Assembly (NCBI GenBank): GCA_035528375.1
Contig: DATKYS010000033.1
Coordinates: 1 to 44,113, forward strand
Direction: 5' to 3'
Origin: a bacterium
Lineage (GTDB): Bacteria; RBG-13-66-14
DNA: 44,113 nt
This document shows, piece after piece, positions 1-44,113 of this stretch. Position numbers and translations under genes: made by a program. How positions within the stretch are numbered: position 1 is the first letter of the stretch; every line of letters begins with the position of its first letter. Below the pieces are notes generated by a model. That model had not been told where the DNA came from. It was given only the letters and a program-made list of their open reading frames with translations, and searched no databases.

Positions 1-255
1 GCCGCCCTACATCATCGCAAGCCGGGGTGAGGGCTGCCTTATAATAAATTCCCTACTCCCTTTTAGGGAGCGGCTTGGGGTGAGGGTCGAGGCGTGAAAG
101 CGGCGGGGATTAAAATCCCCGCCCTACATTCAGGCGTATGGCGGTGAATAAAACGGGCGGGTGTAGACACCCGCCCCTACGTCTATGCCCCGCGAATCTC
201 ACCGTAGGGGCGACCGGTAGGACGAGTCCTCCACGGTCGCCCGCATCATCGCAAC
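1..255. repeat. Cluster of intergenic palindromic repeats
   Basis: This gene-free stretch holds several dispersed palindromes. Stems pair 102-109 with 116-123 (GGCGGGGA arms), 155-164 with 167-176 (GGGCGGGTGT arms) and 208-216 with 234-242 (GGGCGACCG arms, with an inner AGGAC/GTCCT stem). Each is joined to CCTAC or to CATCATCGCAA. Positions 1-20 are the right edge of another copy, cut by the window end. A second element, a CTCCC/GGGAG hairpin followed by GGGGTGAGGG, lies at 51-88. The same two elements recur at 14374-14597, 23178-23356, 29368-29475, 34563-34796, 37397-37486 and 39357-39400. No gene is supported in this interval. Confidence 0.8.
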
Positions 256-279
256 GAGAGGCACGGACTGGACCGTGGC

Positions 280-2049
280 CTACATGGAGTCCTCGAGGTC
301 GGGCACGGACTCCTGGGTCGGCGCGGTCGCCTTTTTCCGCTTCGAGATAATCCGCCGGATGACGATGTACAGCACCACGATGCCGATCGCCACCAGGGCC
401 AGGGTCACGAGGACGCTGACCAGGCGCCCCTCGAAAATCGGCCCCTCGGGCTGCCAGGCCGCGGGGAAGGCCGACGCCCGGAACTTGCCCAGGTAGTGCC
501 TCTCGTCCTCGTCCAGGGACCCGACGACGGCGTTGTAGAGGCCTTCCCGCAGCGGCTCCACGGTGAGGAACCGGTTGCCCCGCGGGGACAAGAGCGGCAG
601 ACCGCCGCTCCGCGCCAGCATCTTGCGCGGCATGCCCTCCAGGTCGTAGAGGTACACGGCGGTGTCCGCCTCCTCGGGCGGGACGGTTTCAGGCAAGGCC
701 CCGACGGGCGCGGACTCCTCAGCCCCGGCCGCCTCCTCCACGACCTTCACCGGAACCTCCTCCGCGGTCCCAACCTCCGGCGTGACAGCCTCCTCCGCGG
801 CGGGCTCGGCTTCGACGGGCTCTACCGCGACCGTCTCCACCGTTTCGGGGGCGACCTCCGGCTCCCCGGTCACCTCGACCGCCTCACCGCCGACGGCCTC
901 CGGCGTCGCCCCGGTGACGGCGGTTACATCACCGTCACCTACCGGTGTCGTCTCGTGGGGAACCGCCTCCCCTTCACCGCCGGTGCGCGGCATGAGGACC
1001 ACCAACCGGCGCCGGTAGGGAACCCAGGCGAAGTCGTATACCCCCTTCGCCACCAGCGTCTGCGCCCCGTCGAGGTCCATGACGTAGAGGGAGCCCTCGC
1101 CGTCCACGTAGGCCAGCTCATCGGAACCGGAGCTCCAGGCGAGGGTCTCGGCGGCCGCCGCGTCCCAGGGGTCCTTCACCTCCAGGAGCTTCTCGCCGGA
1201 GGCGGAGAAGACGCCGGTGTGCATCCGCCCCTCCTCCTCCTCGACGAGGAGGTACCGGGAGCCGGTCGAGTCCCAGGCCATGCGGTAAAAATCGGTTCCG
1301 GTGCGGGTCTGGTCGGCGCCGTCGAAATCCATCAGGTAGGCGTCACGGTCCCGGTCCACGCAGACCAGCCGCGAGCCGCGCACCCGGCCCGAGTAGTCCC
1401 GCGCCGCGTAGTAATCGCCCACCTCGTCCACCAGCCGGTAAACGGCGCTGCCGTCCGCCCGGACCGCCGTGAGGGTCCCGGAGTCGGAGATGAAGAGGAC
1501 CAGGTCGTCGGTCACGAAATCGGGACCCACGGCCACCCCCCCGGCCAGGTAGCGGCTCGTCCCGCCCTCCAGCTCGAAGACCTTGAGGTCGCCCTCCTCC
1601 ACGTAGGCCAGCATGGTCCCCGATGGGTTCCACTGGGCCGCCCAGACCCACTCGGCGATGAGCTTCTGCTCCCCGCCGGTCTCGTCCAGGAGGATGAGCT
1701 GCTGGTCCCGGTCCTTGATGTAGGCCACGGTCCGGCCCACCGCGGAGAAAAGCGGCTCCGTCCGCGTCTTCACCTCCACCCCCGTGTCCACCCCGGTGAA
1801 GCACCAGAAGCTGTCGCCGAAGGGCTTGGCGACGCGGTAGGCGATGTGCCGCCCCGAGGGCGACCAGAAGAATTCGTCCACGTCGTCCCGGTGCGCCAGC
1901 ATCCGGGGCTGGTCGGCGCCGGGCTCCCACAGGTACACCTCGCCCTCGTCCAGGTAGGCCAGCGACGGGTCCTCCTCGCAGCCGGCCGCCAGGGCGGCCA
2001 GGGCCGGCAACAGCACGAGGAACCGCTTCGTGAACCAACCCATGTTCAT
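280..2049 (-). CDS. Lipoprotein with TolB/WD40-like propeller and C-terminal membrane anchor
   Basis: The product is about 589 aa and its function is not known. The N-terminus is a lipoprotein signal peptide ending in the lipobox LAAGC, so the mature Cys should be lipidated. Residues ~30-370 are short repeats in which phrases such as 'Y..W.P.G..L', 'IAY' and 'L.Y.D' recur about every 40 residues, as in TolB/WD40-like beta-propellers. Residues ~380-475 are a low-complexity Val/Glu/Pro/Ala linker, followed by one or two more propeller-like strands. A hydrophobic helix (~545-567) then precedes a very basic tail (RRIISKRKK). I chose the ATG at 2049 because GAGG lies 5 nt upstream; a GTG at 2055 is possible. 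The gene starts just after the stop of the upstream membrane-protein gene, so the two are probably co-transcribed. Carrying both a lipid anchor and a C-terminal helix is unusual. Confidence 0.8.
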   Translation of the reverse strand: MNMGWFTKRFLVLLPALAALAAGCEEDPSLAYLDEGEVYLWEPGADQPRMLAHRDDVDEFFWSPSGRHIAYRVAKPFGDSFWCFTGVDTGVEVKTRTEPLFSAVGRTVAYIKDRDQQLILLDETGGEQKLIAEWVWAAQWNPSGTMLAYVEEGDLKVFELEGGTSRYLAGGVAVGPDFVTDDLVLFISDSGTLTAVRADGSAVYRLVDEVGDYYAARDYSGRVRGSRLVCVDRDRDAYLMDFDGADQTRTGTDFYRMAWDSTGSRYLLVEEEEGRMHTGVFSASGEKLLEVKDPWDAAAAETLAWSSGSDELAYVDGEGSLYVMDLDGAQTLVAKGVYDFAWVPYRRRLVVLMPRTGGEGEAVPHETTPVGDGDVTAVTGATPEAVGGEAVEVTGEPEVAPETVETVAVEPVEAEPAAEEAVTPEVGTAEEVPVKVVEEAAGAEESAPVGALPETVPPEEADTAVYLYDLEGMPRKMLARSGGLPLLSPRGNRFLTVEPLREGLYNAVVGSLDEDERHYLGKFRASAFPAAWQPEGPIFEGRLVSVLVTLALVAIGIVVLYIVIRRIISKRKKATAPTQESVPDLEDSM

Positions 2050-2056
2050 CGCCACC

Positions 2057-2287
2057 TCAGCTTATCCTTTTGACCAACGCCCAGACGGCGTAGAAGGGGA
2101 GGAAGACCAGGAGCAGGGGCCAGGTGAACACCTGCCAGGCCGAGAGGCGGTCCAGTTGTTGCCGGCGGCTGGCGTAGGGCACCTTGTCGCCGAAGCATCC
2201 CAGCCAGAGGTAGGCGCGGAAGAGGTAGCGCCCGACCACGAGGTAGAGGAAGAGTCCGGCCAGGACGGCGAGTATGCGCAGGAACAT
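2057..2287 (-). CDS. Small membrane protein, two predicted helices
   Basis: This 76-residue hypothetical protein has two hydrophobic segments (residues ~4-30 and ~50-70) separated by a short polar loop rich in Arg and Gln (YASRRQQLDRL). I recognise no family. Its TGA stop lies one base before the first possible start of the downstream lipoprotein gene, which points to translational coupling. No strong ribosome site is visible before its ATG. A promoter-like pair lies just upstream at 2307-2335. The real-gene call rests on membrane-protein character, position and tight spacing. Confidence 0.6.
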   Translation of the reverse strand: MFLRILAVLAGLFLYLVVGRYLFRAYLWLGCFGDKVPYASRRQQLDRLSAWQVFTWPLLLVFLPFYAVWALVKRIS

Positions 2288-2306
2288 GATCAGACGGCGT
2301 CGGTGT

Positions 2307-2335
2307 AATTAATGCGCCTAATACCCTTTTATCAA
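2307..2335 (-). promoter_or_regulatory. Putative sigma70-type promoter for the 2287-280 pair
   Basis: On the minus strand TTGATA (2335-2330) and TTAATT (2312-2307) are separated by exactly 17 nt. This would start transcription about 10-15 nt before the ATG at 2287. The boxes are imperfect, but the spacing matches other promoters in the window. Confidence 0.4.
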
Positions 2336-2342
2336 CTCAAAA

Positions 2343-3404
2343 TCAATCCATCACGTCGGCGGTGCGGCCGCGAATGAAGAGATTACGCGCCCGCCGCGCC
2401 AGCGGCAGCCCGACTCTCCAGCCCCAGCCCCCGAAGGCCGAGAGCTTGAGGTCGTGCGCCCCGACGAAGACCGTGTGCGCCCCGCCGAAGCCCTTCTTGA
2501 ACCTGTACACGCCCCACAGTGGGTGCTTTTCTTTGGGCTCCACCGGCGCCCCCCAGAAGTCGTAGACCAGCGCCCCCCGCGCCCTGGCCCGCTGAATGGC
2601 TCTCCACTGGAGGAGCTGGGCCCCCTTGTGCTTGGAATGGCGCTGGGAGCTGGCCCCGTAAACGTAGTACGCGGTGCGCCCGGCATAAATCAGCCACACA
2701 CCGGCCACATCCTCGCCCTCGAAGCGCGCCAGGAGGAGGTCGCAGGCGTCCGCCTCGGAGAAGGCGTCCCACACCCGGTGGTAGTACGGGGGGTCGTGGG
2801 CCAGGAACCGCTGGCGCTCCTCCGTCTCCTCCAACAAATTCACGAAGCGCTCGACGCCCGCGGGGGAGTTGGCCGATTCGATTTCCACCCCGCGCCGCTC
2901 GGCCAGGCCGACGTTGTAGCGCGTGTGACTCTCGAGACCGGCTAAAAGCGTGTCCTCGTCCGGGGTCAGGTCCAACAGGAGCGTCCCCCTCGGCTGCACG
3001 TCCTGGACGCCGCGGCGGAAGCCCAGGCCGGTTAAAAGACTCAGGGAATCCCCGCCGTCGGGGACGCGCGGCTCGACGGTCAGCACGGCCGCGCGCCGGG
3101 CGAAGTCGTGCCCTTTCACCGCGTCGAGCCAGAGTTTAAAAGCGTCGGGACGCGCCGGGTCCCACAGAGGGCCGTAGGGGCAGTAGAGCCAGTTCCGGCC
3201 CAGGAACGGAAGCCGACGCACCAGCACCTGCCCCAGGGCGGCCGGCGAGCCGTCGGGACTCCCGACGACGACGCGCAGGACGCGGTAGCCGTAAGCCGCC
3301 TTGACCTCGGCCCAGGCGGACGTCTGTGTGGGCGGCGCCCCGTTGAAAGACCCGACCAGGGCGTCCCACCCCGGGGGGTCGAAGAGTGTTTCGCTCGGCG
3401 CCAA
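2343..3404 (-). CDS. FemAB/FemX-family aminoacyltransferase (GNAT-like fold)
   Basis: At 353 aa this has the usual length of FemA/FemX-type peptidyltransferases, which move an amino acid from aminoacyl-tRNA onto a peptidoglycan precursor or, in some lineages, act on other envelope substrates. The C-terminal half carries family hallmarks: a Y.YGASS segment, a 'KGAQLLQWRAIQRARARG' helix, YDFWGAP, and WGVYRFKKGFGG near residue 310. The start is TTG at 3404, with GGGACGAG just upstream, nine bases after the stop of the receiver-kinase gene. It is therefore the last gene of the giant-kinase unit, so its substrate may be regulated by, or sensed through, that system. The substrate cannot be told from sequence. 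Confidence 0.85.
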   Translation of the reverse strand: MAPSETLFDPPGWDALVGSFNGAPPTQTSAWAEVKAAYGYRVLRVVVGSPDGSPAALGQVLVRRLPFLGRNWLYCPYGPLWDPARPDAFKLWLDAVKGHDFARRAAVLTVEPRVPDGGDSLSLLTGLGFRRGVQDVQPRGTLLLDLTPDEDTLLAGLESHTRYNVGLAERRGVEIESANSPAGVERFVNLLEETEERQRFLAHDPPYYHRVWDAFSEADACDLLLARFEGEDVAGVWLIYAGRTAYYVYGASSQRHSKHKGAQLLQWRAIQRARARGALVYDFWGAPVEPKEKHPLWGVYRFKKGFGGAHTVFVGAHDLKLSAFGGWGWRVGLPLARRARNLFIRGRTADVMD

Positions 3405-3413
3405 AGCTCGTCC

Positions 3414-4496
3414 CTAAGTCGTGCCTTGCAGGTCTTCCTTCTCCCGCTTGGGCAGACGCACGGTGAAGGCGGTCCCCTCACCGGGGCGGCTCTCGAAGGA
3501 GATTATCCCCTCGTGGGCGTCCACGATGCTCTTCGAGATGAACAGGCCCAGGCCGGTTCCCTCGGCGGCGCTGGAGCCCCGCTTGTACTTCTCGAAGATG
3601 TGCTTCTGCTGCTCGGAGGAGATGCCCGGGCCGTTGTCGGCGACGGAGAAGAATACGTAATTTTCGTCCTGCCCCGTGCCGACGGTAATCTCGCCCCCCC
3701 GCTGGATGAACTTCACCGCGTTCGACAACAGGTTGTTTATCACCCGCTCGATCTGAATCGGGTCCAGCATGATGGGGGCCAGCGTCTCGTCCAGGTTCAG
3801 GCGCAGGTTGAGCTTTTTCATCTCCAACTGGGCCGCCACGTTCTTCGCCAGGTGCGAGATGAGGCTGTTGAGCTGCAGGCGCTGCATGTCCAGCCGCACG
3901 CCCTCCGAGGAGAACTTGTTCATCGCCAGGAAGTCGTTGATGAGGGCCAGCATCCGGTCCGCGTTGGTGGCGATGCTCTGCATGGGCTCGACTATGCGCT
4001 CCGAGGGCTCGCCGTACGCCCCCGAAAGCAGTAGCGAGCAGTAGCCCATCACGCTCGTGAGCGGGTTCTTCAGGTCGTGGGTGATCATGGAGATGAAGTC
4101 GTCGTTGAGGCGCTGGAGCCGGATTTTGTCCATCGCCTTCTCGACGGCCAGCTTGAGCACGTCGAAATCGAAGGGCTTGACCAGGTAGTTGTAGGCCCCG
4201 CGCCGCAGCGCCTCGATGGACGACCGCATGGAGGAGTAGCCCGTGATGACGATGACCAGCGTATGCGGCAGGTTCTCGCCGACGTAGTCGAGCACGGTGA
4301 AGCCGTCCACCTTGGGCATCATCAGGTCGGCGATGACCAGGTCGTAGTTCGACTCGCGCAGCATCGAGATGCCCTCGCTCCCGTCGGACGCGGTGTCCAC
4401 GCGGTAGCCGGTCTGCTCCAACAGGATGCGGATGGAGTCGCACATCCGACGTTCGTCGTCTATGACGAGTATTTTTTCGCGACCGGACTCTGCCAC
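3414..4496 (-). CDS. Hybrid two-component protein: receiver domain followed by histidine kinase
   Basis: The 360-aa soluble protein has a receiver domain (residues ~8-122: D13/D14 acid pocket, phospho-acceptor D57, T85, K107). It is followed by a HisKA dimerisation helix with the H-box around H140 (THDLKNPLTS) and a HATPase domain (~240-355) with NNLLSNAVKF, DNGPGIS and GTGLGLFIS. The order REC then kinase suggests that phosphorylation of D57 controls its own kinase activity. The likely phosphodonor is the giant kinase encoded 2 bp upstream. Translation starts at GTG 4496 behind GGGAGG spaced 7 nt, and this ribosome site overlaps the end of the upstream gene. There is no DNA-binding output domain, so the pair must signal onward through another partner. 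Confidence 0.93.
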   Translation of the reverse strand: MAESGREKILVIDDERRMCDSIRILLEQTGYRVDTASDGSEGISMLRESNYDLVIADLMMPKVDGFTVLDYVGENLPHTLVIVITGYSSMRSSIEALRRGAYNYLVKPFDFDVLKLAVEKAMDKIRLQRLNDDFISMITHDLKNPLTSVMGYCSLLLSGAYGEPSERIVEPMQSIATNADRMLALINDFLAMNKFSSEGVRLDMQRLQLNSLISHLAKNVAAQLEMKKLNLRLNLDETLAPIMLDPIQIERVINNLLSNAVKFIQRGGEITVGTGQDENYVFFSVADNGPGISSEQQKHIFEKYKRGSSAAEGTGLGLFISKSIVDAHEGIISFESRPGEGTAFTVRLPKREKEDLQGTT

Positions 4497-4498
4497 GG

Positions 4499-7400
4499 CT
4501 ATCCCTCCCGCGCCGGCAGGCTGATGGTGAACGTGGTCCCCTCGCCGGGGGCGCTTTGCGCCTCCATCATACCATCGAAACTCTGGACGATGCCATAGGA
4601 GACGGAGAGACCCAGGCCGGTGCCCTTCTTGCCTTTGGTGGTGAAGAAGGGATCGAAGATGTAGGGCAGGTTCTCCGGGGGGATGCCCAGACCTGAGTCG
4701 GAGAAGGAGATGACCACCCGGCGGTCCGAAAGACGGGTGTGGACACGCAGGGTGCCGCCGGAGGGCATGGCGTCCTGGGCGTTGGTCACCAGGTTCAACA
4801 GCACCTGGCGCAACTGGTCCGGCGACACTAAAACGCCGGGCAGGTCGTCGGCGAGGTCTTTTTCCACCGCGATGCCCAACTTTTCGAGCTGGATGCCCAC
4901 CAGCATCAACAGGTCCTCCACGAGCTGGTTGACGTCGGTATGCTCGAGGTAGGCGCTCTCGGGCCGGTAGAAGTCCAAAAGACCGGAGATGATGCGGGCG
5001 ATGCGCTGAACCTCCTCCTCGATGACGCCGAGGGTCTTGTAGGGTTCGCCGGAGGGATCGAGGTCCCCCCTGGCTATCTGGAGGTAGTTCGTGATTATCC
5101 CCAGGGGGTTGTTGACCTCGTGGGCGATGTCGGCGGCGAGCTTGCCGGTGGCGGCCAGCTTCTCCGACCGCGTGAGGGCGAGGCGCAGGTCCTCGAGCTC
5201 GCGGATGTCGCGGCTCACGGCCACGCTGCCGGTGAACCGGCCCTTTTCGTCCACCAGCGGGGAAACCGACAGCTCCACCGTGATGGGCGAACCGTCCTTC
5301 GTGCGCAGGTCCACCTGGCGAACGGTGGAGGGGCGGCCCTCGTCCAGGCGCCGGGTCATCTCGGCCACCGTGTCCCGGTCGCGGTCGAAGTAGAAGATCC
5401 CGATGGGCTTCCCCCGGACCTCGTCCTCGGCGTAGCCCATGGCCAGAGAGGCGGCGCGGTTGAGGATCTCCAGCCGGCCCTCGGCGTCCGCCACGGTCAC
5501 GAGGTCCGGCGAGGCGTCAATGACCTCGCGCAGATACCGCCGGGCCGCCGACAGCTCCGCCGTCTTGGCGTCCACCTCCCGCTCCAGGTCGGCCGAGTAG
5601 TTCGCCAGCGCCTCCTCGGCCTTCTTGCGCTCCGTGATGTCCGTGATGAGCGAAATCATGTACTGGATGGACTTATCGCGGCTGATGAAGTCTATGTTCA
5701 TCTCAACGGGAATCTGATCCCCGGACATCTTGAACAGGGTCAGCTCGGTGGGCTTTCCCGAGAAGATGGCCAGCTTGTCCTGGTACACCTGCGTGTCGAG
5801 CGTCTCCCCCAAAAGCTCGCCCATCTCCCCCGGCTCCTCGGGAACGATGAGGTCGTAGAACCTCTTCCCGACGAGCCCCTCCTCCGCGAAGCCCAGCATC
5901 TGCAGGAGAGCCGGATTCGCCATGGTCACCTCGCCCATGCGGTCGGAGAGGCAGATGCCGACGGGGGATTTGCTCCAGATGGAGCGGTAGCGCTCCTCCG
6001 ACTCGCGCAGCAGCTCCTCGGCCTGCTTGCGCTCCGTGATGTCGCGGACGATGATCAGATCGGCCGGCGCCCCCGAGTACTGGATGAGCCCCACGTTCAG
6101 CTCCAGGGGGACGGTGTGCCCGTCGGAGTGTATCCCGGTGACCTCGTAAACGGAGGGCACATCCTCGCCCCGCATGCGCCGTTCGTAGAGGTCGGCGAGC
6201 CTGGAACGGTCCGCCGGCACGATGAAGTCGGAGAAGTCCTTCCCCAGCATCTCCCCGGAATCGTACCCGGACATGGCCAGCATGGCCGTGTTCACGAAGA
6301 CGAACCGGAAATCCTGGACGATGACGACCCCGTCGGTGGCCTGCTCCACCAGGCTGCGGTACTTCTCCTCGGACTCCTCCAGGGCCTCCAGATACTGGGA
6401 GCGTTTGAGCGCCACCGAGGTCAGTCGGGCGAAGACCCGCACCTTGGCCAGATCGTCGTCGGTGAAGACCCGGTCCAGGGCGTGGATGAGGAACACTCCC
6501 AAAAGGGTATCGCCGTCCATTATGGGCTCGCCCATGACCGATTCGCGGTGCTCCTCCGAGTCGTCGGTCCCCTCGATGTGTACCACGGGGCGGTCGGGGT
6601 CGCAGAAGTTGGAGTAGGCGCCGCGCCGGAGCTGGGCCACCTTCCCGCCCAGCCCCACCCCCAGGGGGACCCGGAACGCCATCAACTCGTCCCGCGAGGT
6701 GGGGGCGTTCGTATAGATGGGCGCGAGCACGCCCTCCTCGGGATCGAACAGCAGGATGTTGCAGAAGTGGGCGTTCATCAACAGCCGGGCGTTGTCGGCG
6801 ATCTTGGCCAGCACCTTCTCCAGGTCGGTCTCGTCGGCCAGGGTCATCGTGGTCTCGTAGAGCGTGCGGTACGTGTCCTCCGAGCGCTCGAGCGCCTGAT
6901 GGTTCTCCGCCCGCTTGATGGCGATGGAGGCCAGACGGGCGAAGATGGAGAGCTTGCCCAGGTCGCCCTCGTCGTAGAGCTTGCCCTCGGCGCCGATGGT
7001 GATGACGCCCAGAAGGGTGTCGGAGTCCATCACCGGCTCGGAGATGACCGACTCGATCGAGTCCACCTCCCCGTCGGTGCCCTCGACGTGCACCACGGGG
7101 CGGTCGGTGTCGGTGTAGTTGGAGTAATTGCCGGCGCGCTCGAGGGCCACCTTGCCGGAAAGGCCGACCCCCATGGAGACCGTGAAGCCCAGGATGGCCT
7201 CCCGCTCCCGGGGCGCGTTGGAGTAGAAGGGCACGAGCACCCCTTCGGACGCGTCGAAGGTGAAGTATGTGCAGTAGATGGAGTCCAGGAGCCGGGTGGC
7301 CTGGTCGCAGATCCGGGAGATGATTTTGAAAAGGTCGGTCTCGTCGGCCAGGGTGAGTGTGGTGTCGTAGAGCCGGTGGTAGGTATCCTCGGACTCGGCC

Positions 7401-10400
7401 AGGGCCTCCAGGTTCTCGGCGCGCAGGACGGCTATCTCGGCCTGCCGGGCGAAGATGGAGAGCTTCTCGACGTCCTCCTCGGTGAAGACGTCGTCCTCCT
7501 TGTTGATGCTGATGACGCCGATGACCCGCCCGGAGTCGAACATGGGCACCGCGAGCACCGATTCACGCAGGTCAACCTCATCGCTGGTGCCGGGCACGTG
7601 GACGGAGAAGTCGTCGGAATCCCCCAGGTTGAGGCAGAGTCTCTCCCCGGTCTGGGCCACCCGACCGGAGACGCCCTCCCCCAGGGGGATATCGAAGTCC
7701 ATTATCTCCTCCGTCGCCGTGGGGTCGTTGCAGTAGATGGGCAGGAGGACACCGCGCTGGTCATCGAGGCGGTACACGGTGCAGTCGGACGCCCTGGCCA
7801 GCGCCGACGCCTGGTCGGCGATGACCTTGATCACCTTCAGGGGATCGGTCTTGTCGGCCAGGGCCAGGGTGGTCTCGTACAGACTGCGGTACGTCTCCTC
7901 GGAGCGGACCAGGTCCTCGGATTTCCGGGTCCTCTTCACCGCGATCTCCGCCTGGCGGGCGAAGACGGTCAGCTTCGTCAGGTCGTCCTCGGTGAATACG
8001 GCGTCGAACTTGCCGATGGTGATGACGCCCAGCACGCGCTCGTCGTCGAACATGGGCACGGAGATGAGCGACTCCCGCTCGTCAACCGTCGCGTCGGTGC
8101 CCGGGATGTGGACCGAGATGGCCTTCTCCGGGTCGCCGGGGTTGGCGAACATGCCCACGCCGGAGAGGGCCACGTGTCCCGAGAGCCCCTCGCCGAGGGG
8201 TATCGTGAAGTCCCTGAATATCTCCTGGTAATCCTGGCGGGTGGAGTAGATGGGCCTGAGCACCGACCGGCCTGAGTCCACCAGGAAGAAAATGCACTTG
8301 CGGCTCCCGAGCATGATCGAGGCCTTGTTCGCGATGACCTCGATCACGTGGAGGAGCTCGGTGGAGTCGGCCAGGGCCAGGGTGGTTTCGTAGAGGCTGT
8401 GGTACGTGCGCTCACTGGCGGCCAGCTCCTCGATGTTCTTGGTGCGCTTGACGGCTATCTCCGCCTGACGGGCAAAAACGAATAACTTCGCAAGGTCTTC
8501 GTCCGTGAAGGAGCCGGTGAACTTGCCCAGGGTTATCACGCCCAGGACCTTCCCGACGTCGAACATGGGCACCGAGATCAACGATTCGCTCGAATCCTCC
8601 CCCTCGTCGGTGCCCTCGACGTGGACCGAGACGTCGTCCACCTCACCGGCGTTCAGGTACCGGCCGACGCCCGACTCGGCCACCTTGCCCGAGAGCCCCA
8701 CGCCCAGGGGCACCTCGAAGCCCATGATGATGTCGCGGTAGTCGGGCCGCGTCGAGTAGATGGGGGTGAGCACATGCCGGTCGGCATCCAGGAGCAGGAA
8801 GATGCACTGCTGGGCGCCGAGAAGACCGGTGGCCTGGAGGGCGATGACGCCGATGACGTCGGTGAGCTCGGTGGAGTAGGCCAGGGCCAGCGTGGTCTCG
8901 TAGAAGCTCTTGTAGGTCTCCTCGGAGCGGGCCAGCGCCATCTCCGTCTTCTTGCGGTCGGTGACGTCCTCGGTGATGATGACCACCCGGCTCACCGCGT
9001 CCCCCTCGTCCCGGAGGGGGTAGAAGTGCTGGGAAACCCACCGGGCACCGCCGGACCGCGAAGGGACTATCTCGACCTCGGGGATGTGGAGGTAGTCGCT
9101 ACCCTCGTAAACGCGACGGACCTCGGGGAGCCACTCGCCCAGGTACTCATCCTCCTCGTCGAACTTGAGCTCCGTCCGCTCCCTTTTAAAATCGCGGCCG
9201 ATCTCTTCCTCCGTGACGGCCCAGATGCGCCTCCACGCCTCGTTACAGGAGAGCAGCCGGCCGAAACGGTTCCGCACCGACACGCCCAGGGGCGAGCGCT
9301 CGATGAGCGCCCGGCTGAACTCCTCCGACTCGCGCAGCGCCTCCTGGGCCAGGACGCGCTCGGTCACGTTCTCCAGGATGCCGTCTATGTGCCGATCCTT
9401 CCCCCGCTCGTCCCGGACCAGGGTGGCGTTGAGCGAGGCCCAGAAGGTGGAGTCGTCCTTTTTCCGCTGCTGGACGCAGAAATCGGTCACGAAGCCCTTC
9501 GTCGTCAGCGACTCCACGAACTCTCGGCGCTGCCGGGGGTCGGTGTAGAAGTCGCCCACGTTGACCGACAGCATCTCATCCTCGGAGGCGTAGCCGAACA
9601 TGGCGTAGAGGGCCGGGTTGGCCGACAGCACCTCCCCCTCGGGGCTGGTGCGGAAGACGCCCACGGGGATGTTCTCCTGGAGGGAGCGGTAGCGCTCCTC
9701 GGAGTCGCGCAGGGCCACCTCGGTCAGTTCCTCCTGGGTGATGTCCCGGATGACGGTCACCACCCGGTCCACTCGGTCACCCTTGAAAATCGGTATCTTG
9801 CGGGTCTCGGTGATGATCTCCCGCCCGCCGACGACGTTCTTCTCCTCGGTCAGGAGCGTTCGGCCGCTGGAGAAGACCTCCTTGTACTCGGCCCTGACGC
9901 TCTTCGGGAGGAACCCGAAGGCCCCGAAGAAGCTCTTCCCCGTCACCACCGGGTCCAGGCCCAGCTCCTCCACCCAGCGCGTGAGTTTCGTGTTGACCAG
10001 AGTGATGCGAAGCTTGGAGTCCACGACGTGGATGGCGTCCCCCATGGAGTCCAGGGTCGTGCGGTACTGTTCCTCGGATTCCCGCAGGTGTTCGTGGATA
10101 GCCTTGCGCTCGCTCTGGTCCACCAGGATGCCGTCGTGGAAGACTATCTCCCCGTCGGCGTCCCGCACCGCCCGCACGTTGATCTGCACCCAGAAGGTGG
10201 AGCCGTCCCGGCGGAGCATCTCCGCCTCGAAATCGGCCACCACATCCTTTTCGGTCAGAGCGTCGAGGAGCTCGAGCCGCCGCTCCGGCGAGGCGTAGAG
10301 GTCTACCACCCCCACGTCGAACATCTCGTCGGGGGAGGAGTAGCCGAACATCCTCACGAAGGCGGGGTTGACGGAGATGACCCGGCCGTCGTGCGTCACC

Positions 10401-13400
10401 CGGAACACCCCCACCGGGATGTTGTCCTGGAGGGAGCGGTAGCGCTCCTCGGACTCACGGAGCGCCTCCGACGCCCGGACGCTCTCCGTGATGTCGAAGC
10501 AGTTCCCCAGGTAGGCGGCTCGGCCCCCGTAGGGGATCGGCCGGGCACCGACCAGGAGGACCACCGTTTCGCCGTCCTTCCTCTTGATCCGCATCGTGTA
10601 CCGGCTGGGGACTTGGGAGCCCGATTTGCGGGCCGCGTCCCGTCGGGCGAGGAGATCCCGGTCCTCCTCGTGGACCAGCTCGCCGGTGTCCAGGGTCAGC
10701 AGTTCCTTTTTGGTGTAGCCGGTGATTTCGGCCATCTCGTTGTTGACGTAGAGGAAGTTGGCGTCCCGGTAGATGTAAACCCCGACGATGGCCTCCTCGG
10801 AGAGAACGCGGTAGCGTTCCTCGGACTCGCGGAGCGCCTCCTCGGCCAGCTTGCGGTCGGTGATGTCGCGGGACACGCCGACGATGGCGGTGGCCTTCTT
10901 CCCCGACTCGTCGTACACCACGGTGCGGGCGTCGGACAGCCAGCGATACTCGCCGTCCGCGTGGCGCAGGCGGTACTCGATGACCGGATTCTCCACCGCC
11001 CCGCGGGCGTTGTCCCGCAGCGCCTCCGCGTCCGCCACCACCACGGCCGTGTCGTCGGGGTGGATCCGCTTCGCCAGCTCGCCCGACTTCGCCATCTCGA
11101 CGAACTGCTCGACCCCGTAGCCGAGGATTTTCACCAGCGCCGGGGAGAGGTACGCGTAGCTCTCATCCTCCAGGTTCACCCGGTAGAAGAGGTCGTTGGT
11201 GTTTTCCACCAGGAAGCGGTATCTCTTCTCGGATTCGCGGAGCGCCTCCTCGGCCCGCACGCTCTCGGTTATGTCCATGCAGTTGCCCAGGGTGGTCGCG
11301 CCGCCGCCCCCCCCGAAGCTCGGAAGATGCCGCACCCGGAGCTCGACCACGCGGGTCTCGCCGTCTTTGCGCAGGATGTGCATCTGATAGCTGGATGGCA
11401 CCCCCTCGCCTTTGGCCCGCACCTCGTTGAGCCGGCGGATGAACTCCTGGTCCTCCTCGGGGACGACGTCCCAGGGATTCATCTTCAGGAGCTCTTCCCG
11501 GCTGTAGCCGGTTATCTCCGCTAACTTGGGATTCACGAAGACGAAACGGTCGTCCTTGAATATATAGACGCCGACGAGCGCTTCCTCGGTGTAGGTGCGG
11601 TAGAGCTCCTCGGAAGCCGCGAGGGCCTCCTCGGCCCGCTTGCGCTCGGTGATGTCGTTGCCCGCTCCGATGAAACGCCGAATCCAGCCGTCCGGGTCCA
11701 CCAGGGGGATGAGGCGGATTTCGAAGGATTTTCTGCCGGCCCCCTCGCCGAAGCTGGCCTCGTTGGTGTGCACCTTTCCCAGCTTGGCCCACTCGAAGGA
11801 ATTCCTGATTCTCGCGCATTCATCCGGCGGATGCAGGGCGGATACGGGCCTCCCGTTGTAGTACTCGGTGGTGTGCCCCTCCACCGCGGCGAAGGCGTCG
11901 TTGACCTGCTCGTAGTAGAGCTCCCCGTCCTCCCCCTCCACGACCGACCACAACAGGACGTCCACCCCCTCGAAGAGCGCCCGGAGCTCACGCAGGTGCT
12001 TGTCCCGATCCTCCTCGGCCCGCACATGTTCGGTGATGTCCACGCAGTTGCCCAGGCTGGCGACGCCCGAGTCGTCGAACCGGAGCGAAGCGGAGGAATG
12101 CGAAGCAAAACCCGGGAGCCGCTGCGCCCGGAGCTCGAGCACCCGCACCTCGCCGTCGGAGCGCCGGATGTGCATCCGGTATGTGTTGGGCACCTCCTCG
12201 CCCCGGGCCCGGGCCTTCTCCCGCTCCCGCAGGTGACCGTCGCGGTCCTCCTCCAGCACGATGCTCATGGGATCCATAGCCAGGAGCTCTTCCCGCGGGT
12301 AGCCGGTTATCTCCTCCATCCGGTGGTTGGCGAAGACGAAACGGCCCTTCTCGAAGATGTAAACACCGACGAGCGCCTCCTCGGTGAAGGTGCGGTAGAG
12401 CTCCTCGGACTCCCTCAGGCGCTCCTCGGCCAACTTGCGCTCGGTGATGTCGCGGGTCACCCCGACGATGGCGGTGGCCTTCCCCGCCTCGTCGAGGACG
12501 ACCGTCCGCGAATCCGACAGCCAGCGGTACTCGCCGTCCGCGTGGCGCAGGCGGTATTCGATGGCGGGTTTTTCCCGCGCACCCCGCGCGTTGTCCCGCA
12601 GCGCCGCCGCATCCTCCAACAGCCATCCGAGGTCGTCGGGGTGGATCCGCTTCGCCACCTCGCCGGTCTTCGCCATCTCGATGAATTCCTCGGCCGTGAA
12701 GCCGAGGATGCTTTTCATCGCCGGGGAGAGGTACGCGTAGCTCTCGTCCTCCAGGTTCACCCGGTAGAAGACGTCGTAGGTGTTCTCCACCAGGAAGCGG
12801 TATCTCTGCTCCGATTCCCTCAGGCGCTCCTCGACCTCGACCCGCTCGGTGACGTCCTCGACGGTGCCCTCGTAGTAGAGCGTCTTCCCCTTCTCGTCGC
12901 GCACGGCCCTGGCGTTCTCGCGCACGTGGAGGTTCGCGCCGTCGAGCCGCTTCCAGACCGATTCCAGGCCGCGAATCTCCCCGCCCTTCTCCACCACCCG
13001 CTTGAAATCCGCCCGGGAGTGGCCCGACTGGTACCCCTGCTCCAGGTCCCGCCGGGACAGCTCCTCGAAGGAATCGTAGCCCAGCATCCGCACCAGGGCC
13101 GGGTTGGCCATGAGCACCCGCCCGTCGGGGGTGGTGCGGTAGATGCCGATGACGTTGTTTTCGAACACGCCCCGGAAGCGCTCCTCGGACACCCGGAGCT
13201 CGGCGGCGAGGAGCTGCTGTTCGACGGCCTTCCCGACGATGTCGGAGCAGGCCTTGATCAGGTTAAAGTCGTCCCGGCTGAAATCGAAGGGGGCCATGAC
13301 GGTGATCGAGCCGGTGATCCGCCCCGCCGAATCGGTGAAGGGGATGCCCAGGAAGGACGTGTTGCCGAACTTCTCCGCTATCGGGGCTGCGAAGGGCCGC

Positions 13401-14224
13401 AGGGGGCTTTTTTTCTCGACCAGCGCCTCGACCAGGGTACGGATGTCCGTCTGGTTGACTGGCGAGTCGGGCTCGAAGCCCAGGCCGTGGACCGTGGGGT
13501 GGCCGGTGCGGATGGTCCGGGCGATGACGCTTTCGCAGTCGAGGGGGATTTTCCAGTTGCTGAAACGCCGGCCGGCCAACTTTTCACCGAAGCGCAGGAT
13601 GGCCGACGCCACCCGGTGCGCCCGGACGACGAGGCATCGCCCCTCGTCCTCGACGAGGTTCACGCTCGAGTAGGTGGGGAATATCTCCGCGAGCCGCTCA
13701 ACGGCGGCGTCCAGGACCTCCTGCACCGACCCCATGGTGAAGAGCTCCCGGGAGAGGGCGGCCAGGACGGCGCTCTGCCTTACCCGGCGCTCCAGGGCCT
13801 CGGCGCCCGAAATGTCCTCCACCAACCCGTCGAAAACCGTTCGATCCCCGGCGGCCGACAGGGGCTCGAGGGTGAGGGACGCCCGAAGGGTCCCGCCGTC
13901 GGTCCTCTTCAGCTCGGTCCCGTACCCCCCGACCCCCTCGCCGGACCCGAGCCGCTCGAAGAGGTCCTTCGCGCGCCGGGGATGGGCCAAGAGGCTCCGC
14001 AGCTTGACCCCGACGAGGTCGCCGGGGTCCGTGCGGCCGAGCATCCGGGCCAGGGACCGGTTGGCCCACGAAATCCCCCCGTCCGCGTCGCAGCGGAAGA
14101 CGCCCTGCGGGATGACGTCGCAGAGGGATTCGAGGCCCGAGTCCGCCCCCCGGTCACCGAGCCCGGACCGGAGATCTCCCAGCTCGGCGATGAGTTGGGC
14201 CTTGGTCTTCTTCTCGTCTAGCAT
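4499..14224 (-). CDS. Giant soluble multi-PAS/multi-GAF sensor histidine kinase (3241 aa)
   Basis: I count about 15 PAS and 6 GAF domains before one kinase core. The order is PAS1 (~30-150), GAF1 (~165-335), PAS2-PAS12 (~345-1765), GAF2-GAF6 in tandem (~1770-2620, ~170 aa each), PAS13-PAS15 (~2625-3020), HisKA with phospho-acceptor H3035 (DIAHEVNNPLG), and HATPase with NLVTNAQDAM and a GTGLGLSVSYG box near the end. Linkers repeat the 'RESEERYR' helix typical of PAS chains. PAS3-PAS4 closely resemble PAS7-PAS8, PAS9 resembles PAS11, and the five GAFs resemble each other, so the protein grew by block duplication. No membrane segment or signal peptide is visible, so it should sense cytoplasmic signals. 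The ATG at 14224 has AAGGTG upstream. It is the first gene of a unit with the receiver-kinase and FemAB genes. Confidence 0.95.
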   Translation of the reverse strand: MLDEKKTKAQLIAELGDLRSGLGDRGADSGLESLCDVIPQGVFRCDADGGISWANRSLARMLGRTDPGDLVGVKLRSLLAHPRRAKDLFERLGSGEGVGGYGTELKRTDGGTLRASLTLEPLSAAGDRTVFDGLVEDISGAEALERRVRQSAVLAALSRELFTMGSVQEVLDAAVERLAEIFPTYSSVNLVEDEGRCLVVRAHRVASAILRFGEKLAGRRFSNWKIPLDCESVIARTIRTGHPTVHGLGFEPDSPVNQTDIRTLVEALVEKKSPLRPFAAPIAEKFGNTSFLGIPFTDSAGRITGSITVMAPFDFSRDDFNLIKACSDIVGKAVEQQLLAAELRVSEERFRGVFENNVIGIYRTTPDGRVLMANPALVRMLGYDSFEELSRRDLEQGYQSGHSRADFKRVVEKGGEIRGLESVWKRLDGANLHVRENARAVRDEKGKTLYYEGTVEDVTERVEVEERLRESEQRYRFLVENTYDVFYRVNLEDESYAYLSPAMKSILGFTAEEFIEMAKTGEVAKRIHPDDLGWLLEDAAALRDNARGAREKPAIEYRLRHADGEYRWLSDSRTVVLDEAGKATAIVGVTRDITERKLAEERLRESEELYRTFTEEALVGVYIFEKGRFVFANHRMEEITGYPREELLAMDPMSIVLEEDRDGHLREREKARARGEEVPNTYRMHIRRSDGEVRVLELRAQRLPGFASHSSASLRFDDSGVASLGNCVDITEHVRAEEDRDKHLRELRALFEGVDVLLWSVVEGEDGELYYEQVNDAFAAVEGHTTEYYNGRPVSALHPPDECARIRNSFEWAKLGKVHTNEASFGEGAGRKSFEIRLIPLVDPDGWIRRFIGAGNDITERKRAEEALAASEELYRTYTEEALVGVYIFKDDRFVFVNPKLAEITGYSREELLKMNPWDVVPEEDQEFIRRLNEVRAKGEGVPSSYQMHILRKDGETRVVELRVRHLPSFGGGGGATTLGNCMDITESVRAEEALRESEKRYRFLVENTNDLFYRVNLEDESYAYLSPALVKILGYGVEQFVEMAKSGELAKRIHPDDTAVVVADAEALRDNARGAVENPVIEYRLRHADGEYRWLSDARTVVYDESGKKATAIVGVSRDITDRKLAEEALRESEERYRVLSEEAIVGVYIYRDANFLYVNNEMAEITGYTKKELLTLDTGELVHEEDRDLLARRDAARKSGSQVPSRYTMRIKRKDGETVVLLVGARPIPYGGRAAYLGNCFDITESVRASEALRESEERYRSLQDNIPVGVFRVTHDGRVISVNPAFVRMFGYSSPDEMFDVGVVDLYASPERRLELLDALTEKDVVADFEAEMLRRDGSTFWVQINVRAVRDADGEIVFHDGILVDQSERKAIHEHLRESEEQYRTTLDSMGDAIHVVDSKLRITLVNTKLTRWVEELGLDPVVTGKSFFGAFGFLPKSVRAEYKEVFSSGRTLLTEEKNVVGGREIITETRKIPIFKGDRVDRVVTVIRDITQEELTEVALRDSEERYRSLQENIPVGVFRTSPEGEVLSANPALYAMFGYASEDEMLSVNVGDFYTDPRQRREFVESLTTKGFVTDFCVQQRKKDDSTFWASLNATLVRDERGKDRHIDGILENVTERVLAQEALRESEEFSRALIERSPLGVSVRNRFGRLLSCNEAWRRIWAVTEEEIGRDFKRERTELKFDEEDEYLGEWLPEVRRVYEGSDYLHIPEVEIVPSRSGGARWVSQHFYPLRDEGDAVSRVVIITEDVTDRKKTEMALARSEETYKSFYETTLALAYSTELTDVIGVIALQATGLLGAQQCIFLLLDADRHVLTPIYSTRPDYRDIIMGFEVPLGVGLSGKVAESGVGRYLNAGEVDDVSVHVEGTDEGEDSSESLISVPMFDVGKVLGVITLGKFTGSFTDEDLAKLFVFARQAEIAVKRTKNIEELAASERTYHSLYETTLALADSTELLHVIEVIANKASIMLGSRKCIFFLVDSGRSVLRPIYSTRQDYQEIFRDFTIPLGEGLSGHVALSGVGMFANPGDPEKAISVHIPGTDATVDERESLISVPMFDDERVLGVITIGKFDAVFTEDDLTKLTVFARQAEIAVKRTRKSEDLVRSEETYRSLYETTLALADKTDPLKVIKVIADQASALARASDCTVYRLDDQRGVLLPIYCNDPTATEEIMDFDIPLGEGVSGRVAQTGERLCLNLGDSDDFSVHVPGTSDEVDLRESVLAVPMFDSGRVIGVISINKEDDVFTEEDVEKLSIFARQAEIAVLRAENLEALAESEDTYHRLYDTTLTLADETDLFKIISRICDQATRLLDSIYCTYFTFDASEGVLVPFYSNAPREREAILGFTVSMGVGLSGKVALERAGNYSNYTDTDRPVVHVEGTDGEVDSIESVISEPVMDSDTLLGVITIGAEGKLYDEGDLGKLSIFARLASIAIKRAENHQALERSEDTYRTLYETTMTLADETDLEKVLAKIADNARLLMNAHFCNILLFDPEEGVLAPIYTNAPTSRDELMAFRVPLGVGLGGKVAQLRRGAYSNFCDPDRPVVHIEGTDDSEEHRESVMGEPIMDGDTLLGVFLIHALDRVFTDDDLAKVRVFARLTSVALKRSQYLEALEESEEKYRSLVEQATDGVVIVQDFRFVFVNTAMLAMSGYDSGEMLGKDFSDFIVPADRSRLADLYERRMRGEDVPSVYEVTGIHSDGHTVPLELNVGLIQYSGAPADLIIVRDITERKQAEELLRESEERYRSIWSKSPVGICLSDRMGEVTMANPALLQMLGFAEEGLVGKRFYDLIVPEEPGEMGELLGETLDTQVYQDKLAIFSGKPTELTLFKMSGDQIPVEMNIDFISRDKSIQYMISLITDITERKKAEEALANYSADLEREVDAKTAELSAARRYLREVIDASPDLVTVADAEGRLEILNRAASLAMGYAEDEVRGKPIGIFYFDRDRDTVAEMTRRLDEGRPSTVRQVDLRTKDGSPITVELSVSPLVDEKGRFTGSVAVSRDIRELEDLRLALTRSEKLAATGKLAADIAHEVNNPLGIITNYLQIARGDLDPSGEPYKTLGVIEEEVQRIARIISGLLDFYRPESAYLEHTDVNQLVEDLLMLVGIQLEKLGIAVEKDLADDLPGVLVSPDQLRQVLLNLVTNAQDAMPSGGTLRVHTRLSDRRVVISFSDSGLGIPPENLPYIFDPFFTTKGKKGTGLGLSVSYGIVQSFDGMMEAQSAPGEGTTFTISLPAREG

Positions 14225-14289
14225 CGTTTCACCTTGGATCCCGAGCGGGTGGGCTCACCGGCGAAAAGGCCGGTCGGTTCTGCACATAC

Positions 14290-14309
14290 AAACTGGATTT
14301 TACCAGTTT
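14290..14309. promoter_or_regulatory. Perfect palindrome, operator-like
   Basis: AAACTGG-N6-CCAGTTT is a 20-bp perfect inverted repeat in the leader region of the giant kinase gene. The six central bases are the predicted -10 hexamer, so a dimeric protein bound here would block or reposition RNA polymerase. The binding protein is unknown. Confidence 0.5.
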
Positions 14310-14325
14310 ACGGCGGGGGGGACAA
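14297..14325 (-). promoter_or_regulatory. Putative promoter of the giant kinase operon
   Basis: On the minus strand TTGTCC (14325-14320) and TAAAAT (14302-14297) are separated by 17 nt. Transcription would begin near 14290, giving a leader of about 65 nt before the ATG at 14224. The -10 lies inside the palindrome at 14290-14309. Confidence 0.5.
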
Positions 14326-14373
14326 GGCGCGGGGAGAGTCGCGAAAAACGGCGCGGGGCGGAGGTGCAGCGGT

Positions 14374-14597
14374 CCCTTCTCCCTTCCAGGGAGAGGCTCG
14401 CCTACTGGCTAGGGTGAGGATCGAGGCCGGGAACGTAGAAAACGCGGCGGCCCGCGGAGGGGCCGCCCTACATCATCGCAATTTGCACGACACGAGCCCG
14501 GGAGGGGGTACAGTGACCCCCCTCTCCCTCCGGGAGAGGGGATGGGGGTGAGGGCCACCATATAAAAAAAGGCGGGGCAACGAAGCCCCGCCCTACG
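14374..14597. repeat. Intergenic palindromic repeat cluster
   Basis: The ~390-bp gap between the A2M gene and the giant kinase holds two GAGAGG-type elements ending in GGGTGAGG (14374-14418 and 14512-14554). It also holds two simple palindromes: 14446-14453 pairs with 14460-14467 and is followed by CCTACATCATCGCAA, and 14571-14578 pairs with 14585-14592 and is followed by CCTACGG. Apart from these, the kinase promoter and the A2M terminator, I see nothing else in the gap. Confidence 0.75.
14564..14592 (-). terminator. Rho-independent terminator of the A2M gene
   Basis: Read on the minus strand, an 8-bp GC stem (14592-14585 with 14578-14571) is followed directly by seven T residues, 25 bp after the stop codon of the A2M gene. 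The hairpin is itself a member of the dispersed palindrome family. Confidence 0.75.
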
Positions 14598-14616
14598 GAT
14601 ATTCTTGGGAACGGCT

Positions 14617-17600
14617 CTACTGGGACGTGATGGTTATCACCCGCTCGGCGGAGTTGGCGCGGATGTCGGTGGCGTACATGCCGTAGAGCTGGGTGGGCAT
14701 CACGTGATAGACGCCGGGCCGCTCGGCGCGCACGCGGTAGCGAATCTCGCGCTCGCCCAGGGGCAGTTGGCCGTAGAAGAAGGCGGTGAGCTGCTCCTTG
14801 AGCTCGCGGTAGGTCCCCGTCTGCCAATCCCATCCCGAACGGTCCTTGGGCAAAAACTCGCAGCCGGCGACCCGCGGGTCCTCGACCGCCACGTAATCGA
14901 AGTCGTTGGGGCTCTCGATGGTGAGCACCACCTCGATGTAATCGCCCACCTTCACCGTCCAGTCGCTGTCCACCAGGGAGGTCAGGGTCGTCCCGTCGGA
15001 GCCGACGAGGTAGAAGTCGCGCTCGCAGCGGACGGTGTCCCAGCGGGCCGGAATCATCTCCTCCTTGGAGTAGAACTCCAGGGCGGCGGTGAAGTAGAGC
15101 CGGCCCGGACCGTCGCTCTTTTCGATGGTGAAGGGCAGGGTGCCCGGCTGGACCTCCTCCCCGGCGCGCTCGGTGGATACCCCGTCGCCCCAGACGTCGG
15201 GGGGCGTGAAGGGGGTCTGGATCAGCACCTCGTCCCCCAGCATCGCCGAGGCCAGGTAGTCGGTCGAAAGCTCGCCGGTGTAGGTCATGTAGTCAATCAG
15301 AGCCCAAACGGACAGCGCCGTGTCTATGGTGGACTTCCAGCGGTTGGAGCGGCGGTTGACCAGAAGCCAGTGGGCCGCCTTCTCCATCAGCGCGTTGTCC
15401 GGCTCGATTTCCAGCATGGCCTTCAGTGATAGCGCCGTGGTCTCCACGTGGTCCTGCCACCAGTACCAGCACCACTCGTATTCGTGGCCCCAGTAGGCGT
15501 CTTCGCGGGTCACGTCGGCGTAGCCCCCCATGTTCTCGATCACCAGGCGGGCCTCCCGGTCGTCGCCGTTCTCGTGGAGGAAGAGGGCCAACAGCGCCCG
15601 CGAGTAAGAGTCGAGCGTCTCCCGGCGGTCGTAGACGAGCCGCCACTGCTTCTCCGGCACCCCGGCATCCCACAGCGCCAGGGCGTAGAGGGTGTAGATG
15701 TTGAGGGTCGAATCTGCGGGCAGGTCTCCGTAGAGGCTCTCCAGGTAGCGGACGCCGGACTCGCCCATCTCCTGACGCTTGCTTTCCAGGTCGGGGTCCA
15801 CCCAGCTCACGTCGCCCACCTCGGCCAGGGCCACCATGACGTAGCTGGTGATGTGCTCGCTGGAGTACCCGCCGGCCCACCAGGGCCAGCCGCCGTCGGC
15901 GTTCTGCTGGCCGTAGAGGCGGGTGATGCCGCGGTTGACGGAATCGGACGCCGAGCCCTCCACCGCTCCGGGCGGCACCCCGAGCTCGTGCATGGCCTTG
16001 GCGAAGATGGCCGCGGGCCAGAAACGCGACGCCGTCTGCTCGACGCAGTTGTAGGGGTAGTACTGCAGGAAACTGATGGCGTCCTTGAGGCTTCCGGCCA
16101 GGCTCGGGTGGAGCCAGACGCGCAGGTGGGTCTGGGCCGGGTCTATCTCCTCGGGCAGCCGGAAGGTGAAGCGGTAGGGGTCGTCCTCGGCGCGGCCGGA
16201 CTCGAAGAGGTACGCGGGCGCCCCGTGGGGGACGACCTCCAGGCGGCGGATGAGCGCGTCCGAGCCCCGGTCGGTCTTGGCCGCCCCGGTGAGGGTGACC
16301 AGCCCGGCCTCTTTAGCCGCCAGGCGGAAATTGAAGACCTGCTCGCCGCCCGCGGGGATGGAAAGGTCGTAGAGGTCCGGGGTGAGCAGCTCGACGGCGC
16401 CCTCGGCCTCGGCCACCAGCCCGGCCTGGCCCTTGGCCGCCTTGGCGGTGTAGTTGCCCACGTTCAGGGTGAGGGTGGTCTCGTCGCGCTCGGTGAGGTA
16501 ACGCGGGTACTGGAGCCGCGCGACGACGGGCAGGACGGTGCGGAAGACCGTCTCGTCCTGGCCCACCCGGTCCTTCTCGAAGGCCCAGACCACCACCTGC
16601 CAGCCGGTGAGGTCGTCGGGGAGGTCGAAGCTGACGGAGGCGCGGCCCCGGGAGTCGGTCTTTATCTGGGTCTGCCAGTAGGCGGTGTCCTTGAACTCCT
16701 CGCGGATGACGCCGGACAGCTCCTCGATGAGCCCTGCGGCTCCGCGGCCGCTCACCTCGCCGGACTTGGGGGCGGCCTCCTCGAGGGTCCGGGCCGACAT
16801 GGGCATGGCGGTAGCCTCGGCCTCCGCCGCATCCGTGGCGTAGCCGGCCCCGCCCATGCCGCCGCCGTCCATCATCATGTCGTAACTGGCGGTCGTGATG
16901 TCGGAGAGCCTGTCCAACTCCGTGGAGGCGAGCCCGAGCTGGGAGATCATCCAGCCGTGCGGCAGCGCGCCCGCCGGGCTGCCCCAGTAGTCGTAGAAGT
17001 CGTAGTACGTCCAGTAGTCCGCGGAGCTGGCCTGGTAGAGGTAGCCGTAGTTGAAGTTCTTGAAGAAGAAGTTGCGGACGTCGGTGTGCCGGGGAGCGCC
17101 CAGGACGAAGAGGGCCGTGTCGAAGACGGTCACGGTGAGCCGGGCGTCGGACACCGCCCGCCCGTCGGCGTCGGTGACGGTGAGGTTCAGCGTGGCCTTC
17201 TCGCCCGGCGCGTAGCTCGCACGGGAGGGCTCCACCCCTACGGCGAGCACCTTCTCCTCGGGCACCACGGGCACCGCGATGCTGGCGGTGTACTGGTCGC
17301 GCTCGAAGAAGGACAGAAGCCTGAGGGTGGTCAGGGGCGCGTTGGCGCCCTCGAGTTTGATCACCTGCGAGGTCTCCCCCTCGCGGATGGTGACCGGAAT
17401 CGTCTCGCGGACCAGTCCGCCGCTCTCGACCAAAAGGATGCCGCGCACGGTGGACTTGTTCCAGGATATGGTCGCCCGGGCGGTGTCGCCCACGGCGTAG
17501 AAGTCCTTCTCCACGGTGAGGGTCAGGCTGGGCAGTATCTCCTCCGGCTCCACCGGCTCCTCGGAGACGTAGGCCCAGGAGAAGTGCTGGCGCCGGCCGC

Positions 17601-20274
17601 TCCACGGGTCCTCGAAGTCGGCCACCAGGATGTAGGAGCCTATCTCGAGCCCCGCGGTGCCCAGGGCGAAATCGAAGGCGCCCTCGTCGCCGGTCACGCC
17701 GGTGTATATCTTCAGATAGCCCTGTAGGTCCTGAGTGTCCCAGTTGTAGTAATTGGTGGGGACGTAGTTGAGGGTGATGGTCACCGGAACCCCGGCCGCG
17801 GGCTCCTGGAAGAGGTCTATGAGGCTGAAGGTGCCGGTGAGGTCGTCGCCGGATTCCACCGTGTCGGCGTCCAGGGTCAGGGTGGGCATGTAGAGGTGGC
17901 GCGCCGCGTTTGTCCCCGCGGAGCCGTCAACCGCCCGGCCCGAGGAGTCCGACACCGTCAGCGACAGATCGAAGTCGTAGAAGTAGGTGTACCAGCCGTA
18001 ATCCCAGAACTGCTGGTTCTCGTCGCCCTCGGGCCCGACCAGCATCACCGGGAAGCTGGCCGTGCCGTCGGCGCCGAGATCCACCCGCCCCGAGTAGACC
18101 TGGGTCGGCGAGTACCACCACCACCAGGAGTAGTAGTCGTCGTAGCCGGCTTCCTCGAACCAGGACGGTATCGTCTCTTTGTCCTCGCCGGGAATCTCCG
18201 GCATCCACCAGCGCGGGGTGCGGGTGACGGTGTAGCGGACCTCGCCCGCGGCCACCGGCTCGCCGTAGAGGTACTTCGCGGCCACCGAGGCCTGCGCCTC
18301 GCCGCCCAGGCGCAGGGGACCCTGCTCCAGGCTGACGGCCACGTCGAACTCCGGCTTCTTGTACTCCTCCAGACGGATGTAGGAGTAGATGACGGAGTAC
18401 TGGTAATCGTCGGCGTCGGTGTAGTAGGCGTAGAAGTAGATGTAGCCGAGCTGGGCGTCCTCGGGGATGTCGAAGGAGCCGCCGGCCCGACCCCGGGAGT
18501 CGGTGACGACCTCGCCCTCGTAGATGGTGTCGCCCGCCGTGACCTGGATTTCGAGCTTGAAGTTCTTCACCTGCTCGTAGCCGTAGATTCTGCCCGAGGG
18601 CTCTATCTCACGGCGCAGCATGAGCTCCCAGTTGAGCGTGTCGCCGGGCTTGTAGAGGGTGCGGTCGGTGCACAGATACCCCACCGGCTGCTGGCCGGAG
18701 AGGGCGTTGAACTCGTAGATGTCGGCGACGGCGTAGTGCCCGTCCTTCTCCGTCACGGCGATCGGGTACTCCAGGTACTCCTCCGGGGTGGAGAACTCGA
18801 TCCAGCCGTCGGAGTCGGTCGTCCCCTCGCGGGCGAGCTCCTGGTACCAGGGGGAGGCGTTCTCCTCGGCCCAGAGCTCGACCTTGGCGTTGGCGGCCGG
18901 CGTGCCGTCGTCCAGCCAGGCGCTCCAGACGTACCCCGCCCCTTCGCCGCCCAGGATGACGCACCCCAGGTCGGTGACGTTGAAGGTGGCGGCCGAGGAG
19001 ATTTTATCGTCCACGAAGGCGGCCAACAGGTACAGCCCCGGCCCCGGGTTCGGCAGGGTTATCTCCCTGTAGAAGGGGTTGTAGTCGTCGAGGCCCGGGA
19101 GCTGCTGGGGGTACACCGCCGCCGGCTCCCAACCGGTGAGGTCGGGCCGGGAGTCCTCGTCGGGATCCACCTCGGCGTAGTACCCGTCGTAGAAGGCCAT
19201 GAGCTCTTCGGAGGAGACGGGGTAGAGGCGCAGCTCGGCCGAGTCGGCCAGCCGGCTGGTGTACGACAGGGCGATGACCTCGCCGGTGGGCTGCACGCCG
19301 TCCACCTGGGGGAGCTGGAGGTGCGGGGTGGTGAGTCGTGTGGCGTTATCGCGCGCCGAGCCGTAGGAGTCCCAGGTGTCGGCGAAGCGGGCCGCCGCGT
19401 CGCGGTAGATCTCCAGCGCCTCGAGGGCTGAGTCCATGAAGACCTCGAAGTAGCCGGCCCGGGCGATGGCGACGTTGTAGGCGGACTGGCAGTCGGGCCA
19501 GCGCTCGAGCATCCGCGCCCACCGCCGGTCGGCCTTCGCCAGAATCGCGGCGTTCTCGGCGTGCCGCTCGGACATCAGCTCGCGCCACTCCGGCAGCTTC
19601 GGCGGGGTCTCCGGGTACTCCAGGATGTAAACCGCCCCCAGCTCCCGGTTGCCCATGGCGAAGTACGCCTCCTGGGCGATTTCCGGCGAGCAGTCCAGGT
19701 CCACGACCCGCTCGTACTTCTCCCACCACCAGGCCTCGGGGTCGAAGTCCTCCACGTAGGAGCCGTCCTCATTCATGAGGTACATGGTGGCTATTTCCAT
19801 GTAGAGCCGCGCCAGGCGGTCCACGCACTCCTGGTCGTAGGGCTCGTCTAGCTTACCCTTGACCTTTTCCATGACCGCCGCCGCGTCCAGCTTGAGCTTC
19901 TGGATCATGTAGGCGGACTGGTAGTAGGCCAGCTCGGTGTTGCCCCACCAGTAGAGGTTCTCGGAGATTTTGAGCATGCCCAGGGCGCCCCAGTACGTGT
20001 CGGGGAAGTCCTTGGTCAGGCGCAGGAAGTACTCCGAGGTGTGCTCGTAGTCGTAGAGGTACTCCGCCGACAGCGCCGCCTTGTAGAGCGCCAGCGGCAG
20101 GTACTCACTCCCCGGGTACTCGGAGATGAGCTTCTCGTAGGATTCCAGGGCCAGGTGGTAGCTCTTGTCCTCAAAGTGCTGCTCGGCCTCCTCGAAGATG
20201 GAGCGTTCACCGGCCCAGGCGCCGCCCGCAAAAAGCAGGATGAATAGCGCCACCAGGAAAAACCGTCGTCCCAT
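14617..20274 (-). CDS. Alpha-2-macroglobulin-family protein with TPR-like N-terminus and thioester
   Basis: The ~1885-aa exported protein belongs to the bacterial A2M family, thought to trap attacking proteases in the periplasm. It has a Sec signal peptide (GRRFFLVALFILLFAGGAWA) with no lipobox Cys, unlike many lipoprotein A2Ms. Residues ~25-300 are TPR-like helices (SYHLALESYEKLISEYPGSE). Next come macroglobulin domains (TDRTLYKPGDTL near residue 525), a Gly/Ala/Met-rich bait-like stretch near ~1135-1160, and the conserved LPDDLTGWQVVVWAF block. The thioester motif is CVEQ, with Cys1410 and Gln1413, followed by an alpha-toroid region. I chose the ATG at 20274 because AGGAGG precedes it by 4-5 nt; an in-frame ATG at 20289 lacks this. 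TATAAT lies at 20300-20295. No PBP1C gene, its frequent partner, is adjacent. Confidence 0.92.
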   Translation of the reverse strand: MGRRFFLVALFILLFAGGAWAGERSIFEEAEQHFEDKSYHLALESYEKLISEYPGSEYLPLALYKAALSAEYLYDYEHTSEYFLRLTKDFPDTYWGALGMLKISENLYWWGNTELAYYQSAYMIQKLKLDAAAVMEKVKGKLDEPYDQECVDRLARLYMEIATMYLMNEDGSYVEDFDPEAWWWEKYERVVDLDCSPEIAQEAYFAMGNRELGAVYILEYPETPPKLPEWRELMSERHAENAAILAKADRRWARMLERWPDCQSAYNVAIARAGYFEVFMDSALEALEIYRDAAARFADTWDSYGSARDNATRLTTPHLQLPQVDGVQPTGEVIALSYTSRLADSAELRLYPVSSEELMAFYDGYYAEVDPDEDSRPDLTGWEPAAVYPQQLPGLDDYNPFYREITLPNPGPGLYLLAAFVDDKISSAATFNVTDLGCVILGGEGAGYVWSAWLDDGTPAANAKVELWAEENASPWYQELAREGTTDSDGWIEFSTPEEYLEYPIAVTEKDGHYAVADIYEFNALSGQQPVGYLCTDRTLYKPGDTLNWELMLRREIEPSGRIYGYEQVKNFKLEIQVTAGDTIYEGEVVTDSRGRAGGSFDIPEDAQLGYIYFYAYYTDADDYQYSVIYSYIRLEEYKKPEFDVAVSLEQGPLRLGGEAQASVAAKYLYGEPVAAGEVRYTVTRTPRWWMPEIPGEDKETIPSWFEEAGYDDYYSWWWWYSPTQVYSGRVDLGADGTASFPVMLVGPEGDENQQFWDYGWYTYFYDFDLSLTVSDSSGRAVDGSAGTNAARHLYMPTLTLDADTVESGDDLTGTFSLIDLFQEPAAGVPVTITLNYVPTNYYNWDTQDLQGYLKIYTGVTGDEGAFDFALGTAGLEIGSYILVADFEDPWSGRRQHFSWAYVSEEPVEPEEILPSLTLTVEKDFYAVGDTARATISWNKSTVRGILLVESGGLVRETIPVTIREGETSQVIKLEGANAPLTTLRLLSFFERDQYTASIAVPVVPEEKVLAVGVEPSRASYAPGEKATLNLTVTDADGRAVSDARLTVTVFDTALFVLGAPRHTDVRNFFFKNFNYGYLYQASSADYWTYYDFYDYWGSPAGALPHGWMISQLGLASTELDRLSDITTASYDMMMDGGGMGGAGYATDAAEAEATAMPMSARTLEEAAPKSGEVSGRGAAGLIEELSGVIREEFKDTAYWQTQIKTDSRGRASVSFDLPDDLTGWQVVVWAFEKDRVGQDETVFRTVLPVVARLQYPRYLTERDETTLTLNVGNYTAKAAKGQAGLVAEAEGAVELLTPDLYDLSIPAGGEQVFNFRLAAKEAGLVTLTGAAKTDRGSDALIRRLEVVPHGAPAYLFESGRAEDDPYRFTFRLPEEIDPAQTHLRVWLHPSLAGSLKDAISFLQYYPYNCVEQTASRFWPAAIFAKAMHELGVPPGAVEGSASDSVNRGITRLYGQQNADGGWPWWAGGYSSEHITSYVMVALAEVGDVSWVDPDLESKRQEMGESGVRYLESLYGDLPADSTLNIYTLYALALWDAGVPEKQWRLVYDRRETLDSYSRALLALFLHENGDDREARLVIENMGGYADVTREDAYWGHEYEWCWYWWQDHVETTALSLKAMLEIEPDNALMEKAAHWLLVNRRSNRWKSTIDTALSVWALIDYMTYTGELSTDYLASAMLGDEVLIQTPFTPPDVWGDGVSTERAGEEVQPGTLPFTIEKSDGPGRLYFTAALEFYSKEEMIPARWDTVRCERDFYLVGSDGTTLTSLVDSDWTVKVGDYIEVVLTIESPNDFDYVAVEDPRVAGCEFLPKDRSGWDWQTGTYRELKEQLTAFFYGQLPLGEREIRYRVRAERPGVYHVMPTQLYGMYATDIRANSAERVITITSQ

Positions 20275-20429
20275 CGGTCCTCCTCGCAAGGGGAATTATA
20301 TTAATACGTTTCGCATGAGCGTAGGGTTGCAAGACGCGGGACCCGGTCCGGGGTGGCCGGAGGGGGGGCCGCGTGGTAAGCTAGGGGTCGGAAACAGATT
20401 TTAAAGTATAGCACAAGCGGGATACCGGG

Positions 20430-21518
20430 ATGCTTTTACGGGGGAAAGGCGTGGTGGTGGGGCTTTCCGGCGGGGTGGACTCCGCGGTGGCGGCGGCGCG
20501 CCTGGTGGAGGCCGGCGCCCGCGTGGCCGCCGTGACCCTCCTGACCGCAGACGAATCCGATTGCGTGGACGGGGGCCAGACCGGCTGCTGCACACGGGCC
20601 GAGGCCGACGCCGCCCTCGCCGTCGCGGAGCGCCTGGGCATCCGCCACTACCGCTACGACGAGCGGGACCGCTTCCGGGAGGAAATTTTCGCCGAGTCGG
20701 TGCGGGTGGCCTCCCGGGGCGGCACACCCAGCGTCTGCCCGCTGTGCAACGCCCGCCACAAGCTGCGGGTCCTGGCCGAGAAGGCGCTCATCCTGGGCTT
20801 CGAGCACGTCGCCACCGGCCACTACGCCCGCCTGGAGCCCAGGCTCGGGCGGACGAGGTTGCTGCGCGGCGCGGTCCGCGAGCAGGACCAGAGCTATTTC
20901 CTCCATGCCGTCCCCCTCGAGCTGCGCGATATTCTCATCCTGCCCCTGGGGGAGGAGGACAAGACTACGGTGCGCGCCGAGGCGCTCCGCCGGGGCCTGG
21001 ACGTCCACGACAAACCGGCCAGCCAGGACCTGTGCCCGGCGCTGGCGCGGGGGCTGGAATCGGCGCTGAGCAGGACCGCCCCGGAGATGACCCGGCCCGG
21101 CCCCATCCTGGACCATCACGGCCGCGAGCGCGGGACGCACGACGGCCTCTTCCGCTACACCATCGGACAACGGCACGGGCTCGGCCTGGGCGGGGGGACC
21201 GGCGAACCGCTGTACGTGATCGGAAAAGATTTCGCGAACCGGGCGCTCCTCGTCGGCCCCGAAGATAAGCTCTGGAGCCGGGAGATGACGGTGGAGCTCG
21301 AGGGCCCCGTCGCCGACCCGCTCCCCACGGGGCTCGATTGCCAGCCGCGGCGCAACCATCCCGGCGCGCCGGTGGAGGTCACGTGGCGCGAGGGGGACAC
21401 GCTGGGGGTCCGCTTCCTCGCGCCGCAAAGGGCGCTCACGCCGGGGCAGGCGGCGGTTTTTTACCTGGGGGAGGAGGTGGTGGCCGGCGGCGTCATCTGG
21501 CCTTGCCTGAGGGCCTGA
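20430..21518 (+). CDS. mnmA: tRNA-specific 2-thiouridylase MnmA
   Basis: The 362-aa enzyme inserts sulfur at C2 of wobble U34 in tRNAs for Lys, Glu and Gln, using ATP and a persulfide relay. The N-terminal PP-loop SGGVDS adenylates the uridine. CNARHK contains the first catalytic Cys, ATGHYAR and DQSYFLH are family blocks, and SQDLCPAL holds the position of the second catalytic Cys. The segment IGQRHGLGLGGG begins the central domain, and the C-terminal beta-barrel is present and ends normally. It is transcribed divergently from the A2M gene, and its last codons contain the promoter of the next gene. An alternative Cys-rich start (CVDGGQTGCCTRAEAD near residue 48) is part of the protein and may bind metal; such a CC motif is not in the E. 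coli enzyme. Confidence 0.93.
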   Translation: MLLRGKGVVVGLSGGVDSAVAAARLVEAGARVAAVTLLTADESDCVDGGQTGCCTRAEADAALAVAERLGIRHYRYDERDRFREEIFAESVRVASRGGTPSVCPLCNARHKLRVLAEKALILGFEHVATGHYARLEPRLGRTRLLRGAVREQDQSYFLHAVPLELRDILILPLGEEDKTTVRAEALRRGLDVHDKPASQDLCPALARGLESALSRTAPEMTRPGPILDHHGRERGTHDGLFRYTIGQRHGLGLGGGTGEPLYVIGKDFANRALLVGPEDKLWSREMTVELEGPVADPLPTGLDCQPRRNHPGAPVEVTWREGDTLGVRFLAPQRALTPGQAAVFYLGEEVVAGGVIWPCLRA

Positions 21519-21531
21519 CTTGCGCTATTAT
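21503..21531 (+). promoter_or_regulatory. Putative promoter of the + strand small-protein trio
   Basis: TTGCCT (21503-21508) and TATTAT (21526-21531) are separated by 17 nt. The promoter overlaps the 3' end of mnmA and lies about 35 nt before the first ATG of the trio. Confidence 0.5.
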
Positions 21532-21567
21532 TATGTAGAGGTAAAAGGCCTTCAGGAGGTGGGGGGA

Positions 21568-22044
21568 ATGAAAGCGGTTTGGCTGTCGGTTTTAGTCCTG
21601 TGCGCGGCGGCAATGGCCCAGGACACCGACCCGCCCTACGTGGACCAGGTGTACCCGTGGGACGGCGAATACGATAGTTACGACGATATCGTATTCCACT
21701 GCATTGACGAGCAAAGCGCCATCGAAAGCGATACCATCGTCTTCACCCTGGAAGACGACACGCTGGGCGGGGGACGAACCGTCAGGAAAGCCGCCGGTGT
21801 ACCGATTTCACCGACCGTTCTCCTCCCCGGCGACCTTTATATAGACGACACCGACCCCTTAGACGTCATCTGCACCTTTGACCCCAAATATCCGTTGGCC
21901 TTTGACAGAACTTACACCGCCACCGTGGATGGCTGCCTGGCCGATATCTGGGGCAATGAGATGGGAGAGGACTTCGTGTGGAGGTTTGGTGGCATGAGCG
22001 TGGAGGAAACGAGCTGGGGGGAGGTCAAGGCACGGGAGTGGTAG
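21568..22044 (+). CDS. Secreted Ig-like small protein 1 with C-terminal WGEVK tag
   Basis: The 158-aa protein has a signal peptide (MKAVWLSVLVLCAAAMA) followed at once by QDTDPPYV, a start typical of Big_5/SbsA-type Ig-like domains ('D...PP.V....P..G'). The body ends 'GNEMGEDFVWRF', again as in Ig-like domains, and the last residues are VEETSWGEVKAREW. An AGGAGGTGGGG ribosome site precedes the ATG. It is the first of three tandem paralogues that share nearly identical leaders and tails but differ in the middle. The function is unknown; an exported or surface-displayed binding protein is the plain reading. Confidence 0.8.
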   Translation: MKAVWLSVLVLCAAAMAQDTDPPYVDQVYPWDGEYDSYDDIVFHCIDEQSAIESDTIVFTLEDDTLGGGRTVRKAAGVPISPTVLLPGDLYIDDTDPLDVICTFDPKYPLAFDRTYTATVDGCLADIWGNEMGEDFVWRFGGMSVEETSWGEVKAREW

Positions 22045-22053
22045 GCGGTCGAG

Positions 22054-22077
22054 CGTGGAGGACTCGTCCTCCCGGTC
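22054..22077. repeat. Degenerate fragment of the inverted-repeat element
   Basis: Seventeen bases here (22054-22070) match the core of the element at 29403-29419 exactly, followed after one mismatch by CCGGTC. The fragment lies in the spacer between the first and second paralogues, and its outer stem is lost. Confidence 0.55.
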
Positions 22078-22125
22078 ATCCTTATTTTGTGCCAAGAGAT
22101 AAAAGGTATTCAGGAGGTGGGGGGA

Positions 22126-22614
22126 ATGAAAGCGGTTTGGCTGTCGGTTTTAGTCCTATGCGCGGTCGCATCCGCCCAGGACACCGACCCGCCCTACGTG
22201 GACGAGATTTACCCCGAGGACGGCGATCCGGCACCGGATGAAAGGATTATCATCTTCCACTGCAAGGACACTGAAAGCCCTGTGGACCTCGACACCATAG
22301 ATTTTACAGTCTGGGAAGACTGGCCCTGGTTGGACAGGTCGATAACCGTGGATGCCGTGGAGGTTTTGGAGCGTACACCGAAAGTCATCAGCACCGTCCC
22401 CGGGGACCTGGACATAGACGACACAGACCCACAGGACGTCGTCTGCACCTTCGTACCGGAAGGAGATTTACCTGAATTCGATCACATCACCTGCACCGTG
22501 GCCGGGGGCCTGGCCGATATATACGGGAACGAGATGGTAGATGATTTCGTGTGGGAGTTTTGGGTAGATGTCAAAGAGGCGAGCTGGGGGGAGGTCAAGG
22601 CGCGGGAGTGGTAG
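22126..22614 (+). CDS. Secreted Ig-like small protein 2 with C-terminal WGEVK tag
   Basis: The 162-aa paralogue has the same signal peptide pattern (MKAVWLSVLVLCAVASA), then QDTDPPYVDEIYP, and ends VKEASWGEVKAREW. The DNA around the ribosome site and the first ~20 codons is almost identical to the preceding copy, whereas codons ~30-110 differ greatly. Conserved landmarks in the middle are 'IIFHCKD', 'PGDLDIDDTDPQDVVCTF' and 'GNEMVDDFVWEF'. It is probably co-transcribed with its neighbours. Confidence 0.8.
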   Translation: MKAVWLSVLVLCAVASAQDTDPPYVDEIYPEDGDPAPDERIIIFHCKDTESPVDLDTIDFTVWEDWPWLDRSITVDAVEVLERTPKVISTVPGDLDIDDTDPQDVVCTFVPEGDLPEFDHITCTVAGGLADIYGNEMVDDFVWEFWVDVKEASWGEVKAREW

Positions 22615-22662
22615 ACCCCCGTTATTCAGGCAAAGGTGGAAATACGTGAGGAGGTGGGGGGA

Positions 22663-23160
22663 ATGAAAGCGGTTTGGTTGTCGGTTTTAATCCTCTGCGC
22701 GGTCGCGTCCGCCCAGGACACCGACCCGCCCTACGTGGACGGGATGGACCCCGGCGATGGTGAGAACCCGGTTCCCATCGACACCGACATCATCTTCCAC
22801 TGCAAGGACGACCTCTCGCCGGTGGACACCGACACTATCGACTTCGCCGCCAGGGATACGACCCTGGATAAGGCGATTACCGAATGTACCGGGGCGGTTG
22901 AGGGCGTTTCGCCAGAACCTACCCGCACCATCGCCGGGGACCTGAACCTCGACGACTCCGACCCGCAGGACGTCGTCTGCACCTTCTACCCGGACGACCC
23001 GCTAAGTGACGGCGATGACATCACCTGCACCGTGGACCGCATGTTGGCCGACCGCCAGGGCAACGAGATGGGAGAGGACTTCGTGTGGGTTTTCTATACG
23101 TATATTCCCGATGGGGTGGAAGAGGCGACCTGGGGGGAGGTCAAGGCGCGGGAGTGGTAG
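22663..23160 (+). CDS. Secreted Ig-like small protein 3 with C-terminal WGEVK tag
   Basis: The 165-aa third paralogue has a signal peptide (MKAVWLSVLILCAVASA), an Ig-like body (DIIFHCKDDLSPVDTDTIDF; DSDPQDVVCTFYPDD; GNEMGEDFVWVF) and the tail VEEATWGEVKAREW. GAGGTGGGGGGA precedes the ATG. The one conserved Cys in 'FHCKD' and another in 'DVVCTF' occur in copies 2 and 3, with equivalents in copy 1, and could form a disulfide. A hairpin about 20 bp after its stop may end the transcript. Confidence 0.8.
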   Translation: MKAVWLSVLILCAVASAQDTDPPYVDGMDPGDGENPVPIDTDIIFHCKDDLSPVDTDTIDFAARDTTLDKAITECTGAVEGVSPEPTRTIAGDLNLDDSDPQDVVCTFYPDDPLSDGDDITCTVDRMLADRQGNEMGEDFVWVFYTYIPDGVEEATWGEVKAREW

Positions 23161-23177
23161 GCGGGCGAGTTACGTAG

Positions 23178-23356
23178 GGCGGGGATTCCCATCCCCGCCG
23201 CGTTTTCTGTATTCCCAACCCTGACCCTCACCCTAGACCGAGCCACGCTTGTTACGATGACGTAGGGGCGGGTGTCCACACCCGCCCGTTTATTTCTAAG
23301 GCAGCCCTCACCCCTAACCCCGTCGGCGCGCCGCCCCCACGGCGAGAGGGGGCCGC
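23178..23356. repeat. Palindromic repeats between the two convergent trios, possible terminators
   Basis: Stem 23178-23185/23192-23199 is followed by GCGTTTT, and stem 23266-23275/23278-23287 by GTTTATTT, so both could act as terminators for the + strand trio. GAGAGG/CCTCACCC-type elements lie at 23219-23245 and 23303-23356 in the reverse orientation. The rest of the 225-bp gap holds no gene. Confidence 0.7.
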
Positions 23357-23385
23357 CTTCAGCGGGGGAGGTCTCGATCAGGGCA

Positions 23386-23976
23386 CTACCACAGGGCCTT
23401 CAGACCGCCCCATGTGACCTCCCGGACGCCGAGCTCGGTCTCTATGGTCACGCCGATGAAGAAGTTGCCGAAGTCGCTCGTGGATTCCCAGCTCCCGTCC
23501 CTGCAGAACAGGTTGTGGAATCCGTACAGGCCGTCCACGACGATGTAGGCGTTGTCCTGAGGCCCGTTTTGCTCCACGGCCACCAGGAGCCAGTCCCCGT
23601 CCACGATGACGTCCAGGTCCACGCTGTACTCGCAATCGAAGTCCACCATCCACCGGCCCAGGTCCTCGCCGGGCAGGTCGCCCCCGGACCCGGAGAAGAG
23701 GTGGATATAGGAGCAATCGTAGCTGTAGCTCACCGGCTCGCAGCAGGCGTACATGCCCACCACGCGCACCGGCGGCCCCCCCATCATGTCGGTGGGGAAG
23801 CCGCAGGCGAAGTATTCCACCTGCCGGTAGAAGCCCACCATGCCCACGGCGATGTCGTCGTGCCAGCAGTAGGTCTGTTCCTCGGGCGGCACGGGCTCGA
23901 TCCGGATGCCCTCGAAGGCCGCCGCAGCGGTGCAGGCGACAAGCGCCCCGAGGACGGCTGCAATGAAAGTACGCAT
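23386..23976 (-). CDS. Secreted protein with C-terminal WGGLK tag
   Basis: The ~196-aa protein has a signal peptide (MRTFIAAVLGALVACTAAAA) and a beta-rich body with several Cys (TYCWHDDIAVG, YFACGF, YACCEPVSYSYDC, DCEYSV) that could form disulfides. It ends VREVTWGGLKALW, the same tag type as five neighbours. The ATG at 23976 is chosen because its two upstream neighbours also begin MRT; a GTG directly before it is possible. AAGGAG lies upstream. It is the last of three minus-strand genes with gaps of 20-31 bp. I recognise no family. Confidence 0.75.
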   Translation of the reverse strand: MRTFIAAVLGALVACTAAAAFEGIRIEPVPPEEQTYCWHDDIAVGMVGFYRQVEYFACGFPTDMMGGPPVRVVGMYACCEPVSYSYDCSYIHLFSGSGGDLPGEDLGRWMVDFDCEYSVDLDVIVDGDWLLVAVEQNGPQDNAYIVVDGLYGFHNLFCRDGSWESTSDFGNFFIGVTIETELGVREVTWGGLKALW

Positions 23977-24007
23977 CACGTCTTCCTCTCCTTAAGGGTG
24001 ACCGGGA

Positions 24008-24565
24008 TCACCACAAGGTTTTGATCAGCCCCCAGGTGCTCTCCACGACCTGGGGCGGCTCGCCCTCCCAGTAGCAGCGCAGCATGGCGTCGCACCAATC
24101 CACCCAGCCATATACGAAATGGTAAGTGTGGCCGGTGCCGTTTCCATCGAGACCCAGCGCGTCGCACAGGGGGTAGTGTCCGATATACTCCAGGGCGACC
24201 CAGAAGACGCCGTCGGTCAGCTCGACGTTTACGTCGGCCCACTGCCAGCCCGGGCCGCTGACGCAGGTCTCTTCCAAACTCATGCCGGGCCGGCCGTCCG
24301 AGTCGCTCATGACGTAGAGGTAGACCCCCTGGTAGGTTGAGTCGGGCCAGTTGGGCAAGATGTACGCCCCCACGCTCAGCACGGTGCCGACCGCGCCACC
24401 GGTCTTCTCCTCGTCGAACTGAACGTGCCAGAACGGCGCTTCAATATCTTCATCCCAGGGAATTTGGGACGAAATGCACGTGCCGTCGTCCCAGTAGAAC
24501 TCGTACACATCGGCGCCCGCACCGATGGCAAGCAGGGTCAGAACCAATATAACTTCGGTTCTCAT
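24008..24565 (-). CDS. Secreted beta-sandwich-like protein with C-terminal WGLIK tag
   Basis: The 185-aa protein has a signal peptide (MRTEVILVLTLLAIGAGA), then VYEFYWDDGTC, a start shared with the next upstream gene. Both contain 'LPNWPDSTYQGVYLYV' or a close match, plus 'W.DVNV.L.D..FWV' and 'MLRCYWE', so they are clear paralogues. The last residues are VVESTWGLIKTLW. AAGGGGAA precedes the ATG. The fold suggests a jelly-roll or Ig-like module; no catalytic motif is visible. Confidence 0.78.
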   Translation of the reverse strand: MRTEVILVLTLLAIGAGADVYEFYWDDGTCISSQIPWDEDIEAPFWHVQFDEEKTGGAVGTVLSVGAYILPNWPDSTYQGVYLYVMSDSDGRPGMSLEETCVSGPGWQWADVNVELTDGVFWVALEYIGHYPLCDALGLDGNGTGHTYHFVYGWVDWCDAMLRCYWEGEPPQVVESTWGLIKTLW

Positions 24566-24584
24566 CTCGACATTTCCCCTTCTT

Positions 24585-25145
24585 TTACCACAGGTTTTTA
24601 ATCCGACCCCAGGTGCTCTCTCGTATGGTCACCTCGCCGTCTTCCCAGTAGCAGCGGAGCATCAAGTCGTACGGCAGCCAACCGTCCGGCCCGGGGTGCC
24701 AACTGTGACCGGTGCCGCCGTTGGAGTCGTAGCTGATGGCGTCGCAGGCGGGGTACAAACCTATCTGCTTCCAGCCCACCCAGAAGGTGCTGTCGGAGAG
24801 CTGGACGTTCACGTCCACCCATGAGTACTGGCCCGGAATGCCGGGGGCGTAAACCTCGACGAGCTCATCGCCGGGGTAGCCGTCAGGGGTGTTGTTGATA
24901 ACGAAGAGGTAGCAACCCTGATAGGTGGAATCGGGCCAATTGGGGCGGGTGTACACTCCGAGACGGGTCACGACGCCGTCGGTCCGACCGCCGGTCAGTT
25001 CCTCGTCGAAGACGACGTAGTACCGCGCGGCGAAGTTGAAGGCGTAGGAGCCGCCGGGGACGCCGTTGTCCCAGTAAAACTCGTGTTCCACGGCCCACGC
25101 GCCCAGAGCCGTGACCAGCAAGAGGATTGCGCTGACGGTTCTCAT
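24585..25145 (-). CDS. Secreted beta-sandwich-like protein with C-terminal WGRIK tag
   Basis: The 186-aa paralogue of the gene at 24008-24565 has a signal peptide (MRTVSAILLLVTALGAWA), EHEFYWDNGVPGG, RPNWPDSTYQGCYLFV, SWVDVNVQLSDSTFWVGW, LMLRCYWEDG, and the tail IRESTWGRIKNLW. It is first in the minus-strand trio. Upstream, TTGACT (25261-25256) and TATTAG (25240-25235) form a weak promoter-like pair with a short 15-nt spacer. The paralogues differ mainly in the first third, apart from the shared start. Confidence 0.78.
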   Translation of the reverse strand: MRTVSAILLLVTALGAWAVEHEFYWDNGVPGGSYAFNFAARYYVVFDEELTGGRTDGVVTRLGVYTRPNWPDSTYQGCYLFVINNTPDGYPGDELVEVYAPGIPGQYSWVDVNVQLSDSTFWVGWKQIGLYPACDAISYDSNGGTGHSWHPGPDGWLPYDLMLRCYWEDGEVTIRESTWGRIKNLW

Positions 25146-25278
25146 CTCGTTCCCTTTCCAGATTCGGTTCCGGGGCCGAGGGCCGTCCCGGTTTTTCCTG
25201 TGAAAAAAAGTGAACGGGCAAAGTATTCCCTCACCTAATAGAATATATCCTTCGGAGTCAAATTTCCAATCCGCCGGT

Positions 25279-25309
25279 AAAAAAAAGAAGACGGCCCGAC
25301 GGGGCCGCC
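25279..25309 (-). terminator. Rho-independent terminator of the dihydrolipoamide dehydrogenase gene
   Basis: On the minus strand a CGGCCC/GGGCCG stem with a 4-nt loop is followed by TCTTC and eight T residues. It lies about 25 bp after the stop codon. Confidence 0.7.
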
Positions 25310-25331
25310 TTCCGGGGAGCTTTGAACGAAC

Positions 25332-26726
25332 CTATCTCTCCTTCGGGATGTGCAGGGGGCGGCCCAGGGCGTCCAGGCAGGCCTCGCGAACCATCTCCGG
25401 CAGCGTGGGGTGCGCGTGGATGGTGCCCGCAACGTCGGAAAGGGACAGGCCGTTGTGCACCGCCAGGCAGAGCTCGCCGATCAAATCGCTGGCGTGGGGC
25501 CCGATTATCCCGCCGCCGATGATCTTGCCCCGCTCGTCGGCGATGACCTTGACGAAGCCCTCGGAGTGCATGGAGGCCAGCGCCTTGCCCGAAGCGCGGT
25601 AGGGGAAACGGCCCACGGTGACATTCTGGCCCGTCTCGTGGGCGTCGTCCTCGGTGGCGCCCACGGCGGCGACCTCGGGGATGGTGAAGACGCAGCGCGG
25701 CACGGCGGCGTACTCCACCTCGCCCCGCTCGGTGACCATGTGCTCCACCGCCGTCTCGGCCTCGTAGCTCGCCACGTGGGCCAGCATGTGCCCGCCGATG
25801 CAGTCCCCGGCGGCGTAGGTCCGGGGGAGGGTGGTGCGCAGGCGGCTGTCCACCACGACGGCCCCCTGCCGCACGCTCAAGCCGAGCCCCTCGACGTCCA
25901 CGCCGGGGAAAATGGGCCGGCGGCCCGTGGCCACCAGCACCCGGTCGCACGCCAGGTGGAGGTCCTTGCCGTTCCCCTCTTTGTGGAAGACGGCCTCGAA
26001 ACCACCGTCGCACTCGTCGAGGCCCAGGACGCGGGTGCCCGTGTGGACGGTGATGCCGGCGCGCTTGAGCTGGCGTTCGAGCTCGGCGCCCAGCTCCGCG
26101 TCCTCCATGGGCAGAGCCCGCTCCAGCATCTCCACCACCGTCACCCGGCTGCCGAAAGCGGCGTAGATGGAGGCAAACTCGAGGCCGACGACCCCGGCCC
26201 CGATGACCAGGAGTCTGGCGGGTATCTCCTCGAAGCGCAGGGCGTCCTCGGAGGTCCAGGCCAGCTCGACGCCCGGGACCGGCGGCAGGGCGGGCTCGGA
26301 GCCGGTGGCGATGAGGGTGTAATCGCTTTTGACGACGACCTCACCGTCGGGACCCTGGTAGGACATCACGCCGGGCGCCTCCAGGCGTCCCTCGGCCTCC
26401 ACCAGCTCCACCCCCGCTTCCTTCAACAGGCCGCGGACGCCGGTCACCAGCCGGTGGACCGTGTCGTCCTTCCGCTTGCGCAGCGCGTCGAGGTCGTAGC
26501 GGAGGTTGTCCAGCAAAAGGCCCGAGCGCCGGAAGCCCTTGCCGGAGAGCTCGGCGTACAGCCCGGCGGCGTGGACCAGGGTTTTCGTCGGGATGCAGCC
26601 GACGTTGAGGCAGGTGCCGCCGAGCCAGCGCCGCTCGAGGAGGGTCACGCTCGCGCCGAGCTGGGCGGCGCGCAGGGCGCCCACGTATCCGGCGGGACCT
26701 CCGCCGAGGATGCCGATCCGAATCAA
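25332..26726 (-). CDS. lpdA: Dihydrolipoamide dehydrogenase-type flavoprotein
   Basis: The 464-aa FAD/NAD disulfide oxidoreductase reoxidises dihydrolipoamide in 2-oxoacid dehydrogenase or glycine cleavage complexes. The FAD-binding GILGGGPAGYVGA is at residues 5-17, the redox-active disulfide is C39/C44 in GGTCLNVGCIPTK, and the NAD-binding GAGVVGLEFASI lies near 177. The second FAD block TYAAGDCIGG is near ~305, and the C-terminal catalytic H-x-H-P-T-x-x-E (HAHPTLPEMV) belongs to the partner active site. Length and motifs fit Lpd rather than mercuric reductase. The start is TTG at 26726 with AAAGG upstream. No E1/E2 or gcv genes are adjacent, so which complex it serves is open. Confidence 0.9.
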   Translation of the reverse strand: MIRIGILGGGPAGYVGALRAAQLGASVTLLERRWLGGTCLNVGCIPTKTLVHAAGLYAELSGKGFRRSGLLLDNLRYDLDALRKRKDDTVHRLVTGVRGLLKEAGVELVEAEGRLEAPGVMSYQGPDGEVVVKSDYTLIATGSEPALPPVPGVELAWTSEDALRFEEIPARLLVIGAGVVGLEFASIYAAFGSRVTVVEMLERALPMEDAELGAELERQLKRAGITVHTGTRVLGLDECDGGFEAVFHKEGNGKDLHLACDRVLVATGRRPIFPGVDVEGLGLSVRQGAVVVDSRLRTTLPRTYAAGDCIGGHMLAHVASYEAETAVEHMVTERGEVEYAAVPRCVFTIPEVAAVGATEDDAHETGQNVTVGRFPYRASGKALASMHSEGFVKVIADERGKIIGGGIIGPHASDLIGELCLAVHNGLSLSDVAGTIHAHPTLPEMVREACLDALGRPLHIPKER

Positions 26727-26762
26727 GGCTGAAACCTTTCGTGAACGGGTAACGGACCCGGT

Positions 26763-26791
26763 AAATTAGCACATAAGGCCGCGGCTGTCAA
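26763..26791 (-). promoter_or_regulatory. Consensus sigma70-type promoter of lpdA
   Basis: On the minus strand a perfect TTGACA (26791-26786) and TAATTT (26768-26763) are spaced by 17 nt. The start point would be near 26756, leaving a ~30-nt leader. This is the clearest promoter in the window. Confidence 0.7.
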
Positions 26792-26920
26792 CGCGGGAAC
26801 CGCCGGTCGCGCCCCGCCGTTTCTTTATGAAAGGGCGGATACGGCACCTGCCGCTCCCCCTTTCGCCCCCGCCCGCGGGGTGGTACGATTACCCAATCCG
26901 TTCCCCAGGGAGGAAACGCC

Positions 26921-29335
26921 GTGAAACGATTCATCATGGCCCTCTTGATCGTCACGACGACCGCTCCGGCCGCCTTCGACGCGTACGCGACGGGGGCGCA
27001 GGGCTCGGTGGCCGTGACCGACGACGCCCGGGCGCTGTGGATCAACCCCGCCGGTCTGGCCCACAGATTATCCGCCAACGCCTACCTCTCCTGGGGCTCG
27101 AGCGGGGAGGTGTGGGAGGAGTGGTCCACGGGGCTCCAACTGGGGAGCCTGGGGTTCGGCTACCGGGGCGCGCCGGCGGCCGCGGACCCCGAATCCCGCG
27201 AAAACGGCTACAGCCTGGCGCTGGGGTTCGGCGCCGAGGCCTTTAGTCTCGGCCTTTCGTTGGATTGGTACAACCGCACGAACACTCCCGAGGACCCGCG
27301 GGCCTTCGACATGCGCTTCGGCGTCCTGAGCCGACCCGCCCAGTTCCTATCCATCGGGGCCACGGTGGACAACGCCCTGGGCGACTCGCTGGCCGGCGTC
27401 CCCCTCACCCGCACCTGGACCGGGGGCGTCGGACTGCGGCCACTGGCGGTTTTCCTCCCCGGAAATCAGGACCTTCTTACCGTGAGCTTCGACGTCGGCT
27501 GGCGGGAAGATGAGAGCACGGGCGCCGTCGGACCCGGCGAACAGGAGGGGCTCTTCTGGAGGCTGGGGGCCGAGGCCCGCCCGCTGGACGGCCTGGCGCT
27601 CAATTTCTCCTACTCCGACGACGGGGAGATGAGCGTCGGGGCGAGTCTGGACTTCGATTATTTGACCCTGGGCTGGGGCGGGGCGCTCGCCGACGGGGAC
27701 CTCTCGAACCAGGGCGCCTCCATCGCCTTCAGCCTGGAGCGAAGGGAACCGCTCTTGAACCTGGCGCCGGTGCAGGTGCTGGTGCTGGAGGTCACCGGGG
27801 CGATTGACGACGAGCCGCCCTTCTTCTCCCTCCTGGGCTCGGGGGGCGGGAGCGACCTCACCGACCTCCTGCGCGACCTGAAGCGGGCCCGGGACGACTC
27901 CGACGTGGACGCCGTGCTCCTGGAGATACAGCCCGTCAGCGGCTCGTTCGCCGGATTGTCGGCGGCGGTGCAGGAGCTCGGGGCGGAGATTGACCGCACC
28001 CGGGCCGCGGGGGTCCCGGTTTACGCCGTGTTCACCGGCGAGGGGGCGAACCCGGCCGCCTACTACCTGGCCTGCCACGCGGACAAGATTTTCATCCCCC
28101 GGGTGAGCGAGCTGGAGGGCCTCGGCCTCGCCATGCACGTGATGCGCTTCGGCGGGCTCGCCGAGGGGTACGGGATAGACCTGGAGACGCTCACCGCCGG
28201 CGATTACAAGTCCAGCTTCTTCCCCACCACCAAGGGGGCGTCCGAGGTCCAGGCCGAGGCGCTCCAGGATATGCTGGAGGGGGTCCACGGACAGCTCCTG
28301 GCGCTCATCGCTGAACGGCGGGGCCTGAGCCCGACGCGGCTCGACGAGCTCACCGACGCCTTCGTCATCCACCCCGCCGACGCGCTCGAGCTGGGGCTGG
28401 TGGACGGCATCGGGGGGGCGGAAGAGGCGCTGGTGGCCCTTGCGCGCGCGGCCGGAGCAAATCCCGAAAACGCGGACGACGTCCCCCTGATCGAAGTGGC
28501 CTCCCGGCAGTACTGGGAGAACGAGTGGGGCAACCGGCCCCGCATCGCCGTCATCGGGGCCTACGGCTCCATCGCGGTGGGGCGGAGCTCCTACAGCATC
28601 GTGGACGGCTCGAAGGTGATGGGCTCGCAGACTATAGCGGCCGAGCTCGACGACGCCCGGAGGGACCCGCTGGTCAGGGCGGTCGTGCTGCGGATAGATT
28701 CGGGCGGCGGGTCGGGGATAGCCTCCGACGAGATAGCCCGCGCCGTGGAGCGCTGCACCGCCAACGGCAAGCCGGTCATCGCCTCCATGGGCGACGTCGC
28801 CGCCTCGGGGGGCTACTGGATCGCCTGCCCCGCCGACTTCATCTACGCCTCGGGCTCCACCTACACCGGCTCCATCGGCGTGGTCGGTGTGCTGCCGTCC
28901 CTGGAGCGGCTTTTCGAGGAGAAGGGCGTGGTGCGCGAGGTGTACCAGAAGGGGAAGTCGGCGAACCTGGGCGACATCGGCCACCGGCTGACGGACGAGG
29001 AGCGGGCGGCCTACGAATCAGAACTGGCCTACTTCTACGACATTTTCATCAACCTGGTCGCCGAGAGCCGCGGGATGGACCCGGAGGCGGTGCGGGCCGT
29101 GGCCGGCGGGCGGGTGTGGACCGGCTCCGAGGCCCTGGAAAACGGCCTGGTGGACGGGCTGGGCGGTCTGCGCGAGGCGGTGGAGCTGGCGAGGCGCGAA
29201 GGGGGCATCGAGCACCCCGACCCGGACCTGGCCACCTACTACTCCTTCGGCTCGGTGATTTTCAAGCGCATCGGGGGGTATCTGAGCGATCTTTTCGGCC
29301 TGGGCCCGTTCTCGGAGTTCGAGCTGGAGCTTTAG
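26921..29335 (+). CDS. sppA: SppA-type serine-lysine peptidase fused to N-terminal barrel-like domain
   Basis: The 804-aa protein has a signal peptide (MKRFIMALLIVTTTAPAAFDAYA). Residues ~24-280 hold amphipathic beta-strands opening with VAVTDDARALWINPAGLA, the pattern of PorV/FadL-like outer-membrane barrel proteins in FCB bacteria. Residues ~285-780 are a long-form (tandem-domain) SppA. The general-base lysine is K430 in AGDYKSSF in the first half, and the nucleophile is S629 in AASGGYW in the second half, matching the Lys/Ser split of E. coli SppA. SppA normally degrades cleaved signal peptides at the inner membrane; this fusion could place it at the outer membrane. The start is GTG with AGGGAGGA 5-6 nt upstream. 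Confidence 0.88.
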   Translation: MKRFIMALLIVTTTAPAAFDAYATGAQGSVAVTDDARALWINPAGLAHRLSANAYLSWGSSGEVWEEWSTGLQLGSLGFGYRGAPAAADPESRENGYSLALGFGAEAFSLGLSLDWYNRTNTPEDPRAFDMRFGVLSRPAQFLSIGATVDNALGDSLAGVPLTRTWTGGVGLRPLAVFLPGNQDLLTVSFDVGWREDESTGAVGPGEQEGLFWRLGAEARPLDGLALNFSYSDDGEMSVGASLDFDYLTLGWGGALADGDLSNQGASIAFSLERREPLLNLAPVQVLVLEVTGAIDDEPPFFSLLGSGGGSDLTDLLRDLKRARDDSDVDAVLLEIQPVSGSFAGLSAAVQELGAEIDRTRAAGVPVYAVFTGEGANPAAYYLACHADKIFIPRVSELEGLGLAMHVMRFGGLAEGYGIDLETLTAGDYKSSFFPTTKGASEVQAEALQDMLEGVHGQLLALIAERRGLSPTRLDELTDAFVIHPADALELGLVDGIGGAEEALVALARAAGANPENADDVPLIEVASRQYWENEWGNRPRIAVIGAYGSIAVGRSSYSIVDGSKVMGSQTIAAELDDARRDPLVRAVVLRIDSGGGSGIASDEIARAVERCTANGKPVIASMGDVAASGGYWIACPADFIYASGSTYTGSIGVVGVLPSLERLFEEKGVVREVYQKGKSANLGDIGHRLTDEERAAYESELAYFYDIFINLVAESRGMDPEAVRAVAGGRVWTGSEALENGLVDGLGGLREAVELARREGGIEHPDPDLATYYSFGSVIFKRIGGYLSDLFGLGPFSEFELEL

Positions 29336-29367
29336 GGGCTTGGGAGTCCGCATATCTCCGCGACGAC

Positions 29368-29475
29368 GTAGGGGCGGACCTTCAGGTCCGCCCGCGGGCG
29401 ACCGTGGAGGACTCGTCCTACCGGTCGCCCCTACGGGTCGGGTTTGCTGGATATTGACGTAGGGGCTGGTCTCCC
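29368..29475. repeat. Palindromic repeats between sppA and the PBP2 gene
   Basis: Stem 29372-29381/29384-29393 (GGGCGGACCT arms) is preceded by GACGTAG. Immediately after it lies a 35-bp two-stem element, 29396-29430, that is the exact reverse complement of 208-242, followed by CCTACGG. A decayed third copy starts at GACGTAGGGGC (29456). The 222-bp gap holds no gene. Confidence 0.75.
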
Positions 29476-29500
29476 GGCCCGCGCCCCGCCGCCGCGACGC

Positions 29501-29529
29501 CTTTTTTTTCGCCGCGTTGATGATACAAT
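29501..29529 (+). promoter_or_regulatory. Weak promoter candidate for PBP2-RodA-ThiD
   Basis: TACAAT at 29524-29529 is a good -10 box about 29 nt before the ATG. The matching -35 region 17 nt upstream is only a T-run, so the call is weak. Confidence 0.3.
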
Positions 29530-29557
29530 GGGTCAGCCTTAAACACCCCGCCTTGCC

Positions 29558-31474
29558 ATGAACGACACCCACCCAGCCCCGCCCCGGAACCCCATCGGCA
29601 GCCAGATAGTCGTCGGGCTGATGCTGGCGCTCCTGGCGGTCAAGGTGGTGGACCTCCAGGTGACGCAGGCCCACGAACTGGTCGCGGCCAGCGAGGAGAA
29701 CCGCCTGCGACGGGTGCGCATCCCGCCGCCGCGGGGGGAAATCTACGACCGCCGCGGGGAGGTCCTGGCGACCAACGAGGCGGCCTACGCCGTGGGGATA
29801 CTCTCACCGCCCGACCGTCCGCCCGAGGGGGCCGGGCTCCGGCGGCTGTGCGAGTTGCTGGGCCTGGATTCAGCGACGCTCCTGGACCGCTTCGAGAACG
29901 GGCGGAGCTACCCCTACGAGCCGGCGGTCCTCGTCCCCGACGCCGACGACGCCCTGATCACCCGGGTGGCCGAGGCCGACCTGGACGAGCTGGTCATCGT
30001 GGACCGACCCCGGCGGGTGTATCCCCAGGGCGAGACGCTCTGCCACGTCCTGGGCTACACCGACGAGGTCCGGCCCGAGGAGCTCTCGACCCGCTACCGC
30101 ATGGGGGACCTCATCGGGCGCAAGGGTCTGGAGGCCTCCTACGAGCCGGAGCTTGCCGGGCGGCCCGGAGTCCGCTACATCGAGGTCAACGCCCTTGAGC
30201 GCCGCATCGGTGCCTCCTCGCACACCACCTCCCCCGAGCCGGGGAACAGCCTCGTGCTGTCCATAGACCTGGGGCTCCAGCGCCGGGCCGAGGAGCTCCT
30301 CGACACCCTCACCTACCGGCGACCGTACGACTGGTCGGGCGACCGGCCGTGGGTCGAGCCGGAGCCGGGGCTGCGCGGCTCGATAATCCTGATGGACGTG
30401 AACACGGGCGAGGTTTACGCCCTGGCCGCGCGGCCGGGCTACGACCCGAACCGGGTGGGCGTCCGGGCCGATCCCGACTACTGGGGAAAACTCCTGGTTG
30501 ACCCCGAGAAGCCCCTCCTGGCCCGGGCCTACCAGTCCACCTACCCCCCCGGCTCCACCTTCAAGCTGGTGGACGCCACGGCGGGCCTGCTGATGGGGAA
30601 GGTCTCCTCCGACGTGGCGGAGAACCCCGCCGACACGCGGAAGAAGGAGGAGCGGCCCTCGAGCTACATGGACCAGCCCTGCGGCGGCGTATTCCGCCTG
30701 GGCGACACCCTTTTCCACTGCTGGGGCCACATCGGCCACGGCCGCCTGGCGCTCTCCGAGGCCATCGGCTGGAGCTGCAACGTCTACTTCTACCAGCTCG
30801 GCCTGCGCATCGGGATCGAGGGAATAGCCGAGTACGGGCACCTCTACGGCCTGGACGAACCCACCGGGGTGGACCTGCCCCACGAGCGCGCCGGGCAGCT
30901 CCCCTCCATCGAGCGGCTCGAGGAGCGCTGGGGGAAGAACTGGCCCCGGGGCCAGATTTGCAACAACGCCATCGGCCAGGGCGACGTGCTGGTGAGCCCG
31001 CTGGAGCTGTTGACGGCGTACGCCGCCGTCGCCAACGGCGGCCGGCTCCTGGAGCCGCGCATCGTCCGGCGCATCGTCTCCCCCGACGGCACCCGCCTGC
31101 GGGACGTGCCGCCCCGCGTCCACCGCGACCTGGAGCTGCCGGAGTGGGTCCGGGAAACGCTCATCCAGGGCTTCCGCAACGTCCTGAAGCGCTTCGGCGC
31201 CAACCCCCGTGACCTGTGCGGGAAGACCGGCACCTCGGAGAACCCTCACGGCGAGCCCCACGCCTGGTTCTGCGGTTTCGCGCCCTCCGACGACCCCCGG
31301 GTGGCCGTGATAATAATGATAGAGAACGGCGGCTTCGGCGAGAGCTACATCCGGTACGCGAAGGAGCTGGTGGGCTACGTGCTCGACGAGGACCTGGACG
31401 AGCGCGGCGCGGTCTCCTGCCTGGACTTCGAGGCGCTCAAGCTGGCCCGCCGCCTGAACGGGGGCGGAAGTTGA
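29558..31474 (+). CDS. mrdA: Penicillin-binding protein 2 (peptidoglycan transpeptidase, elongasome)
   Basis: The 638-aa class B PBP cross-links peptidoglycan during cell elongation with RodA. One N-terminal helix (~15-33, IVVGLMLALLAVKVVDLQV) anchors it in the inner membrane. The PBP dimerisation domain follows (PPRGEIYDRRGEVLATN near 52). In the transpeptidase domain the nucleophile S333 and K336 lie in GSTFK, S-C-N lies near 406, and KTGTSE begins at K556. Its TGA stop overlaps the TTG start of rodA by 3 bases, so the two are translationally coupled. It lacks mreBCD upstream, which many rod-shaped bacteria have here. Confidence 0.93.
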   Translation: MNDTHPAPPRNPIGSQIVVGLMLALLAVKVVDLQVTQAHELVAASEENRLRRVRIPPPRGEIYDRRGEVLATNEAAYAVGILSPPDRPPEGAGLRRLCELLGLDSATLLDRFENGRSYPYEPAVLVPDADDALITRVAEADLDELVIVDRPRRVYPQGETLCHVLGYTDEVRPEELSTRYRMGDLIGRKGLEASYEPELAGRPGVRYIEVNALERRIGASSHTTSPEPGNSLVLSIDLGLQRRAEELLDTLTYRRPYDWSGDRPWVEPEPGLRGSIILMDVNTGEVYALAARPGYDPNRVGVRADPDYWGKLLVDPEKPLLARAYQSTYPPGSTFKLVDATAGLLMGKVSSDVAENPADTRKKEERPSSYMDQPCGGVFRLGDTLFHCWGHIGHGRLALSEAIGWSCNVYFYQLGLRIGIEGIAEYGHLYGLDEPTGVDLPHERAGQLPSIERLEERWGKNWPRGQICNNAIGQGDVLVSPLELLTAYAAVANGGRLLEPRIVRRIVSPDGTRLRDVPPRVHRDLELPEWVRETLIQGFRNVLKRFGANPRDLCGKTGTSENPHGEPHAWFCGFAPSDDPRVAVIIMIENGGFGESYIRYAKELVGYVLDEDLDERGAVSCLDFEALKLARRLNGGGS

Positions 31475-32769
31475 GGGGCCCGCCCACCAGAAGGGTCCAG
31501 CCGGACTGGTTGATGCTGGGGGCGGCGCTGGCCCTGTCGGCGGCCGGGGTGCTGGTCAACGCCTCGGCGGGGGGCGAGGCGGCCCTCGGGATACCCCGCT
31601 GGGCGTTGCAGCTCGTGTGGACCGTGCTGGGGGCCGGTGTAGCGGCGGCGGCCGTGTTCTTCGACCACCGCAAGCTGGCCGGGGCCGCGCCATTCCTCTA
31701 CGCCGCAGTCCTCGTCCTTCTGACGGTCGTGCTGGTCCTCCCCGGCGCCGGGGGGGAGGCGAGGCGCTGGCTCACCCTGGGACCGGTGAACCTCCAGCCC
31801 GCGGAGCCGGCCAAGCTGGCCTTCGTCCTCGCCGGGGCGGCCTACCTGGCCCGGCGGGATGAGAGGCCGGGGGCCGGGCGGGTGCTCGCGTTGACTTTTC
31901 TGGCGCTCGTGCCCACGGCGCTCGTCGCAGTCCAGCCCGACCTCGGCACGGCCTTCGTCTTCGTTCCGCTGACCCTGGCGCTCCTCTACTGGGGCGGGGT
32001 GCCGTGCTGGAAGCTGCTGCTCCTCCTGGCGCCCCTGGCGGCGGCCCTGGCGGCCTTCACCGACACGCCGGACTGGATCGCCCGCGCGGTGGACTCGAGC
32101 CTCCTGAACTCGCCCCTGGGGGCGGTCTTCCGGCCGTGGTGGTGGCTGGGGATGGGGGCGCTGGTCGCGGGCTGGCTCATCGGCCGGCGCAGGAAGGAGC
32201 CCTTCTTCGGCTTCCTGCTCCTGGCGGCCGGGGCGGCGAGCGTCGTCCTCCCCCTGGGCTGGAACCTCCTGAAGGCCTACCAGCAGCGGCGGGTGCTGAT
32301 GTTCCTCGACCCCACCGCCGACCCCAAGGGGGCGGGCTACAACCTCATCCAGAGCCGGATCGCCGTGGGCTCCGGCGGCGTCTGGGGCAAGGGCTTCAGC
32401 CAGGGGACCCAGGGGCAGCTCGCCTTCCTGCCCGAACGCCACACCGACTTCGCCTTCAGCGTCTGGGCCGAGGAGTGGGGGCTGATCGGAAGCCTGGTGG
32501 TGATTCTCCTGTTCGCGCTCCTCCTGGGGCGGATGCTCCGGGCGGCGGGGCGGGCCGCCGACCGCTTCGGCTCCCTGGTGGTTTACGGGGCGGCGTTGAT
32601 GCTCGCCTTCCACGCCGCCTTCAATATCGGAATGTGCCTGGGCCTCTTCCCGGTGGCCGGGCTGCCGTTGCCGTTCGTGAGCTACGGGGGCAGCTTCGCC
32701 CTGGTCTCGTGGCTGGCGGTGGGCCTGGCGGCGGGGGTGGAGCGCCGGGCCCGGCTGTCCATCTTTTAG
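31471..32769 (+). CDS. rodA: Rod shape-determining glycosyltransferase RodA
   Basis: The ~432-aa SEDS-family polymerase builds glycan strands from lipid II with PBP2 as partner. Family blocks visible are GEARRWLTLGPVNLQPAEPAK, QPDLGTAFVF (with the catalytic-region Asp), YQQRRVLMFLDP, GYNLIQSRIAVGSGG, FLPERHTDFAFSVWAEEWG and LPLPFVSYGGS. Roughly ten hydrophobic helices are evident. I start it at TTG 31471, which overlaps the PBP2 stop and has GGGGGCGG upstream, because the conserved N-terminal PDW...LSAAGVLVNASA would otherwise lose its start. Eight bases separate its stop from thiD. Confidence 0.9.
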   Translation: MRGPPTRRVQPDWLMLGAALALSAAGVLVNASAGGEAALGIPRWALQLVWTVLGAGVAAAAVFFDHRKLAGAAPFLYAAVLVLLTVVLVLPGAGGEARRWLTLGPVNLQPAEPAKLAFVLAGAAYLARRDERPGAGRVLALTFLALVPTALVAVQPDLGTAFVFVPLTLALLYWGGVPCWKLLLLLAPLAAALAAFTDTPDWIARAVDSSLLNSPLGAVFRPWWWLGMGALVAGWLIGRRRKEPFFGFLLLAAGAASVVLPLGWNLLKAYQQRRVLMFLDPTADPKGAGYNLIQSRIAVGSGGVWGKGFSQGTQGQLAFLPERHTDFAFSVWAEEWGLIGSLVVILLFALLLGRMLRAAGRAADRFGSLVVYGAALMLAFHAAFNIGMCLGLFPVAGLPLPFVSYGGSFALVSWLAVGLAAGVERRARLSIF

Positions 32770-32777
32770 GAGAAAAA

Positions 32778-33533
32778 ATGAACCGAGCCGTCGCCGTCGT
32801 CGCGGGTCTGGACACCTCGGGCGGGGCGGGGCTGGCCGCCGACCTGCGCACCGCCGCCGCGCTCCGCGTACCATGCGCCGCGGTCCTCGCCGCCGTGGCC
32901 GTCCAGAACGCCGAGGGCGTCCACGCCGTGTTCCCGACGCCGGAGGGGGCCTTCGCCGCCCAGCTCCGGTCCGTGCCCTGGAAAAAAACCGGCGCCTGCA
33001 AGCTGGGGATGATCTATCTCCCCGAACTGCTGGACCTCCTCCTCGACGCGCTGCCGGCGGGGATTCCCCTGGTGGTGGACCCGGTGCTCGGGGCCACGGC
33101 GGGGGGGTCGCTGGCCGTGCCGGGGTTGGAAGAAGCCCTGGTGGCCAGGGCCTTCCCCCGGGCGACGCTGGTGACGCTCAACACCGACGAGTGCGCGAGG
33201 CTCACGGAGGAGGATTTCTCCGACCTCGCCGCGGCGCGGGGGCTGGCGCCCCGCCTGGCGGAAAGGCTCGGCACCGCGGTGCTGTTGAAGGGCGGCCACC
33301 TGGGGGGCGCGCCCATTGACGTACTGGCCGCAGGCGGCCGCCTGTACGAGTTCTCCGGGCGGCGGGCGAAGGTCCCGCCCCGGGGGACCGGCTGCACGCT
33401 CTCCACGGCGGTGGCGGCGTACCTGGCCCTGGGTGAGGAGCTGCCGGCGGCGGTGGGGCTGGCCCGGGAGCTGGTGAACCGGGCGGTGGCGGCGGCCTAC
33501 CCCGGCCCGGCGGGCCCCGTCCCCGCGCCGTAA
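32778..33533 (+). CDS. thiD: Hydroxymethylpyrimidine/phosphomethylpyrimidine kinase
   Basis: The 251-aa ribokinase-fold enzyme phosphorylates HMP and HMP-P in thiamine synthesis. The N-terminal GLDTSGGAGLAADLRT and the 'AVAVQNAEGV' block bind the pyrimidine. VVDPVLGATAGG and NTDECARLT are central family motifs, and PRGTGCTLSTA gives the anion hole and catalytic Cys of this subfamily. TAGGAGAAAAA serves as ribosome site, overlapping the rodA stop. No TPP riboswitch or other thi gene is near, and placement behind rodA suggests simple read-through. It is on the short side but complete. Confidence 0.9.
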   Translation: MNRAVAVVAGLDTSGGAGLAADLRTAAALRVPCAAVLAAVAVQNAEGVHAVFPTPEGAFAAQLRSVPWKKTGACKLGMIYLPELLDLLLDALPAGIPLVVDPVLGATAGGSLAVPGLEEALVARAFPRATLVTLNTDECARLTEEDFSDLAAARGLAPRLAERLGTAVLLKGGHLGGAPIDVLAAGGRLYEFSGRRAKVPPRGTGCTLSTAVAAYLALGEELPAAVGLARELVNRAVAAAYPGPAGPVPAP

Positions 33534-33573
33534 TGCGAAGGATCGGTCGGACCGACGACCGGCCACTTACCCC

Positions 33574-33588
33574 TGCCAACGGTTGGCA
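33574..33588. promoter_or_regulatory. Operator-like perfect inverted repeat
   Basis: TGCCAAC-G-GTTGGCA lies 37 bp before the start of the AhpD-like gene. A second short palindrome, CGGTCGGACCG, is at 33544-33554. No convincing -35/-10 pair accompanies them. Confidence 0.35.
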
Positions 33589-33624
33589 AACACGGATACT
33601 GTGACCCAACTTTAAGGAGCAACG

Positions 33625-33894
33625 GTGCGACTCTCCGACTCCCCCGAGCTCAACGACGGCTTCGTCGGGTTCTACAAACGGGTGTTCACCGACGGCGCCC
33701 TGGACAAGAAGACCAAAGAGATGCTCGCCGTGGCCTTCGCCTACGGCGACGGCTGCGTCCCCTGCGTCCGCGCCCACGAGGCCAAGGCCCGCCGCCTCGG
33801 CATGACCGACGCCGAGTACCGCGAGCTCGTTGCCGTCTGCGAGGTGATCGCCGCCGGAAGTGTCCGCGAGCGCTTCGTCGAAAGCACGGGCTGA
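33625..33894 (+). CDS. AhpD/carboxymuconolactone decarboxylase-like protein
   Basis: The 89-aa protein has the AhpD-type redox signature: C44-V-P-C47 followed by H51 (CVPCVRAHEAKA), preceded by a KEMLAVAFAY helix. AhpD-like members use the CxxC pair as a thiol-disulfide relay or peroxidase. The start is GTG 33625, with AAGGAG 5 nt upstream. It lies next to thioredoxin, which could reduce it, although the thioredoxin gene has its own promoter. The actual substrate is unknown. Confidence 0.82.
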   Translation: MRLSDSPELNDGFVGFYKRVFTDGALDKKTKEMLAVAFAYGDGCVPCVRAHEAKARRLGMTDAEYRELVAVCEVIAAGSVRERFVESTG

Positions 33895-33947
33895 GCCGGG
33901 CTGAATCATCGAATCAGCATACAACAATAAACCGGGGGACGCCGCCC

Positions 33948-33976
33948 TTGACCGCCCGTCACCGCTGTGCTAGGCT
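33948..33976 (+). promoter_or_regulatory. Putative promoter of the thioredoxin gene
   Basis: TTGACC (33948-33953) and TAGGCT (33971-33976) are separated by 17 nt, and TGTGC precedes the -10. The start point would be near 33983, about 36 nt before the ATG at 34019. Confidence 0.55.
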
Positions 33977-34018
33977 CACCGCCGGATGCAGATAAATTTT
34001 CGACCGCGAGGAGGACGA

Positions 34019-34348
34019 ATGGCTTCCGAGTTAGTCGTGACCGGCACCGACGACAATTTCACCGCCGAGGTGGAGGCCCAAGACGGCGCAGCTCTGGTGG
34101 ATTTCTGGGCCCCCTGGTGCGGGCCTTGCCTGGCCATCTCCCAGGCCGTTGATGAAATCGCCGAGGAGTACCAGGGCAGGCTCAAGGTCGTCAGGCTCAA
34201 CGTGGACGAGAATCCCAACGTGGCCGCCAAGTTCGGTATCCGCGCCATCCCGACCCTCCTCTTCTTCAAGAAGGGCGAGGTGGTCCGCCAGGTGGTCGGG
34301 GCCCAGCCCAAGAAGCGGCTGGTCAAGACCGTGGACGAGGTGCTCTAG
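34019..34348 (+). CDS. trxA: Thioredoxin
   Basis: The 109-aa thiol-disulfide reductant has the canonical WCGPC site (C34, C37) after the VDFWAP strand, and the cis-proline loop AIPTLLFF. I start it at ATG 34019, preceded by GAGGAGG, rather than at an in-frame ATG 33 bp upstream, because this gives the normal thioredoxin N-terminus. It is followed after 3 bp by a very short membrane-peptide reading frame and then a terminator. It probably reduces the AhpD-like protein or the peptide next door. Confidence 0.93.
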   Translation: MASELVVTGTDDNFTAEVEAQDGAALVDFWAPWCGPCLAISQAVDEIAEEYQGRLKVVRLNVDENPNVAAKFGIRAIPTLLFFKKGEVVRQVVGAQPKKRLVKTVDEVL

Positions 34349-34351
34349 GCC

Positions 34352-34441
34352 GTGGTGGATGCGCTCATCGTCCTGGGGTTCGTCGCCGGGTGGTTCGTCC
34401 TCGCGCGGTGGGTGCTGCCGCGGCTGGGGATTCACACCTGA
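34352..34441 (+). CDS. 29-residue membrane peptide after thioredoxin; UGA possibly recoded
   Basis: Three bases after the thioredoxin stop a GTG-started frame encodes one hydrophobic helix (DALIVLGFVAGWFVLARWVL) and then PRLGIHT before UGA at 34439-34441. If this UGA were read as selenocysteine, the frame continues for 17 more codons (MAKRCGPPDGRPPKEEY) to UGA at 34493-34495. That would give T-U-M-x3-C just after the helix, a plausible redox pair beside thioredoxin. A hairpin downstream of the UGA fits a bacterial SECIS in position. No strong ribosome site is seen; coupling to thioredoxin is likely. It may also be only a short peptide or not a gene. Confidence 0.45.
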   Translation: MVDALIVLGFVAGWFVLARWVLPRLGIHT

Positions 34442-34454
34442 ATGGCCAAGCGCT

Positions 34455-34478
34455 GCGGCCCTCCGGACGGGCGGCCGC
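34455..34478 (+). other. Hairpin in SECIS-like position after in-frame UGA
   Basis: GCGGCC (34455-34460) pairs with GGCCGC (34473-34478). Above a C/C mismatch, TCC pairs with GGG, leaving the apical loop GGAC. The loop starts 23 nt after the UGA and has G at its first positions, as bacterial SECIS elements usually do. It is not followed by a T-run, so it is not a terminator. Confidence 0.4.
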
Positions 34479-34510
34479 CCAAAGAAGAGTACTGAACCTC
34501 TGATGAAAAT

Positions 34511-34537
34511 AAAAGTCCCGACCGGGGCCTTTTCATT
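34511..34537 (+). terminator. Rho-independent terminator of the thioredoxin unit
   Basis: AAAAG pairs with CTTTT around an inner CCC/GGG stem with one mismatch, and a T-rich run (TTTTCATTT) follows. Confidence 0.6.
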
Positions 34538-34562
34538 TGCAGCGGCGCCGGGGTGAGGGGGC

Positions 34563-34796
34563 ATGTCCCCTCCCCCCTCTGGGGGGAGGGCTAGGGAGAG
34601 GGGTGTAGCGAGCGGGTGTGGACACCCGCCCCTACGTCATCGCAGACGGGGGTGAGGGGCAAAACGGCCCCCCTCTCCCCGTGGGAGAGGGGATGGGGGT
34701 GAGGGCTGCCTTCTTCTCCCTCCCCCCTCTGGGGGGAGGGTTGGGGAGAGGGGTAAAACGGGCCGACCTAAAGGTCGGCCCCTACGTCATCGCAGT
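34563..34796. repeat. Dense cluster of intergenic palindromic repeats
   Basis: Three GGGAGAGG-type elements (34563-34603, 34666-34706, 34712-34754) alternate with two simple palindromes: 34612-34619/34622-34629 (GCGGGTGT arms) and 34760-34769/34772-34781 (GGGCCGACCT arms). Both simple palindromes are followed by the identical flank CCTACGTCATCGCAG although their arms differ completely. They fill most of a ~530-bp gap; the rest holds the hydrolase promoter and a GC-rich leader. Confidence 0.8.
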
Positions 34797-34826
34797 GAGG
34801 GTGTGAGTTAAACGCGGCCGCCCGAC

Positions 34827-34855
34827 TTGACCGCCCCGCCGGCGCGGTCTATACT
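34827..34855 (+). promoter_or_regulatory. Putative promoter of the alpha/beta hydrolase gene
   Basis: TTGACC (34827-34832) and TATACT (34850-34855) are spaced by 17 nt. Transcription would start near 34862, leaving an unusually long (~164 nt), GC-rich leader with several short inverted repeats before the ATG at 35026. I recognise no known riboswitch in it. Confidence 0.6.
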
Positions 34856-35025
34856 TTTCCCGCCGCAACCACGCACCCCGCCGTCGAACCCCCCTTTGTG
34901 AAAGGAACGGGGACGGCGCCCGAGTTACCCGGCGCCTTGACGGGCCGCTGAACCGGCCGGAGAAACCTACTCCCCCGCCGGACAAGCCCGCCGGTCCCCG
35001 AACGACGGCAAACCGAAGGTAACGT

Positions 35026-35781
35026 ATGATCCTCAAGCTTTCCGAAGGCGCCTACCCCCGCGTCGAGAGGGGCGAGGGTCCGCCGGTAGTCATGCTCCAC
35101 GGCATGTTCGGCTCCCCGGACAACTGGCTCCACCAGGTAGAAAACCTCTCCCGCTCCCGCCACATGGTTGTCCTGGAGCTCCCCATCTTCGACGAGAAGT
35201 GGGACGACCCGTCCGTCAAGGGGCTCTCCCGCTACGCGCTGGAGTACCTGGACTGGGCCGGCCACGAGAGGGCTGTGTTCGTCGGGAACTCCCTGGGCGG
35301 GCACATCGCGCTGTACCTGGCCTGCCACCACCCGGACCGGGTGCGGGCGCTGGTCCTCTCCGGCTCCTCGGGGCTCCTGGAGCGGGGCTACGAGCAGGGC
35401 CTGCCCACCAGCCCCGGCCGCGAATGGATTTACGGCCGCGTCGCCCAGGTCTTCTACGACGAGAAGACCATCCGGCCCGGCATGGTGGACGAGGTGGTGA
35501 ATTTCCTCGACTCCCGGAAGAACAAGTTCCGCCTGGTGAAGGTGGCCAAAGCCGCCAAGCGGACGCACATGGGCGCCGACCTCCACCTCATCACCGCCCC
35601 GACGCTTTTAATCTGGGGCCGCCAGGACGAGGTTACCCCCCTCGAGGTGGCCCGGGAGTTCAAAGAGGGCATCAACGGAGCCGAGCTGGTCCTCTTCGAC
35701 GAGTGCGGCCACGCCGCGATGATGGAAAAAGCCGCGGAGTTCTCGGAGATACTGGGAAAATTCCTCGACCGCCTGGCCTGA
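35026..35781 (+). CDS. Alpha/beta-fold hydrolase
   Basis: The 251-aa protein has the full catalytic set of the alpha/beta hydrolase fold. The oxyanion-loop segment is HGMFGS, the nucleophile S89 lies in GNSLGGH, the acid D201 in WGRQDEV, and the general base H229 in DECGHAAMM. It lacks a signal peptide and is probably cytoplasmic. Sequence does not identify the substrate; esterase, thioesterase or C-C hydrolase are all possible. The ATG follows GAAGG at 6 nt. A terminator separates it from the GH3-type gene, so the two may not share a transcript. Confidence 0.9.
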   Translation: MILKLSEGAYPRVERGEGPPVVMLHGMFGSPDNWLHQVENLSRSRHMVVLELPIFDEKWDDPSVKGLSRYALEYLDWAGHERAVFVGNSLGGHIALYLACHHPDRVRALVLSGSSGLLERGYEQGLPTSPGREWIYGRVAQVFYDEKTIRPGMVDEVVNFLDSRKNKFRLVKVAKAAKRTHMGADLHLITAPTLLIWGRQDEVTPLEVAREFKEGINGAELVLFDECGHAAMMEKAAEFSEILGKFLDRLA

Positions 35782-35790
35782 AGCACGCGT

Positions 35791-35825
35791 ATCCCCCGCC
35801 GTGGCCAAACGGGCGGGATTTTTTT
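35791..35825 (+). terminator. Rho-independent terminator of the hydrolase gene
   Basis: ATCCC..GCC pairs with GGCGGGAT across a small bulge, and seven T residues follow, 10 bp after the stop. Confidence 0.65.
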
Positions 35826-35841
35826 AAGAGAGCCCCCGGGC

Positions 35842-37371
35842 ATGTCCATAGTTGACAAGGTCAAGGGCTCCATCCTGCGCCGGGTTTACGACCGGCGCAT
35901 GCGCGAGCTCGGGGAGGTGTTGAAAAACCCCTGGCGCTGCCAGGAGGAGGCGTTCCGGGTCATTTTAACGGCCGCGTCGAGCACCGCCTTCGGCCGCGAC
36001 CGGGGCCTGACGGCGGGGATGACCCTGGCCGAGTTCCGCCGGCGCGTCCCGTGCGCGCCCTACGAGGCCTTCGATCCCTACATCGGCCGGATGCTGGCCG
36101 GGGAGCGGTCGGTGCTCTGGCCGGGGCTGGTGCGCGAATTCTCCCTGACCAGCGGCACCACCGCGGCGCGCGGCAACAAGTACATCCCCTTCACCCGGGG
36201 GGTGTGGCTGTCGAACTCCAAGGCGGCCCGGGACAGCCTCTTCTTCCACGTCCGGCGGCGCGGCGGCGACTTCGGCATCTTCACGGGGAAGATGCTCTTC
36301 CTCGGCGGGACCACGACCCTGAACAGGGAAGGCCACGGCGTTTATTCCGGCGACCTCTCCGCCCTCACCATCCGCCGCCTGCCGCTCCTCTACCGCCGCT
36401 ACTACCTCCCCGGCTACCGCGTCGGCGCCATCCCCGACTGGGAGGAAAAGATTGACCGCATCGCCCGGATGGTCCGGGGCGTGAACCTCACCTTCATTTC
36501 CGGCATCCCCTCCTGGGTCCTGGTGCTCCTGGATAAAATCCGCGCGGACCACGGAAAACCCGAGGCCACACTCAGGGAGATTTTTCCCAATTTCCGTCTC
36601 TTAATCAGCGGCGGGGTGAACGTCCACCCCTACCTGGACCTCTTCCGCCGGACGGTCGGCCCGGAGGTGGACTTCGCGGAGACCTACCCCGCCTCGGAGG
36701 CGTTCATCGCCGTGCAGGACGGCGCGATGGGGAACGGGATGCTGCTGGAGGTGGACGGGGGGATTTTTTACGAGTTCGTCCCCGCCGGGCGCATCGAGGA
36801 GGACGACCCCCCGCGCCTGGCCCTCCCCGAGGTCAAAACGGGTGAGAACTACGCGATTGTGTTGACCACCCCCGGCGGCCTGTACGGCTACATCCTGGGC
36901 GACACGGTGCGCTTCGTGAGCACCGACCCGCCACGGCTCGTCGTCACCGGGCGGACCAAGCACTTCCTGTCGGCCTTCGGGGAGCACCTGATCGTGGAGG
37001 AGGCAGAGGAGGCGGTTCGGACGGCGTGCGAGCGGACCGGCGCGCGGGTCCTGGACTTCACCGCCGCCCCGGTCTTTCCGGAAAAAAGCGGGGAGCTGCC
37101 GCGTCACGAGTGGCTGGTCGAGTTCGAGACGCCGCCCGAGGACTTGACGGCCTTCGAGCGGATTTTAGATGAGCGCCTCGGGGAGCTCAACGCGGACTAC
37201 GCCGTCCACCGGCGCGACGACGCCAGCCTCCTGCCGCCGCGGGTGACGGTCCTGCGACCGGGGAGTTTTTACGCGTTCATGAAGGCGCGGGGGAAGCTGG
37301 GAGGGCAGAACAAGGTCCCGCGATTGAAGAACGACCGCGAATTCGCGGAAATGCTCCACGAATTGCAGTAG
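35842..37371 (+). CDS. GH3-family acyl-adenylating enzyme (auxin-responsive GH3-like)
   Basis: The 509-aa protein belongs to the GH3 branch of adenylate-forming enzymes, which in plants join amino acids to acyl acids such as jasmonate or auxin. Motifs seen are the phosphate-binding LTSGTTAARGNKYIPFT (~99-115), the ETYPASEAFIAVQ block, the ligand-carboxylate segment GENYAIVLTT, GGLYGYILGDTVRF, and the hinge and C-terminal domain beginning VTGRTKHFLSAFGEHL. Bacterial GH3 proteins are widespread but poorly characterised. It lies behind an alpha/beta hydrolase that could act on the same conjugate. A usable but distant GAGAG precedes the ATG. Confidence 0.88.
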   Translation: MSIVDKVKGSILRRVYDRRMRELGEVLKNPWRCQEEAFRVILTAASSTAFGRDRGLTAGMTLAEFRRRVPCAPYEAFDPYIGRMLAGERSVLWPGLVREFSLTSGTTAARGNKYIPFTRGVWLSNSKAARDSLFFHVRRRGGDFGIFTGKMLFLGGTTTLNREGHGVYSGDLSALTIRRLPLLYRRYYLPGYRVGAIPDWEEKIDRIARMVRGVNLTFISGIPSWVLVLLDKIRADHGKPEATLREIFPNFRLLISGGVNVHPYLDLFRRTVGPEVDFAETYPASEAFIAVQDGAMGNGMLLEVDGGIFYEFVPAGRIEEDDPPRLALPEVKTGENYAIVLTTPGGLYGYILGDTVRFVSTDPPRLVVTGRTKHFLSAFGEHLIVEEAEEAVRTACERTGARVLDFTAAPVFPEKSGELPRHEWLVEFETPPEDLTAFERILDERLGELNADYAVHRRDDASLLPPRVTVLRPGSFYAFMKARGKLGGQNKVPRLKNDREFAEMLHELQ

Positions 37372-37396
37372 GGCGGCCTTTCCACGGGCTGCCGCG

Positions 37397-37486
37397 ATCT
37401 CCCTCTCCCTGTGGGAGAGGGATTAAGGGTGAGGGCTTCCTTTAAAAAAACACGGGCCGACCTGAAGGTCGGCCCCTACGTCATCG
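37397..37486. repeat. Intergenic palindromic repeat pair
   Basis: A GGGAGAGG-type element (37397-37437) is followed by a palindrome, 37454-37463/37466-37475 (GGGCCGACCT arms), ending CCCTACGTCATCG. The arms equal those at 34760-34781 apart from the loop. Confidence 0.75.
37444..37475 (-). terminator. Rho-independent terminator of the T9SS cargo gene
   Basis: On the minus strand a 10-bp stem (37475-37466 with 37463-37454) is followed by GTG and seven T residues, ~30 bp after the stop. The stem is a copy of the dispersed palindrome. Confidence 0.65.
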
Positions 37487-37504
37487 AAACCAGGATTGCA
37501 CGTA

Positions 37505-39145
37505 TTACCGGCTCACTACCAACCGTTTTGTCAATGTCCCCGCGCCGGTTTCCAGGCGGTAGAGGTACACGCCGGAGGGGATTTCTTCGCAGTTCCAGGA
37601 AACCTCGTGCCGCCCCGCGGTCTGCACCGAATCCACCGGCGTCGCAATCCGCCTCCCCGACAGGTCGTAAATCGCCAGCACGACCCGGCCGTCGGCGGGA
37701 AGCGAGTAGGCGAAATTCACGGCACCCCGCGCCGGGCTGGGGTAGGCCGCGTCGAGGAGGAACGTAAACGCCTCTTCGGGAATCGTCACCGCCTCCGTGG
37801 GGCCGAAGCGGCTGACCGTCCCCTCCGCGTCAACGACTTCCAGCCAGTAGATATAACTCCCACCGGGCTCCACGCCGCGGTCGAGGTACTTGGATGAATC
37901 GCCGGGCATCAACCCGGAGATTGCCACCGGCTCTACAGCGCCCCGCAGGACGCGCACTCCGGCCGGTTCCTCGCCATCGAACGACCACGTCAGAAGGACG
38001 CTTCCACTACTCAAAGATGCTGATAAATGAGCTAAATCAACACCGATATCGTCTCTCCATTCTGCGAACATAAGGTTGCCATCAGATTCGTTGAAAAAGG
38101 CAATCCTAGCATATTCGGTGTTTGGATCTAAAGCAATAGAAGCACCTCGACCCACGTTACCTGTACTATAAACAGTTGATTTATCCCATGATGCTCCGTT
38201 ATAAAAAGCGCATATTAGGTCACCGTTCTCAACATCATAGTAGGTTACTCTAGGGTAACCTGAACTGTTGAAAACAATTGTCCTCGAACCATTTGAGTTA
38301 AATTCGCCGTCCGTATCTACTACCTCAGTAGTAAAATCATCACCGTCGAAAGTTGCTAGTCTTATTTCTGCTATACTACCTCCCTGTGTTTCGCTATTCC
38401 AGATAACTGATGGATAATTTGTTAAAGGATTTATCGCAATAGAAGTATATGTAAGGAATGATGTATCACCTGCTTCGCCTACCTGATAAACAGCCCAGGA
38501 ATCTGTACCATTCCTTTTAGCTGCACGTGGCCTACCCCAATCATAATCAAAATAGGACACCCAAGCATCGTCTTCGCTATCAATAGCAATTGAGCAATAT
38601 TCACCCTTTATGTAAGAGGGCTCGATAGTTTCGAATTGCCAGCTTCCTCCACTAAAATATGCGTAATTTGGATCGTAATCAGTACCGCCCACATAATAAA
38701 CCACATTCGGCATTCCAGTTGAGTTAAATGCTAAGTCTTGGTAGAACTCGCTATCTGCGTCAATAGTTTCTATATTCCATTGACTTCCTGACCAAGTTGC
38801 ATATTTTAAAGCCCAGTTAGTATTGTCCCAATATGCTATGCTTGGTCTCCCATTTGTCGGATTAATATCAATTGATGGTAACCTCCCGACATTTGCCGAA
38901 TCGTCAACCGTAATTAAATCCCATTCATTTCCATCGTAATATGCGTAACGAAGCTCACCATACCATGTATCTGTATCCCTCTTTGTGTATGCGATATGAT
39001 AGTCACCATTATTATCAATAGCCAGAGAGACCCATCTACCAACTTCATCGCCGTTTGTATCAATTGTGGAAATTGACCAACCTTCGCTGGCGTAAGAAGC
39101 CTGAAAGGCAAGTATGGCGATGAGCATAATGAAAAGCTTCTTCAT
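37505..39145 (-). CDS. Secreted propeller-like protein with type A T9SS C-terminal domain
   Basis: The 546-aa protein has a signal peptide (MKKLFIMLIAILAFQASYA). Residues ~22-375 contain about seven repeats of ~45-50 aa with the phrase 'SIAID....P...Y.......L.YA...G..W', as in beta-propeller surface proteins. Residues ~375-455 look like an FnIII domain. The last ~85 residues (from LDAAYPSPARGAVNFAYSLP to TLTKRLVVSR) are a typical T9SS type A sorting domain, removed or used for anchoring during export across the outer membrane. The N-terminal two-thirds is strikingly AT-rich (roughly 40% GC by eye, 38010-39140), whereas the FnIII and sorting part has the host's high GC. AAGGAG precedes the ATG by 5 nt. 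Its promoter carries a 19-bp homopolymer. Confidence 0.9.
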   Translation of the reverse strand: MKKLFIMLIAILAFQASYASEGWSISTIDTNGDEVGRWVSLAIDNNGDYHIAYTKRDTDTWYGELRYAYYDGNEWDLITVDDSANVGRLPSIDINPTNGRPSIAYWDNTNWALKYATWSGSQWNIETIDADSEFYQDLAFNSTGMPNVVYYVGGTDYDPNYAYFSGGSWQFETIEPSYIKGEYCSIAIDSEDDAWVSYFDYDWGRPRAAKRNGTDSWAVYQVGEAGDTSFLTYTSIAINPLTNYPSVIWNSETQGGSIAEIRLATFDGDDFTTEVVDTDGEFNSNGSRTIVFNSSGYPRVTYYDVENGDLICAFYNGASWDKSTVYSTGNVGRGASIALDPNTEYARIAFFNESDGNLMFAEWRDDIGVDLAHLSASLSSGSVLLTWSFDGEEPAGVRVLRGAVEPVAISGLMPGDSSKYLDRGVEPGGSYIYWLEVVDAEGTVSRFGPTEAVTIPEEAFTFLLDAAYPSPARGAVNFAYSLPADGRVVLAIYDLSGRRIATPVDSVQTAGRHEVSWNCEEIPSGVYLYRLETGAGTLTKRLVVSR

Positions 39146-39220
39146 GATGACTCCTTATGGCGGGTGTTGGTAACCGTTTATCCGATGCGCCGGGATGTTT
39201 CTTATAAGCTCATCAAATCT

Positions 39221-39253
39221 TATATAGCACGGGGGGGGGGGGGGGGGGGTCAA
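39221..39253 (-). promoter_or_regulatory. Homopolymer-containing, possibly phase-variable promoter
   Basis: On the minus strand TTGACC (39253-39248) is separated from TATATA (39226-39221) by 21 nt, most of which is the C tract at 39249-39231. Losing about four C residues would give the 17-nt spacing of other promoters here. The ATG of the T9SS cargo gene is ~75 nt downstream. Confidence 0.5.
39231..39249. repeat. 19-bp G (C on minus strand) homopolymer
   Basis: Nineteen consecutive G residues lie between the -35 and -10 boxes of the 39145 gene. Nothing comparable exists elsewhere in the window. Tracts this long are prone to slippage during replication and also to sequencing error. Confidence 0.9.
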
Positions 39254-39294
39254 GGGAAAAATGTTGAATATTTTAAAAGAATTTCCAGATATGG

Positions 39295-39317
39295 AAAAAC
39301 CGCCCTCCGAGGCGGTT
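39295..39317 (-). terminator. Terminator of the two-component gene pair
   Basis: On the minus strand AACCGCC pairs with GGCGGTT around a 6-nt loop and is followed by a short T-run. It lies ~85 bp after the NtrC-type stop, with one GAGGGG-type repeat in between. Confidence 0.55.
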
Positions 39318-39356
39318 CTTCTTTGCCTATCACGGTGTTTTTCACACATACGGGAG

Positions 39357-39400
39357 GGCTGCCCCTCACCCCTGCCCTCCCCCCAGAGGGGGGAGGGGGG
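39357..39400. repeat. Intergenic GGGAGGG/CCTCACCCC repeat element
   Basis: This single copy of the second repeat type (inverted CCTCCCCC/GGGGGAGG with CCCTCACCCC) abuts the stop of the NtrC-type gene. Confidence 0.65.
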
Positions 39401-40762
39401 CTACTTCAGGCCGTACTCGTTCAGCTTGCGGTGCAGTGTCCGCAGGCCGATGCCGAGCACCTTCGCGGTCAGCGTCCGGTTGCCCTCGTTCTTGGCCAGC
39501 GTCATGCGGATGACCTCGCGCTCGACCTGGCTCATGGTCCAGCCCACGGGGACGCGGATCATGGAGGAGGGCCGGATGGCGGCGACGCGGTCCTTTATCT
39601 CCGGCGGCAGGTCCTCCACCGTCAGCTCGGTCCCCCGGGCCAGCGCCACCATCCCCTCCACCGTGTTGGAGAGCTCGCGGACGTTGCCGGGCCAGTCGTA
39701 GGTGAGCAGGAGGTCCAGGGCGGCGGGCTCGACGCCGGTGACGGGCCGGTCGTGCCGACGGGCGGCCTGGGCGATGAAGCGGGAGATCATGGGCATGAGG
39801 TCCTCGGGCCGCTCGGTGAGCGGCGGGACGTATAGCTGGACCTTTTTCAGGCGGTAGTAGAGGTCCTCGCGGAAGCGCCCGGCGCGCATCTCCTCGGCGG
39901 GGTCCTTGTTGGTGGCGGCTATCAGGCGCACGTCCACCTGAAGCGTCTCCTCGCCCCCCACGCGCTCGAACCGCTGGTCCTGCAGCACGCGCAGGAGCTT
40001 GACCTGTGTGGCGTGGGGGATTTCGCTTATCTCGTCCAGGAAGAGGGTGCCGCCGTTGGCGCGCTCGAAGGCGCCGGAGTGCCTTTTCACCGCCCCGGTG
40101 AACGACCCGCGCTCGTGGCCGAAAAGCTCGCTTTCCAGAAGCCCCTCGGAGAGGGCGGCGCAGTGCAGCTTGATGTAGGGCCCGTCGCGGCGGTTGCCCC
40201 GGTGCTGGATGGCGTCGGCCACCAGTTCCTTCCCCGAGCCCGAGGGGCCGGTCACCAGGACGGTGATGTCGGTGCGGGCGAGCTGGTCCACCATCTCCAG
40301 GATGCGCTTCATGGGCGCGCTGGCGGCGATGATGCCCTCGTCGCCCAGCCGCTCGTCCAGCCGACCGCGCAGGGACTCCAGGTCCCGGCGCATCCGCCGG
40401 GTCTCCAGGGCGCGCTCTATCTGCAGCAGCAGCTCGTCGGGGTTGACCGGCTTGGTGAGGTAGTCGTAGGCCCCGACCCGCATGGCCTCCACGGCGCTCT
40501 GGACGGAGCCGTGGCCGGTGAGGACGATGACCGCCAGGTCGGCGTCGCGCATCCGGGCCCGGGTGATGAGATCCATACCCGAGCCCGAGGGGAGGACGAG
40601 GTCCACCAGGAGGAGGTCCACCTCGTTGACGGCCAGGGCCTCGCGGGCCTCCTCCACGTCGGCGGCGGTGAGGGTGCGGTATCCGGCGCGCCCCAGGGTG
40701 CGCTCCAGCGCCCGGCTCACCTCCGGGTCGTCATCAACGATGAGTACGAGCGGCTTGGACAT
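39401..40762 (-). CDS. NtrC-family sigma54-dependent response regulator
   Basis: The 453-aa protein has a receiver domain (acid pocket D10-D12, phospho-acceptor D54) and a sigma54-activating AAA+ domain. Visible motifs are Walker A GPSGSGKE, ESELFGHERGSFTGA (GSFTGA in place of the usual GAFTGA sigma54-contact loop), Walker B GGTLFLDEI, and the C-terminal Fis-type helix-turn-helix (NRTLTAKVLGIGLRTLHRKL). It should activate sigma54 promoters when phosphorylated by the kinase encoded 26 bp upstream. A Ser in place of the first Ala of GAFTGA is a known natural variant. Confidence 0.93.
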   Translation of the reverse strand: MSKPLVLIVDDDPEVSRALERTLGRAGYRTLTAADVEEAREALAVNEVDLLLVDLVLPSGSGMDLITRARMRDADLAVIVLTGHGSVQSAVEAMRVGAYDYLTKPVNPDELLLQIERALETRRMRRDLESLRGRLDERLGDEGIIAASAPMKRILEMVDQLARTDITVLVTGPSGSGKELVADAIQHRGNRRDGPYIKLHCAALSEGLLESELFGHERGSFTGAVKRHSGAFERANGGTLFLDEISEIPHATQVKLLRVLQDQRFERVGGEETLQVDVRLIAATNKDPAEEMRAGRFREDLYYRLKKVQLYVPPLTERPEDLMPMISRFIAQAARRHDRPVTGVEPAALDLLLTYDWPGNVRELSNTVEGMVALARGTELTVEDLPPEIKDRVAAIRPSSMIRVPVGWTMSQVEREVIRMTLAKNEGNRTLTAKVLGIGLRTLHRKLNEYGLK

Positions 40763-40788
40763 GGGTCATCCCCCGGCAGGGGTTTTTG

Positions 40789-41544
40789 TCAATCGGCGGT
40801 CCGCGCGGGGGGGCGCGACCCCAGGGTCAGCTCGGCGATGGCGCCGCCCCCGGGGCCTGCCTCCAGCGTCACGTCCCCCCCGTGGAGCCGGGCCACCTTG
40901 CGTGCCAGCGGCAGCCCGACCCCCGTCCCGTCGGGCCGGGTCGAGCTGAAGAGCTTGAAATGCGCCTCGGGGTCCGGACCGGGACCGGGGCCGTCGTCGG
41001 AGATGGTCACCCGGGCTCCACCCTCGGGCCGGCAGCGGCAGCGGATGAGCCCGCCTTTACCGCAGGCCGCCAGGGCGTTCAAGAGGAGGTTGAGCACGGC
41101 CTGGCGCAGAAGCGTCCGGTCGCCCTCCACCGGCGAGGGCCGGCAGTCGCATTCCAGCCGCACGCCGGACTCGCGGAGCTGCGGCTTCAGGAAGGCGGCC
41201 AGGTCCAGGCACAGCTCGGCCAGCTCCACCTCCTCCACCCGGAGCGCCGGGGAGCTGGCGAAGTCGCGGAAGGCGGTGGCGATGGCGGCGAGTTGGTCAA
41301 TCTCCCGCCCGATGGCGTCGGCTATCTCCAGGGTCTCGGCGTCGGCGCCCAGCGCGCGCAGGTCCTCGCGCAGCATCTCCAGGTTGAGACGCATGGCGTT
41401 CAGGGGGTTGCGCAGCTCGTGGGCCAGCGCCCGGGCCTGGGTCTCGAAATCCTCCGCCTTCACGACGCTCCCCTTGCCGTGGCCGGGACCCGCGGCGCCA
41501 CCACCGTAAAAAATTCGTAATTCTCCGCCTTCACGTTGCTCCAT
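40789..41544 (-). CDS. Soluble histidine kinase, likely partner of the NtrC-type regulator
   Basis: The ~225-251-aa kinase has only HisKA and HATPase domains. The phospho-acceptor is H42 in LAHELRNPL (numbered from 41544), the N box is NLLLNALAACG, and the G boxes are DDGPGPG and GTGVGLPLA. It has no sensor, PAS or membrane segment, so the signal must come from a partner protein. The start is uncertain: the ATG at 41544 has no ribosome site, while the in-frame GTG at 41463 has AAGGGGAG at good spacing and still keeps the H-box. The stretch CGTGAAGGCGGAG occurs near both starts, a short duplication. Confidence 0.82.
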   Translation of the reverse strand: MEQREGGELRIFYGGGAAGPGHGKGSVVKAEDFETQARALAHELRNPLNAMRLNLEMLREDLRALGADAETLEIADAIGREIDQLAAIATAFRDFASSPALRVEEVELAELCLDLAAFLKPQLRESGVRLECDCRPSPVEGDRTLLRQAVLNLLLNALAACGKGGLIRCRCRPEGGARVTISDDGPGPGPDPEAHFKLFSSTRPDGTGVGLPLARKVARLHGGDVTLEAGPGGGAIAELTLGSRPPARTAD

Positions 41545-41682
41545 CTACCGGTACGTTACACCGCCGCGGTCAAGTCGAGGGGCTCAAAACCCCTTGGCGG
41601 GGGTGACCAAGCACTTGACCATCGCTCCGGCGGCAAAAGGTAGACCACCTCACTCGGAACCTCTCGGATGGAGCGGTCCCGT

Positions 41683-42024
41683 TTAACCGAGCCCCAGCTC
41701 CCGGAGCTCCACGCCGTGGTGCTCCCGGGCGTAGCTCTCCAGGTCGCCGAGGAGCTCCCAGAAGAGCTCCGGGTCGTCCTGGGCGATGTTGTCCATGGTC
41801 GCCTCCAGGCGCTCGGAGGTCCAGCCCACGGTCTCGAGGTACTCCTCTATCTGGTCCTCGTCCAGGAAGCCCCGCTCGGCGGCGAGGTCCACCATGCCGT
41901 AGAGGGTGTCCTTGAGCGGGAGCGGCCCGCCCTCGCGGGTACCGTAGAAGAGCGCGAGGGAGAGGACTATCACCCCGACGGCGATCACGCTCAGGATGAG
42001 TAACAGGCGCTTCGTAGGCGACAC
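41683..42024 (-). CDS. Small membrane-anchored protein (paralogue of two lipoproteins upstream)
   Basis: The 113-aa protein has one N-terminal helix (LLLILSVIAVGVIVLSLALF) and a helical C-terminal domain with GWTSERLEATMDNIAQDDPE. This segment resembles the two lipoproteins encoded just upstream. The start is GTG with AAGGGGG nearby. I recognise no family. It is last in the signal-peptidase operon. Confidence 0.7.
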   Translation of the reverse strand: MSPTKRLLLILSVIAVGVIVLSLALFYGTREGGPLPLKDTLYGMVDLAAERGFLDEDQIEEYLETVGWTSERLEATMDNIAQDDPELFWELLGDLESYAREHHGVELRELGLG

Positions 42025-42180
42025 GGCACCCCCTTGACCGACACGGGATCGGAACTCGGGCGGGGCTCGGTCTCGGGCGTGGTCGGCACCCCCACGACCG
42101 GGGTGGCGACGACGGCCGGGATGATCCCCCCCGTGACTGTGAAAACGACCGGTCGCTCCCGGCGGCGCGCCGGGGAAGGC

Positions 42181-42450
42181 TCAATCATCCTTCGGCAGCC
42201 CCCGCGATGCCCGGTAGGCGTCAATGAGCGCCCGGAAACCCTCGGGGTCCTCGGAACGAAGGTGCTCCACGGCCGACTCCAGCTCTCCGATGGTCCAGCC
42301 CAGCCCCTCTAGCGCCGGTTCCGTGTCCCTCCCGGCCGACCGGGCGTCCAGGTAGGCGAAGTACGCCTCCCGGAGGCTCGCCGGGTGGTCGGAGTCGCAG
42401 GCGGCGAAGAGGAGCGTCAGCAGGACGAGTACGAGGGAAACGCGGGGCAT
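42181..42450 (-). CDS. Small lipoprotein
   Basis: The 89-aa protein has a signal peptide ending in the lipobox LFAAC, then a short helical domain with GLGWTIGELESAVEHLRSED. The same motif occurs in its neighbours at 41683 and 42451. Its ATG directly follows the TAG of the upstream lipoprotein, with GGGAGG 8 nt upstream, so translation is coupled. The function is unknown. Confidence 0.75.
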   Translation of the reverse strand: MPRVSLVLVLLTLLFAACDSDHPASLREAYFAYLDARSAGRDTEPALEGLGWTIGELESAVEHLRSEDPEGFRALIDAYRASRGLPKDD

Positions 42451-42687
42451 CTACTCCGCCTCCCGGCGAAGAACATCCAAAAAACGACGCAGGCGGGCGG
42501 GGTCTTCCAGAATCCGCCGGGTGGCGCGGACCAGGGCGGCGGTGTCCAGGCCGGCCTCGAAGACGGCTTTCTCCGGCGGGGTCCCCGCGTAGATGCGGGC
42601 CGCGACGGAGGCCACCTCCGCGTCGCCGGGCTCGGCGCACCCCCCGAGGAGGGCGGCCAGCCCCAGCGCCAGAAAAAATGCGCGCAC
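42451..42687 (-). CDS. Very small lipoprotein
   Basis: The 78-aa protein starts at GTG 42687 (GGTGGAG 5 nt upstream), 2 bases after the signal peptidase stop. The lipobox is LLGGC, and the helical domain FEAGLDTAALVRATRRILED aligns loosely with the GWT motif of the two following genes. It is the most divergent of the three. Confidence 0.75.
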   Translation of the reverse strand: MRAFFLALGLAALLGGCAEPGDAEVASVAARIYAGTPPEKAVFEAGLDTAALVRATRRILEDPARLRRFLDVLRREAE

Positions 42688-42689
42688 GG

Positions 42690-43277
42690 TTACTCCACCG
42701 CCCGGCAGGTCCGCTCCCAGCGCACCGTCCCCGACAGGCCCAGGTCCTTGTCCACGGCGTAGGGGTCGTCGGAGAAGAGGACCCCCACGACCCTGCCCAG
42801 CACGAGCTCGGAGTCGAGGGGCCCCCAGATGCGGCTGTCGCGCGCGTCGGGGCGGTTGTCCCCCATCACGAAGAGGTACCCCTCGGGGACGGTGACCGGC
42901 CCGAAGTCCTCGCGGTGGGTCCGGCCGAGGTAGGGCTCGTGGAGCGGCCTCCGGGCGCCGTTGACGAAAACCAGCCCCTCCCGTATCTCCAGCGTCTCCC
43001 CGCCCAGGGCGATGACGCGGCCGAAGAAGTCCCGCCCCCCGCCCGTGGGGGAGGCAAAGCAGATGACGTCGCCCCGGGACGGCTCGGCGCGGGCGTAAAC
43101 CAACTTGTCCACCAGCACCAGGTCCCCCGGTAGAAGGGTGTCGGTCATCGAGTGGGAGGAGACCTCGTAGGGGCAGAAGAGGAAGAGCCTGACGCCGACG
43201 ACGAGCACCAGGGCGACGAGGACCGCCTGTCCCAGGCGGCGGGCGGTGCACAGCGGTGTTTTATCCTCCGTCGCCAT
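42690..43277 (-). CDS. Signal peptidase I-like protein lacking the catalytic lysine
   Basis: The 195-aa SPase I homologue has one N-terminal helix and the nucleophile region SSHSM (S43). The normal 'Y.K.R..ALPGD' box reads FFGRVIALGGE, so the general-base Lys is replaced by Gly86, and PGD by GGE. The substrate-binding/structural box GDNRPDARDSRIWG is intact. Either it is inactive or it uses another base. It lies between a seemingly active SPase I gene and three small lipoproteins, in an operon with 2-9 bp gaps. Confidence 0.85.
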   Translation of the reverse strand: MATEDKTPLCTARRLGQAVLVALVLVVGVRLFLFCPYEVSSHSMTDTLLPGDLVLVDKLVYARAEPSRGDVICFASPTGGGRDFFGRVIALGGETLEIREGLVFVNGARRPLHEPYLGRTHREDFGPVTVPEGYLFVMGDNRPDARDSRIWGPLDSELVLGRVVGVLFSDDPYAVDKDLGLSGTVRWERTCRAVE

Positions 43278-43285
43278 CCGCCCCC

Positions 43286-43951
43286 CTAGCGCACCACGTC
43301 CAGCATCCGGTCCCAGCGGACGTAGCCCAGCACGGCCAGCCCCGATTCCCCGTCGTCCCGCATCTGGGGCAGGTTCACCGAGAGGTACACCATAAAGGCC
43401 TTGCCGATTATCTCGTCCCGGTGGACGTAGCCCAGGCTCCCCCGGCCGTCGTCGGAGGAGTTGCGGTTGTCGCCCAGGACGAGGTAGCTCCCCGGCGGCA
43501 GGACGTGCTCCTCCTCGCCGAAGCGCTCCCCGCCCCGTGTCCGGCCCCAGGCGCCCTTCGCCAGGTACGCCCGCTCATCCAACCGCTCCCCGTTCACGGC
43601 GAGGTAGTCGCCCGCGAAGCTGAAGCGGTCCCCGGGCAGGGCCAGCAGCCGCTTGACGTAGTCCTCCTCGCCGCGCCGGAAGACGACGACCTCGCCCCGT
43701 CGGGGCTCCCGCACCAGGTAGGCCAGCCGGTTGACGAGGATGAAGTCCCCCTCGACCAGCGTGGGCCGCATGGAGCCCGAGGGGATCCAGCTCGCCTGAA
43801 AAACGAACAGACGCAGCAGGACGGCGATGACGAGCGCCGCGCCGAAGGCCGCCAAGAGCCCCAGGAATCTGCGGCGCCGGTCGGAGGTCGGCCCGCCGCC
43901 CTTCACCGCGCTTTCAGCGGTCTCCGGCGCACTCGGCAAAAATTCTTCCAC
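43286..43951 (-). CDS. lepB: Signal peptidase I
   Basis: The 221-aa membrane protease removes Sec signal peptides. One helix (~32-50) is followed by the nucleophile S60 in PSGSMRPTL, the general base K100 in DYVKRLLALPGD, and GDNRNSSDDGR. All catalytic residues are present. The start is GTG. Its C-terminal region (IIGKAFMVYL, WDRMLDVV) matches the partial gene upstream, so these are recent tandem paralogues. Confidence 0.92.
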   Translation of the reverse strand: MEEFLPSAPETAESAVKGGGPTSDRRRRFLGLLAAFGAALVIAVLLRLFVFQASWIPSGSMRPTLVEGDFILVNRLAYLVREPRRGEVVVFRRGEEDYVKRLLALPGDRFSFAGDYLAVNGERLDERAYLAKGAWGRTRGGERFGEEEHVLPPGSYLVLGDNRNSSDDGRGSLGYVHRDEIIGKAFMVYLSVNLPQMRDDGESGLAVLGYVRWDRMLDVVR

Positions 43952-43957
43952 GACCGA

Positions 43958-44113
43958 TCACTTCACCGTGTCCATCATCCGGTCCAGGCGCAGGTGTGTG
44001 ACGTAGAACGGGATGTCCAGCAGTTCGAGGTTCATCTGTTCGTTCTCGCCCTCGGGACCGGCGAAGCTCATGTAGATGACGAAGGCCTTGCCCTTGATGT
44101 CGTCCCCCTCCAG
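43958..44113 (-). CDS. Signal peptidase I, C-terminal part, cut by window edge
   Basis: Only the last 51 codons are in the window, in frame with the window end. The segment DIKGKAFVIYMSF and the ending LRLDRMMDTVK match the C-terminus of the next gene (EIIGKAFMVYLSV, WDRMLDVVR). It is therefore a third tandem SPase I, separated by 6 bp. Confidence 0.8.
   Translation of the reverse strand: MEGDDIKGKAFVIYMSFAGPEGENEQMNLELLDIPFYVTHLRLDRMMDTVK

Follow-up and report, generated by a model that had tools for sequence, protein, structure and literature searches.

The window, that is, the whole stretch of 44,113 nucleotides that was analysed (contig C33 of a 2.63-Mb genome), contains at positions 21568-25145 six small open reading frames of secreted type. 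They form two convergent trios, three on the + strand followed by three on the - strand:

21568..22044, + strand: protein A, signal peptide and Big_5 Ig-like body (Pfam Big_5 E 8e-5), with the C-terminal tag SVEETSWGEVKAREW at 21997-22041
22132..22614, + strand: protein B, paralogue of A, tag VKEASWGEVKAREW at 22570-22611
22660..23160, + strand: protein C, paralogue of A and B (Big_5 E 2e-7), tag GVEEATWGEVKAREW at 23113-23157
23386..23979, - strand: protein D, signal peptide, distant relative of E and F, tag GVREVTWGGLKALW at 23389-23430
24008..24565, - strand: protein E, beta-rich body of no named family, tag VVESTWGLIKTLW at 24011-24049
24585..25145, - strand: protein F, paralogue of E, tag TIRESTWGRIKNLW at 24588-24629

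In the order A to F, the proteins end in VEETSWGEVKAREW, VKEASWGEVKAREW, VEEATWGEVKAREW, VREVTWGGLKALW, VVESTWGLIKTLW and IRESTWGRIKNLW. The six translations bear out the initial annotation of this locus, which held that all six share a C-terminal motif, and the ORF coordinates and strands confirm its two convergent trios. It had also counted two or three unrelated body folds. Proteins A to C are paralogues with 54-59% identity that carry the Big_5 Ig-like domain, and E and F are 49% identical; D, judged from BLAST matches that link it through proteins of another locus (L054), belongs distantly to the E/F family. The bodies thus fall into two families, A to C on the + strand and E and F with the distant D on the - strand. 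None of the six proteins matched any model in an NCBIfam search. The locus adjoins a gene for a bacterial alpha-2-macroglobulin of 1890 residues (14617-20289, - strand), and the window also encodes a sensor histidine kinase of 3241 residues with at least 15 PAS S-box repeats (4499-14224, - strand), which is very large for a bacterial kinase.

We searched the whole genome for the tail, using the reversed pattern as the control. The tail pattern with its stop codon gave 65 matches versus 9 for the reversed pattern, and a tighter pattern gave 47 versus 0. The core W-G-x-[IV]-K-[AT]-x-[FY], for which no stop was required, gave 41 versus 0; comparison with the matches of the stop-containing patterns placed at least 39 of these 41 within three residues of a stop, and the remaining two lie on contig C135. 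Tail matches in this genome are far beyond chance. More than 50 tailed proteins were read in stretches of the genome, most of them with a signal peptide and a few lipoprotein-like. Over all collected loci, the core motif was no more than two residues from the C-terminus in 249 of 254 cases. This set is biased, because many of its loci were fetched using the stop-containing pattern, but the unbiased stop-free search agrees with it. The clearest exceptions to a strict C-terminal position are three Eisenbacteria loci (L173, L175 and L229), in which a few residues extend beyond the tail (ALYRANPR, AIYRTGPR and ALYRADLQ). In genome G011, contig C68 carries three near-identical tail ends, WGLIKAGL, at 4987, 5092 and 5196 (L104, L111), with a spacing of 104-105 bases; they may stem from a gene end that was duplicated in tandem and is now decaying.

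The tail is not limited to this genome. Of the 14 genomes assigned to the window's phylum, which is inferred to be of Coatesbacteria type, at least 10 have the W-type pattern, with 47, 37, 43, 30, 16, 9, 3 and fewer matches. Other families of the phylum have a variant in which Leu, Met or Val replaces Trp, typically S-L-G-R-V-K-A-L-F-R, and when either form is counted all 14 genomes are positive. Tails were also found in 34 of 47 Eisenbacteria genomes, in 67 of 80 Krumholzibacteria genomes, with a maximum of 23 tails, and in 12 of 64 Latescibacterota genomes, which have one each, on several different bodies; control matches amounted to about one per phylum set. When 84,980 genomes were scanned for S-[LWx]-G-x-[IV]-K-A-L-[FY]-[R/S]-stop, at least 120 stretches matched, versus about 4 expected by chance. 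Among the matches listed, every genome with an assigned phylum belonged to the Coatesbacteria, Eisenbacteria, Krumholzibacteria, Latescibacterota or “Zixiibacteriota”. Some records called Zixiibacteriota belong with the window's phylum (G040 and G006 have identical SprA matches). The tail-bearing phyla are known mostly from metagenomes. The initial annotation had proposed a search of the genome and its relatives, and had stated that confinement of the motif to this locus would refute its reading as a sorting or anchoring signal; the motif proved to be genome-wide and present in at least four candidate phyla.

The anatomy of the tail was derived from 304 distinct proteins in 69 body clusters. 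The tail spans approximately 14 residues with the consensus V-x-[EP]-x-S-[WLF]-G-x-[VI]-K-A-L-[FY]-R-stop, and the weighted profile reads [VT][AP]V[EP][PE][TS]-S-[WLF]-G-x-[VI]-K-A-L-[FY]-R. The G and K were fixed by the collecting expression, and the A and R were part of some search patterns; conservation at positions -11 to -6, and that of the A and R, lay outside the collecting expression. Information is at the background level upstream of about -13 from the Lys. Codons at the conserved residues vary freely, which indicates that conservation acts at the protein level; an RNA- or DNA-level element was rejected on this ground. The terminal Arg is present in 188 of the 304 tails and is usual outside the window's genome. 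Within that genome only 2 of 48 tails end in Arg and most end in an aromatic residue; the tag has lost its Arg there. The hydrophobic moment at 100 degrees, which would reflect an amphipathic helix, was no better than that of order-shuffled tails (31% of shuffles reach the value), and the periodicity at 180 degrees was raised, though not significantly (12.5% of order-shuffled tails reach it). Since neither stands out, we claim no secondary structure for the tail.

These features bear on the possibility that the tag serves assembly or quality control, either by docking on a common scaffold or by being read by a periplasmic chaperone, the BAM complex or a PDZ protease. The mostly aromatic-ended tails of the window's genome, with hydrophobic or small residues at two and four positions before the end, loosely resemble an outer-membrane beta-signal, and the periodicity at 180 degrees is raised, though not significantly. 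However, the tailed bodies include soluble propellers and members of thioredoxin and lipase families rather than beta-barrels, and elsewhere the terminal Arg displaces the aromatic residue from the C-terminus, a change that a pocket reading the carboxylate is not expected to tolerate. We therefore regard this explanation as improbable. The outer-membrane beta-signal proper has the C-terminal aromatic seen in the window's genome but belongs to a beta-barrel body; it was rejected because the body families are soluble and most tails elsewhere end in Arg.

The bodies that precede the tail are diverse. They matched 42 Pfam families, including Big_5, NHL, the lamin-tail domain, beta-helix, thioredoxin, cupredoxin and GDSL lipase, many of which are typical of exported proteins. 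In the window, the body of protein F is followed directly by the tail, whereas at locus L054 one or two Big_5 domains stand between the same type of body and the tail (L054:15058-16101 and L054:13503-14912). These permuted modules make the tail INDEPENDENCE from the body: it tracks the C-terminus, not a domain. The same body modules also occur within longer proteins, with no tail between them, and one body family differs in tail type between two genera, W-type in one and L-type in the other. A functionless C-terminal extension, carried along by inheritance with a few duplicated families, could account for the fact that 144 of the 304 members fall into three large clusters of bodies (Big_5-type, NHL propellers and one further group). 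This explanation is already disfavoured, and we give it almost no credence, because the tail is spread over 69 body clusters and at least four phyla, is the only part that is sharply conserved, and is conserved at residues outside the collecting expression.

The initial annotation had further held that its reading would fail if the motif formed part of a conserved folded domain. AlphaFold gives the Ig-like body of protein C pLDDT values of about 90-98, whereas residues 153-165 fall below 50 and are coil. In its model of protein F, residues 171-186 are at about 25-34 and unstructured, although the whole model is of low confidence. Both models leave the tail outside the body. A Foldseek search with the protein C model gave only generic Ig-like or cupredoxin-like and S-layer matches.

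Export of the tailed proteins was assessed from their N-termini. By a crude regular-expression rule, not a trained predictor, 86% of the tail ORFs of 120-500 aa begin with a signal-peptide-like sequence, compared with 26% of the other ORFs (Fisher p ~1e-58). Tailed proteins at L038 (ends at 10178 and 10755) and L117 have lipoprotein-like signals (VSC-STG and LSC-TTS), suggesting that a lipid anchor and the tag may occur together in one protein. A C-terminal signal for type 1 secretion, whose substrates lack an N-terminal signal peptide, was rejected because such a peptide is present in most tailed proteins.

No model in Pfam or NCBIfam names the tail, and among the papers searched none was found to give the motif strings or to describe a tail of this kind, in agreement with the initial annotation, which knew of no named signal of this form. 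Among 89 tailed representatives there was no strong match to TIGR04183, the type A domain of the type IX secretion system (T9SS), or to TIGR04131, that of type B; matches stronger than about 1e-5 would appear among the NCBIfam families shown for them. As a control, the protein at 37505-39145 of the window (- strand) matched TIGR04183 with E 1.4e-10. The annotation was thus right to place a type A domain at 37505 and to distinguish the tail from it. The window's genome has 48 type A matches (23-67 in each of the 14 genomes of the phylum), so the two classes coexist. Overall, the tail is real, widespread and unnamed and, as far as sequence can tell, has the properties expected of a sorting tag.

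Several observations connect the tail with T9SS. Three sets of body domains bear either the tail or an FlgD/T9SS-type C-terminal domain (CTD), namely L030 versus L174 and L226, L159/L194/L234 versus L213, and L125 versus L288, which suggests that the two ends may fill the same slot. A short C-terminal T9SS signal is plausible, because the last 13 residues of type A domains, which include a conserved Lys, are required for export, and the last 22 residues of HBP35 suffice for export of GFP (PMC10202324). The K-A-L-F-R of the tail resembles the K-hydrophobic-R end of type A domains, which is a lead and not a test. The T9SS translocon SprA was found in every one of the 14 genomes from the phylum of the window. 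Among the Eisenbacteria it was found in 31 of the 34 genomes with tails and in 12 of the 13 without; for the Latescibacterota the figures are 12 of 12 and 50 of 52, respectively. All seven further genomes that were matched in the 84,980-genome scan and tested for SprA also had a match, which was weak in one of them. The three tail-bearing Eisenbacteria without a match are possibly incomplete assemblies. Being present in nearly all genomes, tail-free relatives included, SprA is uninformative about tail presence within phyla and was rejected as a co-varying partner. If T9SS is involved, a further factor is required, since T9SS is nearly always present and tail presence remains unexplained. Among the neighbours of the tail loci, we found no recurrent dedicated enzyme, shuttle or other partner; the largest neighbour cluster mixes FlgD/T9SS-type CTD proteins with tail-type proteins that have short extensions.

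The tag may instead be read by machinery other than T9SS, such as a receptor, transferase or protease, so far undescribed, by which proteins are fixed to the outer membrane, an S-layer or a polysaccharide. The tail has neither the size of a T9SS CTD nor a sortase-type membrane segment, and only some of the SprA-positive relatives have it, a pattern to be expected if a second factor must be present. In addition, the type A proteins of the window's genome still end in Arg while its tags have lost it, which makes a shared reader of the terminal Arg unlikely. Against such machinery, no linked candidate gene was found beside the tail genes, the tail is almost wholly confined to T9SS-bearing genomes in the phyla tested, and some bodies bear either end. 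We consider a reader outside T9SS possible but somewhat doubtful.

We are reasonably confident that the tail is a short, portable C-terminal tag for sorting or anchoring, a role that is inferred, without data on export or localisation. The reading proposed in the initial annotation is thereby supported: the tail is genome-wide, occurs in at least four phyla and lies outside the fold. What can be read directly is that the proteins mostly have Sec-type signal peptides and unrelated bodies, and that the tag is at the extreme C-terminus outside the folded body. Sec would export the tagged protein with its tag still exposed, and a common receptor would bind the tag in the periplasm or at the outer membrane and either move the protein across that membrane or fix it at the surface. 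Our best guess for the reader would be the type IX machinery with its SprA translocon, or a dedicated shuttle of the PorV or PorP-SprF type; that T9SS reads the tag is a tentative proposal, held at somewhat less than even confidence. Taken as a whole, the evidence is probably best explained by a portable sorting or anchoring tag whose reader is perhaps T9SS. It is also conceivable, though we would not yet assert it, that the Coatesbacteria, Eisenbacteria, Krumholzibacteria and Latescibacterota have in common an undescribed route of outer-membrane export or surface anchoring, with an unidentified receptor, whose substrates would bear only a soluble 14-residue peptide and no domain or membrane segment. 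A single genome can have up to dozens of exported proteins with the tail, and its recognition would unite many unannotated proteins as one secretome. It also raises the question of whether type IX or another outer-membrane route can read a short peptide and not a folded domain.

PEP-CTERM, GlyGly-CTERM and MYXO-CTERM were sequence-first discoveries that led to new sorting enzymes. Together with LPXTG, they are, like the tail, short portable C-terminal tags found on dozens of proteins, and some tailed bodies match families that elsewhere bear such tags (ScyF PEP-CTERM and ExeM-GG in NCBIfam). However, these signals have a transmembrane helix, and signals of the CTERM and LPXTG type are tripartite, with a motif, the helix and a basic end (PMC11980579). 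The tail has no such helix and few residues after its motif: only 1 of the 304 tailed proteins exceeded the hydropathy threshold for a transmembrane segment (mean above 1.6 in a 17-residue window within the last 40 residues), as the initial annotation anticipated in setting the tail apart from LPXTG, PEP-CTERM and GlyGly-CTERM. The type B (TIGR04131) and type C CTDs of T9SS are likewise C-terminal secretion signals, but they span about 100 residues with several motifs (PMC10202324), in contrast to a tail of about 14 residues with no linked shuttle gene and no recurrent PorP/SprF partner near the tail genes. Dedicated PorP/SprF shuttles serve type B, and the shuttle used differs from signal to signal (PMC12618676); by analogy, this arrangement is a possible model for the reader of the tail. 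A further parallel is the type A CTD (TIGR04183/PF18962), which is also C-terminal, follows varied bodies in proteins with signal peptides, and is present in many copies in the same genomes. That CTD is an Ig-like domain of about 72 residues, whereas the tail is unstructured. If T9SS does read it, the tail would be a minimal signal of that system, alongside the type A domain.
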